Shown here piece by piece: positions 1-64,000 of a stretch of DNA of 64,000 nucleotides (the first letter of the stretch is position 1; the number at the start of each line of letters is the position of its first letter). This DNA comes from Moheibacter lacus (lineage in GTDB: Bacteria; Bacteroidota; Bacteroidia; Flavobacteriales; Weeksellaceae). The notes beneath the pieces were generated by a model that had not been told where the DNA came from, searched no databases, and was given only the letters and a program-made list of their open reading frames with translations. A program made the translations under genes and the position numbers. The stretch covers positions 62,001 to 126,000 of the forward strand of contig NZ_JACDZE010000004.1 in assembly GCF_014042165.1 (NCBI RefSeq), given 5' to 3'.

Positions 1-557
1 AAGCAGTGATTGCAACTGCAAAACAAAGAGAGGAATTGGCCAAAGTTTTGGAAACCCGTAAAGCAGAAGAAGCGTCTTTGATCGCTGCTGCAAACGAGAA
101 ATCAGCTAAATTGAACGGTTTGGAAGTGAAGATCGATGCAAAAGTTGGTTCCGGAGACAAATTATTTGGATCTGTAAACAACGGAGATTTGGCGGAAGCT
201 TTGAACAAAGCAGGCGTAGAAATCGAAAAGAAAAACATCAAAATCCCTGGAAATACGATCAAACGTTTGGGTAAAAATGTTGCGAAAATCCGTTTCCACA
301 GAGAAGTTGAAGTTGACTTCGAGTTTGAAATCGTAGCGGATCAAGAGTCTATCCAACGCGCTGAAGCTGCTGCAAAAGCAAAAGCCGAAGTAGCTAGAAT
401 GGATGCTGAAAGAGCAGCGAACGCTAACAAAACTGACGATTCTGGTTTTAACTATGACAATCCTTTGTTTGAGAAAAAACCAAAAGTAGAAGAAGTTGTG
501 GAAGCAAAAGTTGAGGAAGTTTCAACTGAAACTGAAACACCATCTGAAGAAGCTTAA
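1..557 (+). CDS. rplI: 50S ribosomal protein L9 (5' end outside window)
   Basis: Large-subunit protein L9, which binds 23S rRNA. The frame is open to the left edge, so the N-terminal rRNA-binding domain and true start lie outside the window; the first visible residues (AVIATAKQREELAKV) match the end of the L9 N-domain and the start of its central helix. The C-terminal domain follows (KIDAKVGSGDKLFGSVNN). The protein then continues about 50 residues past the usual L9 end into an Ala/Glu/Lys-rich acidic tail ending in TETPSEEA. A GTG at position 6 could be mistaken for the start but sits inside the domain. A terminator follows the stop codon closely. Confidence 0.95.
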   Translation, partial: AVIATAKQREELAKVLETRKAEEASLIAAANEKSAKLNGLEVKIDAKVGSGDKLFGSVNNGDLAEALNKAGVEIEKKNIKIPGNTIKRLGKNVAKIRFHREVEVDFEFEIVADQESIQRAEAAAKAKAEVARMDAERAANANKTDDSGFNYDNPLFEKKPKVEEVVEAKVEEVSTETETPSEEA

Positions 558-577
558 TCAAGTTTTGATATAAAATG

Positions 578-608
578 AAAAACCACTCGTAAAGGGTGGT
601 TTTTTTTA
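578..608 (+). terminator. Rho-independent terminator after rplI
   Basis: AACCAC (581-586) pairs with GTGGTT (596-601), extended by an A-run on the left and an eight-T run on the right. It lies about 20 bases after the rplI stop. Confidence 0.8.
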
Positions 609-702
609 TGAATTGTATTGTAACGCAATCCAAAATCTAAAAACCTTCAAGACATTCTCAAACTGTAAATGACATTGAAGGTTTATTCTATATTGCTAAT
701 TT

Positions 703-999
703 CTAAACGATTTCCGCACTCAGCCCTCTGTCGAGTAGTGCCGTACACATCGGTTCCAGAAATTTGAAACTTCCGGTTTTCACTTCACATTTTCCTTTGT
801 AATGAACCAGCCAAGTGCATTGTTCTGCTTGTTCCAGCGTATGCAAACAGACTTTTACTAGAGATTCGATAACGAAATCAAAAGTATTATGATCATCGTT
901 GTGTAAAACCAATACATTTTTAGGTTCTTCTTCAACCAAAACATCCAGACCAAATTCTTCTTGCCACTGAGGTTGATGTTGAAATTTAGGAGTTAACAT
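703..999 (-). CDS. clpS: ATP-dependent Clp protease adaptor ClpS
   Basis: ClpS binds the N-domain of the ClpA/ClpC ATPase and delivers N-degron substrates to ClpP. At 98 residues it has the usual family length. The hallmark block VLHNDDHNTFDFVI (residues 31-44) carries the paired Asp residues that recognise the substrate N-terminus. A short flexible N-terminal extension precedes it, as expected. The gene is last in a minus-strand run behind tpiA and prmA, 14 bases from prmA, so co-transcription is likely. Confidence 0.95.
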   Translation of the reverse strand: MLTPKFQHQPQWQEEFGLDVLVEEEPKNVLVLHNDDHNTFDFVIESLVKVCLHTLEQAEQCTWLVHYKGKCEVKTGSFKFLEPMCTALLDRGLSAEIV

Positions 1000-1013
1000 T
1001 TCTTTTTTTGAAA

Positions 1014-1841
1014 TTAATTTTTAATAAATTTTAGGGCGATCCATTCGTTCCGCTGTTTTTTAGAAACAAAATTCAAGCCGTTTTCTTCACATTTTTTCTT
1101 AATGTCTTCAAAATCATGCTCCATCAAACCACTGAGGAGCAATTCTCCGCCAAAGTTTAGGACTTTTATGTATTTCGGAATGTCATCCATCAGGATATTG
1201 CGTTGGATATTGGCCATGATGACATCAAAATTCCGATAACCCAAAATTTCTGCATCTCCCAATTTTACAGTCATTTCAACTTGATTTCGCGCAGCATTTT
1301 CGATAGAATTTTCAACAGACCATTCGTCGATGTCAATTCCTTCCGTATAAGCAGCACCTTTCATTTTGGCAAGAATGGCCAAAATAGAAGTACCACATCC
1401 CATGTCCAGCGTATCTTTTCCGGTGAAATCGGTTTCGAGGATGAATTCGACCATCAAATGGGTGGTTTCATGATGACCGGTTCCAAAAGACATTTTGGGT
1501 TGGATGATGATTTCGAATGGGATTTCCGGTTTCGGCTCATGGAACTCAGCTCTGATGTAGCATTGGTCTTTCACCATGATCGGTTGAAAATTGGATTCCC
1601 ATTGCGCATTCCAGTTTTCTTGTTCGATTTCCTTTCTTTCAAATTCGATTTTGGCTTCTGAAATTGATTGAATTTGTTCTAAAATGGATTTTTCATCTTC
1701 CAAATCAGCTTTTACATAAGCATCCATTCCATTTTCTGTGTCGACAAAACTTTCAAACTCTACTTCAGCTAGCAATGCCATTAAGATTTCTCTCCATGGT
1801 TCAACTGGTGAAATGGAAAACCGGTATTCTATATAATTCAT
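1014..1841 (-). CDS. prmA: Ribosomal protein L11 methyltransferase
   Basis: SAM-dependent enzyme that methylates ribosomal protein L11. The N-terminal substrate-recognition domain occupies roughly residues 1-85. The Rossmann-type methyltransferase domain shows FGTGHHETT (119-127), the SAM-binding glycine motif DMGCGTSIL (146-154) and the catalytic-loop motif MANIQRNIL (209-217). The length, 275 residues, is normal for Bacteroidota PrmA. It lies between tpiA and clpS on the same strand with gaps of 20 and 14 bases. Confidence 0.95.
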   Translation of the reverse strand: MNYIEYRFSISPVEPWREILMALLAEVEFESFVDTENGMDAYVKADLEDEKSILEQIQSISEAKIEFERKEIEQENWNAQWESNFQPIMVKDQCYIRAEFHEPKPEIPFEIIIQPKMSFGTGHHETTHLMVEFILETDFTGKDTLDMGCGTSILAILAKMKGAAYTEGIDIDEWSVENSIENAARNQVEMTVKLGDAEILGYRNFDVIMANIQRNILMDDIPKYIKVLNFGGELLLSGLMEHDFEDIKKKCEENGLNFVSKKQRNEWIALKFIKN

Positions 1842-1861
1842 TTTGAAATTTTTTTTGCGAA

Positions 1862-2620
1862 TTATTTATTCGCTGAAATAATCGTTGTAAAATCTTCCAA
1901 TTTAAGTGAAGCACCACCAACCAATCCACCGTCTATGTCATATTGCTCAAATAAATCTCTCGCATTTCCTGGATTTACACTTCCTCCATATAAAATACTC
2001 GTGCTGTTGGCTATTGAAATTCCATGTTGCGCACCGATGGTTTTTCGGATGAAAGCATGCATTTCCTGAGCTTGATCAGGACTAGCCGTTTTTCCGGTGC
2101 CTATTGCCCAAACAGGTTCATAAGCAACGATCAAATTTTTTAAATCTTCTTCTTTTTGGCGTTCAAGCGCTACAGTCACTTGTTCTTGCACCACATCAAA
2201 ATGTTTTCCAGCATCGCGGTCCTCCAATTTTTCTCCTACACATAAAATAGGACTCATACCCAATTCATACAAATGTGTGATTTTTTTCCCGATGTATTTA
2301 TCTTGCTCATAATGATAAGCTCTTCTTTCAGAGTGTCCTACGATACTCATTTTGGTGCCAATGGACAATAATTGTTCAGCAGAAACATCTCCGGTATAAG
2401 CACCATTTTCCATAGCCGAAACGTTTTGGGAAGCCACCGTAATATGACTGTTTTTTAAATCTTTATTAAGTTGTTCCAAGTACAAATGAGTGGGAGCTAT
2501 GATGACTTCGGCTGTAGGTTTATTTGCTTTCACCCAAGTGTTTAAACGGAGTGCCAATTCCTTTGCCTCCTGAAAAGTTAGGTTCATTTTCCAATTACCG
2601 GCTACTATTTTTCGTCGCAT
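1862..2620 (-). CDS. tpiA: Triose-phosphate isomerase
   Basis: Glycolytic TIM-barrel enzyme interconverting dihydroxyacetone phosphate and glyceraldehyde 3-phosphate. All catalytic elements are present: GNWKMN with Lys11, the electrophilic His96 in VGHSERR, and Glu168 in AYEPVWAIGTG, followed by the flexible loop 6 and the phosphate-binding YGGSV segment. The 252-residue length is typical. It is the head of the tight tpiA-prmA-clpS group; 109 bases separate it from the upstream permease gene. Confidence 0.97.
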   Translation of the reverse strand: MRRKIVAGNWKMNLTFQEAKELALRLNTWVKANKPTAEVIIAPTHLYLEQLNKDLKNSHITVASQNVSAMENGAYTGDVSAEQLLSIGTKMSIVGHSERRAYHYEQDKYIGKKITHLYELGMSPILCVGEKLEDRDAGKHFDVVQEQVTVALERQKEEDLKNLIVAYEPVWAIGTGKTASPDQAQEMHAFIRKTIGAQHGISIANSTSILYGGSVNPGNARDLFEQYDIDGGLVGGASLKLEDFTTIISANK

Positions 2621-2729
2621 GGTCGTAAAGTTTTTTGTTAATAAAGATTCAATTCTCTTCCATAAATTTAGGAAAAAATCAAATGTGAAAAAAATCTTAA
2701 TTTATGAATTTGTTGAAATCTAATAAATA

Positions 2730-3806
2730 TCATTGAATTCGAACTTTTGGGTCCAAAATTCCATACAAAATATCTACTAAAATGTTGATACAAATAAAGG
2801 TAGTCGCAATGATCAAAACCGCACCCATTACGATGGGTAAATCCAAGGTATTCAACGCATTGACAATTTCTTTTCCCAAACCATTCCATCCAAAAATGAA
2901 TTCGACAAATACTGCCCCTGCCAACATCGAAGCAAACCATCCCGATGTCGCTGTAATGACCGGATTCAAAGAATTTTTTAATGCGTGTTTCCGAATTACT
3001 TCACTCGATTTTAAACCTTTTGCAAATGCCGTCCTTATGTAATCCTGGTTCAATGTTTCCAACAAAGAATTTCGAGTCAATTGGGTGATAACAGCCAGTG
3101 GTCTGATTCCCAGCGTAAAAGCTGGTAGAATTAAATTTTTCAGTTCCAAATGTTTTCCTTCTCCCATATCATCGATTTCATACAAACTTCCTGTCATGGA
3201 CAATCCGGTGAATTGATGCAACAAAAACGCAAAAATATAGCCGATGATGATCGCTGAGAAAAAAGAAGGGGTACTCATCCCAATGCTTGTGATGACCAAT
3301 AGCGCCCTGTCCCACCAACTGTCCTTTACCAACGCCGACCAAATGCCTAATAAAATTCCAATTATTGTGGCAAAAACAATCGCTGAAACTGCCAAAACCA
3401 AAGTATTGGGTAAGGTTTCTGCGATGATGTCCGACACCAATTTTCCTTGTTTCTGAAACGAAACCCGCATGTAGGGATATTTCAGTACCAAAGTGGAATT
3501 TCCTATTGAAATCAATGAAGTTCCCTTGTATTTTCCGGACTCCAATGAAGTATAACTTTCGCCTGATTTTGCGTGAAAAGAAATAGGAGAAAGGTCGTTT
3601 AGATAATACAAATATTGTTTCCAAACCGGTTGGTCCAAACCTAAATTTTTTCTGATCAAAGCCAATTGCTCCGGATCTTCTTTTTGGTCTAGCATCATTC
3701 TAGCCGGATCGCCCGGTAAAACCGTGAAAAGTAAAAATACAATCGTTATCACACCCAACAATGTCAGGAAACCATACAAGATTTTATTGATGAGATAACG
3801 GAACAT
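2730..3806 (-). CDS. ABC transporter permease, OppB/DppB family
   Basis: Inner-membrane permease subunit of a peptide-type ABC importer. The N-terminal signature MFRYLINKILYGFLTLLGV and the LPGDPARM segment are characteristic of OppB/DppB proteins. About six hydrophobic spans are visible, and the EAA-like ATPase-coupling loop reads EVIRKHALKNSLNPVIT. An insertion of roughly 45 residues after the first periplasmic segment (about 75-120) makes it 358 residues, slightly longer than usual. No second permease, ATPase or binding protein is adjacent, so it is a scattered subunit here; the substrate cannot be deduced. Confidence 0.9.
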   Translation of the reverse strand: MFRYLINKILYGFLTLLGVITIVFLLFTVLPGDPARMMLDQKEDPEQLALIRKNLGLDQPVWKQYLYYLNDLSPISFHAKSGESYTSLESGKYKGTSLISIGNSTLVLKYPYMRVSFQKQGKLVSDIIAETLPNTLVLAVSAIVFATIIGILLGIWSALVKDSWWDRALLVITSIGMSTPSFFSAIIIGYIFAFLLHQFTGLSMTGSLYEIDDMGEGKHLELKNLILPAFTLGIRPLAVITQLTRNSLLETLNQDYIRTAFAKGLKSSEVIRKHALKNSLNPVITATSGWFASMLAGAVFVEFIFGWNGLGKEIVNALNTLDLPIVMGAVLIIATTFICINILVDILYGILDPKVRIQ

Positions 3807-3817
3807 TTTTTATATGA

Positions 3818-3852
3818 GAATTACGAATTACGAATTACGAATTACGAATTAC
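3818..3852. repeat. Tandem 7-bp repeat (GAATTAC)5
   Basis: Five perfect head-to-tail copies of GAATTAC fill most of the gap between the permease and DoxX genes, followed by a degenerate sixth (GAAATTC). Related GAATTAC-like scraps occur before 12555 and near 26487. Confidence 0.95.
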
Positions 3853-3866
3853 GAAATTCACTTAGT

Positions 3867-4994
3867 TTAATTAAATGATTTTAAAATTTCTCCTGAATTT
3901 GGAATCGGATTATCATGAAATTTTGCTACTACCGTTCCTTTTTTCAAAACGATAATTCCCGGGTTGTTTCGGATGATTGTTTTCAAGGTAATTTGATCCA
4001 CAAAACAATACGGAAATTTCACATTTTCCAAATCGCCGTTGGTCAAAGCCGCCACTTTGATGTTTTCTTTGGACAATTCTTCGTATAATTTATTCAACTG
4101 CGAAATCTCTTCGGATGTAACTTTTTCCGAAAAAGGCGTAATAAAAAACACAACTTTTTCTTCGTTCAAATAAGTTTCGGTCATATCCTCACCATCACAA
4201 TCCAAAATGAAATCGTGAATCGGAGGCTCATATCCGGCTGAAATCATTTTGTTTTCCGTCAAATCAGACTGGAATTCCCATGGCGTTCCTTCGGCATACC
4301 ATTTCTCGTCGTTTGTATATTCGGTATCGGTAATTTGAACTGTTTCCCCGGAAGTTTTATTTTTCAACGTATACAAAACTTCGTATTTCGGCGGTTCCAA
4401 TCCTAATTCCTGAGCGGATTTCATTCCTTCCGTAATATTTTTTCCCACAGCATACGCACGGAAATCGATGATCGGTAATTTTTGGATACCCATAAACGAA
4501 ATCCATCCACAAATCAACAACGTAACCGCTGCGATTCCATAATTCACTTTTGCATTGTCAATCAGCGGTTTGATGTGTTTTTGACCAATGAACAGAATGA
4601 TGATCAAAACCAAAAGGAAGATATCTTTCCAGAAAGATTGCCACGGTGTCAATTTCATCGCATCCCCAAAACAACCACAATCCGTAACTTTGTTAAAATA
4701 AGCAGAATAGAAAGTCAAAAACGTGAAAAATACGATCAGAATCAAAAGTGACCAACTCGTGAATTTTCTGAAAATCCCCAAGATCAAAAACACGCCCAAA
4801 ACGATTTCAAAAATGCTGAAAAATGTAGCTTGTGGCAACGCTAAATCGTGTAGAAATCCTATGTTAAACACATCAGGTGCAAAATATTCTTCCAATTTGT
4901 ATCCAAATCCGATCGGGTCCACGGCTTTTACAAATCCGGAAAGGATAAAGATAATTCCGACGATAAAACGACTAATTTGTACGAGGTATTTCAT
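3867..4994 (-). CDS. BT_3928-type DoxX/MauE membrane protein with thioredoxin-like C-terminus
   Basis: Four transmembrane segments of the DoxX/MauE fold fill residues 1-145, with a loop motif NKVTDCGCFGD whose two cysteines (106, 108) are candidates for redox chemistry. A long soluble C-terminal part (about 190-375) has a thioredoxin-like pattern (VVFFITPFSEKV, IIVLKKGTVVAKFHDN) but no CxxC. The family is conserved in Bacteroidota beside DUF1599, tpiA and folP genes, as seen here. A role in envelope thiol-disulfide chemistry is inferred from MauE-type relatives. The exact function is unknown. Confidence 0.85.
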   Translation of the reverse strand: MKYLVQISRFIVGIIFILSGFVKAVDPIGFGYKLEEYFAPDVFNIGFLHDLALPQATFFSIFEIVLGVFLILGIFRKFTSWSLLILIVFFTFLTFYSAYFNKVTDCGCFGDAMKLTPWQSFWKDIFLLVLIIILFIGQKHIKPLIDNAKVNYGIAAVTLLICGWISFMGIQKLPIIDFRAYAVGKNITEGMKSAQELGLEPPKYEVLYTLKNKTSGETVQITDTEYTNDEKWYAEGTPWEFQSDLTENKMISAGYEPPIHDFILDCDGEDMTETYLNEEKVVFFITPFSEKVTSEEISQLNKLYEELSKENIKVAALTNGDLENVKFPYCFVDQITLKTIIRNNPGIIVLKKGTVVAKFHDNPIPNSGEILKSFN

Positions 4995-5066
4995 TTATTT
5001 TTTTGTTTCAAGTTATGAACCTTATCAAGGTAAATCAGCAATATGAAAATAACCTTGAAAAGGATT

Positions 5067-5606
5067 TTATTTTTCTTTTAGTAAAATCAACGCAAAAACA
5101 GCATAATTGATCATGTCCAAATAATTGGCATCCAGTCCTTCAGAAGCGATGGTTTTTCCTTTGTTGTCCTCAATTTGTTTGATACGCAATAATTTTTGCA
5201 AAATCAAATCTGTAATCGAACTCACGCGCATGTCCCGCCAGATTTCACCATAATCATGGTTTTTATTCTGCATCAATTCAAATGCTTTGTTGGATTGATT
5301 GTCAAATTCCTGCATGGATTTTTCAACTGAGAAATCAATCGTTTCGACTACACCAAATTCCAATTGGATCAATGCGATGATCGAATAGTTCAGTATCCCG
5401 ATGAACTCGCTTTCTTGTCCTTCATCTACTTTTTGTTCAACAGCTTCTTGAATTGTTCTGATGCGTGCGGCTTTGATATAAATTTGGTCGGTAACCGATG
5501 GTAATCGTAAAATGCGCCAAGCAGCGCCATAATCCATTAATTTTTTTTCAAATAGACTTCGGCATTCTTCGATGACAGACTGATACTGTTCTACTGTTTT
5601 TTCCAT
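5067..5606 (-). CDS. DUF1599 domain protein
   Basis: This 179-residue cytosolic protein is built from two tandem copies of one unit: an upstream DYGAAWRILRLPSVTDQIY block (about residues 28-46) and a downstream DYGEIWRDMRVSSITDLIL block (about 123-141), each followed by a K..RI..I helix. This pattern defines DUF1599. The biochemical role is not known to me. It is divergent from folP and heads the minus-strand run toward clpS, a neighbourhood common in Bacteroidota. Confidence 0.85.
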   Translation of the reverse strand: MEKTVEQYQSVIEECRSLFEKKLMDYGAAWRILRLPSVTDQIYIKAARIRTIQEAVEQKVDEGQESEFIGILNYSIIALIQLEFGVVETIDFSVEKSMQEFDNQSNKAFELMQNKNHDYGEIWRDMRVSSITDLILQKLLRIKQIEDNKGKTIASEGLDANYLDMINYAVFALILLKEK

Positions 5607-5622
5607 ACATTCGTTTCGGATT

Positions 5623-5654
5623 CAAAAATAGGATATCCGATTTAAATTACCCAA
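5623..5654 (-). promoter_or_regulatory. Predicted promoter of the DUF1599 cluster
   Basis: Read on the minus strand, TTG (5654-5652) and TATTTTTG (5630-5623) are 21 bases apart, matching the Bacteroidota TTTG / TAnnTTTG pattern. The -33 part lies just upstream of the folP start codon. Confidence 0.5.
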
Positions 5655-5659
5655 TAAGT

Positions 5660-6481
5660 ATGCGAATTAACTGCAAAGGAAACTTAATTGATCTATCAAA
5701 ACCCAAAATCATGGGAATTTTGAATGTGACGCCCGATTCTTTTTTTGAAGGAAGCCGTGGCCAAACCATCGATTCAGCTTTGGAGAAAGCAAGGAAAATG
5801 ATCGAAGAGGGCGCGGATTTTATCGACATCGGTGGAATGTCCACACGTCCAGGTTCAGAAGAAATTTCGGAAGAAGAAGAAATCAAACGGGTGCTTCCTG
5901 TTATTCAAAGTATTCTGCAAGAATTTCCGGAAACCCTTATTTCGATCGACACCTATCGGGCGAAAGTTGCTGAAAAAGCCGTTGTTGCCGGAGCAGCAAT
6001 TATCAACGATATTTCTGCCGGAAATTTGGATGAAAATTTTTTCAAAACCGTTGCAGAAATGAATGTTCCGTACATATTGATGCATATGAAAGGAACACCG
6101 CAAACCATGCAAAAAAATCCACATTATGAAAATGTTACGCTGGAAATTAATCAGTTTTTTGCGCAGAAAATCAACGAATTACGAGAATTGGGAATCAATG
6201 ACATCATTCTCGATCCGGGTTTTGGATTTGGAAAAACAGTAGAGCAGAATTATGAATTATTAAAAAATTTAAATCTAATTGGATTTGACGAATTTCCGTT
6301 GTTGGTCGGTGTTTCCCGAAAATCAATGATCACCAAATTTTTAAATATTCATCAAAATGAAGCACTAAACGGAACGACAGTTTTAAATACCTTGGCTTTA
6401 CAAAAAGGCGCAAATATTTTACGGGTACATGATGTGAAAGAAGCAAAGGAAGTGGTGGAGATTTGGAAAAAAATTCAATAA
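5660..6481 (+). CDS. folP: Dihydropteroate synthase
   Basis: Folate-pathway enzyme joining p-aminobenzoate to hydroxymethyl-dihydropterin pyrophosphate. The TIM-barrel signatures are complete: IMGILNVTPDSFFEG (residues 17-31), DIGGMSTRPGSEEI (56-69), DPGFGFGKT for pterin binding and LVGVSRKSM for the pyrophosphate. The length of 273 residues is typical. The ATG at 5660 is 54 bases from the divergent DUF1599 gene and gives the expected short N-terminus. Confidence 0.96.
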   Translation: MRINCKGNLIDLSKPKIMGILNVTPDSFFEGSRGQTIDSALEKARKMIEEGADFIDIGGMSTRPGSEEISEEEEIKRVLPVIQSILQEFPETLISIDTYRAKVAEKAVVAGAAIINDISAGNLDENFFKTVAEMNVPYILMHMKGTPQTMQKNPHYENVTLEINQFFAQKINELRELGINDIILDPGFGFGKTVEQNYELLKNLNLIGFDEFPLLVGVSRKSMITKFLNIHQNEALNGTTVLNTLALQKGANILRVHDVKEAKEVVEIWKKIQ

Positions 6482-6514
6482 AAAAACCTCCAAATTTTGC
6501 TAAACTTGGAGGTT
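6478..6514 (-). terminator. Terminator of the SOD gene
   Basis: AACCTCCAA (6485-6493) and TTGGAGGTT (6506-6514) form a nine-bp stem. The run of A residues at 6478-6486 becomes the U-tract on the minus strand, so the signal serves the SOD gene ending at 6535. The plus side has no T-run for folP. Confidence 0.75.
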
Positions 6515-6534
6515 GAAATTGATCTAATAATCAA

Positions 6535-7305
6535 TTATTTCGCAGTTGCTTTTGAATAGTTTTCAGCGACTGCATTCCAGTCTACGACATCAAAAAATGC
6601 TGTGATGTAATCCGGTCTTTTGTTTTGGTAACGCAAATAATACGCATGTTCCCAAACATCAATTCCGAGAATTGGAGTTCCGGAAATGGATTGATTTGGC
6701 ATCAACGGATTGTCCTGATTGGCAGTTGAACCTACGGCTAATTTTCCGTCTTTCACAACCAGCCAAGCCCAACCTGACCCAAATTGTTTTCCACCGGCTT
6801 CTGCCAATTTGTTTTTCAACTCATCAAAAGATCCGAAATCTTTATTGATCGCTTCCGCCAAAGCACCGCTTGGTTGTCCACCGCCGTTTGGACTCATCGT
6901 TGCAAAATAAAGGTTGTGGTTATAGTATCCGCCACCGTTATTGCGAACTGCGCCATTGTTTAAATCCAAACCTTTCATGATTTCTTCGATGGACTTTCCT
7001 TCCATCGGTGTTCCTTTGATGGCTTCGTTTAGTTTATTGGTATAGCCCAAAAAGTGTTTGGAATAGTGGACTTCCATGGTTTTTGCATCAATGGATTTTT
7101 CCAAATCGGCATATCCGTATTTCAAACCGGGCATTGCAAATGTTCCGCCGTCGGCTTTTACATCGGCCGGATTTCCAACGCTTTCAGTTGTTGTATTTTG
7201 GGTTGTTTCTGCAGCGTTATCTACATTTTCGGTTTTGGGTTGGTCACATGCAGTTAAACCAAAAGCCAAAACCAATGCACTTAATCCAATTGTTAATTTT
7301 TTCAT
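6535..7305 (-). CDS. Superoxide dismutase (Fe/Mn family), lipoprotein form
   Basis: The protein begins with a lipoprotein signal peptide ending in the lipobox LTAC (Cys20), followed by a Thr/Asn/Glu-rich linker to about residue 52, so it should be a membrane-anchored enzyme outside the cytoplasm. The metal ligands are His80, His130 (YYNHNLYF), Asp216 and His220 (DVWEHAYYL). Gly-Gly before YYNH and the TANQDNPLM glutamine match Mn-type or cambialistic enzymes. The His pair usual near ligand 1 is changed (HYSKHF). It stands alone, divergent from ppk2. Confidence 0.93.
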   Translation of the reverse strand: MKKLTIGLSALVLAFGLTACDQPKTENVDNAAETTQNTTTESVGNPADVKADGGTFAMPGLKYGYADLEKSIDAKTMEVHYSKHFLGYTNKLNEAIKGTPMEGKSIEEIMKGLDLNNGAVRNNGGGYYNHNLYFATMSPNGGGQPSGALAEAINKDFGSFDELKNKLAEAGGKQFGSGWAWLVVKDGKLAVGSTANQDNPLMPNQSISGTPILGIDVWEHAYYLRYQNKRPDYITAFFDVVDWNAVAENYSKATAK

Positions 7306-7401
7306 TTTTTAAAGTTTTTTCCGAATTTACCACAAATAAAATTCCATAAAAGACAAAATTATTGGAATTATGTTAATTTTAACAATTAGATAAATTTAGT
7401 T

Positions 7402-8223
7402 ATGGCCGAATTCGATTTAGAAGATTTAGACAATATTTCCAAAAGTCAGGAAGTATTGGATTTGTTGATTCAGAAAGGAATTATCAAAGAAAAAAAGTTT
7501 TTGGAACAATTGAAATATGAAAAAGAATTAGACGAACTCCAGTCTGAAATGCTCCATTTGCAGGAATTCATCATCCGAAACCAAAAACGTTTATTGATTA
7601 TCTACGAAGGCCGCGATGCCGCCGGAAAAGGCGGAACGATTTCCCGTACGATTGCCAAAATCAATCCCAAAAAATACAAAGTCATTGCACTTCCCAAACC
7701 AACCGAAATTAATTTGAAAGAATGGTATTTCCAACGGTACATCGATCATTTGCCGATTCAGGAAGAAATTGCATTTTTTGACCGAAGTTGGTATAATCGC
7801 GCCGTCGTGGAACCGGTTTTTGGATTTTGCACAGAAGAGCAATACCAATCGTTTATGAATCAAGTCAATCGTTTGGAAGAATTATTAATCGATGATGGAA
7901 TCATTTTGATTAAATTCTTTCTGAACATTTCCAAAGAAGAACAAAAAGACAGATTGGATGAACGAAAAGAGGATCCGTTGAAACAATGGAAAGTAGGTGG
8001 ACTCGATCAGCAAGCCCAAGAAAAATGGGAGGTTTATACTTTATATATCGATAAAATGTTGCAAGAAACTTCAACTGTAAAATCACCATGGATCGAAATC
8101 AAAACCGACGATAAAAAAGAAGCCCGATTGGAAACGATGAAATATATTTTGAAATCGGTTGAAGGTTTTGAGTCGAAACTGGATTTGGAAAATGATGCAG
8201 AAATTTTGAAGGTTTGGAGATGA
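7402..8223 (+). CDS. ppk2: Polyphosphate kinase 2 family protein
   Basis: Nucleotide kinase that uses polyphosphate as phosphate donor. The Walker A motif is EGRDAAGKGG (about 69-78), and the lid and substrate region contains EWYFQRYIDHLP and FFDRSWYNRAVVEP (125-138). The single-domain 273-residue length fits short PPK2 enzymes; whether it prefers ADP, GDP or AMP cannot be read reliably. Its stop overlaps the start of a small downstream lipoprotein gene, so the two are probably co-translated. Confidence 0.93.
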   Translation: MAEFDLEDLDNISKSQEVLDLLIQKGIIKEKKFLEQLKYEKELDELQSEMLHLQEFIIRNQKRLLIIYEGRDAAGKGGTISRTIAKINPKKYKVIALPKPTEINLKEWYFQRYIDHLPIQEEIAFFDRSWYNRAVVEPVFGFCTEEQYQSFMNQVNRLEELLIDDGIILIKFFLNISKEEQKDRLDERKEDPLKQWKVGGLDQQAQEKWEVYTLYIDKMLQETSTVKSPWIEIKTDDKKEARLETMKYILKSVEGFESKLDLENDAEILKVWR

Positions 8224-8534
8224 GTAGGATACTAGTGGTGATTTTATTTTTTTTAATTTGTTGTAAAAAGGAATTTCAATATTTAAAAGAGATGTTTTGG
8301 ATAAAATCATCAGATTCTAAATTGAAAACCATTAATGATTCTTTGCAAGTAAATTTTCAAAAAGGAATAATTAAGAAAAATCCATTGATAGTAATAAATG
8401 GTGAAATTTATAATAATGATTCCAAATCTGATACAGTAACACTCCCTTTTAATCAAAATGCTATTCATACTTTTGATTTTTTAAGAAGGGAAATAAGCGT
8501 TAAAATAAATAATGAGTTAGGGGAAATGGAATAA
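8220..8534 (+). CDS. Small putative lipoprotein, unknown function
   Basis: The 104-residue product starts with MSRILVVILFFLICC, a hydrophobic signal ending in a Cys pair that resembles a short lipobox, then a Lys-rich mature part. The ATG at 8220 overlaps the ppk2 stop (ATGA); an in-frame TTG at 8214 is a less likely start. The sequence is more AT-rich than ppk2. I recognise no domain. Confidence 0.6.
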   Translation: MSRILVVILFFLICCKKEFQYLKEMFWIKSSDSKLKTINDSLQVNFQKGIIKKNPLIVINGEIYNNDSKSDTVTLPFNQNAIHTFDFLRREISVKINNELGEME

Positions 8535-8633
8535 TTTTAATAACTACAATAGATAATTAATATTTCTTAATGCAATTTCTTAAATTAACTTATAACCAAA
8601 ACGTTAAATAAAAAAATAGAATGTAAATTCTAC

Positions 8634-8664
8634 TTTGTACTTTCTACAATTAATCGTACTTTTG
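8634..8664 (+). promoter_or_regulatory. Promoter of typA
   Basis: TTTG (8634-8637), 19 bases, then TACTTTTG (8657-8664): an exact match to the Bacteroidota consensus, 17 bases before the typA start. Confidence 0.85.
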
Positions 8665-8681
8665 CACCCTCAAATTTTTAT

Positions 8682-10490
8682 ATGCAAAACATACGCAACA
8701 TCGCAATTATTGCACACGTTGACCACGGAAAAACGACTTTGGTTGACAAAATCTTACACAGCACCAATGTTTTTCGGGAAAACCAAGACACCGGTGATTT
8801 GATCATGGACAATAACGATCAGGAACGTGAACGTGGAATTACGATTTTCTCCAAAAACGTTTCGGTAGAATACAAAGGTGTGAAAATCAATGTGATCGAC
8901 ACCCCTGGTCACGCCGATTTCGGTGGGGAAGTAGAGCGTGTATTGAAAATGGCAGATGGCGTGATTTTGTTGGTCGATGCTTTTGAAGGACCGATGCCCC
9001 AAACGCGATTTGTTTTGCATAAAGCTTTGCAATTGGGCCTAAAACCTTTGGTAGTTATCAATAAAGTCGATAAACCGAATTGTCGTCCGGACGAAGTCCA
9101 CGATGCGGTTTTTGAATTGTTTTTCAATCTGGATGCGACCGAAGAACAATTGGAATTCCCAACTTTTTATGGTTCTTCCAAACAAGGTTGGTTCAATACA
9201 GAAAATGTACCTACAGAAGATATTTCACCATTGTTAGACGGAATTCTAGAGCATGTTCCGGCTCCGGAAGTTTCAGAGGGTTCTTTGCAAATTCAAATTA
9301 CTTCTTTGGATTATTCGTCGTTTTTAGGTCGAATTGCCGTTGGGAAAGTAGCGCGTGGAACGATCAAAGAAGGACAATGGGTAGCACTTGTAAAACCGGA
9401 CAGAAGCATCACCAAACAAAAAGTAAAAGAATTGTTCACTTTTGAAGGTCTTGGGAAAAAGAAAACGAACGAAGTCAATGCAGGCGATATTTGTGCGGTA
9501 GTGGGAATGGATAAATTCCAAATCGGAGATACCATTGCCGACGCAGAAAATCCGGAAGCTTTGGCCAATATAAAAATCGATGAACCGACGATGAATATGT
9601 CGTTTGGTATCAATAATTCTCCTTTCTTCGGAAAAGACGGAAAGTTTGTAACGAGCCGTCATTTGGTGGAACGTTTGGAAGCAGAATTGGAAAAGAATTT
9701 AGCATTAAGAGTTGAGCCGACTGATGATTCAAACACTTATTTAGTATACGGTCGTGGGATCATGCACTTGTCGGTTTTGATCGAAACCATGCGCCGTGAA
9801 GGATATGAATTGACCGTAGGTCAACCACAAGTAATCATCAAAGAAATCGATGGTGAAAAATGTGAACCTTATGAAACTTTGGTGATCGACGTTCCACAGG
9901 ATTATGCGAGCAAAGCCATCGATTTGGTGACCCAACGAAAAGGAGATTTGTTGATCATGGAAGCCAAAGGGGAATCCCAACATTTGGAGTTTGATATTCC
10001 ATCGCGAGGTTTGATCGGATTGCGTTCTCAAATGTTGACTGCAACTGCCGGAGAAGCTGTGATGGCGCACCGTTTCAGCGAATACAAACCTTTGAAAGGA
10101 AAAATTCCGGGTCGTTTGGCGGGTGTGTTGATCAGCAAAGATCAAGGTGTTTCTACGCCTTATTCGATCGATAAATTACAAGATCGAGGGAAATTTTTCA
10201 TCGATCCGGGAGAGGAAGTCTACACCGGAATGATCATCGGCGAACATTCACGTGACAACGATTTGGTTGTGAATGTGGTAGAGGCTAAAAAATTGAATAA
10301 CATCCGTGCGGCGGGTAAAGATGATTCAAATGCCATCGCACCAAAAATCAATATGTCACTTGAAGAATGTATGGAATATATCCAAGGAGACGAATGCATC
10401 GAAGTAACACCCAACTTCATTCGTCTGCGTAAAATTTTCTTGAAAGAAGAAGATAGAAAACGTCAACAAAAAGTGTTGGAAGCGAAATAA
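8682..10490 (+). CDS. typA: Translational GTPase TypA/BipA
   Basis: Ribosome-binding GTPase involved in stress adaptation and ribosome assembly. The G-domain motifs are in order: AHVDHGKTTL (G1, about 11-20), RERGITIF (G2), DTPGHADFGGEV (G3) and NKVDKPN (G4). EF-G-like domains II, III and V and the TypA-specific C-terminal domain (CEPYETLVIDVP onward) follow. The 602-residue length is standard. It is transcribed alone from a consensus promoter. Confidence 0.97.
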   Translation: MQNIRNIAIIAHVDHGKTTLVDKILHSTNVFRENQDTGDLIMDNNDQERERGITIFSKNVSVEYKGVKINVIDTPGHADFGGEVERVLKMADGVILLVDAFEGPMPQTRFVLHKALQLGLKPLVVINKVDKPNCRPDEVHDAVFELFFNLDATEEQLEFPTFYGSSKQGWFNTENVPTEDISPLLDGILEHVPAPEVSEGSLQIQITSLDYSSFLGRIAVGKVARGTIKEGQWVALVKPDRSITKQKVKELFTFEGLGKKKTNEVNAGDICAVVGMDKFQIGDTIADAENPEALANIKIDEPTMNMSFGINNSPFFGKDGKFVTSRHLVERLEAELEKNLALRVEPTDDSNTYLVYGRGIMHLSVLIETMRREGYELTVGQPQVIIKEIDGEKCEPYETLVIDVPQDYASKAIDLVTQRKGDLLIMEAKGESQHLEFDIPSRGLIGLRSQMLTATAGEAVMAHRFSEYKPLKGKIPGRLAGVLISKDQGVSTPYSIDKLQDRGKFFIDPGEEVYTGMIIGEHSRDNDLVVNVVEAKKLNNIRAAGKDDSNAIAPKINMSLEECMEYIQGDECIEVTPNFIRLRKIFLKEEDRKRQQKVLEAK

Positions 10491-10525
10491 CATGGAATTA
10501 ATTTCTTTGTGAACTTAGTAAATTC

Positions 10526-10586
10526 TTAGTGTTCCTTGTGGTTTTTAAAACACAAAGCTCACAAAGGTTTACACAAAGAACACTAA
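10526..10586. repeat. Inverted repeat in a CACAAAG-rich spacer
   Basis: TTAGTGTTCCTTGTG (10526-10540) and CACAAAGAACACTAA (10572-10586) are complementary with one mismatch. Further CACAAAG/TTTGTG words lie between and around them. This looks like a dispersed intergenic repeat rather than a gene. Confidence 0.7.
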
Positions 10587-10601
10587 AATAAGAGATAAAA
10601 A

Positions 10602-10640
10602 GACCTTCTTAGTTTTTAAAACCTGGAAGGTTTATTTTTT
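10602..10640. terminator. Bidirectional terminator between typA and the glycosyltransferase gene
   Basis: GACCTTC (10602-10608) pairs with GAAGGTT (10626-10632). T-rich sequence follows on the plus side and A-rich sequence precedes it, so it can end both converging transcripts. Confidence 0.6.
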
Positions 10641-11873
10641 GGATTTATTTTTCTCCTCAATCCACAAACTCATGTATTTCAAAGCGTTTGCAGCATTGGA
10701 TTTCAGAATTTGACCGATGAAATTTTGGTTGCGATGTTGGGTCAAATTGTATTGAAGATATTTTAGTTTTGCTTCGAATTCTTTTTCAAATAATTCTTTA
10801 TCGAAATGATCTTTCAGAATTTTAAAACCATTTTCCTGTGCCGAATTCCAAAGATTTTCATTTTCATACAATTCAATTGTTTTCGCTACGAATTCATCTT
10901 TATCATCTTCCACAATCCCTGGAAGAACTTCTTCAAACATGGCTTCTGCACCGACAGAAGTCGTCGCAATCGGCGTTCCGACTTGCATTGCATCGATGAA
11001 TTTTCCTTTTTGACCCGCTCCAAATGGAATCGGAGCCAATAAAATTCTCGCTTCAGAGATTACTTTCAACGCATTTTCTGCTTTTCCATGAACCAAAAAT
11101 CCTTCTTTTTCATTGTGCAAATCCCAAACTTTTTGAGAAGGATATGCGCCGTAAATATTGAGTTTGGCTTTGGGTATTTGGGATTTGATTTTTGGCCAAA
11201 TGTTCTTTTTCAGATGCAAAACCGTTTGCCAATTGGGCTCATGAAGAAAATTTCCGATGAAAACAAAATCATTTCTTTCAGAAAAAGATTTTGAGATTCC
11301 TCGTTCCTCGGAATGACAATCCTCCAAAAAAGGAAGATAATGAAGCAGAGAAGGAGCGATGTTGAATTTTTCTACTAATAAATTCGATTCAAATTTCGAA
11401 ATCATCAAACTCAAATCACACCGTAAAATCGATGCGATTTCCCTAACCGCAATTTCATTGTACAAATTTTCCGGTTCTTTCTTTTTGTAGGCTTTTTCTC
11501 TCGCAAATCTTAATAAATGCAAATCTTCTGTATCCAAAATCTGGAGCGCATCTGGGCATTCTTGTGATACCCGCCATCCGAATTGTTCTTCCGATACAAA
11601 TCTGTCGTAAACGACGATGTTGGGGTTTAGATTTCGGATGAATTCATTGAAAGAGAAATCGTTGAGTTGAATGGGAGATTGCTTCGTACCTCGCAATGAC
11701 ATAGTGGAGAAATCAAAACTGGCTTCCGATTTGGCAGCGGCCGAAGAAAAAATCACTTCATCGCCTTGATTTTGAAAGAATTCGACCAATTGGAGGATTC
11801 GTTTTCCGGCTGCAGAAGAAGTCGGTTCCGGCCAAACGAGTCCAATAAACAGCACTTTGTTTTGATTCATCAT
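10632..11873 (-). CDS. Glycosyltransferase family 4-like protein with two repeat insertions
   Basis: GT-B fold glycosyltransferase of the group-1/GT4 type: the N-terminal domain begins KVLFIGLVWPEPTSSAAGKR and the C-terminal donor-binding domain contains FVFIGNFLHEPNW, LNIYGAYPS and the E-x7-E-like region LLAPIPFGAGQKGKFIDAM. Acceptor and sugar are unknown. Two peptide segments do not look like the fold: MSLRGTKQSP (residues 58-67) and CHSEERGISKSF (186-197). Both are translations of one dispersed DNA repeat read in different frames (see the two repeat entries). The frame stays open, so the gene is probably functional. Confidence 0.85.
   Translation of the reverse strand: MMNQNKVLFIGLVWPEPTSSAAGKRILQLVEFFQNQGDEVIFSSAAAKSEASFDFSTMSLRGTKQSPIQLNDFSFNEFIRNLNPNIVVYDRFVSEEQFGWRVSQECPDALQILDTEDLHLLRFAREKAYKKKEPENLYNEIAVREIASILRCDLSLMISKFESNLLVEKFNIAPSLLHYLPFLEDCHSEERGISKSFSERNDFVFIGNFLHEPNWQTVLHLKKNIWPKIKSQIPKAKLNIYGAYPSQKVWDLHNEKEGFLVHGKAENALKVISEARILLAPIPFGAGQKGKFIDAMQVGTPIATTSVGAEAMFEEVLPGIVEDDKDEFVAKTIELYENENLWNSAQENGFKILKDHFDKELFEKEFEAKLKYLQYNLTQHRNQNFIGQILKSNAANALKYMSLWIEEKNKSKK
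11293..11318 (-). repeat. Dispersed repeat copy A inside the glycosyltransferase gene
   Basis: On the minus strand the unit reads TGTCATTCCGAGGAACGAGG then AATCTC. ATTCC and GGAAT form a stem. It encodes CHSEERGIS in frame. Confidence 0.85.
11675..11701 (-). repeat. Dispersed repeat copy B inside the glycosyltransferase gene
   Basis: On the minus strand the unit reads TGTCATTGCGAGGTACGAAG then CAATCTC. The stem bases are ATTGC and GCAAT, a compensated change relative to copy A. It is one base longer in the loop and read in another frame, encoding MSLRGTKQS. Confidence 0.85.
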
Positions 11874-11905
11874 CCAAATATCCGATTTTTGTCAAAACTT
11901 TGAAT

Positions 11906-12487
11906 ATGTTAGGACTAAAATTAGCCACCGATCCGAGATGGGCCAACATCGCCGAAGGTAATTTGGAAGAAATATTGACCGATCATGCTTGGTGCGAACA
12001 AAAAGCAGCTTCCAATGCGATTTATCTGATCATCAACAATTCGGAATTGCCGGATTTGGTGGCGACGATGTCAGAAATTGCGATCGAAGAAATGCAGCAT
12101 TTTAAAATGGTGCATGATATCATTTTGGAGCGTGGGTTTGAATTTGGTCGAGAACGCAAAGATGATTATGTGAATCAATTGGTGAAGTTTTGCAAAAAAA
12201 ATGCATCGAGAGAAGAAGCCTTCATCGACCGATTGCTTTTTGCAGCGATGATCGAAGCCAGAAGTTGTGAACGATTCCGGGTTTTATCCACCAACATCAA
12301 AGATGAAGAATTGGCCAAATTTTATCATGAATTGATGGTTTCGGAAGCCAATCATTATACGGTTTTTCTGGGTTTCGCGCGAAAATATGCCGGTGATGTC
12401 GACGTGGAAAAACGCTGGAAAGAATGGTTGGATTTTGAAGGAAATCTGATTCAGAGTTATGGAAATAAAGAAACGATTCATGGATAA
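11906..12487 (+). CDS. miaE: tRNA-(ms2io6A)-hydroxylase-like diiron protein (MiaE)
   Basis: MiaE is a diiron monooxygenase that hydroxylates the isopentenyl group of ms2i6A37 in tRNA. The four-helix ferritin-like core carries Glu/His ligands in two sets, around AIEEMQHFKMVHD and in EARSCERF and SEANHYTVF. The length, about 193 residues, fits the family. I use the ATG at 11906; a TTG six bases earlier is unlikely. It is divergent from the glycosyltransferase gene with only about 30 bases between starts. Confidence 0.88.
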   Translation: MLGLKLATDPRWANIAEGNLEEILTDHAWCEQKAASNAIYLIINNSELPDLVATMSEIAIEEMQHFKMVHDIILERGFEFGRERKDDYVNQLVKFCKKNASREEAFIDRLLFAAMIEARSCERFRVLSTNIKDEELAKFYHELMVSEANHYTVFLGFARKYAGDVDVEKRWKEWLDFEGNLIQSYGNKETIHG

Positions 12488-12554
12488 TTCGAAGTTTGAA
12501 GTACGAAGTTTGAAATACGAATTACGATTTACGATGTTCTTAAATAAATAAAAA

Positions 12555-13133
12555 ATGAAATTAGAAAATATAGTAAAAGAGAGAAGCAACGGTGTTTGTG
12601 AATTGAGTGGTGAAGCGGGAAACTTAAGTTTTTATGAAGTTCAACCGACTTCAGGAAATGAACCGGAACGCACGGTTTTCATTTGCGAAAAAGCATTGGC
12701 GCAAATCGAAAAAAGAGAAGAGCCGGACGGGAAATATTGGGAACGCATCTTACCGACTGCGATGTGGAGCGAAGTTCCGGGCGTTCAAGTGGTTTCATGG
12801 CGTATGCTGAACCGTTTCCGTAACGAATCTTGGGCTGCCGATGCGCTCGATATGCTATACTTGGATGATGATACGCTCGAATGGGCAAAAGCATCGGGCG
12901 ATCACGTTGGCGATGGAAATGTGGAATTGCACAAAGATTCCAACGGAAATATTTTACAAAACGGTGATACGGTAACGTTAATCAAAGACTTGGATGTAAA
13001 AGGTTCGTCGATCAATGCGAAAATCGGAACGGCGGTGCGGAACATCAGACTTGTTCACGATGACGTCGAACAAATCGAAGGAAAAGTCGATGGTCAGTTG
13101 ATTGTGATTTTGACCAAGTTTGTGAAGAAGTAG
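12555..13133 (+). CDS. PhnA/YjdM-like protein
   Basis: The product matches the PhnA family: an N-terminal segment SNGVCELSGEAG resembling the family zinc-ribbon region, a middle part with the repeated Trp-rich AMWSEVPGVQVVSWRML, and the C-terminal SH3-like domain DSNGNILQNGDTVTLIKDLDV and VDGQLIVILTKFVKK that defines PhnA. Despite the historical name, a role in phosphonate use is doubtful. At 192 residues it is the longer Bacteroidota form. The 67-base spacer before it is made of degenerate GAATTAC/GAAGTTTGAA words. Confidence 0.85.
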   Translation: MKLENIVKERSNGVCELSGEAGNLSFYEVQPTSGNEPERTVFICEKALAQIEKREEPDGKYWERILPTAMWSEVPGVQVVSWRMLNRFRNESWAADALDMLYLDDDTLEWAKASGDHVGDGNVELHKDSNGNILQNGDTVTLIKDLDVKGSSINAKIGTAVRNIRLVHDDVEQIEGKVDGQLIVILTKFVKK

Positions 13134-13144
13134 TATTTAGTCAC

Positions 13145-13194
13145 GGATTGCACACGAGGCTGAAAGCCGAACTGAGCGAAGCTAAATCCGCGAC
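13145..13194. repeat. 50-bp dispersed repeat, left copy
   Basis: Starts GGATTGCACACGAGGCTGAA and ends AAGCTAAATCCGCGAC. It matches the copy at 14157 at 48 of 50 positions. Its ends are complementary (CGGATT and AATCCG), with inner GGCT/AGCC and AGC/GCT stems. Confidence 0.9.
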
Positions 13195-13219
13195 ATCGGG
13201 TGTTTGTGAAGAAATAAAT

Positions 13220-13249
13220 ATTGGTTCGATTAAATATTTTTTATCTTTG
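13220..13249 (+). promoter_or_regulatory. Predicted promoter of the PIN toxin-antitoxin pair
   Basis: ATTG (13220-13223), 18 bases, TATCTTTG (13242-13249), then 20 bases to the antitoxin ATG. Confidence 0.65.
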
Positions 13250-13269
13250 TAAGAATCAATTGAATAGTT

Positions 13270-13488
13270 ATGGAACTCAACATAAAAATTGATACAAAAA
13301 AAAAAGGAGCAAAGGCTTTTTTAGCATATTTGCAGAGTTTGACTTTTGTGTCTATCGAGCAAAAATCTATTGACCATTCGGTTCAAAATTTTTCTGCTTC
13401 AGATTTCATAAAAAAGTGGAAAGGTTTTTTAAAAAATGAAGAAACCGAAGATGTCCGCTTTGATTACCTCATGAAAAAATATGGATGA
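13270..13488 (+). CDS. Putative antitoxin of a PIN toxin-antitoxin pair
   Basis: This 72-residue protein precedes and overlaps a PIN-domain gene by the ATGA arrangement, typical of vapBC-like modules. The N-terminus MELNIKIDTKKKGAKAFLAY is basic and could bind DNA as a small strand-helix unit. The acidic and aromatic C-terminus (NEETEDVRFDYLMKKYG) could block the toxin. No standard antitoxin signature is certain. Codons 9-12 include a run of ten A residues (13296-13305), a slippage-prone site that could switch the frame. Confidence 0.65.
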   Translation: MELNIKIDTKKKGAKAFLAYLQSLTFVSIEQKSIDHSVQNFSASDFIKKWKGFLKNEETEDVRFDYLMKKYG

Positions 13489-13904
13489 GAAAAGTATTGT
13501 TTGATACAAATATCATTTTGGATATAATTTTAGAACGCGAACCTTTTTTTGAAGAAGCGGTAGAATTATTTGAATTGATTGATGAGAAGAAAATTTCTGC
13601 TTTTGTATCAGCCACCACGATTACAGATATTTATTACATTGTCAAAAAGGTCAAAGGACATCAAAAAAGCCATGCGTTTATTTCAGATTTAGTAGAAATT
13701 GTAAATGTTGTAGGAATTGACAAAGAGGTTGTTCTCGCTGCGCTTTCCAAAGAAATGAAAGATTTTGAAGATGCAATTCAATTAACGGCTTCTGAACTGA
13801 ATGAAATTGAATACATCATAACAAGAAATAAAAACGATTTCAAAATTGATTCTTCTGTTCAAGTATTTTTACCAAAGGAATTTTTAAGCGAAATGAGCAT
13901 TTAG
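13485..13904 (+). CDS. PIN-domain toxin, VapC-like ribonuclease
   Basis: Predicted Mg2+-dependent endoribonuclease of 139 residues. The PIN acidic residues are visible: Asp in LFDTNIILDIILER near the N-terminus, Asp/Glu in MKDFEDAIQLTASEL, and the terminal YIITRNKNDFK strand typical of VapC. It overlaps the putative antitoxin by four bases. Its 3' end overlaps a convergent antitoxin-like gene by 21 bases. The pair sits between two near-identical 50-bp repeats. Confidence 0.85.
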   Translation: MRKVLFDTNIILDIILEREPFFEEAVELFELIDEKKISAFVSATTITDIYYIVKKVKGHQKSHAFISDLVEIVNVVGIDKEVVLAALSKEMKDFEDAIQLTASELNEIEYIITRNKNDFKIDSSVQVFLPKEFLSEMSI

Positions 13905-14108
13905 GATTTTTTTTGCTTCAGAATGAGGTTTTAATTTTCCGTTTTCAGCGTCCTGCAAACCTTTTTCTATGGCTGATCTTTCTTCGTCAGAAATGGTATT
14001 CCACCAGTCTTCGTCTTTTTTCAAAACTTTGATGATTTCCAAATCTTCCAAATTCTTTAGAAGTTCTAATGCTTTTTTATTTTTGATCTGAACGATGATG
14101 GTTTCCAT
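13884..14108 (-). CDS. Antitoxin-like protein without a visible toxin partner
   Basis: The 74-residue product METIIVQIKNKKALELLKNL... has a short strand-helix N-terminus and an ending (SDEERSAIEKGLQDAENGKL then KPHSEAKKIL) that resembles small addiction-module antitoxins of RelE/ParE-type pairs. The partner would normally be downstream, but that space is occupied by the PIN gene on the other strand. I place the start at 14108 because upstream in-frame residues (MQSIIDLLQKKRN) overlap a promoter-like T-rich stretch. Confidence 0.7.
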   Translation of the reverse strand: METIIVQIKNKKALELLKNLEDLEIIKVLKKDEDWWNTISDEERSAIEKGLQDAENGKLKPHSEAKKILNAHFA

Positions 14109-14156
14109 TTTTAAAGTTTTATCAAAGTTACGTTTTTTTTGAAGTAAATCAATTAT

Positions 14157-14206
14157 GGATTGCACACGAGGCTAAAAGCCGAACTGAGCGAAGCTAAATC
14201 TGCGAC
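14157..14206. repeat. 50-bp dispersed repeat, right copy
   Basis: Direct-orientation copy of the 13145-13194 element with two transition differences. Together the copies bracket the toxin-antitoxin patch. Confidence 0.9.
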
Positions 14207-14350
14207 TTTTGTTTTTATAATGGATTGAAAATACGCGATAGTGGGTTGGACAATAGCCTGCGTGTCTGCGAAAGATCGGAAAACAAAGTGGAAAAGTTAA
14301 GTATTGAACTTATCCCGCAATTTAATAAACACCAATTTAATGATGTTTAT

Positions 14351-14950
14351 TTAAGCAATCCATGTATTCCATGAGTCTATTATTACCCATTTTCCTTTGA
14401 GTTTTTTTAGTATATATTCTTTTCCACCACCACACAATCCTCCACAATGATAACCTTCTTTTACATATGCTAATTTTTTATCTTTTGAAAAGATTGGAAT
14501 CGTATATTCAATATATGAAGGGTAATTAAATTTTTTGCTTCTTAATATTACTTGTGGTTCAATAAAAGAATCTTTGTTGAAATAACTTTTATCAAGAAAA
14601 ACAGTATCTGGAGTGTTATTATTTTGAACTTTTAAGAAATCAATTTCATTTTTTTCAAAAAAACCAAATGGATTATTAGGGTTTATTAAAGTTGTATATG
14701 GAATTTCAAATTCACTATCAGTTATTAAAATATCTAACCCCTCATTATAAAATTCTTTTTTATCAAATAGAATATTGACTTTTCTTAGTGATGACAAAAT
14801 TTTCGTATCTCCTAATTCTTCATTATTGATAAGTGTATTTATTATGTCATTGATGTCTTTTTTCCTTTCATTAATATTATAATTATATTTTTCTTTAGGA
14901 GAACAAGAGAAAATTATTATAATAATTAATATTGATATGGGAGTTTTCAT
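14351..14950 (-). CDS. Putative lipoprotein, unknown function
   Basis: A 199-residue product with an N-terminal signal MKTPISILIIIIIFSC; Cys16 in FSCS is a plausible lipobox. The mature part is Asn/Lys/Ile-rich and ends with a Gly/Cys motif (YHCGGLCGGGKEY) before a short strand-rich tail (GKWVIIDSWNTWIA), which resembles small secreted NTF2-like or lipocalin-like hypotheticals. No family is certain. The sequence is very AT-rich compared with the adjacent ribosomal genes, consistent with acquisition. Confidence 0.7.
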   Translation of the reverse strand: MKTPISILIIIIIFSCSPKEKYNYNINERKKDINDIINTLINNEELGDTKILSSLRKVNILFDKKEFYNEGLDILITDSEFEIPYTTLINPNNPFGFFEKNEIDFLKVQNNNTPDTVFLDKSYFNKDSFIEPQVILRSKKFNYPSYIEYTIPIFSKDKKLAYVKEGYHCGGLCGGGKEYILKKLKGKWVIIDSWNTWIA

Positions 14951-15045
14951 AAAATGTCACATAACACAAATATATACGAAAATCAATTAATATGTTAAAA
15001 TGAATTATGTAGTATAAAATCTTCCAAAAAAGAATTCCATCAAAA

Positions 15046-15076
15046 TTTGTCAAATCAAAAAAACTTCCTACATTTG
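15046..15076 (+). promoter_or_regulatory. Promoter driving the rpsH ribosomal operon
   Basis: TTTG (15046-15049), 19 bases, TACATTTG (15069-15076): a perfect consensus. It leaves a leader of about 90 bases before rpsH. Confidence 0.85.
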
Positions 15077-15131
15077 CACGCCTAAATGTATACCTAAAAT
15101 GGGTTCATTTGGGAAAGTTTAAGTTTAAAAG

Positions 15132-15154
15132 TAGAGTTGGAGGGTCCAATTCTA
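15132..15154 (+). promoter_or_regulatory. Hairpin in the rpsH leader
   Basis: TAGAGTTGGA and TCCAATTCTA form a ten-bp stem (one G-U) around GGG, 21 bases before the rpsH ATG. There is no U-tract, so it is not a terminator. It could be a binding site for a ribosomal protein that regulates the operon; this is inference. Confidence 0.5.
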
Positions 15155-15175
15155 TACTGTAAAATAAACAAGTTT

Positions 15176-15574
15176 ATGTTAACAGATCCAATTTCAGATT
15201 ATCTGACACGCATCCGAAATGCGATGTCTGCAGGCCACAAAGTTGTGGAGATTCCTGCTTCTAACCTTAAGAAGGAGATCACTAAAATCCTTTTCGATCA
15301 AGGTTATATTTTGAACTACAAATTCGAGGACACATCTCATCAAGGTTCTATCAAAATCGCTTTGAAATATGACAAAGTGACCAAAGAGCCGGTGATCAAA
15401 AAATTGAAGAGAGTTTCCCGTCCGGGTTTACGTCAGTACAAAGGTTCTGGCGAACTTCCAAGAGTATTGAACGGATTAGGAGTAGCGATTGTTTCTACTT
15501 CTAAAGGGGTAATGACCGACAAACAGGCTCGTCAAGAGAATGTAGGAGGTGAGGTATTGTGTTTAGTTTATTAA
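15176..15574 (+). CDS. rpsH: 30S ribosomal protein S8
   Basis: Small-subunit protein S8, which binds helix 21 of 16S rRNA. The N-terminus MLTDPISDYLTRIRNAM is canonical, which fixes the ATG at 15176; an upstream in-frame extension from 15137 lies across the leader hairpin and is not expected. The C-terminal STSKGVMTDKQARQENVGGE motif is intact (132 residues). It is the first gene of the cluster here, whereas rpsN and the S10 half normally lie directly upstream. Confidence 0.97.
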   Translation: MLTDPISDYLTRIRNAMSAGHKVVEIPASNLKKEITKILFDQGYILNYKFEDTSHQGSIKIALKYDKVTKEPVIKKLKRVSRPGLRQYKGSGELPRVLNGLGVAIVSTSKGVMTDKQARQENVGGEVLCLVY

Positions 15575-15592
15575 TGATTAAAAGAAAAGAAA

Positions 15593-16138
15593 ATGTCAAG
15601 AATAGGTAACGCAATCATTTCTATCCCAGCCGGAACTACTGTCGAGTCAAAAGACGGTGTGGTTACGGTAAAAGGTAAAAACGGCGAAATGACTCAAGCC
15701 ATCAAAGAAGGATTTGAGTTAAAAATCGAAGACGGACAAATGACCGTGGTAAGACCTTCTGAATCAAAAGAAGACAAAGCTTTACACGGACTTTACAGAG
15801 CGCTTATCAACAACATGGTAACAGGAGTTACAGAAGGTTTCAAAAAAGAATTGGAATTGGTTGGGGTTGGTTACAGAGCGGCTGCACAAGGACAAAGATT
15901 GGATTTATCTTTAGGTTTCTCACACAACATCGTTTTGGAATTGCCAAAAGAGGTGAAAGTAGAGACAACTGCAGAAAAAGGGAAGAATCCAACTATCATT
16001 TTAACTTCTCACGACAACCAATTGTTGGGAATGGTAACGGCAAAGATTCGTTCTTTCCGTAAGCCTGAACCGTACAAAGGAAAAGGTATCAAATTCGTAG
16101 GAGAAATCATCAGAAGAAAAGCAGGTAAATCTGCCTAA
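15593..16138 (+). CDS. rplF: 50S ribosomal protein L6
   Basis: L6 binds 23S rRNA near the sarcin-ricin loop. Both L6 domains are present, starting [19 protein letters not shown], with the C-terminal signature [15 protein letters not shown]. The length is 181 residues. It is 18 bases after rpsH in the operon. Confidence 0.97.
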
Positions 16139-16155
16139 TAAATTATAATCGAACA

Positions 16156-16503
16156 ATGGCACTATCAAAAACAGAAAAAAGACAAAAGATAAAAAGACGT
16201 GTTCGTCGTAATATCTTTGGAACAGCGGAAAGACCAAGACTTTCTGTGTACCGTTCCAATAAAGAAATTTACGCTCAATTGGTAGATGACAACGCAGGTG
16301 TTACACTTGCTTCTGCATCATCAAGAGAAACGAAAGCTACAGGGACTAAAACAGAACAGTCTGCTGCAGTTGGAAAGTTAATCGCTGAAAAAGCGACAGC
16401 AAAAGGAATCGAAGTAGTTGTATTTGACCGAAACGGTTTCGTTTACCATGGTAGAATCAAAGCTTTGGCTGACGGAGCAAGAGAAGGAGGTTTAAAATTC
16501 TAA
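16156..16503 (+). CDS. rplR: 50S ribosomal protein L18
   Basis: 5S rRNA-binding protein of 115 residues. Characteristic segments are the basic N-terminus [39 protein letters not shown] and the closing [20 protein letters not shown]. It follows rplF by 17 bases. Confidence 0.97.
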
Positions 16504-16515
16504 GAAAAAGAAAAG

Positions 16516-17040
16516 ATGTTAGGATACAAAAACATAGAAAAAGTAAAACCGGCGGGAATCGAATTAACAGACCGTTTGGTAGGCGTACAACGTGTAACTA
16601 AAGTAACCAAAGGTGGGCGTGCTTTCGGATTCTCTGCTATCGTAGTAGTAGGTGACGGAAAAGGCGTAGTTGGTTATGGATTGGGAAAATCAAAAGAAGT
16701 TGCTTCTGCGATCGCAAAAGCAGTTGAAGATGCAAAGAAAAATTTGGTAAGAATCCCATTGGATGGACATACAGTTCCACATGAAATCGAAGCAAGATAT
16801 GGTGGAGGACACGTATTTTTGAGACCAGCTTCTCATGGTACGGGATTGATCGCCGGTGGTGCGGTTCGTGCGGTATTGGAATCAGTAGGAATCCATGATG
16901 TATTGTCAAAATCCAAAGGATCTTCCAACCCACACAACGTGGTAAAAGCAACTTTTAAAGCTTTGTTGGATTTGAGAAGTGCAGGTGTAATTGCACGTCA
17001 AAGAGGTATTTCGGTAGGAAAAGTGTTTAACGGAAAATAA
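16516..17040 (+). CDS. rpsE: 30S ribosomal protein S5
   Basis: S5 shapes the mRNA entry channel and decoding fidelity. The double-stranded RNA-binding domain includes [20 protein letters not shown] and [15 protein letters not shown]. The C-terminal domain includes [20 protein letters not shown]. At 174 residues it has normal length and no obvious fidelity-altering change. Confidence 0.97.
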
Positions 17041-17048
17041 TCGCAGAG

Positions 17049-17225
17049 ATGAGTAAAGTAAGAGTAAAACAAGTACGAAGCGCAATCAATCGCGATAAAT
17101 CCCAAAAAGCAACTTTGGTAGCTTTGGGATTGAGAAAGTTGAACCAGGTAGTAGAGCATGAATCTACACCTCAGATCGAAGGTATGATCAAGAAAGTAGG
17201 TCATTTAGTAACCGTTGAAAGATAA
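17049..17225 (+). CDS. rpmD: 50S ribosomal protein L30
   Basis: A 58-residue protein starting MSKVRVKQVRSAINRDKSQK and ending VGHLVTVER, which is the full L30 fold (ferredoxin-like, binds 23S rRNA). The short LGLRKLNQVVEHE segment is diagnostic. It lies exactly where L30 is expected, between rpsE and rplO, 8 bases after rpsE. Confidence 0.96.
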   Translation: MSKVRVKQVRSAINRDKSQKATLVALGLRKLNQVVEHESTPQIEGMIKKVGHLVTVER

Positions 17226-17268
17226 GTTTTGCTTGCAAAATTTTCATTCAAAATTTAAAATTTAAAAG

Positions 17269-17724
17269 ATGAAATTAAATAATCTAAAACCTGCTGCAGG
17301 TTCAGTAAAAAATAAATTCCGAAAAGGTAGAGGAGAAGCGAGCGGAAACGGCGGAACTTCAGGCCGTGGACACAAAGGACAAAAGTCCCGTTCTGGTTCT
17401 TCTAAGAAAGTCGGTTTCGAAGGAGGTCAGATGCCTTTGCAAAGACGTGCCCCGAAATTTGGTTTCAAAAACATCAACCGTGTGGAATACAACGGAATCA
17501 ATTTGGATGTGATCCAAAGATTGGTAGATGAAAAGAAAATCAAAGATACCCTTACCAAAGAAGATCTTGTAAAACAAGGTTTGGCACATAAAAACGATTT
17601 GGTGAAAGTTTTGGGTCGTGGTGAATTGAAAGCAAGTGTAAACATCACTGTTGACAAATACACGAAGACAGCTCAAGAAGCCATCGAAAAAGCCGGAGGT
17701 AAAGCTGAATTGACTGGAAAATAA
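17269..17724 (+). CDS. rplO: 50S ribosomal protein L15
   Basis: L15 has the glycine- and arginine-rich N-terminus LKPAAGSVKNKFRKGRGEAS, the GRGHKGQKSRSG motif and FEGGQMPLQRRAPKFGF. The C-terminal globular part ends in AIEKAGGKAELTGK. At 151 residues it is complete. The following spacer carries a long hairpin before secY. Confidence 0.97.
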   Translation: MKLNNLKPAAGSVKNKFRKGRGEASGNGGTSGRGHKGQKSRSGSSKKVGFEGGQMPLQRRAPKFGFKNINRVEYNGINLDVIQRLVDEKKIKDTLTKEDLVKQGLAHKNDLVKVLGRGELKASVNITVDKYTKTAQEAIEKAGGKAELTGK

Positions 17725-17735
17725 ATCAAAAATTG

Positions 17736-17775
17736 ACCGAATGATGGAATCACAATGTGGTTCCATTTGTTCGGT
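17736..17775 (+). promoter_or_regulatory. Long hairpin between rplO and secY
   Basis: ACCGAA (17736-17741), ATGGAA (17744-17749) and CAC pair in register with GTG, TTCCAT (17761-17766) and TTCGGT (17770-17775), giving an almost continuous stem with one bulge. No strong U-tract follows. An attenuator or processing site that lowers secY relative to r-proteins is plausible. Confidence 0.6.
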
Positions 17776-17840
17776 TTAACCATTTCTATAAAGCATGTAG
17801 TAAATATCCATGTTACAACAGAAAAAATACAAATGAACAC

Positions 17841-19208
17841 ATGAAAGGGTTTGTACAAACAATTAAAAATATTTGGAGCATCACAGAGCTAAGAGAAAAA
17901 TTAATTCTTACGTTCTTTTTTCTTATTGTTTACCGATTTGGTTCTTATATCCCACTTCCGGGAATTGATGTGAACGAGGTAACCAGATTATTAGCTGCTC
18001 AATCTGAGGATCAGAGAGGTCTTCTAGGATTATTAAACTCTTTTACAGGAGGTTCTTTTAACAGAGCTTCCATTTTAGCATTAGGGATCATGCCTTATAT
18101 CTCTGCATCCATTGTTGTACAGTTGATGGGATTGGCAGTTCCTTATTTACAAAAATTACAAAAAGACGGTGACAGTGGTCGTAAAAAAATCACCCAAATT
18201 ACGCGTTGGTTAACCATTGCGATCTGTTTGGTTCAGGCACCGGCTTATTTGACTTTATTACAAACCCAATTATTACCATACAACGGTGGTTTCCATTCTG
18301 CTTATTTGGTAGATCCTGGAACATTCTGGTTCATTTTCCCATCAACGATTATTTTGGTAACAGGAACGATCTTTACCATGTGGATGGGTGAAAAAATCAC
18401 AGACAGAGGAATTGGTAATGGTATCTCCATTTTGATTATGGTAGGTATTTTGGCCGATTTCCCACGTGCGTTGATCAATGCATTTGAGTTGGACACAACC
18501 GGTGGAATCATGTTCTTATTGGAAATCGTCGCTTTATTGGTAGTCATCATGTTATGTGTGCTTTTGGTACAAGCGGTAAGAAAAGTTCCGGTACAGTATG
18601 TGCGTAGAGCCCAAGCTGGAAGCAGCAGTTATATGCGTTCAATGACTGATTCAGTTCGTTCTTATATTCCTTTAAAAGTAAATGCATCTGGTGTGATGCC
18701 GATCATCTTTGCTCAAGCGATCATGTTTTTACCTGCTACTTTGGTAGGTTTGGTTTCAGAAGCAGATTCGCCGATGATGATGTTTTTGGCAAAAGTATCT
18801 GATCCATTCTCATGGCAACACAGTGCGATATTTGCAGTATTGATCGTAGTATTTACCTTTTTCTATACGGCGATCACGATTCCGGTTAACCAAATGGCTG
18901 ACGATTTGAAAAGAAACGGCGGAATCATTCCGGGTATCAAACCAGGTAAAGACACAGCGGATTATTTAGACGATATTTTATCTAAAATCACATTTCCTGG
19001 ATCTTTGTTCCTTGTATTTGTAGCGATTCTTCCAGCGATTGCGCACTTATTTGGTGTAGATCAAAGTTTGGCGATGTTTTACGGAGGAACTTCTTTGTTG
19101 ATCATGGTAGCTGTAATTTTGGATACGATCCAACAAATTAACACTTATTTGTTGAACCACCATTACGATGGATTGATGTCAACGGGTCGTACAAAAAACG
19201 TTGCTTAA
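17841..19208 (+). CDS. secY: Preprotein translocase subunit SecY
   Basis: Channel-forming subunit of the SecYEG translocon with ten transmembrane segments. Landmarks are ELREKLILTFFFLIVYRFGS (TM1), a plug region with QRGLLGLLNSFTGGSFNRAS, SIVVQLMG, and the cytoplasmic loop KRNGGIIPGIKPGKDTADYL. The ATG at 17841 gives the expected MKGFVQTIKNIWSI start; an in-frame extension to 17757 would run through the hairpin. The length is about 455 residues. Confidence 0.96.
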   Translation: MKGFVQTIKNIWSITELREKLILTFFFLIVYRFGSYIPLPGIDVNEVTRLLAAQSEDQRGLLGLLNSFTGGSFNRASILALGIMPYISASIVVQLMGLAVPYLQKLQKDGDSGRKKITQITRWLTIAICLVQAPAYLTLLQTQLLPYNGGFHSAYLVDPGTFWFIFPSTIILVTGTIFTMWMGEKITDRGIGNGISILIMVGILADFPRALINAFELDTTGGIMFLLEIVALLVVIMLCVLLVQAVRKVPVQYVRRAQAGSSSYMRSMTDSVRSYIPLKVNASGVMPIIFAQAIMFLPATLVGLVSEADSPMMMFLAKVSDPFSWQHSAIFAVLIVVFTFFYTAITIPVNQMADDLKRNGGIIPGIKPGKDTADYLDDILSKITFPGSLFLVFVAILPAIAHLFGVDQSLAMFYGGTSLLIMVAVILDTIQQINTYLLNHHYDGLMSTGRTKNVA

Positions 19209-19231
19209 GTAATTAATTTATTGTACATTTG
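19200..19231 (+). promoter_or_regulatory. Internal promoter before infA
   Basis: GTTG (19200-19203), 20 bases, TACATTTG (19224-19231). It overlaps the secY stop and would give infA and the distal genes separate transcription. Confidence 0.7.
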
Positions 19232-19261
19232 CAAACTTTCTGACAAGGGAGAATTAAATTT

Positions 19262-19477
19262 ATGGCGAAACAGAAACATATAGAACAAGACGGAACGATT
19301 ATCGAAGCATTGTCAAACGCGATGTTCAGAGTGGAATTAGAGAATGGTCACATCGTGACCTCTCATATTTCTGGAAAGATGCGTATGCATTATATCAAAT
19401 TATTGCCAGGTGATAAAGTGAAAATAGAAATGTCACCTTATGATTTGACAAAGGGTAGAATTACCTACAGATATTAA
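19262..19477 (+). CDS. infA: Translation initiation factor IF-1
   Basis: A 71-residue S1-like OB-fold protein that occupies the A site during initiation. [20 protein letters not shown], the central [11 protein letters not shown] strand and [20 protein letters not shown] are canonical. It follows secY by 53 bases and has its own predicted promoter. Confidence 0.97.
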
Positions 19478-19587
19478 GTAATTAGTAACGAGTGAATAGT
19501 AATTAGTTGAAACTTTGAACTTGAAACTTGAAACAAAAATAAAACGACAGGAGGCATAAAGCCGGAGCATTTAAAAAAGGAACTAAA

Positions 19588-19704
19588 ATGAAAATTAGAG
19601 CATCTATCAAAAAAAGAAGTGCTGAGTGCAAAATAGTACGCAGGAAAGGCGTGCTTTACGTGATTAATAAAAAGAATCCTAAATTTAAACAAAGACAAGG
19701 TTAA
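19588..19704 (+). CDS. rpmJ: 50S ribosomal protein L36
   Basis: A 38-residue protein, [20 protein letters not shown] through [12 protein letters not shown]. Only one cysteine (Cys14) remains, so the zinc-binding CxxC/CH set of classic L36 is absent; this is the zinc-free type usual in many Bacteroidota. It lies between infA and rpsM. The 110-base spacer before it contains short GAAACTTGAA-like repeats. Confidence 0.95.
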
Positions 19705-19707
19705 GAT

Positions 19708-20085
19708 ATGGCACGTATTTCAGGAGTAGACTTACCAAAAAACAAAAGAGGAGAAATAGGATTGACCTATATCTACGGAATTGGTAAAAGCACAGCACAG
19801 AAGATATTGGATCAAGCCAATGTCGACAAAGACAAAAAAGTAAACGAATGGAACGATGATGAAATCAACGCAATCCGTTTGGCAATTACTGAGAACTACA
19901 AAGTGGAAGGTGAACTTCGTTCAGAAGTCCAGTTGAACATCAAACGTATGATGGACATCGGATGTCAGCGAGGGATCCGTCACCGTCTTGGATTACCTCT
20001 TAGAGGACAGCGAACTAAAAACAATTCTCGTACGAGAAAAGGGAAAAAGAAAACAGTTGCTAACAAGAAAAAAGCCACTAAATAA
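19708..20085 (+). CDS. rpsM: 30S ribosomal protein S13
   Basis: S13 contacts the P-site tRNA and bridges the subunits. It shows [20 protein letters not shown], the helix-two-turn-helix [13 protein letters not shown] and the basic tail [20 protein letters not shown]. It is 125 residues long and begins 3 bases after rpmJ. Confidence 0.97.
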
Positions 20086-20097
20086 TAGATAGTAGTT

Positions 20098-20487
20098 ATG
20101 GCAAAGAATCAAAAAACAGTTAAGAAAAGAAAAGTGATCGTTGAAGCAACAGGTCAGGCACATATCCAGGCTTCTTTCAACAACGTGATCATCACTTTGA
20201 CTAATAAGAATGGTGAAGTAATTTCTTGGTCATCAGCCGGGAAAATGGGCTTCAGAGGATCTAAAAAGAATACACCTTATGCTGCGCAAGTAGCTGCTCA
20301 AGATGCAACAGCTCAAGCGCTGGAAGCAGGATTGAGAAGAGTAAAGGTTTATGTAAAAGGACCTGGACAAGGTCGCGAATCTGCAATCCGTACTATTCAT
20401 AACGGAGGTATCGAAGTAAGCGAAATCATCGACGTAACACCATTGCCACACAACGGTTGTCGTCCACCAAAACGTAGAAGAGTTTAA
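20098..20487 (+). CDS. rpsK: 30S ribosomal protein S11
   Basis: S11 lies on the 30S platform near the mRNA exit. Diagnostic segments are [37 protein letters not shown] and the C-terminal [15 protein letters not shown]. It is 129 residues and complete. Confidence 0.97.
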
Positions 20488-20540
20488 TCGAATTAGTGAA
20501 AATCTAATTTCTAAATTCTAATTTTAAAATTTAAAGAAAA

Positions 20541-21143
20541 ATGGCAAGATATACAGGACCAAAAACCAAAATCGCTAGAAAATTCGGACAAACCATTTTT
20601 GGTGATGACAAAAGCTTCGAAAAGAAAAAATACCCTCCAGGGATGCATGGCCCAAACAAAAGAAGAGGGAAAAAATCTGAATATGCAGTTCAGTTAGAAG
20701 AAAAACAAAAAGCAAAATATACTTACGGAATCCTTGAGCGTCAATTTGCAAATATGTATAAAAAAGCAAACGCTAAACCGGGGATTACAGGTGAGATTTT
20801 ATTGCAACTTTGTGAATCTCGTTTGGATAACGCAGTATACCGTTTCGGTATCGCGCCAAGTCGTAGTGCAGCAAGACAATTCGTATCACACAAACACATT
20901 ACCGTAAACGGAGAAGTGGTAAACATTCCATCTTATCAGTTAAAACCGGGAGATGTTGTGGCCGTACGCGAAAAGTCAAAAACATTGAGCGCAATTACAG
21001 ATTCATTGAAATCTCGATCTACTTATGACTGGTTGATCTGGAATGACGAACAAATGTCAGGTACATTTAACTCTGTTCCAGAAAGAATTCAGATTCCGGA
21101 AGACATCAAAGAACAATTGATCGTCGAATTATATTCTAAATAA
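20541..21143 (+). CDS. rpsD: 30S ribosomal protein S4
   Basis: S4 nucleates 16S 5'-domain assembly and in many bacteria represses its own operon. It has the N-terminal [20 protein letters not shown] region, [20 protein letters not shown], and the S4 RNA-binding fold [20 protein letters not shown]. It is 200 residues. A small AAACC-GAAA-GGTTT hairpin lies at 21174-21187 before rpoA. Confidence 0.97.
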
Positions 21144-21217
21144 TTAGAATACAAGAATTTATAACAAGTGGAGAAACCGAAAGGTTTTGGTTAAACTAAA
21201 AAATCTTAGAAAAAAAG

Positions 21218-22210
21218 ATGACAATTTTAAACTTTATAAAGCCGGACAAAGTAGTCTTAATCGAATCAAACGCTAATTTTGGACAATTCGAATTCCGTCC
21301 GTTAGAGCCAGGTTATGGTCTGACCATCGGAAACGCTTTGCGCAGAGTATTGCTTTCTTCTCTAGAAGGATATGCGATCACTTCTGTGAAAATCGAAGGA
21401 GTTGACCATGAATTCTCAACCATCTCTGGTGTAGTAGAAGACATGACCGAAATTATCTTGAACTTGAAAAAAGTTCGATTCAAAAGACAAATCAGCGAAT
21501 CTGATTCTGAAACCGTTACCGTTTCCATTTCCGGGCAAGAACAATTGACAGCGGGAGATTTGGGGAAATTTATTTCCGGATTTCAAATCCTAAACCCTGA
21601 CTTTGTAATTGCAAACATGGATAAAAAAGTGAAATTGGACTTCACTTTTACCATCGAAAAAGGACGTGGGTACGTACCGGCTGATGACAATAAAAAAGCC
21701 AATGCGCCAATCGGAACCATCGCTATTGATGCGATTTATACGCCGATTAAGAATGTGCGATATAGCGTTGAAAACTATCGTGTGGAACAAAAAACCGACT
21801 ATGAAAAATTGGTTTTGGAAATCACTACAGACGGTTCTATTTCTCCACAAGATGCATTGACTGAAACAGCAAAAATCTTGATCCACCATTTCATGTTGTT
21901 CTCTGACGAAAGAATTACTTTAGAAGCAGAGGAAGTAGCCTACGGCGAAACTTATGACGAAGAAGCACTTCACATGAGACAATTATTGAAAACCAAATTG
22001 GTCGATATGGATTTGTCAGTTCGTGCATTGAATTGTTTGAAAGCAGCTGAAGTAGAAACTTTAGGCGAATTGGTTTCTTACAACAAATCAGATTTGATGA
22101 AATTCAGAAACTTCGGTAAAAAATCTTTGACCGAATTGGAAGAATTGGTAGACAACAAAGGATTAAGTTTCGGAATGGATATTTCCAAATATAAGTTAGA
22201 CGTAGAATAA
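21218..22210 (+). CDS. rpoA: RNA polymerase alpha subunit
   Basis: Assembly platform of RNA polymerase. The N-terminal domain includes [20 protein letters not shown] and [20 protein letters not shown]. The C-terminal domain (about 255-330) contains [20 protein letters not shown] and [13 protein letters not shown], the helix-hairpin-helix surfaces that touch DNA and activators. It is 330 residues, normal for Bacteroidota. Confidence 0.98.
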
Positions 22211-22220
22211 TTTTATTAAA

Positions 22221-22802
22221 ATGAGACACGGTAAAAAAATCAATCATTTAGGAAGAACAGCTTCGCACAGAAAAGCGATGCTTTCCAACATGGCTTCCTC
22301 ATTGATTACACATAAAAGAATCAACACTACCGTTGCAAAAGCAAAATCATTGCAACGATATATAGAACCTTTGATTACAAAATCAAAGACAGACGACACC
22401 AACAACCGTCGTGTGGTATTTAGTTATTTACAAGACAAAGAAGCAGTTGCAGAATTGTTCCGTGAAGTAGCACCAAAAATCGCAGATCGTCCGGGTGGAT
22501 ATACCCGCATCATCAAAACCGGATTCCGTCAAGGAGATGGTGCTGATATGGCGATGATCGAATTGGTTGACTTCAACGAATTGTACACTTCAGCTAAACC
22601 TGAAAAGAAAACCAGAAGAAGTAGAAGAGGAAGTAGCAAAGCTGCTGAAACTGAAACAAAAACGGAAGAAACAGTTGAAGAAGTAAAAGCGGAAGCAGCT
22701 GAGGAAGCACCTGCAGTAGAAGAAGCTAAGGTTGAAGAACCAAAAGCGGAAACTGCTGAAGAACCTACTGCTGAAGAAGGAACGGAAGAAAAGAAAGATT
22801 AA
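22221..22802 (+). CDS. rplQ: 50S ribosomal protein L17 with acidic C-terminal extension
   Basis: The L17 core (about residues 1-125) starts [20 protein letters not shown] and ends with [20 protein letters not shown]. After a basic linker [14 protein letters not shown], a tail of about 60 residues made of Glu, Ala, Lys, Val and Thr follows, ending GTEEKKD. A similar acidic tail occurs on L9 at the left edge. The gene closes the ribosomal operon. Confidence 0.96.
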
Positions 22803-22823
22803 TTTAATCTTTTGATCATACAG

Positions 22824-22854
22824 AAAAGCAATCCAAATCGGGTTGCTTTTTTTG
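22824..22854 (+). terminator. Terminator of the ribosomal operon
   Basis: AAAAGCAATCC (22824-22834) pairs with GGGTTGCTTTT (22840-22850), followed by more T residues. It is 22 bases after rplQ. Confidence 0.85.
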
Positions 22855-22882
22855 TTTATTTTCAATTCAATACTTATCTTAG
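22851..22882 (+). promoter_or_regulatory. Predicted promoter of the GNAT-nitrilase gene
   Basis: TTTG (22851-22854), 20 bases, TATCTTAG (22875-22882), one mismatch to the -7 consensus, 20 bases before the start codon. Confidence 0.5.
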
Positions 22883-22901
22883 ATTTATAAGAATTCAAAT
22901 T

Positions 22902-24431
22902 ATGCAACAACCGGAAATAGAGAATATCGAATTGGAATATCTTTCCATTCAGGATTATCAAGAGTTAAAAGAAGCCATGATTTCGTCCTATGCGACGATG
23001 GGAGAAATGTACTGGAAAGAAAATCATATACAATCCTTATTGAACAAATTTCCGGATGGACAAGTCGTTCTTAAAGTCAATGGGAAAATAGCCGGGTGTG
23101 CTTTGTCCATCTTGACAACCGCTGATTATATTACTTCAAAACCCCATACATACAAAGAAATTACAGCCAATTATACGTTCAATTCCCATGATCCAAATGG
23201 CGATGTCCTTTATGGAATTGAGGTTTTCATCAAACCGGAATTCAGAGGATTGCGTTTGGGACGTAGGTTGTATGATTATAGAAAAGAATTATGTGAGAAA
23301 TTGAATTTAAGAGGAATCGTATTTGGTGGCAGGATTCCAAACTACCATAAATACGCAAACAATCTTACTCCAAAACAATATTTGGAAAAAGTCAGAACCA
23401 AAGAAATTCACGATCCCGTTTTGGATTTTCAATTGTCCAATGATTTCCACCCCATCAAAATCTTAAAAGGATATCTGGAAGGAGATGAAGCTTCAAATGA
23501 ATTTGCTATCCTTCTCGAATGGAACAATATTTATTACCAAAAACCCACAACCAAAGCTGTTGCAAAAAAAACAGTCGTGCGTATCGGGTTGGTTCAGTGG
23601 CAGATGCGTCCCTACAAAGACGTAAAAGAATTGATGCAACAAGTCGAATATTTCGTGGATGCTCTTTCCGGTTATCGTTCTGATTTTGCTCTATTTCCCG
23701 AATTTTTTAATGCGCCGCTCATGGCAAAATACAACCATCTTTCTGAACCGGAAGCTATCCGAAAATTGGCAGAATATACCGAAGAAATCGTTTCGAAATT
23801 TTCCGAATTGGCGATTTCCTATAACATCAACATCATTTCAGGAAGCATGCCCGAAATGAAAGATGGAAAACTTTATAACGTGGGTTATTTATGCAAAAGA
23901 GACGGAACGCTGGAACGCTATGAGAAAATCCATGTCACGCCGGACGAAGCCAAAGTTTGGGGAATGCAAGTCGGAAAAGAAATCAAGGTTTTTGATACCG
24001 ATTGCGGGAAAGTTGGGATTTTGATTTGTTACGATTCAGAATTTCCGGAATTGAGTCGTTTGTTGGCAGAAGATGGAATGAAAATCTTATTCGTTCCCTT
24101 TTTAACCGATACCCAAAATGGGTTTTCACGCGTGCGTCATTGTTCCCAAGCCCGCGCCATAGAAAACGAATGTTACGTCGCCATCGCAGGAAGTGTCGGA
24201 AATTTACCAAATGTTCACAATATGGACATTCAATATGCACAATCCATGGTCTTAACGCCTTGTGATTTTGCTTTTCCATCCAATGGTGTGAAAGCCGAAA
24301 CTACACCCAATACCGAAATGATTCTGATTTCTGATGTCGATTTGGATTTGTTGACGGAATTGCATGAATTTGGAAGTGTTAAAAACCTGAAAGACAGGAG
24401 GAAAGATGTCTATGATGTGGTCAAGAAATAA
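22902..24431 (+). CDS. Fusion of GNAT acetyltransferase and carbon-nitrogen hydrolase
   Basis: Residues 1-215 form a GNAT-like acetyltransferase domain (YGIEVFIKPEFRGLRLGRRL is the acetyl-CoA loop). Residues from about 225 form a nitrilase-superfamily hydrolase with the catalytic triad Glu (FALFPEFFNAP), Lys (YEKIHVTPDEAK) and Cys (VGILICYDSEFPEL). The fusion is widespread; the substrate is unknown, an amide or omega-amide being likely. The ATG at 22902 begins MQQPEIENIELEYLS; the longer frame back to 22812 overlaps the ribosomal terminator. Confidence 0.9.
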   Translation: MQQPEIENIELEYLSIQDYQELKEAMISSYATMGEMYWKENHIQSLLNKFPDGQVVLKVNGKIAGCALSILTTADYITSKPHTYKEITANYTFNSHDPNGDVLYGIEVFIKPEFRGLRLGRRLYDYRKELCEKLNLRGIVFGGRIPNYHKYANNLTPKQYLEKVRTKEIHDPVLDFQLSNDFHPIKILKGYLEGDEASNEFAILLEWNNIYYQKPTTKAVAKKTVVRIGLVQWQMRPYKDVKELMQQVEYFVDALSGYRSDFALFPEFFNAPLMAKYNHLSEPEAIRKLAEYTEEIVSKFSELAISYNINIISGSMPEMKDGKLYNVGYLCKRDGTLERYEKIHVTPDEAKVWGMQVGKEIKVFDTDCGKVGILICYDSEFPELSRLLAEDGMKILFVPFLTDTQNGFSRVRHCSQARAIENECYVAIAGSVGNLPNVHNMDIQYAQSMVLTPCDFAFPSNGVKAETTPNTEMILISDVDLDLLTELHEFGSVKNLKDRRKDVYDVVKK

Positions 24432-24441
24432 TTCGAATTAG

Positions 24442-25002
24442 ATGACATTAAAGAAAGTTCTGTTCATTTTAGGCGGTGTTTTTCTATTGGGAATTCTATT
24501 GTTTGGGTTTTTCCTTTATTTTACCATTAAAACCAAATCTACAGATGTGAGTGATGAACAACCTTTTCAGAATTGGGTTGGGAAAAAGGTGGAATTGAAC
24601 CAAGAAATTTTGATATTCAATGAAAAATTGAAATCTCATACTGATGAATATTTTCCATACGAATTTACAGATAGTTTGCAGACGAAATGGCAATATGTCA
24701 GCGAACAACTTCGTTCTGGAAACGAAGATGTTGCGGAAATTGACCGATTTCCAAAAGGCGCAACTTTTACCATAGAAAAAGCAACATTGTTTACCAATGG
24801 CGTTTCCGGTTCTTCTAATATTTATTTGTTTGGAGAAATTTCAAATGGAGAAAAGACGTATGAAGTTGGTTTTCAGTGGGGAGAACAATCCATTTCCAGA
24901 TTTCTAGATGATGTAGATGAACAATGGAATTTCCCACAAGCTCCTTGGCAGAATCAAACCGACACAACTTATTATGCCTTGCCTGAGGCGAATTGGTGGT
25001 AG
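24442..25002 (+). CDS. Single-pass membrane protein, unknown function
   Basis: A 186-residue product with one N-terminal transmembrane helix (KVLFILGGVFLLGILLFGFF) and a C-terminal soluble domain likely facing the periplasm. The soluble part has Trp-rich patches (QNWVGKKVELN, EQWNFPQAPWQ). It is 10 bases after the nitrilase fusion and ends at a terminator, so the two genes probably form an operon. I recognise no family. Confidence 0.75.
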   Translation: MTLKKVLFILGGVFLLGILLFGFFLYFTIKTKSTDVSDEQPFQNWVGKKVELNQEILIFNEKLKSHTDEYFPYEFTDSLQTKWQYVSEQLRSGNEDVAEIDRFPKGATFTIEKATLFTNGVSGSSNIYLFGEISNGEKTYEVGFQWGEQSISRFLDDVDEQWNFPQAPWQNQTDTTYYALPEANWW

Positions 25003-25034
25003 AAAAAAAGCAGTCTTATTTGACTGCTTTTTTT
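25003..25034. terminator. Bidirectional terminator
   Basis: AGCAGTC (25009-25015) pairs with GACTGCT (25022-25028), with A- and T-runs on both flanks, between two converging genes. Confidence 0.85.
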
Positions 25035-25049
25035 ATTTATTTTGAAGAA

Positions 25050-26432
25050 TTATCCTTCCGTATAATATTGAAAGAAATACGGAATCGTTTCGATTCCTTT
25101 ATAGAAATTAAATAATCCAAAGTTTTCATTTGGCGAATGGATCACATCCGAATTCAAACCAAATCCCATCAATACCGATTTAGAACCCAATTCTTTTTCA
25201 AACAAAGCCACAATCGGAATACTTCCGCCGCCTCTTGTAGCCAAAGCTTCTTTTCCGAAAGTATGCGTCATCGCTTTTTTAGCCGCTTGGAAACCTTGAT
25301 CGGAAGTCGGTAAAACATATCCGTGTCCTCCGTGATGGGGTTTTACAATTACTTCGACGGAAGAAGGAGCAAGCGTAGGGAAATAATCGGCAAAAAGTTG
25401 TGTGATTTTTTCCGGGTCTTGATTGGGCACCAATCGCATAGAAATTTTTGCATAGGCATGCGAAGCAATGACAGTTTTAGCGCCTTTGCCGGTATATCCG
25501 CCCCAAATTCCATTTACATCAAGCGTAGGACGAATAGACGCACGTTCGATAGTGGAATAACCTTTTTCTCCTTGAATATCAGCAATCCCGATTGATTTTT
25601 TATACCCTTCCAAATCAAAAGGAATTTTAGCCATTTCGGCTCGGTCTTCTGCTGAAAGATCTTCTACCTCATCATAAAATCCGGGAATGGTAATCCGTCC
25701 GTCATCGTCGTGCAATTTAGCGATCATTCGAGACAAAACGTTGATCGGGTTTGGCACAGCGCCTCCATATACGCCCGAATGCATATCCAAATCGGCTCCT
25801 TTTACTTCCACTTCTACATAGCTCAAACCTCTTAAACCTACCGAAATAGAAGGTTGATCGTTTGAAATAATTTCAGTATCGGAAATCAAAATGATATCGT
25901 TTTTCAGCTTTTCTTTATTGTTTCGGACGAATTCACCTAAACTCGAGGAACCCACTTCTTCTTCTCCCTCAATCATAAATTTGATATTGCAAGGAAGTTC
26001 TCCTGATTTGTTCATCGCCTCAAAAGCCTTTACATGCATAAAAAATTGTCCTTTGTCATCGGCAGCGCCTCGCGCAAAAATGGCACCTTCCGGATGAATT
26101 TCTGTTTTCTTAATAACCGGATCAAAGGGTCCTGATTCCCAAAGTTCCATAGGATCAGCTGGCTGAACATCATAATGGCCATAAACCAAAACGGTCGGAA
26201 GAGAAGGATCGATGATTTTTTCGCCATAAACTACTGGGTAACCACTTGTTTCACAAACTTCAACATTGTCAGCGCCTGCTGCGTTTAAAAATTCTGCTAC
26301 TTTTTCTGCTGTGTTCAGCACATCCTGATTGTAGGCAGGATCAGCACTCACCGAAGGAATTCTGAGTAATTCCAATAATTCATCTAAAAATCTTTGCTTG
26401 TTATCGGTTATAAACCTTTGTGTTTCGTCCAT
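25050..26432 (-). CDS. M20 family metallodipeptidase
   Basis: Cytosolic two-zinc dipeptidase of the M20 family. Metal-site motifs are VLVYGHYDVQPAD, ARGAADDKGQFFMH and the catalytic-base segment MIEGEEEVGSSSL, plus a late His in SDVIHSPNENF. The dimerisation lid lies between them (about 200-360). It is 460 residues, normal for this group. It is a single gene with a shared terminator. Confidence 0.94.
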   Translation of the reverse strand: MDETQRFITDNKQRFLDELLELLRIPSVSADPAYNQDVLNTAEKVAEFLNAAGADNVEVCETSGYPVVYGEKIIDPSLPTVLVYGHYDVQPADPMELWESGPFDPVIKKTEIHPEGAIFARGAADDKGQFFMHVKAFEAMNKSGELPCNIKFMIEGEEEVGSSSLGEFVRNNKEKLKNDIILISDTEIISNDQPSISVGLRGLSYVEVEVKGADLDMHSGVYGGAVPNPINVLSRMIAKLHDDDGRITIPGFYDEVEDLSAEDRAEMAKIPFDLEGYKKSIGIADIQGEKGYSTIERASIRPTLDVNGIWGGYTGKGAKTVIASHAYAKISMRLVPNQDPEKITQLFADYFPTLAPSSVEVIVKPHHGGHGYVLPTSDQGFQAAKKAMTHTFGKEALATRGGGSIPIVALFEKELGSKSVLMGFGLNSDVIHSPNENFGLFNFYKGIETIPYFFQYYTEG

Positions 26433-26572
26433 TATAAATTGAAATTTTAATAAAAAGCTAATGTAAGAATTTTGAGTTTAGATGTCAGAATTACGAATGG
26501 ATTTTTGATTTAAATCATTTAAACTAAGTTTTTTCAAATTAAATCCTATATTCGCTGTAGAAATTTTGGACT

Positions 26573-26899
26573 ATGATAATTTACAGCGTAACAATCAACA
26601 TTGACGAAACAGTAGAAACGGAATGGGTACAATGGATGAAAAAGACCCATATCCCAGACGTGATGAATACGGGTAAATTTATTTCGTGCAGATTTTCAAA
26701 ACTGGTTTCGCACAAAGAGGAGGGAAGCGCCAATTATTCGGCACAGTACACTTGCCATTCTCGTCATGATTTAGAGGATTACCAACAAAATTTCGCCCAG
26801 GAACTTCAACAAAAATCATTGGAAAAATTTGCCGATAAAATGCATGCATTTCGCACGGAACTGGAAATCATCGAGGATTTTTATTCGGTGCTGAGTTGA
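26573..26899 (+). CDS. DUF4286 family protein
   Basis: A 108-residue protein with the dimeric ferredoxin-like pattern of DUF4286: MIIYSVTINIDETVETEWVQ, then HIPDVMNTGKFISCRFSKL, and RTELEIIEDF near the end. The function is unknown. It is common as a stand-alone gene in Bacteroidota. Confidence 0.85.
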   Translation: MIIYSVTINIDETVETEWVQWMKKTHIPDVMNTGKFISCRFSKLVSHKEEGSANYSAQYTCHSRHDLEDYQQNFAQELQQKSLEKFADKMHAFRTELEIIEDFYSVLS

Positions 26900-26900
26900 G

Positions 26901-27554
26901 TTAGGTAACTATTTTCAATATAAATGAATGGTTTTCCAAACCTTCCGTTGTGATTTCGTCAATGAAATTTTGGGTTTTCAATTCATCCATAATTTTTTTG
27001 ATTTTTGATACAATTTCAGTTGTACTTTTGAATTGAATAATAAAACTTGCTGGAAATATATTTTCTTCAAAAAAATTATATGGAATTCCTAGCTCTTTTT
27101 CCGCGATTTTTTGAGCCTCTTCTTTTGAAATATAACGGAATTCATCTGATTTGAAATTTTCTTTTAACCGATTCTTTAAATTGTCAAAATCTATATCAGA
27201 AATCGAATTTTTTAAGAAAATTTCTACTGTAATCGAATCATAAATCATTAGATACTTTACCGCATATTCTGAATCTTTGTACAAGATGAGATCATTTTTT
27301 GTTTTTTCAATTAAATCTTTTTTAGAGATCCTATGGCTAATTTCAGAATCTTGAAAATTCATTATTTCAAATTCTTTTTCAGGATCATATTGGTAAAACT
27401 CTAAATTCAAGCTATCATTTTCATTTAACAATTCGACTTTGTTTTCAGAAATCACCGCAATCGAATAGGATTCAGAAATAGTTTTCCATTCTAACTTTTG
27501 AGAATAAGAAAATAAACTGCAAAACATCAAAAGCAAAAAAATATATCTTTTCAT
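26901..27554 (-). CDS. Secreted protein resembling the FtsX extracellular domain
   Basis: The protein has a signal peptide (MKRYIFLLLMFCSLFSYSQ) and about 195 residues of mature sequence without further membrane spans. Two units (about 75-135 and 145-215) look alike; the second, KELGIPYNFFEENIFPASFI then a paired strand-helix and FIDEITTEG, resembles the extracellular loop of the cell-division protein FtsX. No FtsX membrane part is present. A periplasmic role is likely, and anything further is inference. It follows the nucleoside phosphorylase gene on the same strand with no gap. Confidence 0.6.
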   Translation of the reverse strand: MKRYIFLLLMFCSLFSYSQKLEWKTISESYSIAVISENKVELLNENDSLNLEFYQYDPEKEFEIMNFQDSEISHRISKKDLIEKTKNDLILYKDSEYAVKYLMIYDSITVEIFLKNSISDIDFDNLKNRLKENFKSDEFRYISKEEAQKIAEKELGIPYNFFEENIFPASFIIQFKSTTEIVSKIKKIMDELKTQNFIDEITTEGLENHSFILKIVT

Positions 27555-28430
27555 CTAACTATTTGTCAACTTCTCCAACGCATACTGAATCATCTTATCT
27601 ACGCTTTTAAAGGAATCCTTACTAAACTCTCCCAAAGCACGGTTTGCCACAATGCAATTGACCGAAAGCGCTTCGTGACCCATCATCGCAGCAAGACCAT
27701 AAATGCCTGAAGTTTCCATTTCGAAATTGGTGATCCGATGATCGTTATGTGAGAAACTTGAAAGAATTTCATTGATATCAACCGGATGGGGTGCCAGTCG
27801 TAGATTTCGTCCTTGTGGACCATAAAATCCCAAAGCTGTAGCGGTTATTCCGTTGATGGTTTGATCAGATGAAAGTTGTTCCAAAAGTTCAGTCGAACTT
27901 TTCACTACATAAGGAACAGCCTTAGAATCGTCCCAATCGGCATGCTCATAAAAGGCTTCTTCCATATCCAAATCCCGTACCATCAACGAATCTTCATAAA
28001 AATGCAACAAACCGTCCATACCCAATCCATGGGAGCTCAACACAACACTATCCACCGGAATGTCTTGGTGCAAAGCGCCTGAAGTTCCCAATCGTACAAA
28101 TTGCAACTGCCGTAAATCTTCTTTGATTTCACCGGTTTTCAAATCGATGTTTGCTAACGCATCCAATTCGCTGAAAACAATATCAATATTGTCCGTTCCC
28201 ATTCCGGTAGAAATTACGGTGATCCGTCTTCCATTCAGACTTCCTGTATGGGTGACTATTTCTCTTTTTCGGGTTTTGAATTCGATTTCATCAAAATATT
28301 GGGAAACTTTTTCCACACGATCAGGATCACCCACCGTAATAACCAAATCGGCTAATTGTTCTGGTAAAATATTGCAATGATATACACTTCCGTCCGGATT
28401 TAAAACCAATTCAGATGCTGCTTTGTTCAT
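27555..28430 (-). CDS. Nucleoside phosphorylase (uridine phosphorylase-like)
   Basis: Enzyme of nucleoside salvage that splits nucleosides with phosphate. Phosphate-site motifs ITVGDPDRVEKV and ISTGMGTDNIDIV, and the RLGTSGALHQDIPVDSVVLS segment, identify the PNP/UDP family. FEMETSGIYGLAAMMGHEAL carries the ribose-binding Glu-Met-Glu. It is 291 residues. Specificity for uridine is likely but not proven. Confidence 0.9.
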   Translation of the reverse strand: MNKAASELVLNPDGSVYHCNILPEQLADLVITVGDPDRVEKVSQYFDEIEFKTRKREIVTHTGSLNGRRITVISTGMGTDNIDIVFSELDALANIDLKTGEIKEDLRQLQFVRLGTSGALHQDIPVDSVVLSSHGLGMDGLLHFYEDSLMVRDLDMEEAFYEHADWDDSKAVPYVVKSSTELLEQLSSDQTINGITATALGFYGPQGRNLRLAPHPVDINEILSSFSHNDHRITNFEMETSGIYGLAAMMGHEALSVNCIVANRALGEFSKDSFKSVDKMIQYALEKLTNS

Positions 28431-28447
28431 GACGTGTTTCTTTTTTT

Positions 28448-28478
28448 CAAATCTAATTAATCCCTTTCATATTTCAGA
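28448..28478 (-). promoter_or_regulatory. Predicted promoter of the nucleoside phosphorylase
   Basis: On the minus strand, TCTG followed 19 bases later by TAGATTTG (28455-28448) sits about 17 bases before the start codon. It is divergent from the ZIP-transporter promoter. Confidence 0.55.
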
Positions 28479-28498
28479 ATAAAAATTAATCAAAAATA

Positions 28499-28530
28499 TT
28501 TGTTAGATTTGACTAACAATTTTAGATTTG
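28499..28530 (+). promoter_or_regulatory. ZIP-gene promoter with DtxR-like operator
   Basis: The promoter is TTTG (28499-28502), 20 bases, TAGATTTG (28523-28530). TTGTTAG-ATTTGA-CTAACAA (28500-28519) is a seven-bp dyad covering the -33 box and spacer, with the layout of DtxR/MntR-family operators. Confidence 0.75.
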
Positions 28531-28544
28531 TAAAAATTATTTGA

Positions 28545-29363
28545 ATGTTTCAATATATAGTTGACTATTTTGAAAGCATTCCTCCTGTATTAGCCGCTTT
28601 GTATGCGACGTTGTTTACGTGGGGACTGACTGCCTTAGGCGCTTCTCTTGTGTTTTTCTTTAAGACCATGAACCGCGTTTTTCTCGACGGTATGTTGGGG
28701 TTTACCGGTGGCGTGATGATTGCGGCGAGTTATTGGAGTTTGCTGGCGCCCGCTGTAGAAATGAGTTCAGGCCAAGGGATAATGAAGATTTTTCCGGTCG
28801 CATTTGGATTTGTTTTAGGTGCATTTTTTCTTTTTGGATTGGACAAAATTTTACCGCATTTACACATCAACTTCAAACAAGCGGAAGGAGTGAAAACGCC
28901 TTGGCAACGTACGACTTTGCTCACTTTGGCGATAACACTTCACAATATTCCCGAAGGTTTGGCGGTCGGTGTTTTATTTGGTGGCGTTGCAGCGGGAATT
29001 CCCGAAGCGACCATTGCAGGCGCTCTGACTTTGGCCATCGGAATTGGAATTCAGAATTTTCCGGAAGGAATAGCGGTGGCTATGCCGCTTCGCCGAATGG
29101 GACTTTCGCGCCGAAAAAGCTTTATGTACGGACAAGCTTCTGCCATCGTCGAACCCATTTTTGGGGTTTTGGGCGCTTTGGCCGTAACTTTTTTCACTCC
29201 GATTTTACCTTACGCACTAGCTTTTGCAGCGGCTGCCATGATTTATGTGGTAATTGAGGAAGTCGTTCCGGAAACCCAGCAAAGTGGAAATACAGACATT
29301 GCAACTTTGGGATTTGTCGCCGGATTTGTGGTGATGATGAGTTTGGATGTTCTTTTAGGTTAA
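28545..29363 (+). CDS. ZIP family metal transporter
   Basis: Membrane carrier for Zn2+, Mn2+ or Fe2+ with eight predicted spans. The metal-binding helices are clear: TLHNIPEGLAVGV and QNFPEGIAVAMPL, and KILPHLHINFKQ lies in the cytoplasmic loop. It belongs to the GufA-like bacterial subfamily (272 residues). The metal-type operator over its promoter fits regulated uptake. Its last 9 bases overlap the convergent VOC gene. Confidence 0.93.
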   Translation: MFQYIVDYFESIPPVLAALYATLFTWGLTALGASLVFFFKTMNRVFLDGMLGFTGGVMIAASYWSLLAPAVEMSSGQGIMKIFPVAFGFVLGAFFLFGLDKILPHLHINFKQAEGVKTPWQRTTLLTLAITLHNIPEGLAVGVLFGGVAAGIPEATIAGALTLAIGIGIQNFPEGIAVAMPLRRMGLSRRKSFMYGQASAIVEPIFGVLGALAVTFFTPILPYALAFAAAAMIYVVIEEVVPETQQSGNTDIATLGFVAGFVVMMSLDVLLG

Positions 29364-29750
29364 TTCAATTTCATACAATTCCAATGGCAATCCATCCGGG
29401 TCAGCAAAAAAAGTAAATCTTTTTCTGGTGAATTCATCGGTTCGAATCGGTTCGGTTTGAACGTTTTTGGAATTCAATTCTTCAATTGCTTTTTCTAAGT
29501 CTTCGACTTCAAATGCCAGATGCCGAAGTCCCGTAGCTTCCGGTTGAGAAACTCTTTCCGGTGGATCTGGAAAAGAAAACAATTCGATTATATATTTTCC
29601 ATTGAGTGCCAAATCCAATTTGTACGAATTTCGTTCTGCTCGATACACTTCTCGGATAATTTCTAAACCTAATATTTCTGTGTAGAATTTTTTAGAAACC
29701 GGATAATCAGAGCAAATCATGGCGATATGGTGAATGGATTTTAGATTCAA
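29355..29750 (-). CDS. VOC family glyoxalase-like protein
   Basis: A 131-residue single-domain vicinal-oxygen-chelate protein. Paired beta-alpha-beta-beta-beta units start with HHIAMICSDYPVSKKFYTEI and RHLAFEVEDLEKAIEEL; the metal ligands are probably His9, Glu in IIELFSF, His in LRHLAFE and Glu in LPLELYEI. It matches the YaeR/GloA2-type subgroup. The substrate is unknown. Confidence 0.87.
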   Translation of the reverse strand: MNLKSIHHIAMICSDYPVSKKFYTEILGLEIIREVYRAERNSYKLDLALNGKYIIELFSFPDPPERVSQPEATGLRHLAFEVEDLEKAIEELNSKNVQTEPIRTDEFTRKRFTFFADPDGLPLELYEIELT

Positions 29751-29760
29751 TATTTATTTT

Positions 29761-29792
29761 TTTGAGTAGTAAAATTAGAATATATATCTTCG
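29761..29792 (+). promoter_or_regulatory. Predicted promoter of the arsC-like gene
   Basis: TTTG (29761-29764), 20 bases, TATCTTCG (29785-29792), one mismatch. Confidence 0.5.
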
Positions 29793-29827
29793 AAAATTAG
29801 AAAGAATTAAATTACAAAAATTATACA

Positions 29828-30169
29828 ATGATAAAAATTTACCACAATAATAGATGCAGCAAAAGTAGAGAAGGCAAGCAAATCATAGAAGATTCCGGTA
29901 AAGATTTTGAAGTTGTAGAATACATGAAAGCGCCTATGTCTAAAAATGATTTAGAATCAATTATTCAAAAATTGAGAATTAGACCTTTGGATTTGGTACG
30001 GAAAAAAGAAAAGGCATGGAAGGAGAATTTTGAAGGTCAAGATTTGACTGATGATGAAATTATCCAAGCAATGATAGAACATCCAGCTTTGATGGAACGA
30101 CCCATAGTCATAAACGGAAGAAAAGCAGTCGTCGGTCGGCCACCAGTTCTGATCAAAGACATCTTGTGA
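29828..30169 (+). CDS. arsC: Arsenate reductase family protein (ArsC/Spx fold)
   Basis: A thioredoxin-fold protein of 113 residues with the single active Cys in NNRCSKSREG (Cys10), and the substrate arginines in KLRIRPLDLVRKK and ERPIVINGRKAVVGRPP, as in glutaredoxin-coupled ArsC. It stands alone, with no arsR or arsenite pump nearby, so a housekeeping redox role is also possible. Confidence 0.88.
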   Translation: MIKIYHNNRCSKSREGKQIIEDSGKDFEVVEYMKAPMSKNDLESIIQKLRIRPLDLVRKKEKAWKENFEGQDLTDDEIIQAMIEHPALMERPIVINGRKAVVGRPPVLIKDIL

Positions 30170-30198
30170 TTTCGGAACAATTTAATTAACTTTAACCT

Positions 30199-32421
30199 AT
30201 GGCAGAAGAGAAGGTATTAGATCCTATAGAGAAGGAAAATCAGGAGATTTCAAGACGGTATAAATTATTGTTGAAACATTCGTATCAAACCTTAACGACG
30301 GATGACAAAAAGTTGATCCGTAAGGCGTTTGATTTGGCGGTGGAAGCGCATAAAGACCAACGCAGAAAGTCGGGCGAACCTTATATTTTTCATCCGATTG
30401 AAGTGGCCAAAATCGTCGCTGATGAAATCGGATTGGGCGCGACGAGTATTGCAGCCGCATTGTTGCATGACGTAGTGGAAGATACAGATTATACGCTGGA
30501 TGATATCCGTGAAATATTTGGGGAGAAAATCGCCAGAATCATCGATGGTTTGACCAAAATTTCGGTGTTGAACAAACAAGATGTTTCGATCCAATCGGAG
30601 AATTATAAAAAACTCCTTTTAACACTTTCAGAAGACGTTCGTGTTATTCTCATCAAAATTGCTGATCGTTTGCACAATATGCGGACGCTAGAATCCATGC
30701 AAGAGGACAAACAGCTGAAAATCGCATCTGAAACGATTTTTATTTATGCGCCGCTCGCACACCGTATGGGATTGTACAACATCAAATCGGAATTGGAAGA
30801 TTTGAGTTTGAAATATACCAAACCGGACGAATACGCAAGCATAGAACAAAAATTAATTGAAACCAAAGAAGAAAGAGAAAAATACATCCATGATTTTACC
30901 CAAACGGTCAACGAAAGATTGGTAGAAGAAGGTTTGGAATTTGAGATCAAAGGCCGTTCAAAATCCGTGTTTTCCATTCACCGAAAAATGCTTTCTCAGC
31001 ATGTTTCTTTTGAGGAAGTCTACGACAAATTTGCCATCCGTATTATTTACCGGTCCGACAAAAAGAACGAAAAATTTGTGGCTTGGAAAATTTATTCGGT
31101 CGTGACCGACATCTTCCGCCCCAATCCTAAACGATTACGCGACTGGATTTCCCAACCCAAATCTACCGGATATGAATCTTTACACATAACCGTAATGGGC
31201 CCGATGGCGAGATGGGTAGAAGTCCAAATCCGTTCAGAGCGCATGGATGAATTGGCAGAAAGGGGAGTGGCAGCGCATTATAAATACAAGGAGAATTACC
31301 AAGTTGAAGATTCGAAAGTAGACGAATGGATCAGTCAGGTGCGGGAAATGTTGGAAAACAATGAAGGACAGGACGCATCTGAATTCATCGATAATTTCAA
31401 ATTTAATTTGTATGCCAAAGAAATCTATGTTTTTACGCCAAAAGGCGATTTGTTTTCTTTGCCCAAGGGTGCTTCATCGCTTGATTTTGCGTATGCGATC
31501 CACAGTAACATCGGCGACACTTGTTTGGGAGCCAAAGTGAATGGGAAACTCTATCCGCTGAGCCATGAATTGCAAAGTGGTGATCAAGTCGAAATCTTGA
31601 CTTCACCTAATCAAAAACCAAAGATGGATTGGTTAGAATTTGTGGTCACCAGTAAGGCGAGATCAAAAATTAAAGCTTCGCTCAATGCTGCTCGCAGAGC
31701 AACTTCTGAGGAGGGAAAGGAAATTCTGATCAGAAAACTGCGTCATTTGAAATTGGATTTTAGTGAAAGTATCGTCAATGATTTGCAGGTTTTTTTCAAA
31801 TTGAAAAACAGCCAGGATGTTTTCTATAAAGTTGCGACGGGAGAAATTGACAACAAAAGTTTGCGGAAATTTGCGGAAGGAAAATCAGGTATTACAGGTT
31901 TTATCAACCGATTCCGCCCAAAAGCCAAAACCGTTTCTCAGCCAGAAGAATTGATTCTGCAGAAATACGATTCGCTGGTTTTTGGACCAGATGAAGAAAA
32001 ACTAGATTATGATTTGGCTTCCTGTTGTAATCCGATTGCGGGCGATAAAGTATTTGGGTTTGTGACGGTTGCAAAAGGCATCAGGGTACATAAAAAAGAT
32101 TGTCCAAATGCAGTTGCATTACAAGCCAATCAAGCCTATCGGATTATCCGCGCCAAATGGATCGATTCTTCTTCCCAATTGTACCGGGCGATTATAAATA
32201 TTCACGGTTTGGATAGAATTGGATTGGTCAATGACATCACGAAAATCATTTCTTCCAATTTGCATGTACACATCAGAAGCATCAATATTTCTGAAGAAGA
32301 TGGTGTTTTTGATGGGAAAATTTCGGTTTCAGTTAAAAATAAGGTTCAATTGGAACGAATTTTAGAACAATTGAAAAATATCGAGGGAATCGAAAAAGTA
32401 AGCCGTACCTTTGCAAATTAA
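30199..32421 (+). CDS. Bifunctional (p)ppGpp synthetase/hydrolase
   Basis: RelA/SpoT homologue controlling the stringent response. The domain order is complete: HD hydrolase (ALLHDVVEDT, with IKIADRLHNMRTL), synthetase (DKFAIRIIYRS, WISQPKSTGYESLHITV), TGS (VFTPKGDLFSLPKGASSLDF), a Cys-containing conserved region (YDLASCCNPIAGD) and a C-terminal ACT domain. Intact HD residues argue for hydrolase activity. It is 740 residues, and a small membrane-protein gene follows directly. Confidence 0.96.
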   Translation: MAEEKVLDPIEKENQEISRRYKLLLKHSYQTLTTDDKKLIRKAFDLAVEAHKDQRRKSGEPYIFHPIEVAKIVADEIGLGATSIAAALLHDVVEDTDYTLDDIREIFGEKIARIIDGLTKISVLNKQDVSIQSENYKKLLLTLSEDVRVILIKIADRLHNMRTLESMQEDKQLKIASETIFIYAPLAHRMGLYNIKSELEDLSLKYTKPDEYASIEQKLIETKEEREKYIHDFTQTVNERLVEEGLEFEIKGRSKSVFSIHRKMLSQHVSFEEVYDKFAIRIIYRSDKKNEKFVAWKIYSVVTDIFRPNPKRLRDWISQPKSTGYESLHITVMGPMARWVEVQIRSERMDELAERGVAAHYKYKENYQVEDSKVDEWISQVREMLENNEGQDASEFIDNFKFNLYAKEIYVFTPKGDLFSLPKGASSLDFAYAIHSNIGDTCLGAKVNGKLYPLSHELQSGDQVEILTSPNQKPKMDWLEFVVTSKARSKIKASLNAARRATSEEGKEILIRKLRHLKLDFSESIVNDLQVFFKLKNSQDVFYKVATGEIDNKSLRKFAEGKSGITGFINRFRPKAKTVSQPEELILQKYDSLVFGPDEEKLDYDLASCCNPIAGDKVFGFVTVAKGIRVHKKDCPNAVALQANQAYRIIRAKWIDSSSQLYRAIINIHGLDRIGLVNDITKIISSNLHVHIRSINISEEDGVFDGKISVSVKNKVQLERILEQLKNIEGIEKVSRTFAN

Positions 32422-32429
32422 TTTTGACC

Positions 32430-34657
<2,228 letters not shown>

Positions 34658-34693
34658 TCAATTTGAAAATTGGATAATTTGGGAATTTGAAAA

Positions 34694-34727
34694 TAAAAAA
34701 TCCTTGCCAAAAAAACTTGACAAGGAT
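34694..34727 (-). terminator. Terminator of the thiolase gene
   Basis: ATCCTTG (34700-34706) pairs with CAAGGAT (34721-34727). The A-run at 34694-34700 gives a U-tract on the minus strand. Confidence 0.75.
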
Positions 34728-34752
34728 ACTTTATAGATTGTATTTTGTACAA

Positions 34753-35934
34753 TTATTCTACATTCTCAATAATCATCGCAGAAGCGCCACCACCTCCGTT
34801 GCAGATCCCGGCTCCACCGATTTTTCCGCCGTTTTGTTTCAATACGTTGATCAGCGTAACCAAAATTCTGGAACCTGAATTTCCCAAAGGATGTCCGAGT
34901 GAAACTGCACCTCCGTTTACGTTGATTTTCGCAGCATCCAATTCCAATAAATTGGTGTTCACGATTCCAACTACGGAAAAAGCTTCGTTGAATTCCCAGA
35001 AATCAACTTCAGATTTGTCCAATCCGGCTTTTTTCAAAGCAACCGGAACTGCTTTTGCAGGAGCCGTGGTAAACAATTCAGGATCATGAGCTGCATCTCC
35101 ATAAGAAAGGATTTTGGCCAATGGTTTTAAGCCTAATTCCTCAGCTTTTTCTCTCGACATCAAAACCAAAGCAGAAGCACCGTCGTTCAAAGTAGAGGCA
35201 TTTGCAGCGGTAACGGTACCTTCTCTTTCAAATGCCGGACGTAAACTTGCGAATTTTTCGAAGTTGGCAGATTTGTATTCTTCATCTTCTGAAACGATTA
35301 GCGGATCACCTTTTCGTTGAGGAACTGCTACCGGAACGATTTCATCTGCAAATTTCCCTTCTTTCCAAGCATTGGCTGAACGGGTATAGGATTCGATGGC
35401 AAAAGCATCTTGTGCTTCTCTTGAAATATTGTATTTCACAGCCGTTGCATCAGCTGCAAAACCCATTGTTTTTTTGTTGTAGGCATCTTGAAGTCCATCT
35501 TGAATGATTCCATCCAATTGAACGGCATTTCCAAATTTGATTCCGGTACGACCAGACATATTGTAAAATGGCGTTTGGGACATATTTTCCATTCCACCGG
35601 CAACGACGATTTCGGCATCGCCACATTTGATCGCTTGCGCAGCAAACATCACGGCTTTCATCCCTGAAGCACAAACTTTGTTAACGGTAGTACAAGGAAC
35701 GGAATTGGGAAGACCGGCAGCAAGAGCAGCTTGGCGGGCAGGAGCTTGTCCTTCACCGGCTTGTAAAACATTTCCCATAAAAACCTCCTGAACTTTTGAA
35801 GGATCTAAATTGATTTTTTCTAAAGCACCTTTAATAGCAGTTGCACCCAATTGAACAGCGGGTACAGTAGATAATCCACCTAAAAATGAGCCCATGGGCG
35901 TTCTTACGGCAGATACGATGACAACTTCTTTCAT
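34753..35934 (-). CDS. Acetyl-CoA C-acyltransferase (thiolase)
   Basis: Type II thiolase-fold enzyme of 393 residues, probably acetoacetyl-CoA thiolase or 3-ketoacyl-CoA thiolase. The acyl-accepting Cys is in TVNKVCASGMKAV, the active His in AVSLGHPLGNSGSR and the base Cys in GAGICNGGGGAS. No other fatty-acid genes are adjacent, so the pathway direction is unclear. Confidence 0.94.
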   Translation of the reverse strand: MKEVVIVSAVRTPMGSFLGGLSTVPAVQLGATAIKGALEKINLDPSKVQEVFMGNVLQAGEGQAPARQAALAAGLPNSVPCTTVNKVCASGMKAVMFAAQAIKCGDAEIVVAGGMENMSQTPFYNMSGRTGIKFGNAVQLDGIIQDGLQDAYNKKTMGFAADATAVKYNISREAQDAFAIESYTRSANAWKEGKFADEIVPVAVPQRKGDPLIVSEDEEYKSANFEKFASLRPAFEREGTVTAANASTLNDGASALVLMSREKAEELGLKPLAKILSYGDAAHDPELFTTAPAKAVPVALKKAGLDKSEVDFWEFNEAFSVVGIVNTNLLELDAAKINVNGGAVSLGHPLGNSGSRILVTLINVLKQNGGKIGGAGICNGGGGASAMIIENVE

Positions 35935-36030
35935 AATTTGTTTTGCGTTATGATTTTAAAATAGTCCTGCAATTTAGCGATTTTTACAGTGAAAATTTGA
36001 GAATTCGCTTTAATCTTTCATTCAAATTAA

Positions 36031-36038
36031 TACTTTTG
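36031..36038 (+). promoter_or_regulatory. Predicted -7 element of lysA
   Basis: TACTTTTG, 21 bases before the lysA start. The upstream -33 box is weak. Confidence 0.5.
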
Positions 36039-36059
36039 CAACTTAGAAAAATTTTTAAT

Positions 36060-37271
36060 ATGACAATGGATAGAGAACAGCTCCTAAATGTTGCTGAGAA
36101 ATTTGGTACGCCGGTTTACGTGTACGATTCAGAAATTATGAGGGCTCAATACGAGCGAATGATCAATGCTTTTTCTACTGTCAAGAAGGTCAAATTAAAT
36201 TATGCTTGTAAAGCGAATACAAATCTGAACATTTTAAAATTTTTCAAATCTTTGAATTCCGGTCTAGATACGGTTTCCATTCAAGAAGCGATGATCGGTA
36301 TGAAAGCCGGATTTGAGCCAAATGAAATCATTTATACGCCAAATGGTGTTTCTTTTGAGGAAATTAAAATGGCTGTGGAATTGGGGTTGAAAATTAACAT
36401 TGATAACATTTCGGTTTTGGAACATTTCGGACATGAATTCCCTGATTATCCGGTTTGTATCCGTATCAATCCACACATCATGGCTGGTGGAAATTCAAAG
36501 ATTTCGGTAGGACATATCGATTCTAAATTTGGGATTTCGGTTCATCAGATGCCACTTGTAAAGAGAATGGTGGAAAATACAGGTTTAAAAATCAATGGCA
36601 TACACATGCATACAGGATCTGATATTTTGGACATCGATGTGTTTTTACAAGGAGCGGAAATTTTATTTGAAGTCGCAAAAGATTTTAAGGATTTGGACTA
36701 TTTGGATTTTGGAAGTGGATTTAAAGTGCCTTATTATCCAAATGGTGATGAAACGGATATCGAATATTTAGGTGAAAAATTGGGCAATCGATTCAATGTT
36801 TTTCAGAAGAAATATGGAAAAGAATTGACCTTGATGTTTGAACCGGGGAAATATTTGGTAAGTCAATCAGGTTATTTTCTGGCTTCAGTCAACGTAGTAA
36901 AGCAAACGACATCTACGGTTTTTGCCGGAATTGACAGTGGATTCAACCATTTGATCCGTCCTATGTTCTATGGTGCGCACCATGAAATCCTGAATTTGTC
37001 CAATCCGGAAGGAAGAAATAGATATTATACCGTAGTCGGATATATTTGTGAAACCGATACTTTTGGAAACAATCGCAAAATAAATGAAATCCGTGAGGGC
37101 GATGTTTTGTGTTTTTTAAATGCCGGAGCTTATTGTTTCTCAATGGCTTCCAATTATAACTCAAGGTTCAGACCTGCAGAGGTTTTGTTGGTCAATGGTG
37201 AAGCGCAATTGATCAGAAAAAGAGAGACGATCGAAGATTTATTGGGAACGACTATAGAAATTTCGATTTAG
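36060..37271 (+). CDS. lysA: Diaminopimelate decarboxylase
   Basis: PLP enzyme for the last step of lysine synthesis. The PLP lysine is in KLNYACKANTN. HMHTGSDILD, the FEPGKYLVSQSG substrate segment and the late CETDTFG and NAGAYCFSM motifs are all present. I use the ATG at 36060 (about 403 residues); the frame extends upstream across a -7 promoter element. It is the last core gene before the tRNA-Ser. Confidence 0.94.
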   Translation: MTMDREQLLNVAEKFGTPVYVYDSEIMRAQYERMINAFSTVKKVKLNYACKANTNLNILKFFKSLNSGLDTVSIQEAMIGMKAGFEPNEIIYTPNGVSFEEIKMAVELGLKINIDNISVLEHFGHEFPDYPVCIRINPHIMAGGNSKISVGHIDSKFGISVHQMPLVKRMVENTGLKINGIHMHTGSDILDIDVFLQGAEILFEVAKDFKDLDYLDFGSGFKVPYYPNGDETDIEYLGEKLGNRFNVFQKKYGKELTLMFEPGKYLVSQSGYFLASVNVVKQTTSTVFAGIDSGFNHLIRPMFYGAHHEILNLSNPEGRNRYYTVVGYICETDTFGNNRKINEIREGDVLCFLNAGAYCFSMASNYNSRFRPAEVLLVNGEAQLIRKRETIEDLLGTTIEISI

Positions 37272-37272
37272 G

Positions 37273-37305
37273 TTTGCAGATTTGAATTAAAAAACTATAT
37301 ATTTG
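37273..37305 (+). promoter_or_regulatory. Predicted promoter of tRNA-Ser
   Basis: TTTG (37273-37276), 21 bases, TATATTTG (37298-37305). It overlaps the lysA 3' end. Confidence 0.65.
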
Positions 37306-37341
37306 CACCCACAAATGAGGAAACGGTCAAGGTTTCCATTT

Positions 37342-37426
37342 GGAGAAATGGCAGAGTGGTCGATTGCGGCAGTCTTGAAAACTGTTGAGGGTAACACCTC
37401 CGGGGGTTCGAATCCCTCTTTCTCCG
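37342..37426 (+). tRNA. tRNA-Ser (anticodon UGA)
   Basis: The acceptor GGAGAAA (37342-37348) pairs with TTTCTCC (37419-37425), followed by discriminator G. The anticodon loop CTTGAAA holds TGA at 37376-37378. The long variable arm GAGG-GTAACA-CCTC is typical of tRNA-Ser. No CCA is encoded. Its 3' end is the likely attachment site of the element that follows. Confidence 0.96.
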
Positions 37427-37470
37427 CTGAATATGAAAAGCTAGACTTTTCAAAATCTTCTAAAATTTTC

Positions 37471-37507
37471 AAAAACCCTGTAATAACAATGAATTGCAGG
37501 GTTTTTT
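37471..37507 (+). terminator. Terminator after tRNA-Ser
   Basis: AAAAACCCTG (37471-37480) pairs with CAGGGTTTTT (37497-37506), followed by T. Confidence 0.85.
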
Positions 37508-37559
37508 GATTAATCATCTATCACAAAATTTTCAAAAGCAATCAAAATTACTCTGCATT

Positions 37560-37601
37560 AATCGTGGCAATTTTTCAGACCGAAAAATAACTGCCACGAT
37601 T
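37560..37601. repeat. Nested inverted repeat between tRNA-Ser and integrase
   Basis: AATCGTGGCA (37560-37569) matches TGCCACGATT (37592-37601). Inside, ATTTTTC (37570-37576) matches GAAAAAT (37582-37588). It has no terminator-like T-run. Confidence 0.85.
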
Positions 37602-37624
37602 TGAAGTATAATTCATTAAAATAT

Positions 37625-37649
37625 AAGATGTTAAGTAGTTTAACATCTT
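37625..37649. repeat. Perfect ten-bp inverted repeat before the integrase gene
   Basis: AAGATGTTAA (37625-37634), loop GTAGT, TTAACATCTT (37640-37649), 51 bases before the integrase start. It is a candidate operator or integrase arm site. Confidence 0.8.
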
Positions 37650-37700
37650 GATTCAAAGACATAATATTTAGAAATTTATAAACCATAAATATTTAAAGTT

Positions 37701-39047
37701 ATGTTAGAAAATAGTTTTGCAATATTATTCTTTTTAAAAAAGACTAAGAGAGAAACTCCCCATAGATTTATTTATTTGAGAGTTACAGTAGACGGAATTG
37801 CAAAGGAAATTTCGATCAAAAAGAAATGGAACGTTTCAAGATGGGATCAGAAAAGAGGAAGAGCAAGAGATAATAAAGAAGATGCGAAAGTTTTAAACTT
37901 TTATCTGGATTCTTTGGAATCTAAAATCATGATGTTCAGAGCTAAAATGGTTACTGAAAATAAAATTATTTATACAATTGACATCATAAATCACATAAAA
38001 GGAACAGACCGAAAGAAAAACTATGTTTTAATAGAATTTCAAAAGCATAATGACGAGATCGAAGCACTAGTCTCTTCCGAATATGCTCCCGGGACATTAG
38101 AGCGTTATAAGACTGCAAAATCACACTTAGAAGAATTCATAAGCCACAATTATAAAAGAGAGGATATCACATTCCATGAACTCGATTATGAATTCATAAG
38201 TGAATATGCAATTTATTTAAAAACGGTCAGGAAATGCAGTCATAATACCACTCTTAAATATATCAGTAATTTCAAGAAGATAGTATTGAGAGCAGTTGCT
38301 AAAGGAATTATCAACTCTGATCCGTTTATTCAATTTAAAATCAGGAAAGTAAAACTTAATAAACGACCACTCTCCTGGGAAGAATTACGGCGAATTGAAT
38401 CAAAAGAAATAACTAATGAAAGGTTAGCTATTGTAAGGGACATTTTTGTTTTTCAATGTTATACCGGTTTGGCGTACATTGATGTATTTAATTTAAAAAG
38501 ATCAGATATCAAGAAAGGCTCAAATGGTGAATTATGGATAATATCAAATCGGCAAAAAACCAATTCAGTCTCAGATGTGCCGCTCTTACCAAAGGCTATC
38601 CAAATTTTAGATAAATATAAGGATCATCCTTTCTGTAAAACTACTAATCAAGCTTTGCCGGTAAAGTCTAACCAAAAAATGAATGGATATTTGAAAGAAA
38701 TTTCTGCTATCTGTGGAATTGATAATGAACTTACCACTCATAAAGCAAGACGAACTTTTGGAAGTACTGTTACTTTGAATATGGGTGTTCCAATACATGT
38801 GGTCAAAGAAATGCTGGGACATCACTCTGTCAAACAAACTGAAGAATACGCAATTACTGAAAGTAAAACGATAAACAGAGAAATGAAGTTGCTTCAGAAG
38901 AGACTTGCTAAAGAGAAACGAGGCAATACCAAAGAATTTAAATATTTATCGGATGATATATTAAATTCGAATAAGAATGACGCATTAGGGAAACTTTGGA
39001 AATTAGAGCAGGAAATTCAAAGAATAAAAGAAGCAATTACTGATTGA
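37701..39047 (+). CDS. Tyrosine-type site-specific recombinase (integrase)
   Basis: A 448-residue integrase with an N-terminal arm-binding domain (FLKKTKRETPHRFIYLRVTV), a SAM-like core-binding domain (about 110-220) and a catalytic domain. Catalytic His and Arg are in TTHKARRTFGS, the second His in MLGHHSVKQTEEYA and the nucleophilic Tyr in EEYAI. In box I the usual arginine is replaced (CYTGLAYIDVFNL), as in CTnDOT-type Bacteroidota integrases. It should insert the element at the adjacent tRNA-Ser. Confidence 0.93.
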   Translation: MLENSFAILFFLKKTKRETPHRFIYLRVTVDGIAKEISIKKKWNVSRWDQKRGRARDNKEDAKVLNFYLDSLESKIMMFRAKMVTENKIIYTIDIINHIKGTDRKKNYVLIEFQKHNDEIEALVSSEYAPGTLERYKTAKSHLEEFISHNYKREDITFHELDYEFISEYAIYLKTVRKCSHNTTLKYISNFKKIVLRAVAKGIINSDPFIQFKIRKVKLNKRPLSWEELRRIESKEITNERLAIVRDIFVFQCYTGLAYIDVFNLKRSDIKKGSNGELWIISNRQKTNSVSDVPLLPKAIQILDKYKDHPFCKTTNQALPVKSNQKMNGYLKEISAICGIDNELTTHKARRTFGSTVTLNMGVPIHVVKEMLGHHSVKQTEEYAITESKTINREMKLLQKRLAKEKRGNTKEFKYLSDDILNSNKNDALGKLWKLEQEIQRIKEAITD

Positions 39048-39057
39048 GATGAGAATC

Positions 39058-39354
39058 TTATAATATTTGGATAAGGCTTTTTCCGGAAGGGTGATAGGAT
39101 GGGGTATAGTGAATTATGCCCAATTTCACTAGTTCTTTGATGTACTTATGATATGTAGGAATGCTTTTAATTTTTGAATGTTTCAAAAGTAATTTTCTTG
39201 TTATTACAATAGATTTTGCTGATTTTTGATTTAAACCTAATCTGGCTACTGCTATTAGTATTGTCAAGTGCCATATAGTAATTTCGGGATTATTTGACAC
39301 TGAGATTAGGTAAGTTATCCAATAGTGAGACAAGTAAACATTATTTTCCATCAA
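39058..39354 (-). CDS. Small winged-helix-like DNA-binding protein
   Basis: A 98-residue protein with helix-rich sequence (HLTILIAVARLGLNQKSAKS) followed by a wing-like region (YHKYIKELVKLGIIHYTPSY). This resembles small regulators next to integrases in Bacteroidota elements. It overlaps the upstream HTH gene by 14 bases, suggesting translational coupling and a shared role in excision or regulation. Confidence 0.65.
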   Translation of the reverse strand: MMENNVYLSHYWITYLISVSNNPEITIWHLTILIAVARLGLNQKSAKSIVITRKLLLKHSKIKSIPTYHKYIKELVKLGIIHYTPSYHPSGKSLIQIL

Positions 39355-39610
39355 AGAGTTTTAAAAGATCAGATTTGCTGTAGTAATAAGAACCTAAAAC
39401 TTTTTGATAACGAATTTTTCCGCTCGTCCTTAAATTCTGAAGTGTTCCGGGAGAAATGTTCAAAATCTTTCTAATCATTTTACTTCTGAGCCATTCTGTG
39501 TTTTCGTTATTTTCAGTATTTTCACTATGATAAGTTTGTAGTATTTTCTTAATGTCTTCAATTAAAGAAACGCGAAACTTTTCCAGATCATCATTAGTTA
39601 TATAGTTCAT
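39341..39610 (-). CDS. Excisionase-type helix-turn-helix protein
   Basis: An 89-residue protein whose C-terminal half is an HTH_17/MerR-like DNA-binding unit: MIRKILNISPGTLQNLRTSG then KIRYQKVLGSYYYSKSDLLK. Such proteins commonly act as recombination directionality factors or regulators in Bacteroidota elements. It is oriented opposite to the integrase. Confidence 0.8.
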   Translation of the reverse strand: MNYITNDDLEKFRVSLIEDIKKILQTYHSENTENNENTEWLRSKMIRKILNISPGTLQNLRTSGKIRYQKVLGSYYYSKSDLLKLFDGK

Positions 39611-39915
39611 GTTTTTTTATCCAAAATTATATTTGAGTATCAATCAGATTCTTGCTAGGAAGCGAAAGGAATGATATGTCTTTGACTGTCCTGGTAATCT
39701 CAGTTTCCTTTTTCTATTTTGTGAAAATGGGTCTTCATTTTTATCACTTCAATGATATAATTCTTTATCAATGCTAAAATGCACTAAATAGGAAAACTAA
39801 TGCTTGATATGGATAATAATTTGATTTTCTGATGTTTATATATTTGAAATGAGTTGTTGTCAAAATAAAAAACTTGCCAATTAATTTACATTATTGAGAT
39901 AAATAAGAATTCATC
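39611..39915. other. Non-coding gap between the HTH gene and the MauE-like gene
   Basis: This AT-rich stretch has no convincing ORF. A TATATTTG -7-like element at 39839-39846 could start transcription of the MauE-like gene, but no TTTG lies at the right distance. Confidence 0.6.
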
Positions 39916-41400
39916 ATGGGGATTAATATTGACATCAAAAAGAAAAAATTAATAGTATATTTTATATGTTATTTATATATCGTATTGTTTGTTTATGCAT
40001 CGGTTAGTAAGATACTCGAATTCCAAGACTTCCAAACCCAATTGGGGCAATCCCCAGTTTTGGGTGCGTTTGCCGTTCCGATTTCCTACGGGATTATTTT
40101 AATTGAAATGATGGTATCTATGCTTTTGATTTTTGAGAAAAGCCGTGTGGTAGGCCTTTATTTATCTTTTTTGCTGATGGTAATGTTTACGGCGTACATC
40201 GTCATTATTTTGAATTTCACCTCTTTTACTCCGTGTTCCTGTGGGGGCGTATTGGAAGATTTGGGGTGGACGGAACATTTGATTTTCAATGTGGTTTTTA
40301 TTCTTTTGGCCATTCTAGCATTGGTCAGTTTAGTGGATAATATCAGGCCAATAATCTTTAAAATAACAGGATTGTTTTTATTTGGGATAAGCTTAGTTGC
40401 AGTGTTATATGGTTTATCCGAAAAAGAAATCAAAAGAAACAATGCCTTTCAACGGAAGTATATCCCGCATAGATTGGAAGAATTAGGTAGTTTCCCATTG
40501 GAATCCAATGCTTTTTATATAGCAGGAATTGATGATCAAAACATTTATTTAGGAAATTACAATGCTCCGCTGTATCTAAAAGTCATCCGTCGGGATTTGA
40601 GAGCTTCAGAGCTTATAAAAATTGAGATTGAAAACTACAACTTACCCTTTAAACGTATCAAAATCCACGTGCAGATTCCCTACTTTTTTATAGGAGACGG
40701 AACGGTGCCCGTGTTGTTGCGAGGCAAAACAAGCGACTGGAAAGGTGAAGTTTTTTCAAAAGGTGAAGCTTATTTTTATGATTTTCAGGTGCTGGATTCC
40801 AACCAAATACTTATCAGTACAACCCGTACAAAATCCCAAGCCAATGTTTTGGGGATTCTGCGCAAAAGAAACAACACGGTCGATTTAATACTGAGCGATT
40901 CCATATTAAAGTCTCAAATAGATGGAACCTTTGATACCGATGGAGATTTGTTATGGAATGCTCCCATGAATCAAATGGTGTTTGTCTATTATTACCGCAA
41001 TCAATTTGAAGTAGCCAATAAACGTCTATCCTTTCTATTTACAGGTAAAACTATTGACACAATTTCGCGTGCTCAGATTGATGTTGGCTATTACAAAAAG
41101 GAGAATGTATATAAATTAGGAAAGTCAACCCTAGTGAATAAAACCAGTTCTGTTTGGGGAAATCATCTTTATATAAACAGTGAGCGTTTGGGGAAATATG
41201 AAAATGAAAAGGTATTGAAATCAGCCGGAATTATTGATGTCTATGATTTGAACCGAAAGGAATACCGACACAGCTTTTATTTCTATCATCAACGGGATCA
41301 GAAACTCAAAGAATTCAGGGTGATAAAAGATACCATCATTGCAATCGTAGAGGATCAGTTATGGGTACAAAAGATAAAACCTGAATATTTCGCAGATTAA
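39916..41400 (+). CDS. MauE/DoxX-type membrane protein with large C-terminal extracytoplasmic domain
   Basis: Five hydrophobic spans fill residues 12-166, with a MauE-like loop FTSFTPCSCGGVLEDLGW holding two cysteines (107 and 109). MauE proteins act in disulfide chemistry outside the cytoplasm. Residues about 185-494 have repeating strand patterns with IAGIDDQNIYLGNYNAPLYL and similar blocks, suggesting a beta-propeller. It lies 133 bases upstream of the DUF6520 peptide gene, so it may oxidise or handle that peptide; this is inference. Confidence 0.8.
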   Translation: MGINIDIKKKKLIVYFICYLYIVLFVYASVSKILEFQDFQTQLGQSPVLGAFAVPISYGIILIEMMVSMLLIFEKSRVVGLYLSFLLMVMFTAYIVIILNFTSFTPCSCGGVLEDLGWTEHLIFNVVFILLAILALVSLVDNIRPIIFKITGLFLFGISLVAVLYGLSEKEIKRNNAFQRKYIPHRLEELGSFPLESNAFYIAGIDDQNIYLGNYNAPLYLKVIRRDLRASELIKIEIENYNLPFKRIKIHVQIPYFFIGDGTVPVLLRGKTSDWKGEVFSKGEAYFYDFQVLDSNQILISTTRTKSQANVLGILRKRNNTVDLILSDSILKSQIDGTFDTDGDLLWNAPMNQMVFVYYYRNQFEVANKRLSFLFTGKTIDTISRAQIDVGYYKKENVYKLGKSTLVNKTSSVWGNHLYINSERLGKYENEKVLKSAGIIDVYDLNRKEYRHSFYFYHQRDQKLKEFRVIKDTIIAIVEDQLWVQKIKPEYFAD

Positions 41401-41533
41401 TATATTCCTTTTTTTCCTTGTTCCTAGATAATAGAATGGATGACAAAAATAAACTAAAGATATAGTGTGCACTTCAGGAGTAAGACCGAATACCTGTATA
41501 AAATAGTAGGTCATCATTTTAAAATTAACACGT

Positions 41534-41800
41534 ATGAAAACAAAAATTTTCAAAACAGGACTGCCTATTATGGCATTTTTGATGGCTATTGCGTTTGCAT
41601 TTGCAACGGAAACAAACGTGAAGGGAGAAGCTCCCTTGATCACAGGGTATGTAATCCAGAACGGAGTCTGTACATCGGCTCCGAAAGATTGTGTGGTTGA
41701 TGCAAGATATGATTGCAAATACATGGGCTTGCAGGTTTATAATCTTGAAGATGGTGAAACAACTTGCAGGGTAAAACTCTTTCAGCATACACCTAATTAA
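41534..41800 (+). CDS. DUF6520 family secreted small Cys-containing protein
   Basis: An 88-residue protein with a signal-like hydrophobic N-terminus (KTGLPIMAFLMAIAFAFA) and a short mature part with four cysteines at 46, 53, 61 and 78 (YVIQNGVCTSAPKDCV, YDCKYMG, TTCRV). It matches the DUF6520 family as I know it. The function is unknown. The four Cys suggest two disulfides or a modified peptide. A strong terminator follows. Confidence 0.8.
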   Translation: MKTKIFKTGLPIMAFLMAIAFAFATETNVKGEAPLITGYVIQNGVCTSAPKDCVVDARYDCKYMGLQVYNLEDGETTCRVKLFQHTPN

Positions 41801-41807
41801 TTTTTTG

Positions 41808-41832
41808 AAGGAGCGAAATTTTTCGCTCCTTT
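41808..41832. terminator. Bidirectional terminator between the DUF6520 and S9 genes
   Basis: AAGGAGCGAA (41808-41817) pairs with TTCGCTCCTT (41822-41831), with T/A-rich flanks on both sides. Confidence 0.85.
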
Positions 41833-44387
41833 TACTTTAGATAGTGGTTAAACCAACTCATCACTTCCTCTGACAGGTCTTTTTGATTTTCCAACTTATC
41901 TACAGAATGAGGTTCGTTGTTAAAAAGAAGTAGTTTTCCTTCTTTATTTAGTCTTTTCATCGCCATAAATAAATGAACGGATTGTGTCCAGTTTACGTTT
42001 CCATCCTCTTTTCCAGCCCAAAGCAAAAGTGGTGTTTTTAATTCTTCTATACTTTGTAACGCCGAATTTTCATTGTACTGCTTTTTCGCTTCAAAATAAG
42101 ATTTTCCCATTCTGAATTGCTTATTTTCAATTCTCCATATCTGCTCTCTTTTGAAATCCCATGATATATCCAAATAATAAATACCTAAATCGGTAACGGG
42201 AGCTCCGGCCACGGCCGTTGCAAACATATCTGATTTTGTCGCTATATAGGTCGCCTGATAACCTCCATATGAATGTCCGATTAAACCGACTTTTTTTGGG
42301 TCAACGGGATAAGTTTTCAATGCTTTTTTTACAGCGTTTTCTACATACAGAAGGGATGATTTTGCAGGGTTTCCTTTTTCATATTTAATCGTCGGCATCA
42401 GCACAAAGTATCCGTTTGTAAGATAATTAACTAAATTAAAGCCGGTTCCTTCATAAATTGTCGGACTCATGTAGCGCATATCAAAAGTATTTACAGCTTC
42501 ATATATTTTCACAATCATCGGGTACTTCTTTTGGGGATTATAATTGGAAGGAAAGAAAATTAGTCCCTCCAATTCGTTGTTGTCAGATTCCTTATAGTGG
42601 TAAAATACATGTTTCCCCAAATCAAATTGGAGTAGCCCGGGATTGCTTTGATAGAGTTCTTTTGTTTTGTGGTTGGATAAATCAATACTATGGAGGGATG
42701 GGGGCAGGTTGAATTTACTTTTTTTATAGATCAGCAAAGACTGATTAGAAGATAACGTTAAATCTTCCGTCAGTGCTGACCCATATACTAAATCCACTAT
42801 TTCGTTTTTATCCCAAATGCTGATTCCTGTTTTCAAATCATGCCCCGTCCTGTCGAGTATTATTTTTCTGGATTTTGGATTGTAGGATACACCTGTGCTT
42901 TCACTTAATAAGGATAAATATTTAGAATCGTGCCGGTCTACATCGCGGTTGATTCGGTATTTCATTTTGGAAGACCTTCCGTTGGTTCGTTTTTTATGGG
43001 TATTGTTTCCGGTATCTAACAACCATATGTCATATTGGTCGTAAACAATCAGATATTTTTCATCTTCTATCCATCCGGGTGATCCAAAGGGAAGGTCGAA
43101 TTCTTCTTGGGAAAAAGGAAATGGTAGTTCGGACGTCAAATTCTTTTTTTTCTTTTTTCTCACATCATATAACCACCAATGATGGTCCGAAAAGTATGCA
43201 ATAAAATTTCCGGAGGGTGAAATTGAAATAAGACCAGGATGTACCGATTGCTTCTCTATAATTTTTTCCTTTTTACCACTTGAAAGGTGTAAGAGATAGA
43301 TATCTGACTCCGGAAAATATTTGTATTGCGGCTCGTAGTCCAATTTGTTGTAAACCAATGCGATTTCGTGATTTTTATTCAATTGGTAAGATGAAAAGAT
43401 GGAATCCGTTATAGGAGATACATTTTTTGTCTCAGTCTGCCATAGCGTTAGGAAAAATTTTCTCTCATAGCTGTTGAATTCATTCATCTGAGGAAAAATC
43501 CACGGATCCGATGTGTCCCAGACTTCCATGTCTTTTTCTTTCGTTTTTTTGTCCGGATTGGTCTTTAGACTTCTGAAAAAGAAAACCTTTTTCCCGTCTT
43601 CTGAAATTTCAAGCTTTTTATCAGAAATGGAAAAATCCTTAAAGTGTCGATTTATCTCTGCATCAGTAAGTATGCGGGTCTGATTGTTTTGGCAAAGGAG
43701 GATGGAGTTGCTTTCTTTTTGCTTTAAAAAACATCCCATAGCATTTCCCGAATCATTCCAAACACAACCTGCTATATTTTCGGAATTACTTATGAAAACA
43801 GAATTATTTTCCCGCTCATGGATTGAGTACCGTGTTAATTCCTCTTGGTTTTCAGATTGAGACAGCGTGACCCAAGTATCTTTTTGCGGGTTTATGAAAT
43901 AGTCCTTTACGTTTTCTATTTCATTTGTCTGGTTTGTAGTCCCATCAAAAAGCAAGAGGGAATTTTGATTTCCTCTCTTGCTCAATGCAATTATATGGTC
44001 TTTTTTGTCGAAATGAAATTTTATAACCTTTTCTAACCTCACCTGATGATGGTTGTTCAGATTTTGAATCAAAAGCGTACTGTCTTGGGAAAGAGATGCA
44101 AAGTACTGACTGTTGGAGGAAAATGCATGCATGTAGCTATCGCTTATATCCCAGTTCGTCAAATCCTGCACATTCAATAATGTAATCTTAGGCGGTTTAA
44201 GGTCATAAACTTCCGAGAAAACCATCCATTTCCCATTTTCACTATTGCTTTGGACGTAAATGTTTTTACTCCAAAGCGAATCAAATTTACTATGGTAGGT
44301 TTCCAATTTTTTTGAATTATCCTGTGCTCCAATTTGAACTCCCAGAATCAAAATCAGAAGTTTTATGATAAAAAATTTATTTCTCAT
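41832..44387 (-). CDS. S9 family (prolyl oligopeptidase-like) serine peptidase
   Basis: An 851-residue secreted peptidase with a signal peptide (KFFIIKLLILILGVQIGAQ), a long WD-like beta-propeller (about 30-590) and a C-terminal alpha/beta-hydrolase domain. The catalytic Ser is in IGHSYGGYQATYIA, the Asp in WAGKEDGNVNW and the His in NNEPHSVDKLE. It is last in the minus-strand susC-susD-S9 run, so it may trim peptides imported or exported by that pair. Confidence 0.92.
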   Translation of the reverse strand: MRNKFFIIKLLILILGVQIGAQDNSKKLETYHSKFDSLWSKNIYVQSNSENGKWMVFSEVYDLKPPKITLLNVQDLTNWDISDSYMHAFSSNSQYFASLSQDSTLLIQNLNNHHQVRLEKVIKFHFDKKDHIIALSKRGNQNSLLLFDGTTNQTNEIENVKDYFINPQKDTWVTLSQSENQEELTRYSIHERENNSVFISNSENIAGCVWNDSGNAMGCFLKQKESNSILLCQNNQTRILTDAEINRHFKDFSISDKKLEISEDGKKVFFFRSLKTNPDKKTKEKDMEVWDTSDPWIFPQMNEFNSYERKFFLTLWQTETKNVSPITDSIFSSYQLNKNHEIALVYNKLDYEPQYKYFPESDIYLLHLSSGKKEKIIEKQSVHPGLISISPSGNFIAYFSDHHWWLYDVRKKKKKNLTSELPFPFSQEEFDLPFGSPGWIEDEKYLIVYDQYDIWLLDTGNNTHKKRTNGRSSKMKYRINRDVDRHDSKYLSLLSESTGVSYNPKSRKIILDRTGHDLKTGISIWDKNEIVDLVYGSALTEDLTLSSNQSLLIYKKSKFNLPPSLHSIDLSNHKTKELYQSNPGLLQFDLGKHVFYHYKESDNNELEGLIFFPSNYNPQKKYPMIVKIYEAVNTFDMRYMSPTIYEGTGFNLVNYLTNGYFVLMPTIKYEKGNPAKSSLLYVENAVKKALKTYPVDPKKVGLIGHSYGGYQATYIATKSDMFATAVAGAPVTDLGIYYLDISWDFKREQIWRIENKQFRMGKSYFEAKKQYNENSALQSIEELKTPLLLWAGKEDGNVNWTQSVHLFMAMKRLNKEGKLLLFNNEPHSVDKLENQKDLSEEVMSWFNHYLK

Positions 44388-44396
44388 TTCAAACTA

Positions 44397-45800
44397 TTAA
44401 TACCCTTCGTTTTGAGGTAAAAGGTTTGGGTTCAACAAAATTTCAGATTCGGGTACAGGAAGTAAGATATCTGTTGGACGCCAAGAAGGTTTAATCGGAG
44501 ATAACACGGCATCTGCTTTATTCAATCGTTTTAAATCAAACCAACGGTGTCCATGTTCCGAAAAAAGTTCGGATTTTCTTTCACGGTATATTGATTCCAA
44601 AACTTCTTCGGCACTGCCTGAAGTAATTTCAGGCAAACCTGCCCGGCTTCTGATTTTATTCAGGTCGAAGAGAGCAGAAGATAAATTTCCGAGGTGCGCA
44701 TGGGCTTCCGCTCTGATCAGGTATTGTTCAGCCAAACGAAAGACGATGGAATATTCAACTGTAGTACCTGTATTTCCGGATTGTTTGTATTTGTATGGCA
44801 TGTACCAAATTTGATTATCGTCTGTTACTGAATTGATCCAGGATTGCTTTCGTAAATCTCCTTCTTCAAATGAATTTATAAATGCCTCATTCAGCGCAAA
44901 GGAACTTGGAGGTCCTTGCTGAAAAATAAAAGAAATCGCTTCATGGGTATTTTGTCCTGCGTTACCCGGTTTGAGTTGGAGAATAGCGGAGGTGCTTTCT
45001 TTTAAGAATTCATTTTCTATATTCGATTCCAGTATAAAAAATGAAGATTCATTTAGAAGGAGCGAACTTTCATTAACAGCACTTTGCCATTCTTGATTGT
45101 ATAGGTATACTCTGGCTAAAAGTGCAGAAGCCACAAACGAAGTCGCTCTGGTTCGTTCCCCGTTCAGATCGTTCGAAGGAAGCAAACTTTTGGATAGGAG
45201 TAAATCCTCTTTGATTTGTAGATACACTTCGTTGGCATCCTGCCGAGAGACATCCTGATTCATCTCATAATCTGTCTGTGTTATGTAGGGAATCTTTCCA
45301 AAAAGGTTTGTCAGGTAAAAATGCGTTAAAGCTCTAACGAATAATGCCTCACCCATTAATTGATCCTTTAGCTCCGTGCTGAGATGTACGGAGTTCTGTA
45401 GACCTTCCATTACAGAATTGCACATATAAATCAGCTCATAAGATCGTTTCCAAATGTTGAGTACCAAGCTGTTGGATGCAATGATCTGGTGTCTGTAGAA
45501 TGTTTCAATAGGTTGGCCTGAGGAACCGTAATAATCCAATTCATCTGCATAGAGTCCCATCAGAACGTTCATTCCCTCAATTCTTCCGGTCAAAAGCGTA
45601 TTGTCCCTTAGTTTAGTGTAAAGGGTTGTTACTGCCGCTTCCGCTGTATGAGGATCTTCAAAAATCTGGCTTTGCGTGATTTGACCGTTTGGCGCAGGAA
45701 CATCTAAAAATTCTTCACAAGCGGAGAGAAAAAAGAATAGAAAAACCATTCCGTAGGTTGGTTTTACTGTTGCTATGATTTGTAGTATTGTATTTTTCAT
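44397..45800 (-). CDS. RagB/SusD family outer-membrane lipoprotein
   Basis: A SusD-like nutrient-binding lid protein of 467 residues from the ATG at 45800. The lipobox is LSAC in MVFLFFFLSACEEFLDVP. TPR-like helices follow and the family ending ERKSELFSEHGHRWFDLKRL is intact. A longer frame to 45857 overlaps the susC stop and gives no signal peptide. It lies 10 bases behind susC and partners with it. Confidence 0.94.
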   Translation of the reverse strand: MKNTILQIIATVKPTYGMVFLFFFLSACEEFLDVPAPNGQITQSQIFEDPHTAEAAVTTLYTKLRDNTLLTGRIEGMNVLMGLYADELDYYGSSGQPIETFYRHQIIASNSLVLNIWKRSYELIYMCNSVMEGLQNSVHLSTELKDQLMGEALFVRALTHFYLTNLFGKIPYITQTDYEMNQDVSRQDANEVYLQIKEDLLLSKSLLPSNDLNGERTRATSFVASALLARVYLYNQEWQSAVNESSLLLNESSFFILESNIENEFLKESTSAILQLKPGNAGQNTHEAISFIFQQGPPSSFALNEAFINSFEEGDLRKQSWINSVTDDNQIWYMPYKYKQSGNTGTTVEYSIVFRLAEQYLIRAEAHAHLGNLSSALFDLNKIRSRAGLPEITSGSAEEVLESIYRERKSELFSEHGHRWFDLKRLNKADAVLSPIKPSWRPTDILLPVPESEILLNPNLLPQNEGY

Positions 45801-45810
45801 GTGATTGATT

Positions 45811-48786
45811 TTATAATTCGAGTTTAAATCCAAAAGTAAATTGTCTGAGAGGAGCAAGAAAGCCCGGATTTTGTTCCGGATCCCGTCCTTTGAATCGGGT
45901 AAGGGTCAATAGGTTATATCCTTGTGCAAATAGCGTCAGTTTGTAAGCTGTCTCTTTTTGAGTAGGAATCGAATAAGCGATGTTGAGTGACTTTAGTCTG
46001 ATAAAAGAAGCATCTGATACTGCGGCATTGCTAATGCTAAAGAGGTAATGCGCAAAGTAAGCATCGTAATTTTCTCCTGTCGTATAAGGCTGGATGGGAT
46101 TTTGGTTTAGAATTCCTGCGGGTTGGTTCCGCATCAGTCCCGGTGGTTCGGTTCCGTAAAACTCATTGAAATTATCCTTTTTCATGAACTGTAAAAAGAA
46201 ATTTAGTTTCAGATTTTTATATTGGAAGTTATTCTCTATTCCACCATAGAATTTAGGATTGAGATCTGCGATGTACTGTTGGTCACCCAGTGAACTGATC
46301 TCGCCATCTCCGTCGTAATCCCTGAAATCATAGAATCCGGTTTCCTGATTGATTCCTGTTAATTCATACAGTTTATAAATCCCGATGGGATAACCAATTT
46401 CCAGTGAATTGATGTAAGTGGAATTTTCGAGTCCTTCAAAGGAAATGAGTTTATTTTTTGGCAGGGTAAATTGAAAAGAAGTAGACCAGTTAAAGTTTTT
46501 GTTCTGAATGTTTCGGGTTGTGAGCATAAATTCCCAACCTGAGTTGCGAACCGTTGCATCCAGATTGGAATTGATGCCTGCAAAACCGGTAGTGACGGGT
46601 AGGGGAATTTCTAAAAGCTGATTGTCCGACGTATTGTTGTAATAATTGATTTCAAACCGCACGCGATTGGAGAACAACTCAGATTCAAGGGCAACTTCGA
46701 ATTTCCGGTTCTTTTCCCATGCATAAGAGGGATTATACAAGCGGGTAGGGGAAAGTGCAATGTTTCCGTCATAATTGGCAGATCCTATGCTGTACGTATT
46801 GAGATATTGATAATCTCCGATCTGGTCATTTCCCGTGATACCGTAACTGGCTCGGAGCTTTGCAAAATTTAACCAACGAAGATCTTGGAAAAAATGCTCT
46901 TTTGAAAAAATCCAGGCCGCACCTACAGCACCGAAATTGGAAAAGCGGTTGTCGGGTCCAAAACGGCTGGAGCCGTCCCTTCTTCCGGAAAGATTCAGGA
47001 TGTATTTCTGATTCAGGTTGTAATTCAACCGGGCGTAAAAAGCGATGTAGTTGTACTGAGCGGTTTGATCCGTGAGGATGTTGATTTCAGAAGCGGCACC
47101 CAAATCCCTGATGAATTCATTGCTGATAAAATTTGCACCCAGGATAGACAGTCTTTCGCTGTTTTGTTTTTGAAGGGTTCCTCCCACCAAAAAATCAAAT
47201 TTCCCTTTGCCCAACTGAAAGGAGGAATTGATCTGCGGTTCGATGATCCAGGAATCTCTTTGCCCTCTGTTATCAAAGATGCTGGAAAAGGAGCTGTCAT
47301 ATCCCCATGCAGGATTGAACATCGTATGAGGAGAAGTACGGGTTTCTTGTAAATCAGCATGGGTGTAACCAAAACTGGAACTAATGCTAAGTGCTTTGAA
47401 GAGTTCGTATTGAATACGCGCATTGGCAGACAGATTATTGGATTTGTTGCGGTATTCACTTTCCATTGCGGCAAGGGGATTTTCCCATGTTGAATCTTCC
47501 CAATTCAGATTTCCTTCACTGTCATACAAGGCCGGAGCATTCGGCGGGAGGTAAGTCGATATCCATGTAAGATCAGTTGCCGGCAGATAGTTTTGATCCT
47601 GCCCGAAATTTCCTGTAAACTGAAGATGGAGTTTATCGTTTTTAGATCGGTGACTGACCGAAGCATAAAATGCCAGATTTTTATAATTATAATGCCCCGG
47701 AAAAACGGTTGTTTCTTTTCGGATGCTATTGCCAATTTTAAAAAAGGTCTGTTCGCTGCCTCCTGAAACCGCAGTATTCAAGGTGTTGATAAAAGCAGTA
47801 CCGCCTAAGAATTCCTTTTGCCAGTCCGTATATCGATCCCTATCCCATGTTCCGTTTACGTCATAGGCCGTAGCCGGATATTCCGAATACCCATCGTTTA
47901 AAAAGGCCTGTTCCCTTACCGATAAGTATTCCTGTGTATTTAATAATTTCTGAAACTTGATAAGACGAAGCACCGAAGTAGAAGCATTTACGCTGAATTC
48001 CGTTTTTCCGGACTTCCCTTTTTTAGTGGTGATCAGAATGACCCCATTGGCACCACGTGAACCGTAGATGGCTGTCGCATCTGCATCTTTGAGTATTTCA
48101 ATGGATTCGATTGAACTTGGATCTAGGGTATTCAGCGGATTTATTTGTGCATCAGGCAAGACGGAACCCGAAGTTTGCCTATCGGAAAGCGTACCTGTAT
48201 CATACGGAACTCCATCTATTACATACAGTGGTTCATTTCCGGCTGATATGCTATTTTGTCCACGAATTCGTACGGTGTAACCACCTCCGGCTAAACCGGT
48301 TGTCTGAACAATGTCCAATCCCGGAACGCGACCCTGCAATGATTCCAGAATATTGTTGACCGGTTGTCTTTCTATTTCCTCTGCTGATACCCGATAAATA
48401 CTCCCCGTCCTTTCCTTATCTTTTACAGTATAATAACCGGCATTGATCACGGCTTCCTGCAAGGCGACTGCCTCATACATTTCAATGTTGATGGCCGTTT
48501 GGTTACCAACCACAGCTTCCACCGGTTCATAATCGGGATAAGTAAACACCAGGGTGTCTGATTCCGTTGTCGAAATAGCATACGTACCGTCTTCATTGGT
48601 GACGGTAGCAAGATTCGTTCCTTTGACAAGAACAGAAACGCCCGGGATAGGGCCGCCGGCATCATAAACGGTTCCGGTAATGATCTTGGGAGGTTGTTGC
48701 GCCGAAGCGAGTGAGCACAAGGTCATAAGGACAATAAGTAGGTGCCTCGGCACAATTCCCTTCCCGTTTAATAGTTTGATTTTCAT
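45811..48786 (-). CDS. SusC/RagA family TonB-linked outer membrane protein
   Basis: A 991-residue TonB-dependent transporter. It has a signal peptide (LLIVLMTLCSLASA), an N-terminal carboxypeptidase-regulatory-like domain (ITGTVYDAGGPIPGVSVLVK), a plug domain with GGYTVRIRGQNSISAGNEPL and VLITTKKGKSG, and a long barrel ending RQFTFGFKLEL. The substrate is unknown. The pairing with SusD and an S9 peptidase suggests peptide or oligopeptide handling. Confidence 0.95.
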   Translation of the reverse strand: MKIKLLNGKGIVPRHLLIVLMTLCSLASAQQPPKIITGTVYDAGGPIPGVSVLVKGTNLATVTNEDGTYAISTTESDTLVFTYPDYEPVEAVVGNQTAINIEMYEAVALQEAVINAGYYTVKDKERTGSIYRVSAEEIERQPVNNILESLQGRVPGLDIVQTTGLAGGGYTVRIRGQNSISAGNEPLYVIDGVPYDTGTLSDRQTSGSVLPDAQINPLNTLDPSSIESIEILKDADATAIYGSRGANGVILITTKKGKSGKTEFSVNASTSVLRLIKFQKLLNTQEYLSVREQAFLNDGYSEYPATAYDVNGTWDRDRYTDWQKEFLGGTAFINTLNTAVSGGSEQTFFKIGNSIRKETTVFPGHYNYKNLAFYASVSHRSKNDKLHLQFTGNFGQDQNYLPATDLTWISTYLPPNAPALYDSEGNLNWEDSTWENPLAAMESEYRNKSNNLSANARIQYELFKALSISSSFGYTHADLQETRTSPHTMFNPAWGYDSSFSSIFDNRGQRDSWIIEPQINSSFQLGKGKFDFLVGGTLQKQNSERLSILGANFISNEFIRDLGAASEINILTDQTAQYNYIAFYARLNYNLNQKYILNLSGRRDGSSRFGPDNRFSNFGAVGAAWIFSKEHFFQDLRWLNFAKLRASYGITGNDQIGDYQYLNTYSIGSANYDGNIALSPTRLYNPSYAWEKNRKFEVALESELFSNRVRFEINYYNNTSDNQLLEIPLPVTTGFAGINSNLDATVRNSGWEFMLTTRNIQNKNFNWSTSFQFTLPKNKLISFEGLENSTYINSLEIGYPIGIYKLYELTGINQETGFYDFRDYDGDGEISSLGDQQYIADLNPKFYGGIENNFQYKNLKLNFFLQFMKKDNFNEFYGTEPPGLMRNQPAGILNQNPIQPYTTGENYDAYFAHYLFSISNAAVSDASFIRLKSLNIAYSIPTQKETAYKLTLFAQGYNLLTLTRFKGRDPEQNPGFLAPLRQFTFGFKLEL

Positions 48787-48831
48787 AATTTTGAATGGGT
48801 TTTAGTGATACAATAATTATTTTGCTCTTTG

Positions 48832-48897
48832 GCCAAAGCTGTCGCAAGCCCGTCATATTTTTATGGCAGGATGAGCATTTATAAATGCTTCTTTGGC
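48832..48897 (-). promoter_or_regulatory. Structured block nearest susC
   Basis: CTTTGGC (48891-48897) and GCCAAAG (48832-48838) enclose a 16-bp perfect palindrome AGCATTTATAAATGCT (48874-48889) and a second hairpin (CCTGCCATA with TATGACGGG on the minus strand). Confidence 0.55.
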
Positions 48898-49019
48898 TTT
48901 TTAAGCGTGATGATGATGAGTAGCATAATCGGGAATATTTCCACATCTGCTCATATCATCTAAATTGCTAAACAATAAGTCTGAAGGAAGTACAAAGTGA
49001 ATGTATTATCACCTCTTGT

Positions 49020-49137
49020 TTACAGTAAAAATCTCTGCCGAAGCATTGGTGCTTTCTTACCTTGCACCTAAATGTTTAGATGCCCCGACAGAGAAGCTAA
49101 ATAACTAACACAAGTTTCGTTATGCTTTTACTGTAAG
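49020..49137 (-). ncRNA. Candidate structured leader RNA
   Basis: An outer stem joins TTACAGTAAAA (49020-49030) and TTTTACTGTAA (49127-49137). An inner 15-bp stem joins 49080-49094 and 49032-49046; its three non-Watson-Crick pairs are G-U only when read as minus-strand RNA. Inside lie CTAAATGTTTAG and GGTGC/GCACC hairpins. No known riboswitch class matches by eye. Confidence 0.5.
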
Positions 49138-49237
49138 ATATGTTTACTTATTGTTGTTAAATGTGTTTTTTCATAAGCCTTCTTTTTTTAAGATTATTTC
49201 TGTGTTGTTATGTGCTGCAAAACTTCACCAGAAAAAG

Positions 49238-49362
49238 AAGATGCTTAGAAATCCAGTTGAAAAACCAACCCAAAAAGGAGGGCGTGGAACTCAACTTACC
49301 GAATCGGGGTACTGGCATACCTTGCACGATAAGAGAGCCCACGCCCGGGTCGTGAGCATCTT
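49238..49362 (-). ncRNA. Second candidate structured element sharing a 10-mer with the first
   Basis: AAGATGCT (49238-49245) pairs with AGCATCTT (49355-49362), and GGGCGTGG (49280-49287) with CCACGCCC (49339-49346). The loop region contains TACCTTGCAC (49318-49327), identical to 49058-49067 of the first element. Confidence 0.45.
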
Positions 49363-49498
49363 GCTTATTTTCTCGTGCATAAAAATTACCAGTTTTCGAT
49401 TCGAGAATCTAAGCAATTGCTTCTAATATTTTGATCCTATTGGAAGAATTGCAAATTTATTAAACTATTTCAATACTATAAATTATTCAAATATAAAT

Positions 49499-49534
49499 AA
49501 TTTATTCGGTACGCCAAACCGTACCGAATAAATT
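49499..49534. promoter_or_regulatory. 15-bp perfect inverted repeat, likely operator
   Basis: AATTTATTCGGTACG (49499-49513), CCAAAC, CGTACCGAATAAATT (49520-49534), 24 bases before the XRE gene start and between it and the susC upstream region. It is a candidate self-regulation site. Confidence 0.7.
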
Positions 49535-49558
49535 TTATAAAATTCTTTAATTGGCATT

Positions 49559-49897
49559 GTGGATAAAACATATCATAACCATATTCAAATTAAAGTAGCA
49601 ATCACACTTAAAAAGTTATTAAGTGAAAATAAAACACATCCTGTCAATACGAATGATGAGAAAGAAGTTTTAAAGAGCTATGAAAAGATTGCAATAGCTG
49701 CAGATTTACGGAAAGCTACTGTAAATGATATTTTTAACGCTAATACAAAATCAAGAATCATTACATTAATCGCAATAGTTGAAGCATTAGGCTTCTCAAT
49801 GAATGTATTTGGTGAAATTTATGGTGCTGTTACTGAAAAGGAGATAGCTGATTTTCAGCTATTCAAAAAAAATAAAGAAAAACAAAAAAGGAACTAA
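49559..49897 (+). CDS. XRE-like helix-turn-helix protein
   Basis: A 112-residue DNA-binding protein. A helix-turn-helix spans about residues 42-80 (YEKIAIAADLRKATVNDIFN and SRIITLIAIVEALGF). It starts at a GTG (no ATG near the N-terminus). The large inverted repeat directly upstream suggests autoregulation; control of the divergent structured region is possible. Confidence 0.75.
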   Translation: MDKTYHNHIQIKVAITLKKLLSENKTHPVNTNDEKEVLKSYEKIAIAADLRKATVNDIFNANTKSRIITLIAIVEALGFSMNVFGEIYGAVTEKEIADFQLFKKNKEKQKRN

Positions 49898-49902
49898 AGA
49901 TT

Positions 49903-50136
49903 TTAATAGGTAGTATGTCTTTCCAACTTTTCTCCGTCAATAAAATAATCAATTCCAATAATTTTATTCTGAGAAACTTTGTATTCGACCTCTACAAAAA
50001 ATGTGAATAACGAATACAATACAAATCGAGAATCTGATTTTATATAAACATCAATGAAATCACCTTGTTTAAAAACAAGGTCATATTGTTCGTGATTCGA
50101 TAATTTTTGATAATCTTCAAGTGTTAACTCTTTCAC
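49903..50136 (-). CDS. Small protein of unknown function
   Basis: A 77-residue acidic, strand-rich protein (LVFKQGDFIDVYIKSDSRFV, LYSLFTFFVEVEYKVSQNKI) with no signal peptide or clear motif. It lies 15 bases downstream of the thermonuclease gene on the same strand and could be an immunity-like partner, but nothing in the sequence proves this. Confidence 0.5.
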   Translation of the reverse strand: MKELTLEDYQKLSNHEQYDLVFKQGDFIDVYIKSDSRFVLYSLFTFFVEVEYKVSQNKIIGIDYFIDGEKLERHTTY

Positions 50137-50151
50137 AAGTATAAATATACA

Positions 50152-50631
50152 TTAATTTCGTTCTTCTTGCTTCTTCTTTCTGAATTCCCAAGGAGACACA
50201 GCGTGGGGGTCTTGCCATAAACCACGTTTATTTTCTTTCGCTTCTTTTTCTAAGTCGCCAAGGCTTTCATCGTCTGAATATCTGTAATACCACCATCCCA
50301 TACCGGCTTTTATAATTTCAGCTGATAGATACAAGTTATCATCATAAAATACTTTCGCTATAGTACGTCCCCATCTGTCCTGATCTGTTTCTTCAAAAGT
50401 TATTTCCTTTCCAAAAACGGCATCAGATGTAAACTGTTTGGCATTTTTTCCAAATGCCTGACCACTTTCCGGGCAATCGACCTCAGCTAATCTAAGTGTT
50501 TGCTGAGTTTTGTCTTTCAGAAGTACGACAATGGTATCCCCGTCTTTTATGCCTACTACTGTGGCTATCGTTTGAGAGTAGGATAGAAGAGGTAGTAGGA
50601 GAAATATAAAATATATAGGTTTAAAAGTCAT
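50152..50631 (-). CDS. Thermonuclease family (SNase-like) secreted nuclease
   Basis: A 159-residue protein with a signal peptide (IYFIFLLLPLLSYSQ) and one staphylococcal-nuclease OB domain. It shows VVGIKDGDTIVVLL, the first active Arg in LRLAEVDCPES, the Glu in FGKEITFEETDQ and the second Arg in DRWGRTIAKVF. The C-terminus ends NKRGLWQDPHAVSPWEFRKK. A decayed copy of this C-terminal end lies at 53286-53351. Confidence 0.9.
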   Translation of the reverse strand: MTFKPIYFIFLLLPLLSYSQTIATVVGIKDGDTIVVLLKDKTQQTLRLAEVDCPESGQAFGKNAKQFTSDAVFGKEITFEETDQDRWGRTIAKVFYDDNLYLSAEIIKAGMGWWYYRYSDDESLGDLEKEAKENKRGLWQDPHAVSPWEFRKKKQEERN

Positions 50632-50779
50632 AACTCAAATATAGGTTAAATAAAAAATCGTAATTATAATAATTAGAAAATGCATATATTTATGACAATA
50701 AGTGATTTAATCAATTTTGCTTATTCATTAAATATTTGGATATTTGAGAGTTAGTTGACATTTTTACCCACTATTTTAT

Positions 50780-51586
50780 ATGACGTTAATTGTATCTTGG
50801 ATTGGAGTAGATCAAAAGAAAAATGGAAACCAAATTGCATCACTTTATATTGCTTCAGATAGTAGATTTAGTTGGGGTAAAAATGGTAAATATGATTATG
50901 GTGTAAAGGTGTTTGGTTGTATTAATTCACCAGAAATATTTGGTTTTAGTGGAGATGTTTTACTGCCTTCAAATATTATAAATCAGCTAATTACGCAAAT
51001 AGATTATGGTATATTTTTTAATGATACGGACACTAAAGAAATAAAATCACAAAGAATATACAAATTCATTTCTGAAGCTATTAATTTATATCCAAAATTT
51101 GCTTTAAATCAAAATTTTAATATTATTTATGGAACAAGAATAAGTCATGAGTTTAAACTATTTAAATATTTATACGATTACAAAAGCGAAGAATTTACGT
51201 ACGAGGAAATTGAGTTACCATTAATTTCGACCAAAGTATATAGCGGTGGTTCAGGTGCAGAAGAATTCAACAAAAATTTTGAAAATTTAGAAAGAGAATC
51301 TCATAATGAATATAGAACAAGTCGCGGTGTTTATCAATGTTTGATAAAAACATTAAATAATATGAAAGATATTTACAGTGGAGGAACTCCACAAATAGTT
51401 GGATTATATAGAATTAAAAATTCAATATTATTTGGTAGTGTTATCAATGAAAAATTATATCTATATGGTCGCGAATATCTTCAAAAAGTAAACGTAGAAA
51501 ATATTGAATGGAGAAATGAAAATTTTGAAAGAACAAATCCTAAAACTGGAAAAATATTAGACGGTGCACAAAAGCAACCTAATTAA
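50780..51586 (+). CDS. Ntn-hydrolase/proteasome-like protein, unknown role
   Basis: The 268-residue product begins MTLIVSWIGVD and continues ASLYIASDSRFSWGKNGKYD and GVKVFGCI, matching the beta-subunit pattern of proteasome-type hydrolases: Thr2 as possible nucleophile after Met removal, Asp27 and Lys43 in the places of Asp17 and Lys33, then GFSGDV. No ATPase partner is nearby. The match is by eye only, but the first 60 residues fit well. The rest is AT-rich and unrecognised. Confidence 0.55.
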   Translation: MTLIVSWIGVDQKKNGNQIASLYIASDSRFSWGKNGKYDYGVKVFGCINSPEIFGFSGDVLLPSNIINQLITQIDYGIFFNDTDTKEIKSQRIYKFISEAINLYPKFALNQNFNIIYGTRISHEFKLFKYLYDYKSEEFTYEEIELPLISTKVYSGGSGAEEFNKNFENLERESHNEYRTSRGVYQCLIKTLNNMKDIYSGGTPQIVGLYRIKNSILFGSVINEKLYLYGREYLQKVNVENIEWRNENFERTNPKTGKILDGAQKQPN

Positions 51587-51879
51587 AGAAGCAACTCCCT
51601 AACTCTCCACAAATTCAATTATAAACAAGCTAAATTTGGGGAGGTCGAGGTGTCTGGTAGTCTTAAGGCTACCATTAGGGTATAAAAATGCAACAGTGGT
51701 GTAATTAGATAGCACGCTTATTTCTAAATGAGAAGTCCTGGTGCAAATCCAGGCTGCATTTTAATAAAAAAACGTCAGGCTAACATCTTCGTAACTATTC
51801 AATAACTTCAATTTTTAACTACAAATATGTTCTGTTGATTTTGAGAATATTTTTGGACATTTGTTTGTCTAGCATAATT
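51587..51879. other. Gap holding the tRNA-like sequence
   Basis: Apart from the tRNA-like block and its upstream hairpin, this stretch is AT-rich with no convincing gene. Confidence 0.5.
51688..51759 (+). tRNA. tRNA-like sequence, probably degenerate
   Basis: The acceptor ATGCAAC (51688-51694) pairs with GCTGCAT (51753-51759) with one mismatch. The T-arm CCTGG-TGCAAAT-CCAGG is perfect, and a D-arm-like GTGGTGTAATTAGATAGCAC is present. The anticodon arm CTTAT/ATGAG leaves only a six-base loop (TTCTAA), so decoding is doubtful (TCT-like). A TGGTAG/CTACCA hairpin lies just upstream (51655-51674). Confidence 0.35.
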
Positions 51880-53259
51880 ATGAGAAAAATAAAGGAAATA
51901 GAAGTGTTTGAAATAAATAGAAATAGATTCAATATCTATATGCTATTTACTAGACATCCTTATACAAATTTTATAGCTCAAGAAGTTGGGTATTATTCTA
52001 ATGAAAATAATTCTATTTTAGGAGTTTTACTATTCGACTATGAAGATGAAGATTTCAATTATACTTTAATGGCTCGGGATGAAAACAAGCAGTTTAGAGC
52101 GTTTGAAGTTCAGCATAGTTTTAAAACAAAAGAAGAAGCTATAAGTACATTAAAGAATTCAATAAAGTGGCATACTGCTCAGAATGTTAGGGTAGTAGTA
52201 CAAGGAGCTTCTAAAAAAGGCCTTGATCTTTTTAAGATTATAGTTGACAAAAGAAAATTGCATCCTTATTTCATACGTTTAAATAATGATATAGCTTTAA
52301 AGGCTTCTAAAAATGCAATAATTGAAATATCAAATCATTTAGATGATATTGATGGTAATTTTATTGAACAGTTTCAATCAATAAATGGTTTTGATGCTAG
52401 AATTTGGGAGATTTATCTTTTTGCATCATTAATAGAATCTCACTTTGAAATAATTAGAGGGTATAATAGACCAGATTTTCTAGTTAAAAAAAATGAGGTT
52501 GAGATAGGGATTGAGGCAGTTATAGTCGATCGTAAAAATAATCCACCTAGATATTTACTTCATGATGTTGATGCAGCAACTCCTGCTCAAATCAAAGAAA
52601 AATTAGAAAATGAAATGCCTTTACGATTTGGTAGTGCACTTTATTCCAAATTAAATAAAGAGTATTGGAAATTAAAGCATTTAAAAGATAAACCTCTAAT
52701 TTTTGCAATAGCTGATTTTCACGACAATGCTTCAATGACCTGGTCCTTTACTGCCCTTGTGGAGTATTTATATGGAAAAAGAGATGTTGTCCTAATTAAT
52801 GAAGATGGTTCTGAAAAAATTGAGATCATAAATGTAGATCATTATACAAAGGAGACAGGAGCAAAAATACCTGCTGGTTTTTTTCTTCAAGAAAATTCTG
52901 AAAATGTTAGTGGAATTTTATTTTCATCTACAGGAACTCTTGGTAAATTCACTAGAATGGGAATTGAGGCTGGTTTCAGAGAAAAAGGACAAATTCTAAT
53001 AAGAGTTGGAGATAGGTATGATTTAGAATCTGACTCGTTTATACCGGTCTCGTTTATGTACACAGTGAACGAAGATGGAGATGAAACTTGGTCACAAGGC
53101 CTTAATCTTTTTCACAATCCAAATGCAAAATTTCCAATAGATGTCGACTTATTTCCCAATATTGCTCATCATAAACAAGAGGGAAATGAATTGGTAAGTT
53201 GGGTTCCTGAGTTTCATCCATTTTCTTCTATTAATATTAATACTGTTCCTCAAGAATAG
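51880..53259 (+). CDS. Large unknown protein with nuclease-like motif
   Basis: A 459-residue cytosolic protein. The N-terminal part (1-130) is strand-rich. A central PDFLVKKNEVEIGIEAV segment has PD...E spacing like PD-(D/E)xK nucleases but lacks the final Lys. The C-terminal part includes IFAIADFHDNASMTWSFTAL and FRSSTGTLGKFTRMG-like sequence. I use the ATG at 51880; the TTG at 51835 is unlikely. No named family is certain. It occupies a defence-like block. Confidence 0.6.
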   Translation: MRKIKEIEVFEINRNRFNIYMLFTRHPYTNFIAQEVGYYSNENNSILGVLLFDYEDEDFNYTLMARDENKQFRAFEVQHSFKTKEEAISTLKNSIKWHTAQNVRVVVQGASKKGLDLFKIIVDKRKLHPYFIRLNNDIALKASKNAIIEISNHLDDIDGNFIEQFQSINGFDARIWEIYLFASLIESHFEIIRGYNRPDFLVKKNEVEIGIEAVIVDRKNNPPRYLLHDVDAATPAQIKEKLENEMPLRFGSALYSKLNKEYWKLKHLKDKPLIFAIADFHDNASMTWSFTALVEYLYGKRDVVLINEDGSEKIEIINVDHYTKETGAKIPAGFFLQENSENVSGILFSSTGTLGKFTRMGIEAGFREKGQILIRVGDRYDLESDSFIPVSFMYTVNEDGDETWSQGLNLFHNPNAKFPIDVDLFPNIAHHKQEGNELVSWVPEFHPFSSININTVPQE

Positions 53260-53285
53260 ACATTATCTAACGAAGTTCTGCGTCA

Positions 53286-53351
53286 TTATTTAGATTTTCT
53301 GAATTCCCAAAGATATAGAGTGTGAGGTCTTACCATAGTCTGCGTTTGTTT
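53286..53351 (-). pseudogene. Remnant of a thermonuclease gene 3' end
   Basis: The DNA TTTCTGAATTCCCAA (53296-53310) matches the 3' end of the thermonuclease gene at 50176-50190, and the following bases stay alignable (GGTCTT-CCATA-CGTTT). The minus-strand translation keeps PH....WEFRK.K and a stop codon. No upstream part of the nuclease remains. Confidence 0.7.
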
Positions 53352-53387
53352 TATAAACTTATCAATGTATTAAGACAACTATATCGT

Positions 53388-53903
53388 TTATACTAATTTA
53401 GGATTTCCAGAAATAATCTCAATTGCTGAATTTTTAAAATCTCCATCATTTGTAAGAAGCACCATATCGTTTTCTTTGCATAAAAGAGTTGTTGCCTTAT
53501 CAACAAAATCAATATCCTCAATATTGAAAAAACTTTCTATTTCTTTTTGGCTGTATCCTTTAGAAGCAATATCAATAACTTTTAGAATGTTATCTTTTAA
53601 TATGATATGTATATCATTTAAAGCATTTTTTCCAACTTCGCTGTTGCGAAAATCTTTAAAATTTTGAGTGGAAGAAATTTTTTGATGTTCAATCCTAAGA
53701 ATTCTATTTATTATTTCGGAAATTATAAAAATATCCACAAACAATTTATTTTTTTGTACAAGAAAATTTTTGAAAACTTTTGCATAGCTCATTTCAAAAT
53801 TATGCTGTCCTGTTGGCCAAAACAAGTATATAATAACATTTGCATCAATAAATATACTTCGTTCAGCTAGTTTGTTAAATTCATGTAGCTTATACCTTGA
53901 CAT
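53388..53903 (-). CDS. PIN-domain protein
   Basis: A 171-residue predicted ribonuclease. PIN acidic residues are Asp20 in SIFIDANVIIYLF, Glu in IFIISEIINRIL, Asp in IEDIDFVDKATTLL and Asp in VLLTNDGDFKNSA. It is last in a minus-strand run behind HATPase and STAS-like genes, only 2 bases from the STAS-like gene, so it is probably the effector of that unit rather than a stand-alone VapC. Confidence 0.85.
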   Translation of the reverse strand: MSRYKLHEFNKLAERSIFIDANVIIYLFWPTGQHNFEMSYAKVFKNFLVQKNKLFVDIFIISEIINRILRIEHQKISSTQNFKDFRNSEVGKNALNDIHIILKDNILKVIDIASKGYSQKEIESFFNIEDIDFVDKATTLLCKENDMVLLTNDGDFKNSAIEIISGNPKLV

Positions 53904-53905
53904 AA

Positions 53906-54253
53906 TTAGTCTTCTAAAATGTTTTTTATACTTTCATCTAAAGCCTCAGGATTTTGGTAATATAATTTAGCCGTGTCAACGACACGTTTTAAAGAAATCT
54001 TCCCAGCGTCCGATAAATCCGAAACATTGAAGTTAGCTTTAATCTGCTCTTCGCTGAAATCCTTATATAATTGTCCGATTGCAGTATTTAAAAATGCAGT
54101 AGTAAGCATTTCTATATTTAAAAATGAAACTACAACTTTGTGTCCTGCGTCTAAGGCTTTTTTTATAAGCTCATGAATTTTTTGACCATCTTCAGCTTCA
54201 ACGCCATAAGAATCGCCAATAGTATTTATTACACTTATATTTATTGTTTCCAT
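53906..54253 (-). CDS. STAS-like (DUF4325) domain protein
   Basis: A 115-residue protein with the STAS-like pattern: strand INISVINTIGDSYGVEAEDG, helix QKIHELIKKALDAG, strand KVVVSFLNIEMLTTAFLNT and a following helix region. Such proteins are often paired with GHKL ATPases. I use the ATG at 54253, one base after the upstream stop; an in-frame ATG at 54268 is also possible. Confidence 0.8.
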   Translation of the reverse strand: METINISVINTIGDSYGVEAEDGQKIHELIKKALDAGHKVVVSFLNIEMLTTAFLNTAIGQLYKDFSEEQIKANFNVSDLSDAGKISLKRVVDTAKLYYQNPEALDESIKNILED

Positions 54254-54254
54254 T

Positions 54255-55115
54255 TTAGAATATATCATTTATATTAACTTCACTGACAAGAGAGTAATTT
54301 GTCAAATCATTAGTTTTAAATTGCAAATTTACAATAGTTCCGGGGAATTCGCCATTAAATACAGCAGTTTCTATGCCATTTTGACCATATTGATAGAAGC
54401 CATCTCCACTTATTATTTGCATTTTACCTTTGTTTAAAGTGACAAATTCTTTCAAAATAGCCAATCCTATACCTCCAGTGATGCCTTGTTTAGTAGTGTT
54501 TTTATCTTCGACAGCCCACTTTATAGCATTTACTGATGAGAGATTTGAGCCAAAGCGACGATTTACTTTTTCTTTAAAACCTATACCAACGTCAACTACA
54601 GTAAATTCTATTGTATTTTTAATTGGGAAGAATTGACCACACGTGTAAATAAATTCAGATTCACTATGGATTTGAGCATTTACAAAAATTTCATAAATAG
54701 CTTCAATAATTTTATCTTTTGCCCCTTCGGTCATCTGAGGTAAATCATTTTGGTGACCGTCAATTAATTCTTCAAGAACGTATTTTTTGAAAAATTTACC
54801 ATCAGTTGGTTTTAATTTCTGATATTTAATCGTTGTGTTGTTAAAATCAGTTTCTCTATGTTTTCCATAATATGATAGAAAATCATTTTTTAATAAGATT
54901 TGTTCAACTCTTGGAGTAATATAGTCAAAATGTATATCATTAAAGTCGTCAATTAGTAGATCTAGTATGGCTCCTAAAGCCGAACTCATATTAGCGGCAA
55001 AGAAAAAACTCAATTCCAAATGAACGTCTTGAAATGATTTATCTTTATTAAATTGATAAAATGTTATTAAAGACTGGAAACTTGAGAATGTATTGTTAAT
55101 TGAATTTAATCTCAC
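54255..55115 (-). CDS. GHKL-type ATP-binding protein
   Basis: A 286-residue cytosolic protein whose C-terminal half is a histidine-kinase-like ATPase domain: N box EIFVNAQIHSE (142-152), G1 DVGIGF (175-180) and G2 GITGGIGLAI (211-220). There is no membrane segment, dimerisation His or receiver, so it is not a classical sensor kinase. An anti-sigma-like kinase/switch acting on the STAS-like partner is plausible from family knowledge. Confidence 0.85.
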   Translation of the reverse strand: MRLNSINNTFSSFQSLITFYQFNKDKSFQDVHLELSFFFAANMSSALGAILDLLIDDFNDIHFDYITPRVEQILLKNDFLSYYGKHRETDFNNTTIKYQKLKPTDGKFFKKYVLEELIDGHQNDLPQMTEGAKDKIIEAIYEIFVNAQIHSESEFIYTCGQFFPIKNTIEFTVVDVGIGFKEKVNRRFGSNLSSVNAIKWAVEDKNTTKQGITGGIGLAILKEFVTLNKGKMQIISGDGFYQYGQNGIETAVFNGEFPGTIVNLQFKTNDLTNYSLVSEVNINDIF

Positions 55116-55172
55116 TCTTTAAAATTGTACACAAACATACTAAAAAGAAGATTAATTATTATTTTAAAGGGA

Positions 55173-55418
55173 TTATTTTATATTATAAAGCCAAGGAGGG
55201 TTTGAACCAGTTATTTCCCTATAAGTATTAAGATCAACAAATTTATGTTCTAGAATAACAGAAGCTAAAATCGCATTTGGAAAAGTTTTTTTCACTAATT
55301 CTATAGCTTTATTTTTAACTATATTAGGATCATAATTTCCAGCGCCCGTAATAGTTACAATTTCTGAGCTTTTGCCATCAATAATAACATTAACTAAATC
55401 TACATAGTATTCTTTCAT
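55173..55418 (-). CDS. Small protein of unknown function in the defence-like operon
   Basis: An 81-residue mixed alpha/beta protein (MKEYYVDLVNVIIDGKSSEI, IELVKKTFPNAILASVILEH). No motif is recognised. It lies between the 196-residue protein and the HATPase on the same strand. Confidence 0.55.
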   Translation of the reverse strand: MKEYYVDLVNVIIDGKSSEIVTITGAGNYDPNIVKNKAIELVKKTFPNAILASVILEHKFVDLNTYREITGSNPPWLYNIK

Positions 55419-55443
55419 TTTTTATCTATTTTATATTTCAAAA

Positions 55444-56034
55444 TTACTTTATGAATTCAAATGAGCTATTAATCTCAAAATCGGTTATGTAGTAGTCATC
55501 ATTAAAAAATAAACCATTTATATAATGTTTGATGGGATGATATAAATCCTTAGGATACTCTCCAAATAATAATTTATCATAGGTATTTGCTATGCTAAAT
55601 GAAGTAGAATTTTTCCCTCGTCCTTTCTTTAAAAATCCAACTTTTGAAAGAAACCTTGTGATTTTGTGTTTTTCAATTCCCTTTTCGGGGTGGTCAGTTA
55701 CCAGAAAATAATCTTTAACATAAAAAGTACGTATATTACTTAGTGAATTATGCAAATTATTTTTGTAATCCTCAAGGCTTAATTTTTTTAAGTAAGATAC
55801 ATCCACTAACTCACATTCTGCCCTAATTACCTTATTCATGTCAATAAAATAATCTCCATCTACTAATAGCATCATTTTATGGCGGTAAATTCCTAAAATC
55901 ATTTCATTAATTTCCTCTTCTGAGTAATCTGAAATATTTTTAGAACGTCCGAATTTTTCTAGTGCTAAAAAACTTCCTCGGTTTTTGTAAACTTTGTCAA
56001 TCAATTCTTTTCTGACTTTTTTTATTGTTTCCAT
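55444..56034 (-). CDS. Unknown protein following DUF6119
   Basis: A 196-residue basic protein with helix-rich N-terminus (KVRKELIDKVYKNRGSFLAL) and a middle region KHKITRFLSKVGFLKKGRGK that could bind nucleic acid. No family is recognised. It is 10 bases downstream of the DUF6119 gene, so co-translation is likely. Confidence 0.6.
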   Translation of the reverse strand: METIKKVRKELIDKVYKNRGSFLALEKFGRSKNISDYSEEEINEMILGIYRHKMMLLVDGDYFIDMNKVIRAECELVDVSYLKKLSLEDYKNNLHNSLSNIRTFYVKDYFLVTDHPEKGIEKHKITRFLSKVGFLKKGRGKNSTSFSIANTYDKLLFGEYPKDLYHPIKHYINGLFFNDDYYITDFEINSSFEFIK

Positions 56035-56044
56035 GCTGGGATTT

Positions 56045-57826
56045 TTATTTATCTATCTGAGTTATTTGAAATTCTATACCTAAATTTCTCATATTCTTAG
56101 CCAATTCTGTAAGCATAAATTTTGCAATGTTGGATTCAAATTTTTCTATGTTCGTAAATAAATCTCGTTTCTTTTTTGAAGAATCAGCTACAGCTAACAC
56201 AATAACAACTTTTTTATTTTTAATTTTGGCTATGAACTGCTTCTTAGATAATTTATCAAACTGTTTTTTTGCCCTTATAGTGTAAGGTGATTTACCTTTA
56301 GAATTGGCTACACTGTCGTATAGAGATTCTAAAAACTCATAATTGGACTTTACGTCTTCATGGATTTTCCTTCCAGCGATATAAACTTGGTTGCATAAGT
56401 CACGCATGGAATTATCAAAACCTTTTTTCACATGGTAGAAATACAAAGTATCTTTTTCAACATTTAAAATGTCACAAGCTTCAATATTTAAACTTGTAAA
56501 CCTATCAAATACGTACATATTATCTTTACCAAGATAGGAAGCATTATAATCATTTTCTTCACCTCCGTTCCATTTTAGCATTTTTTTTCCACTGTATTTA
56601 TTTTCACTTAAAAAAAACTGTGTTTGTTCGTTTATCTTTTTTATAAAAGATTCTTTTACAACGTACCAATCTTTTTCAATTAGAAAGTAAGTATTACCCT
56701 CATGAATAATTTCTGCGCAAAAATGATTGATTAGTTTATCACGGGTAAGTGTGTTGCCATCTTCATCAAAAGTTTCTAAATAAGTGTTTTTAATAACTTT
56801 TTTAAATGGTTCGTAATCTAATTCTTCTTCAATTTCAATTTTTAATTGCTTAATTATCGTTTCTATATTTCTAATTACATCATCTATATTAAATGAGTTA
56901 GATCTTTTATCATAAGTGAAGGTCAGAGTAGAGGAAGTAGCCTGAAAATATTTCTCGAAATCTCTATTACTTATTTCCACACTAAAATGCTTATTTTCAT
57001 CTAAGTAATTTTGAAAAATGTTTTGTAATACTTCGTTTATAAGAGTTTCTTTTAATAGATCTTCTGATCTACCAATTTTTTCCACACTATTTATTTCAAT
57101 TCCTTTCTTTTTTAATAGCGATTCACATTTTTCAATGACATTTAAAAGTTGAGAGAATGATATAGATTTTTTAATAGAAAATGAATTTTTAGCAATACAC
57201 AAGCTATTTGCATCTATTTCGGAAGGTTTGAATCCAAAAGCTTTTGTAAGAATATCCTTATTTAAGGATGCGTTTAATTCATTATATATTTTACCGAAAT
57301 TTTCATTTTCATATAAATTATAATCATTTCTAAAAAATTTAATTTCTCCCTGAATACCTCCAGTCAAATTTCTTTCCTTCGTTGATTTCAATGCCTTATC
57401 TTCTGATTTAACAATCTTTGATAAAATTTCAATTCCGAAATCATTTGTTGCAATTTCTTGAACAGTTATATGAGCGTAACCGCCTGTAGAAGCATATATT
57501 TTTTTTGTGGAAATATTCTGAAATAAAATTATATAGCTTTCTGATTTAGATTTATTTAAATTGAGAATGTCTTCCCCTTCTAAAGCAACAGAATTAATAA
57601 ACTCTTTCCATTTAATATCTCGTACAGATTGCTTGTAAAATAGTCTTATTTCATACTTTTCGCTTAAATTACCTTTCACTTTTTGTTCTCTAAATTTTTT
57701 AGATTTGAGAAATGTGGAGAGATACTTTAAGTCTATTGTTTTTGTAGATATTTTTCTTGTTTTGGTATTACGATCTTTTAATTTATCCTTAATTAAATAG
57801 ATATTGTTTTGTATTTTTTCTGACAT
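56045..57826 (-). CDS. DUF6119 / TIGR04141-type sporadically distributed protein
   Basis: A 593-residue protein with the recognisable layout of this family: an N-terminal block up to about residue 120, YASTGGYAHITVQEIATNDFG, RNLTGGIQGEIKFF, a central region with CDILNVEKDTLYFYHVKKG, and a C-terminal PYTIRAKKQFDKLSKKQF with VVIVLAVADSSKKKRDLF. The family occurs patchily, often near restriction or phage-defence genes. Its biochemical role is unknown. It heads a minus-strand run ending in the PIN gene. Confidence 0.8.
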   Translation of the reverse strand: MSEKIQNNIYLIKDKLKDRNTKTRKISTKTIDLKYLSTFLKSKKFREQKVKGNLSEKYEIRLFYKQSVRDIKWKEFINSVALEGEDILNLNKSKSESYIILFQNISTKKIYASTGGYAHITVQEIATNDFGIEILSKIVKSEDKALKSTKERNLTGGIQGEIKFFRNDYNLYENENFGKIYNELNASLNKDILTKAFGFKPSEIDANSLCIAKNSFSIKKSISFSQLLNVIEKCESLLKKKGIEINSVEKIGRSEDLLKETLINEVLQNIFQNYLDENKHFSVEISNRDFEKYFQATSSTLTFTYDKRSNSFNIDDVIRNIETIIKQLKIEIEEELDYEPFKKVIKNTYLETFDEDGNTLTRDKLINHFCAEIIHEGNTYFLIEKDWYVVKESFIKKINEQTQFFLSENKYSGKKMLKWNGGEENDYNASYLGKDNMYVFDRFTSLNIEACDILNVEKDTLYFYHVKKGFDNSMRDLCNQVYIAGRKIHEDVKSNYEFLESLYDSVANSKGKSPYTIRAKKQFDKLSKKQFIAKIKNKKVVIVLAVADSSKKKRDLFTNIEKFESNIAKFMLTELAKNMRNLGIEFQITQIDK

Positions 57827-57914
57827 GTTTTGTAGTTGAGGCGTTAATAGTAGATTATCAAATGTATTAAAAAATATTAATTATGCTATACTAATCAAAT
57901 TGTTTATGAGTAGA

Positions 57915-57930
57915 TTACGGGAAACCGTAA
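57915..57930. promoter_or_regulatory. GAAA-capped hairpin between divergent genes
   Basis: TTACGG (57915-57920), GAAA, CCGTAA (57925-57930), between the DUF6119 and HNH genes. It is a candidate operator or leader hairpin. Confidence 0.4.
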
Positions 57931-57956
57931 AGCCTTAAAATTTTTAATCTTATTGT

Positions 57957-57964
57957 TATATTTG
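57957..57964 (+). promoter_or_regulatory. Predicted -7 element of the HNH gene
   Basis: TATATTTG, 19 bases before the start codon. No clear TTTG at the matching distance. Confidence 0.45.
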
Positions 57965-57983
57965 AGCTTCCAGTAAATATCTA

Positions 57984-59093
57984 ATGAACAACCAGGTCTT
58001 CTACAGCATCAGCAAAATCATAGAAAGGGACAGCAAGTCCACTACTTATAAGTTTGCACTGCTTCGTGGAGTAATTGACATCATTCAGGAAAACTCGCCC
58101 TACATTAGAATTGAACATAACAGGGTTCATATTCCCACCGGATTGTTGATTGAAAAATGGTTACTGTATTATTATCCCATTTTAGAATCAGAAATTGTTA
58201 TTCCTCAAATCAATGGCGAAACAAATTTGGCTTTTGCCAGCCAGTTTAAACAGATTATAAGTTATTACGAAGTACGAGGTGGGTTCTCCGTTTTCTATAA
58301 TGATTTGAAAAGCAGAGGAATTCCCAATGAGATTCTTGCAGATTTTATCGAATTGGCAAGGAAGCTCAGGGATACCATCACCAAAATGCCCATGAAATAT
58401 ATCGGGCGTTCCATCAGCAATGATTTTTACTCCATCTTCCAATACCGGAACCAGCCTTTAAGAAAATCCAGTTGTGTGGATATTGAATATTTGATTCATA
58501 ATTTCGGGACATTTTCAATTTCGGTTGATTATTATGAAGCATTCAGGATTTTGGGAAGTTTTATCAGTGGGAGGGATTCGATTCTTTTCAAATGGGCTGA
58601 GTTTTCTGTAAACGCATCCGGAAATAATCTTTCGGTGGATAAAGTTTTAAATGAAGTTTTAAAAGGACCGATTACCGAAAGAAACATACTGGAATCCAGA
58701 AAACTGTACAAGGAAATCCTGAAAAGAGAAGGCAAAGTTTATTGCGTTTGGACAGGAAGGCATCTTTCCAATTATGATATCGACCATGTGATTCCATTTT
58801 CGGTCTGGAAAAACAATGATCTATGGAACTTACTGCCATCTGATTCAAAAATTAATAACCAGAAAAGAAACAAAATTCCTTCTCCTGAAATCATCGAGCG
58901 ACAAAAGAACCTGATCACAGATTACTGGGGAATTATCTTTGAGCATCAAACAGAAAGATTTCAAAAAGAAATACAAGTCGCACTTTTGGGCAATCATTCT
59001 ATTTCAGAATGGAAAGAATCCGGAATCACGCAGCTTCAGAACAGCTGTCATTATTTGATTGAGAACAGGGGATTTGAAGAGTGGGAAATATAG
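57984..59093 (+). CDS. HNH endonuclease domain protein
   Basis: A 369-residue protein. The first 230 residues are helix-rich and unrecognised. The C-terminal HNH domain (about 253-300) reads YCVWTGRHLSNYDIDHVIPF with WNLLPSDSKINNQKRNK, giving the His of the catalytic Asp-His and the late Asn/His-like metal residues. It is not more AT-rich than the NERD gene that follows by 22 bases, and both may form one small nuclease operon. Confidence 0.85.
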   Translation: MNNQVFYSISKIIERDSKSTTYKFALLRGVIDIIQENSPYIRIEHNRVHIPTGLLIEKWLLYYYPILESEIVIPQINGETNLAFASQFKQIISYYEVRGGFSVFYNDLKSRGIPNEILADFIELARKLRDTITKMPMKYIGRSISNDFYSIFQYRNQPLRKSSCVDIEYLIHNFGTFSISVDYYEAFRILGSFISGRDSILFKWAEFSVNASGNNLSVDKVLNEVLKGPITERNILESRKLYKEILKREGKVYCVWTGRHLSNYDIDHVIPFSVWKNNDLWNLLPSDSKINNQKRNKIPSPEIIERQKNLITDYWGIIFEHQTERFQKEIQVALLGNHSISEWKESGITQLQNSCHYLIENRGFEEWEI

Positions 59094-59115
59094 GATATTA
59101 TAAAGATTTGAGCTC

Positions 59116-59829
59116 ATGAAAGATATTTTTATTTCTTTATTTATTCTGTTCATTATTTTCCTGACCTTTCTATTCAGGTATTTAAAACCCAAGATAAAAG
59201 GAATTGTTGGTGAAAACCAGGTTTCAGGAGTCTTGCGAAAGTTGGGTAAGGACTATGTAGTAATTCATAATGTAAAACTGAATATTAGAGGTTCTCTTTC
59301 ACAAATCGACCATGTCGTAGTATCAGACTATGGAGTCTTTGTGATTGAAACCAAAAATTACAAAGGATGGATTTTAGGATATGAGAATTCACAAAACTGG
59401 ACACAGGTCATATATAAGTATAAAAATAAATTTTATAATCCTGTCCTGCAGAATAGAGGTCATATCTATGCCCTCAAATATCTGCTCAAAGAATACCAAA
59501 ACCTTGAATTCATTTCCATAATTGTTTTCAGCAATAAAACTACATTAAAAACCAAAACTTCTACGCATGTCATTTATTTAAACAAACTACTTAAAACGAT
59601 TTCTCAGTACAATGAAATCAGGATTAGCGAAAAAGTTAAACAGGAAATTGTCTCCAAAATTTATTCTAATAATTTAAGCATTAAAGCGAATAGAAAAATT
59701 CAAAGTCCTAAAGATATTCTCCAAATGAATTGTCCTAGGTGTAGTGGTGTATTGATTGAGCGTTATGGTAAATATGGAAGTTTTTACGGATGCAGTAATT
59801 ACCCTGCTTGTAAATTCACGAGAGATTAA
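59116..59829 (+). CDS. NERD-domain protein with zinc finger
   Basis: A 237-residue protein with an N-terminal membrane helix (FISLFILFIIFLTFLFRYL), a NERD nuclease-related domain (IVGENQVSGVLRKL, SQIDHVVVSDYGVFVIETKN) with PD-(D/E)xK-like residues, and a C-terminal topoisomerase-type four-Cys zinc finger (CPRCSGVLIERYGKYGSFYG and CSNYPACKF). NERD proteins are common on plasmids and in defence regions. Its target is unknown. Confidence 0.88.
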   Translation: MKDIFISLFILFIIFLTFLFRYLKPKIKGIVGENQVSGVLRKLGKDYVVIHNVKLNIRGSLSQIDHVVVSDYGVFVIETKNYKGWILGYENSQNWTQVIYKYKNKFYNPVLQNRGHIYALKYLLKEYQNLEFISIIVFSNKTTLKTKTSTHVIYLNKLLKTISQYNEIRISEKVKQEIVSKIYSNNLSIKANRKIQSPKDILQMNCPRCSGVLIERYGKYGSFYGCSNYPACKFTRD

Positions 59830-59848
59830 CCCATTTAGGGAGGAAAGC

Positions 59849-61504
59849 TCATTTATCATCTTTCTTTAAATTTGAAATAAAAAAAGCGGGCGTAATTCCG
59901 GTAATAGATTTAAAAGCCACAACAAATCTTTGCTTACTTGTAAATCCGGCTTCTTCAGATAATGCAAGAGTGGTGTATTGTCGAAGTTTTTTATTGTTTT
60001 TTAATTGCTGAATTATATAATTGACTCTGAGAGAATTTAAATAGTTAGTAAAGCTATTATTTTTATGGTTGTGAATTACATAAGAAAGGTATTTAGTATT
60101 TGAGTTAAATCTAGCAGCAAGTTTCACTAAAGTCAGATTTTGTTCCAGAAATTTTTGGTCATTTTCGAATTTTTCCAGTTGATATAAAAGTGATTCGATG
60201 GATTTGTCAGATGCTGCTTTTATTTCGTTTTTCGTTTTATGAATTATTTTTTCTTTTTTGATTAAAACCTCATATCGGTGACGAAGTTTTTTTCTTTGAT
60301 AGAAATAGGAGTAAATGATAAGGGTAAGTATGATGAGCAGAGAAATTACAAGTAATAAAAGGAGGTTTATTTTTTTGTCTTTTCGGTGAGATCCTTTTTC
60401 CATATTGTCTTTCTGTGCCATTACATTTTTTATATCATAATTTTTATGAATTTTAGGCATCAAATTTTGATAGTTTACTTTTAGAAGACTGTCGGCAGTT
60501 ACCAATCTCTTTGTATAAAACAATTGTTTTTCAAGGTCATTATTATTTTTATAATGATTAATTAAAAGCCGGTAGCCTTCTGTCAAATCCTCGCGTATGT
60601 AATTTTTCTCTCTCAGAATTTCATCTACTGCATTAAAATGTTTAATAGCTTCAGATAAATTGTTCATTTCCCAATACGAAATCCCTATATAAAAGTGTGC
60701 GACTGATTCATTTGCAAAGTCACCATTGTCAGTTATATCCGGAAGGGAAGTCTTAATGAAATGGATAGCTGAATCATAATTATTTTTGAAATAATGGTTT
60801 ATTCCTTCTAAATGTCTAAAATAAGACTCCATAAATGTTTGTGAAAGTCTTTTACCCTCACTAATACCATGATAATTAATTTCAGAACTTAAATCATATT
60901 TGCCTGTTTTATTATAACAAAGCGACAATGCATGAAGCGTATTTAGATAAGCTTTTGGGTTATCATCTTTAAAAAAGCTGACACATTTTTCAAAAATTTC
61001 AATTGCTTCGGAGTAGCTTCCCAAATAATACTTTAGATTTCCGATATTATATGAGATTTTGTGTATCAAATATTCATCGTTGGTTCGTACAGCATAGTCT
61101 TGAGCTCTTAAATAATCATCAAGAGCTTGATTGTATTTTTTCTTACTATAATAGGCAATTCCTCTTGATAGAAATGCTGAACTAATGAGTGCATTTTCCG
61201 ATGTTTGTAAGGAGCTCATGATCATGCTGTCGGCGTAAATCATATTAATTTGATCCGGACTTCTGTACATATAATATTTATATCCATTTACAATTTCAAG
61301 AATGTTATTTTCTTTTTTTGCCTTCCGGAGAAAGACGGATAAATACATCTCTGATTTTTCGGGAGTATTCTTGGAATTTCTAATTCTTTGATAAAGTTGA
61401 TCATAATTCAGATTCTCAAGACTATCTGAAATAACCGGATAATTCCCACGTAAAGGGATTGCTGCGTACAAAAGGTAAGTTGCAGCAATTATAAGCGTCT
61501 TCAT
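59849..61504 (-). CDS. TPR-containing AraC family regulator
   Basis: A 551-residue membrane regulator: a signal/anchor start (KTLIIAATYLLYAAIPLRG), several tetratricopeptide repeats (SSAFLSRGIAYYSKKKYNQA, HKISYNIGNLKYYLGSYSEA), one transmembrane helix (LLLLLVISLLIILTLIIYSYF), and a C-terminal AraC-type DNA-binding domain ending GITPAFFISNLKK. I use the ATG at 61504 over 61531. The layout matches Flavobacteria one-component regulators on mobile elements. Confidence 0.85.
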   Translation of the reverse strand: MKTLIIAATYLLYAAIPLRGNYPVISDSLENLNYDQLYQRIRNSKNTPEKSEMYLSVFLRKAKKENNILEIVNGYKYYMYRSPDQINMIYADSMIMSSLQTSENALISSAFLSRGIAYYSKKKYNQALDDYLRAQDYAVRTNDEYLIHKISYNIGNLKYYLGSYSEAIEIFEKCVSFFKDDNPKAYLNTLHALSLCYNKTGKYDLSSEINYHGISEGKRLSQTFMESYFRHLEGINHYFKNNYDSAIHFIKTSLPDITDNGDFANESVAHFYIGISYWEMNNLSEAIKHFNAVDEILREKNYIREDLTEGYRLLINHYKNNNDLEKQLFYTKRLVTADSLLKVNYQNLMPKIHKNYDIKNVMAQKDNMEKGSHRKDKKINLLLLLVISLLIILTLIIYSYFYQRKKLRHRYEVLIKKEKIIHKTKNEIKAASDKSIESLLYQLEKFENDQKFLEQNLTLVKLAARFNSNTKYLSYVIHNHKNNSFTNYLNSLRVNYIIQQLKNNKKLRQYTTLALSEEAGFTSKQRFVVAFKSITGITPAFFISNLKKDDK

Positions 61505-61751
61505 ACTATGTTTTAGATATGAGGCAAGCATATCAGGCTTTGTTTATAATGACGGTTGGAATAGGATTCAATAAAGATAAAGAATATAAATAAAAGGGTA
61601 GCGGTTTTCCGAAAATGGATATACAAATTAATGAAAAGCCACCATACAAGGCTTGTCCAAATCGAACTTCTCGGATAGTTTTGGAAGGAATTCAAAAAGC
61701 AGTATCTCTTCCCGGGAATGTAGGGCTGATTATTAATTTAAATTTTTAATC

Positions 61752-62468
61752 ATGAAAAAACAGTTGTTAATCTATGGTTTTCTAACCATTTTCATTTGTC
61801 TTATAAGTTGTAGCGACGAAGCAGATTATTATAGTTATTCCAACAATAAAGAATTGGAACAAAGTATAATGAATAGGCCAAATGCAGGAAACTCTCTAAA
61901 CCCATATGACTCAATTGGACATTTACACAATGTAATTCTGGATGCATATTTTTTGGAGAATCCTAGTGTGCAAACAATATCAGACGTATCTTTTGAAATA
62001 GATGCATTATATTCAGTTTATTCCAATACAATCAATGTTTTAAGCACCAATAATTTGGATATAGAAGATATTGAAGAGATTTTAGATAGTCCTGAGGATA
62101 GTTTTGAGGATATTATACTAAATTCAACACTAAGTAATCAGGCCAGATTAAGTTTTGAAGATTTTGTAAATAATCTGATAGATATACAAGATGAAGAATT
62201 TGACTCCATCTATAATGTTATTACAAATTACGAATCTGAAATCAGCATTAATCCCTCATTTACAAATGAAGACAAGAGGGTAATTCTTTTGGTATCTGTG
62301 ATTGCGAGATATTCTATTTATTATGAAAAAGGAAGAGATGATGATGACTGGGAACATTCTGTAGGGAATATAGCTGCTGCAACCAAAGGAGCCATTGCAG
62401 GCTCTAGTCAAGCAGTTCGGATGGCTTTAATAGCCGGTATATGTAAATCTTTAGGTATTTATGAATAA
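61752..62468 (+). CDS. Putative lipoprotein with Gly/Ala-rich hydrophobic C-terminus
   Basis: A 238-residue protein with lipobox LISC (KQLLIYGFLTIFICLISCSD), an acidic mature part with DSIGHLHNVILDAY, and an ending GNIAAATKGAIAGSSQAVRM then ALIAGICKSLG. The small, Gly/Ala-rich end resembles GxxxG-type peptides, but the lipobox argues for a lipoprotein rather than a bacteriocin. No function is recognised. A perfect hairpin follows the stop codon. Confidence 0.65.
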   Translation: MKKQLLIYGFLTIFICLISCSDEADYYSYSNNKELEQSIMNRPNAGNSLNPYDSIGHLHNVILDAYFLENPSVQTISDVSFEIDALYSVYSNTINVLSTNNLDIEDIEEILDSPEDSFEDIILNSTLSNQARLSFEDFVNNLIDIQDEEFDSIYNVITNYESEISINPSFTNEDKRVILLVSVIARYSIYYEKGRDDDDWEHSVGNIAAATKGAIAGSSQAVRMALIAGICKSLGIYE

Positions 62469-62472
62469 TTAT

Positions 62473-62509
62473 AAATGGAAAGAAGATTTAAGTCTTCTTT
62501 CCATTTTTT
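62473..62509 (+). terminator. Terminator after the lipoprotein gene
   Basis: AAATGGAAAGAAGA (62473-62486), TTTAAG, TCTTCTTTCCATTT (62493-62506), then TTTC: a perfect 14-bp stem starting 5 bases after the lipoprotein stop. It lies inside the extended open frame of the next gene, which argues against the upstream start. Confidence 0.8.
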
Positions 62510-62523
62510 CTACAAAAGTTTTT

Positions 62524-63351
62524 ATGTGTTCTCCAAACTATAACAATATCAGTTTAGTGAAATTTATAGAAGCAAAAGAATGTAATTATTCTTTTAGTGA
62601 TAAATATGTGATTTTTATGTTTGTTTTAGATGGTACAATGACTGTAGCATTTAATGAAAATGACAGGAGAGTATTTTTAGGAGAATGTATAATAGCTCCC
62701 TTCGGAAGTTTACTTGGAAGAATTAGGATTAAAAAGAAATCAGAGGTTTATATAATAATATTTTGTAGAGAATTCATTCTTAACAATGTCGTACATGATG
62801 CAGGTATAAAAGTCATTAGTTATTTGATTGAAAAAGAAGTTATTTCTGTGAAAATTTCAGAGAATCAAACTCATTTTAAAAATATTATCCGCATAGTAAA
62901 ATATTATAACTTTAAAACTGAGCATCCGTTTTACAACCAAATTGTTTTAAATCTTTTTTATCTGTTAATGTATGAATTACAAATTCAAAATTTAAATCCT
63001 TCACAAAAAATCCTTTCACGAAAACATAGTTCAGGATTTTATTTAGCGTTTTTAAGAACGCTCGAAGAATTTCATAAGGAAGAACGGAGTATTTCATTTT
63101 ATGCTAATAAGCTGAATGTTTCAACTGGTCATATTACCAGGAAGTTAAGAACCATTACTAGAAAAAGTACAAAAACTCTTATTGAAGAATATGTCATATT
63201 TGAAATAAAGAGCGAACTCAAAAATAAGAATTTTACGCTCTCCCAAATTGCAGATGATTTTCATTTTAGCAGCTTGGCAGCCTTTAGTAAATTTTTTAAA
63301 AAATCCACGGGAATATCGCCCTCTGAATATCGTTCCAAATATAAATTTTAA
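62524..63351 (+). CDS. AraC family transcriptional regulator
   Basis: A regulator of about 275 residues. The N-terminal part is a cupin-like sensor (FMFVLDGTMTVAFNENDRRV) and the last 100 residues are two helix-turn-helix units of the AraC type (SISFYANKLNVSTGHITRKL, TLSQIADDFHFSSLAAFSKF, GISPSEYRSKYKF). I start at the ATG 62524 because the longer frame from 62461 overlaps the lipoprotein gene and encodes through a perfect terminator. It lies 4 bases upstream of rteC. Confidence 0.85.
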   Translation: MCSPNYNNISLVKFIEAKECNYSFSDKYVIFMFVLDGTMTVAFNENDRRVFLGECIIAPFGSLLGRIRIKKKSEVYIIIFCREFILNNVVHDAGIKVISYLIEKEVISVKISENQTHFKNIIRIVKYYNFKTEHPFYNQIVLNLFYLLMYELQIQNLNPSQKILSRKHSSGFYLAFLRTLEEFHKEERSISFYANKLNVSTGHITRKLRTITRKSTKTLIEEYVIFEIKSELKNKNFTLSQIADDFHFSSLAAFSKFFKKSTGISPSEYRSKYKF

Positions 63352-63355
63352 TCAA

Positions 63356-64000
63356 ATGATGCGGTCCCTCCATAACGATGTTCTGATTTCAATTAGGAAT
63401 GAGGAACAAAAAGCCGGAATGAGATATATTCATATAATCGAAGAGTCATTTCAAATGACTGTTTTCTTAAAAGATCTACTAGGGAAAGTACGTAAGAAAG
63501 TTCTAAAGGAAGGCTTTAAAAATGAACCAGATGAAATATTTTTTTTTAAAAAGGTAAAACCAAATATTTTAGGAAAATTAATTTATTACAATAAAATTTA
63601 TAGAATAGAAACTGCGTGTCCGGTTAACAATGGAAAGATATATCTCAAATATTTTAACCGTGAATTAGAGGATTTAAAATTAAAATTCAAACGTCAGATT
63701 TGTAGTTCCGATTTCTATCAATATTATAGGTCGGGGAGAACTGACAGAGATTGTGATTATTTCATATTGGGTAATTTAAAAATACACAATGGGTTGAATA
63801 GTTTTGCTTTTGATATAGATCCTGAATTTTCTACTTTCTATGATTATAAAGTGGCCCAAATTATTGCAAACGAACTTCTACATGACTATCTGCTTGCTAA
63901 AACCGAAACCGATATTCACTCTAATTTTCCAGGAAAATTAGAAGAACTGGAATGGACCGAATCCAAGAATGCTCTGATTGAATTAATTTATGCTTTACAT
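63356..64000 (+). CDS. rteC: RteC family protein (3' end outside window)
   Basis: The frame from the ATG at 63356 stays open to the right edge (215 codons). The SFAFDIDPEFSTFYDYKVAQ, IIANELLHDYL and WTESKNALIELIYALH segments match RteC, the helix-turn-helix activator of excision genes in Bacteroides conjugative transposons such as CTnDOT. No stop is reached. A run of nine T residues (63539-63547) lies early in the gene. It follows the AraC gene by 4 bases, so the pair is probably co-expressed. Confidence 0.85.
   Translation, partial: MMRSLHNDVLISIRNEEQKAGMRYIHIIEESFQMTVFLKDLLGKVRKKVLKEGFKNEPDEIFFFKKVKPNILGKLIYYNKIYRIETACPVNNGKIYLKYFNRELEDLKLKFKRQICSSDFYQYYRSGRTDRDCDYFILGNLKIHNGLNSFAFDIDPEFSTFYDYKVAQIIANELLHDYLLAKTETDIHSNFPGKLEELEWTESKNALIELIYALH

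Follow-up and report, generated by a model that had tools for sequence, protein, structure and literature searches.

The SusC and SusD proteins of Bacteroidota are usually regarded as nutrient importers, and many of these pairs have no known substrate. A locus of Moheibacter lacus, found in a stretch of 64,000 nucleotides of contig NZ_JACDZE010000004.1 (here called the window), raises the question whether such a pair may be dedicated to a peptide encoded beside it. A short DUF6520 gene is accompanied there by a gene for a MauE membrane protein, and both face the genes of an S9 peptidase and a SusC/SusD pair. The initial annotation, made from the sequence alone, proposed that these genes form a system in which a disulfide-bonded peptide is oxidised, cleaved or imported by its neighbours. 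We have analyzed the parts of this locus, the constancy of its gene set and the explanations that compete for it.

Two convergent operons on an integrative element

All genes named in the initial annotation are present, with Pfam and NCBIfam profile scores above the cut-offs, and the convergence it described is borne out, the S9 peptidase and SusCD genes forming an operon separate from, and convergent with, that of the MauE-propeller fusion and the DUF6520 peptide (Table 1). The inverted repeat in the 31-bp gap between them is possibly a terminator shared by both operons; it is absent from the list produced by the terminator scan. No CAZyme family was detected by Pfam among the 10 proteins scanned (37.7-50.6 kb), which rules out a polysaccharide utilization locus.

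Table 1 Features of the locus, in coordinates of the window
Feature	Position	Strand	Basis or remark
tRNA-Ser (TGA)	37342..37427	+	ARAGORN, Rfam; attachment site of the island
Tyrosine recombinase (island integrase)	37701..39047	+	Pfam Phage_int_SAM_5 and Phage_integrase
Two small genes, 98 aa and 89 aa	39058..39610	-	89-aa protein: Pfam HTH_17, 3e-9
MauE-propeller fusion, 494 aa	39916..41400	+	Pfam MauE; AlphaFold2 mean pLDDT 91
MauE membrane domain, five predicted helices, residues 1-175	39916..40440	+	AlphaFold2 model
PCSCGG motif (CxC), residues 106-111	40231..40248	+	loop preceding the fourth long helix
Predicted beta-propeller domain, NHL-like, residues 180-492	40453..41391	+	model and structural matches
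DUF6520 peptide, 88 aa	41534..41800	+	Pfam PF20130
Inverted repeat in the 31-bp gap	41811..41830		read directly off the sequence
S9 peptidase, 851 aa, signal-like N-terminus, Ser706/Asp795/His827	41832..44387	-	Pfam PF00326
SusD-like lipoprotein (LSAC lipobox, by eye)	44397..45803	-	Pfam SusD-like_3 and SusD_RagB
SusC-like TonB-dependent transporter	45811..48786	-	Pfam, TIGR04056

The fusion protein matches MauE (PF07291) with 104.8 bits against a cut-off of 27, and its AlphaFold2 model places long helices of the MauE domain at residues 7-34, 50-72, 74-101, 118-139 and 143-174. The CxC loop pointed out earlier corresponds to the PCSCGG motif, which probably faces the periplasm. The motif is invariant in an alignment of 62 rows (A3), and a scripted count found it in 141 of 144 loci. 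Of the three remaining loci, two encode it in a separate MauE frame and the third is L198. The C-terminal part, annotated as propeller-like, is confidently predicted to be a beta-propeller. The best solved matches of the model are an NHL propeller and a DUF4221 propeller (3s9j, rmsd 4.1 over 295 aligned residues), which tie at Z 18.9, and all alignments listed by the structure search fall on the propeller part. Profile comparison of this propeller with one DUF4221 protein gave no match, and the plasmid search returned none for the fusion protein.

The DUF6520 protein (52.4 bits against a cut-off of 25.4) comprises a signal-like N-terminus and about 63 residues with four cysteines, at positions 46, 53, 61 and 78. 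All four are invariant across 109 peptide sequences, a sample picked for having four. Eight two-cysteine peptides retain C2 and C3 and lack both C1 and C4; since C1 and C4 are lost together, the disulfides are predicted to be C1-C4 and C2-C3. At E 0.001 the structure search with the peptide model (mean pLDDT 77.5) returned no relative of solved structure.

In the S9 peptidase, Ser706 and Asp795 are invariant and His827 nearly so (alignment A4, 24 rows), as in a Ser-Asp-His triad; AtxE2 is one of the solved relatives of this family. The window's SusC matches TIGR04056 with 683.5 bits against a cut-off of 368.25 and is adjoined by SusD, the two thus constituting a SusC/SusD pair. Its closest solved SusC by sequence is 8aa4, with RagA structures also among the matches listed.

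The module copy in the window sits on an island of about 102 kb at the tRNA-Ser gene. A 19-mer from the 3′ end of this tRNA recurs at G000:C8:201539 and 214664, where ARAGORN detects no tRNA; it was found at three places, in the forward orientation only, and the control gave 0. A relaxase (PF03432) lies between the 19-mer copies. The integrase beside the tRNA and the repeated tRNA 3′ end identify an integrative element in tRNA-Ser. Relatives of both the 98-aa and the 89-aa protein were found by phmmer upstream of another module copy (L015), and conjugative-element markers, or the integrase/HTH genes of the window, occur in the examined flanks of 46/80 and 44/63 loci. Of six genomes of the genus, two of which are just 76-81% complete, two contain the module. 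Its vehicles are integrative elements.

Constancy and variation of the gene set

A DUF6520-type peptide gene was found in every one of the 144 MauE-propeller fusion loci surveyed (in L168 by eye), and in 137, L168 included, the peptide has four cysteines. Convergent SusC and SusD genes are present in 127 of 137 distinct fusion loci; the ten exceptions are five contig ends, three loci split by insertions and two (L075 and L106) with only a truncated S9 gene, SusC-SusD being absent from the stretch read. The arrangement is asymmetric: 63 of 65 loci have SusC downstream, at a distance of at most 9.5 kb, and one has it upstream. In an order-level sample 58 of 63 DUF6520 matches adjoin MauE, and four of the remaining five are located within long frames. 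The outcome that would have spoken against a system, DUF6520 and MauE genes occurring mostly away from SusCD or S9, is clearly not the case. The idea that unrelated genes merely collected on a mobile island, to which the island location of the locus lends itself, is refuted by this constancy of order and this asymmetry and is almost certainly wrong: the genes are grouped far above chance.

The S9 peptidases follow the module as well. In the same genomes, 32 of the 34 matches of at least 550 bits are no more than 2 kb away from a MauE match, and weaker ones (400-550 bits) are mostly found elsewhere, 20 of 61 being within 22 kb of MauE. The slot after SusD is filled by S9, by a Met-zincin (L056, L203, L205 and L206) or by a thioredoxin-like protein (L197), all of them enzymes that would be suited to opening a disulfide-bonded peptide; in three Flavivirga loci (L065, L068 and L078) it is empty. 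The peptide gene itself may be multiplied, five copies being present in each of L103 and L107, and six loci carry the DUF6520-type peptide within a longer frame.

MauE-only versions were found in other families of the class. Of 29 such loci, 23 encode a signal-bearing Cx3-9C peptide downstream and 24 have SusC/SusD; the peptide is also missing from four of the five that are devoid of SusC/SusD. In L241 MauE and the peptide are present with SusC/SusD not within reach, and in L211 and L224 the peptide is present and MauE is absent. One receptor operon devoid of MauE (L208) carries a probable peptide relic according to a pairwise test, whereas the profile search gave it no significant score.

Pairwise distances were compared across 103 distinct loci of the 144, the loci dropped being those lacking any of the five near-full-length genes, encoding more than one peptide, or whose peptide does not have four cysteines. 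The distances of propeller, S9, SusD and SusC correlate strongly with one another (0.75-0.87), and those of the mature peptide correlate weakly with the other genes (0.28-0.34), the values for propeller, S9, SusD and SusC lying above all 200 shuffles. With the other genes held constant the partial correlations of the peptide fall to between -0.002 and 0.08, and thus no co-adaptation of peptide and receptor beyond shared history is detectable by distance correlation. Purifying selection acts on the mature peptide among close relatives: pooled Nd/N is 0.038 versus Sd/S of 0.208 (36 pairs, 32 of them pooled, representing few independent lineages and only loci with a single four-cysteine peptide and a full-length fusion), which rules out runaway positive selection. 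The two highest single-pair ratios are 0.58 and 0.53.

Comparison with described systems

No papers on DUF6520 or NVEALA were found in open-licence PubMed Central, and no description of the module in titles or abstract openings among the matches listed there. The initial annotation likened the locus to the NVEALA peptide and propeller loci of Bacteroides, and the likeness holds in part. In L255 a small secreted cysteine-containing peptide likewise adjoins propeller proteins (DUF4221 and DUF5128), and a solved DUF4221 propeller is one of the two top-scoring structural matches of the window's propeller. In contrast to the window, MauE, SusCD and S9 were not found in L255 or L256, both from one genome, and neither the peptide nor the propeller shows any relation in profile comparisons. 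NVEALA (PF14055) is not listed for the window's peptide at E 0.1 in Pfam and NCBIfam. Membership in NVEALA is ruled out by the lack of a profile match, one NVEALA-rich genome having been examined; NVEALA matches occur in three of 296 genomes, one of them above the cut-off.

The plan of the module resembles that of lasso peptide clusters of the AtxE2/SpgE type, in which, according to the available part of PMC11006600, a peptide, an isopeptidase and a TonB-dependent receptor are paired and a siderophore-like role has been hypothesized. Both arrangements combine a peptide operon with a TonB-dependent receptor on the opposite strand and an S9-like peptide-opening enzyme. As far as that part of the source describes them, the lasso operons are divergent and possess a lone receptor, whereas those of the window are convergent and encode SusC-SusD. 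Unlike a lasso peptide the window's peptide is of Sec type with putative disulfides, and its opener may be replaced by a zincin or a thioredoxin-like protein. The S9 peptidase reaches 85.6 bits with the lasso isopeptidase model NF033523, far below the equivalog cut-off of 400, and the cyclase and leader peptidase families are absent among the 10 proteins scanned (Pfam, NCBIfam); a lasso cluster is thus rejected.

Two other precedents share parts of the set. In Streptomyces, MauE homologues adjoining small cysteine-rich precursors have been proposed by decRiPPter as RiPP modifiers (PMC7794033); these precursors have at least eight cysteines, and SusCD, a propeller or an opener is not mentioned in the part of that paper available. 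The same source treats the role of MauE as oxidant for methylamine dehydrogenase as itself a speculation. RagAB and BT2263-2264, cited as oligopeptide importers in the accessible portion of PMC10132118, are SusC-SusD pairs as in the window; that portion mentions neither MauE nor a peptide encoded by the locus itself for them. It also assigns to oligopeptide uptake a SusCD locus of Flavobacterium collinsii in which S9 is accompanied by other peptidases.

A possible peptide cycle and its alternatives

The genes accord with a secreted disulfide peptide that would be oxidised, imported and opened, and we rate at a little short of an even chance a self-contained module whose self-made peptide is oxidised with the help of MauE, imported through the module's own SusCD and finally opened by a third enzyme. 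Since its N-terminus is signal-like, the DUF6520 protein would be exported by Sec and then processed by signal peptidase I. Within the periplasm, the C1-C4 and C2-C3 bonds may be set with the help of the MauE domain, acting through its CxC loop, while the fused propeller could hold the peptide or scaffold the oxidation. The peptide would then reach the cell surface, no outer-membrane exporter having been found in the module, and serve as ligand, or carrier of a ligand, for the SusC-SusD pair encoded opposite. After uptake it might be opened by S9 here and by the Met-zincin or thioredoxin-like protein in sister loci. Its identity as the ligand, and its purpose as carrier, signal or toxin, are inferred, the likeliest use being that of a secreted carrier whose cargo or nutrient would be set free once it is taken back up and opened. 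Speaking against this cycle are the weak correlations of the peptide, the weaker S9 matches found elsewhere, the loci lacking MauE, SusC-SusD or an opener, and the speculative standing of MauE as an oxidant.

The same genes could also be a weapon with its antidote, a bacteriocin borne on the element and aimed at cells devoid of the module, from which carriers would be protected as SusCD and S9 import and destroy it. Carriage on mobile elements and patchy occurrence within the genus suit such a toxin, and the receptor operons devoid of MauE, among them the one with the probable peptide relic, resemble orphan immunity. On the other hand change in the mature peptide is purifying, not diversifying, no dedicated bacteriocin exporter was found in the module and a thioredoxin-like protein in place of the peptidase would be an odd immunity factor, and we consider this explanation unlikely. 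A pheromone that is sensed through SusCD uptake, is ended by the opener and drives upstream regulators or transfer of the element seems to us similarly improbable. Its conjugative-type vehicle would favour it, as would the regulators seen where upstream genes were scanned, namely DUF7793 and AraC in L081 and L077, TPR-AraC and RteC in L014, AraC in L056 and, in L080, a gene that matches a response regulator below threshold, together with FecR and sigma-70 genes beyond SusC in Flavivirga L065. These regulators, however, differ in type between loci, no AraC-type regulator was found in the window on the way from the integrase to the fusion gene, and Pfam lists no STN signalling domain for its SusC.

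It is less probable still that SusCD and S9 import environmental peptides and that DUF6520 and MauE act as a periplasmic helper or redox carrier, the peptide never being a ligand. The F. collinsii locus (PMC10132118, in the part available) accords with such uptake, as does L220, where SusC-SusD stands with thioredoxin-like, S9 and M16 proteins and both MauE and the peptide are absent; the exporter not found in the module agrees with it too, and thioredoxin-like partners would suit a redox relay. Strong sequence divergence, the five-copy arrays and the exchange of S9, zincin and thioredoxin-like proteins nevertheless fit better a peptide that is itself opened.

For Bacteroidota as a whole we propose, tentatively and with rather more doubt than assurance, a class-wide family of often element-borne modules, each with a Sec-secreted peptide of one or two disulfides, a MauE oxidase, its own SusC-SusD and a locus-specific opener, serving as carrier, private signal or weapon. 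Such a module would suggest a function for DUF6520 and tie MauE to disulfide peptides. A candidate substrate encoded beside its importer would be a rare, genetically testable SusCD ligand, and the fact that the same slot may hold either a peptidase or a thioredoxin-like protein offers a direct handle on the mechanism. If the proposal is true, be it for a carrier, a signal or a toxin, it would reveal SusCD pairs dedicated to a self-made peptide instead of food, and an unrecognised mode of interaction disseminated by integrative elements.

Gene organization of the module

Two convergent operons are present in the window, one encoding a fusion of a MauE membrane domain with a beta-propeller and a DUF6520-type peptide, the other SusC, SusD and an S9 peptidase. 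The peptide and S9 stop codons are separated by 31 bp, and an inverted repeat lies inside this gap. The model of the fusion (mean pLDDT 91) comprises five long helices followed by the propeller. Among solved structures this propeller is matched best by an NHL propeller and by a DUF4221 protein of Bacteroides (Z 18.9 each); a PCSCGG motif is located between long helices three and four. Judging from the charged residues the N-terminus of the fusion appears to be cytoplasmic, which would place both the PCSCGG loop and the propeller on the periplasmic side. In the peptide, a signal-like N-terminus precedes about 63 aa of mature sequence, which contains four cysteines (C1 to C4 in order).

Features of the convergent operons in the window
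Feature	Position	Strand
MauE-propeller fusion, 494 aa	39916-41400	+
DUF6520 peptide, 88 aa	41534-41800	+
SusC	48786-45811	-
SusD	45803-44397	-
S9 peptidase	44387-41832	-

Conservation and mobility of the module

Fusion loci were surveyed in two sets: set A, 80 named loci whose fusion proteins are closest to that of the window (the best 80 of 590 confirmed), and set B, 64 loci (62 full-length fusion matches and two split ones, window included) from a 296-genome sample of the order, in which 54 genomes gave a match of any kind. Among the best 80 of 590 the peptide was present in 80/80, convergent SusC and SusD in 75/80 and S9 in 75/80, counting the truncated S9 of L075 and L106. In set B the peptide was detected in 63/64 loci by script and in 64/64 once L168 was read by eye, convergent SusC and SusD within 10 kb in 58/64 and S9 in 57/64. 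A four-cysteine peptide was encoded in 137 of 144 peptide sets (135 by script, the window and L168); the exceptions had two cysteines (L199-L202), three (L150), six (L198) or a truncated peptide (L185). The fusion-to-peptide gap had a median of 82 bp (132 loci). As an internal control, SusC was located in those 65 set A loci that have 9.5 kb or more of sequence to either side of the fusion: it was downstream in 63 and upstream in one.

Sets A and B share five groups, and merging by identity over part of the fusion protein left 137 distinct loci, 127 with convergent SusC and SusD and 126 with an S9 match. The ten loci without the convergent pair stop at contig ends (L015, L057, L080, L180, L182), are split by insertions (L081, L190, L191) or carry truncated S9 remnants (L075, L106); S9-SusD-SusC of L190 and L191 was found further along, in L222 and L219. 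Genes for M14 and M36 peptidases are part of the L190 insertion, which separates the peptide from its receptor operon.

In the reverse direction, 58 of the 63 DUF6520 matches in the same 296 genomes lay within 1.5 kb of a MauE match. Of the remaining five, four are inside frames of at least 350 aa; in the fifth, L211, the peptide has SusCD and a thioredoxin-like protein as neighbours and no MauE. For S9, 111 matches were listed at E 1e-60, with at most three candidates scored per genome. Among those listed, 32/34 matches of at least 550 bits were within 2 kb of MauE, the two others being L208, the second operon of the window's genome, and L209 (G127), the latter with no SusCD seen. For matches of 400-550 bits the figure was 20/61 within 22 kb of MauE, which means that the S9 family at large is also used in other settings. 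DUF6520 and MauE-fusion genes thus do not occur mostly without SusCD or S9 neighbours (58/63 beside MauE; 127/137 with convergent SusC and SusD), a pattern that would have spoken against the possible secreted-peptide system put forward in the initial annotation.

L208 (G000:C1:832000-850000) is a second S9-SusD-SusC operon of the window's genome, without MauE. A terminal stretch of a 64-aa frame beside it matches the C3-C4 half of the L010 peptide from the same genus with a score of 65 (200 shuffles, at most 48; 63 other small frames, at most 36); since a profile search gave this frame no significant score, it is graded as a probable peptide relic only. Neither MauE nor peptide was found in the stretch read around a further receptor operon, L221, nor in L220 (G259:C1:4990000-5008000), where the row SusC-SusD-thioredoxin-like-S9-M16 resembles a peptide-uptake operon with related enzymes. 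In L224 (G293:C11) SusC-SusD-S9 converges with a 115-aa four-cysteine peptide that has no Pfam match, and no MauE was found beside it.

The module is carried on an island. It is preceded in the window by tRNA-Ser and an integrase, and a 19-mer of the tRNA-Ser 3′ end is found again at two non-tRNA positions, G000:C8:201539 and 214664, while the reverse orientation and the control gave no copies; the island is therefore about 102 kb, or 115 kb counting the second repeat. It contains one relaxase. Conjugative-element markers (relaxase, coupling protein, TraG ATPase, topoisomerase, ThiF and RteC, labels Pfam-checked, with the window's integrase and HTH genes also counted) were sought by single-sequence search in the available locus flanks and found in 46/80 set A loci (best 80 of 590), 44/63 of set B (window left out) and 7/20 MauE-type loci. 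The fusion occurs in 2/6 genomes of the genus, two of the other four being just 76-81% complete. Past the module, at 53388-59829, the island has genes for PIN, DUF4325 STAS-like, HATPase, DUF6119, HNH_4 and NERD proteins, which have the look of a putative defence cluster.

Variants of the module and the peptide cysteines

The gene after SusD, usually S9, is swapped for a Met-zincin in L056, L203, L205 and L206 and for a thioredoxin-like protein in L197. Three Flavivirga loci (L065, L068, L078) have no gene in this slot, and their peptide is encoded upstream of the fusion. On the far side of SusC, L065 has FecR and sigma-70 genes, and L068 has genes that look similar by eye. Several loci have two peptides, and L103 and L107 have five DUF6520-type genes in tandem per module, one with six cysteines.

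Thirty hand-chosen MauE-type loci (L205-L207, a further seven, and the twenty whose flanks were searched for conjugative-element markers) were reduced to 29 by dropping L226 (no MauE). A signal-bearing Cx3-9C peptide was encoded within 900 bp of MauE downstream in 23/29 and upstream in 1/29; the script filters missed L238 and L244, in each of which a short reading frame carries two cysteines close together. SusC or SusD was nearby on the opposite strand in 24/29, accompanied by a thioredoxin-like protein in 20 (similarity to six reference proteins, five so named by Pfam, plus a sixth) and a Met-zincin in two. No SusC/SusD was found near MauE in L227, L228, L240 and L243, which also lack the peptide; L241 has the peptide without SusC/SusD nearby. 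Loci with SusCD belong to the order or to other families within its class; the three from the wider phylum (L227, L228, L243) are all among those lacking SusCD and peptide. In L225 three separate genes encode, in order, MauE, the peptide and the propeller, and hence the fusion may be derived.

The four cysteines are invariant across 109 aligned sequences, all picked for having four. Among 158 peptide matches, four cysteines follow the signal in 144, two in eight, six in four, three in one and one in one. In all eight two-cysteine peptides, which come from two locus groups (L199-L202 and L205-L206), C1 and C4 are missing and C2 and C3 remain; the loss of C1 and C4 together suggests C1-C4 and C2-C3 disulfides, and the Cx3-9C core of MauE-only loci would correspond to C2-C3. 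In L150 the sole cysteine lost is C1 and SusC is in two pieces, which fits a locus in decay.

The mature peptide is under purifying selection: Nd/N was 0.038 against Sd/S 0.208 in 32 pooled, non-independent pairs of close relatives, close to the values for the fusion protein (0.047 and 0.266), and the two highest ratios were 0.58 and 0.53. As these changes are mostly silent, the gene is constrained, and nothing at short range suggests an arms race. Distant copies are strongly divergent (mean mature distance 0.72).

Proposed working of the module

The DUF6520 peptide would be oxidised with MauE, exit the cell, be taken up by the SusCD encoded opposite and be opened by the third enzyme, i.e. the product of the gene after SusD. 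This enzyme ranks as the strongest clue to how the module works, because the dismantling of a disulfide-bonded peptide calls for just such an enzyme, whether a thioredoxin-like protein or a peptidase from one of two unrelated families; S9, Met-zincin and thioredoxin-like protein were each found with this receptor kind. In Streptomyces, MauE beside cysteine-rich precursors has been proposed as a peptide modifier (PMC7794033). Several observations count against this proposed working: no exporter was found in the module, the Flavivirga loci have no opener, L211 and L224 have a peptide without MauE, and the correlation of peptide divergence with that of the other genes is only 0.28-0.34 and is gone once the others are held constant. 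The module may instead have a toxin-immunity or a signalling role.

Import followed by opening has its nearest described plan in the lasso cluster with a receptor and an isopeptidase, for which a siderophore-like role has been proposed (PMC11006600). No published description of the module was found in the open-licence literature, surveyed in part. Since every part belongs to known families, the module is placed as a variant of an already known kind, that of a peptide, a TonB-dependent receptor and an opener.
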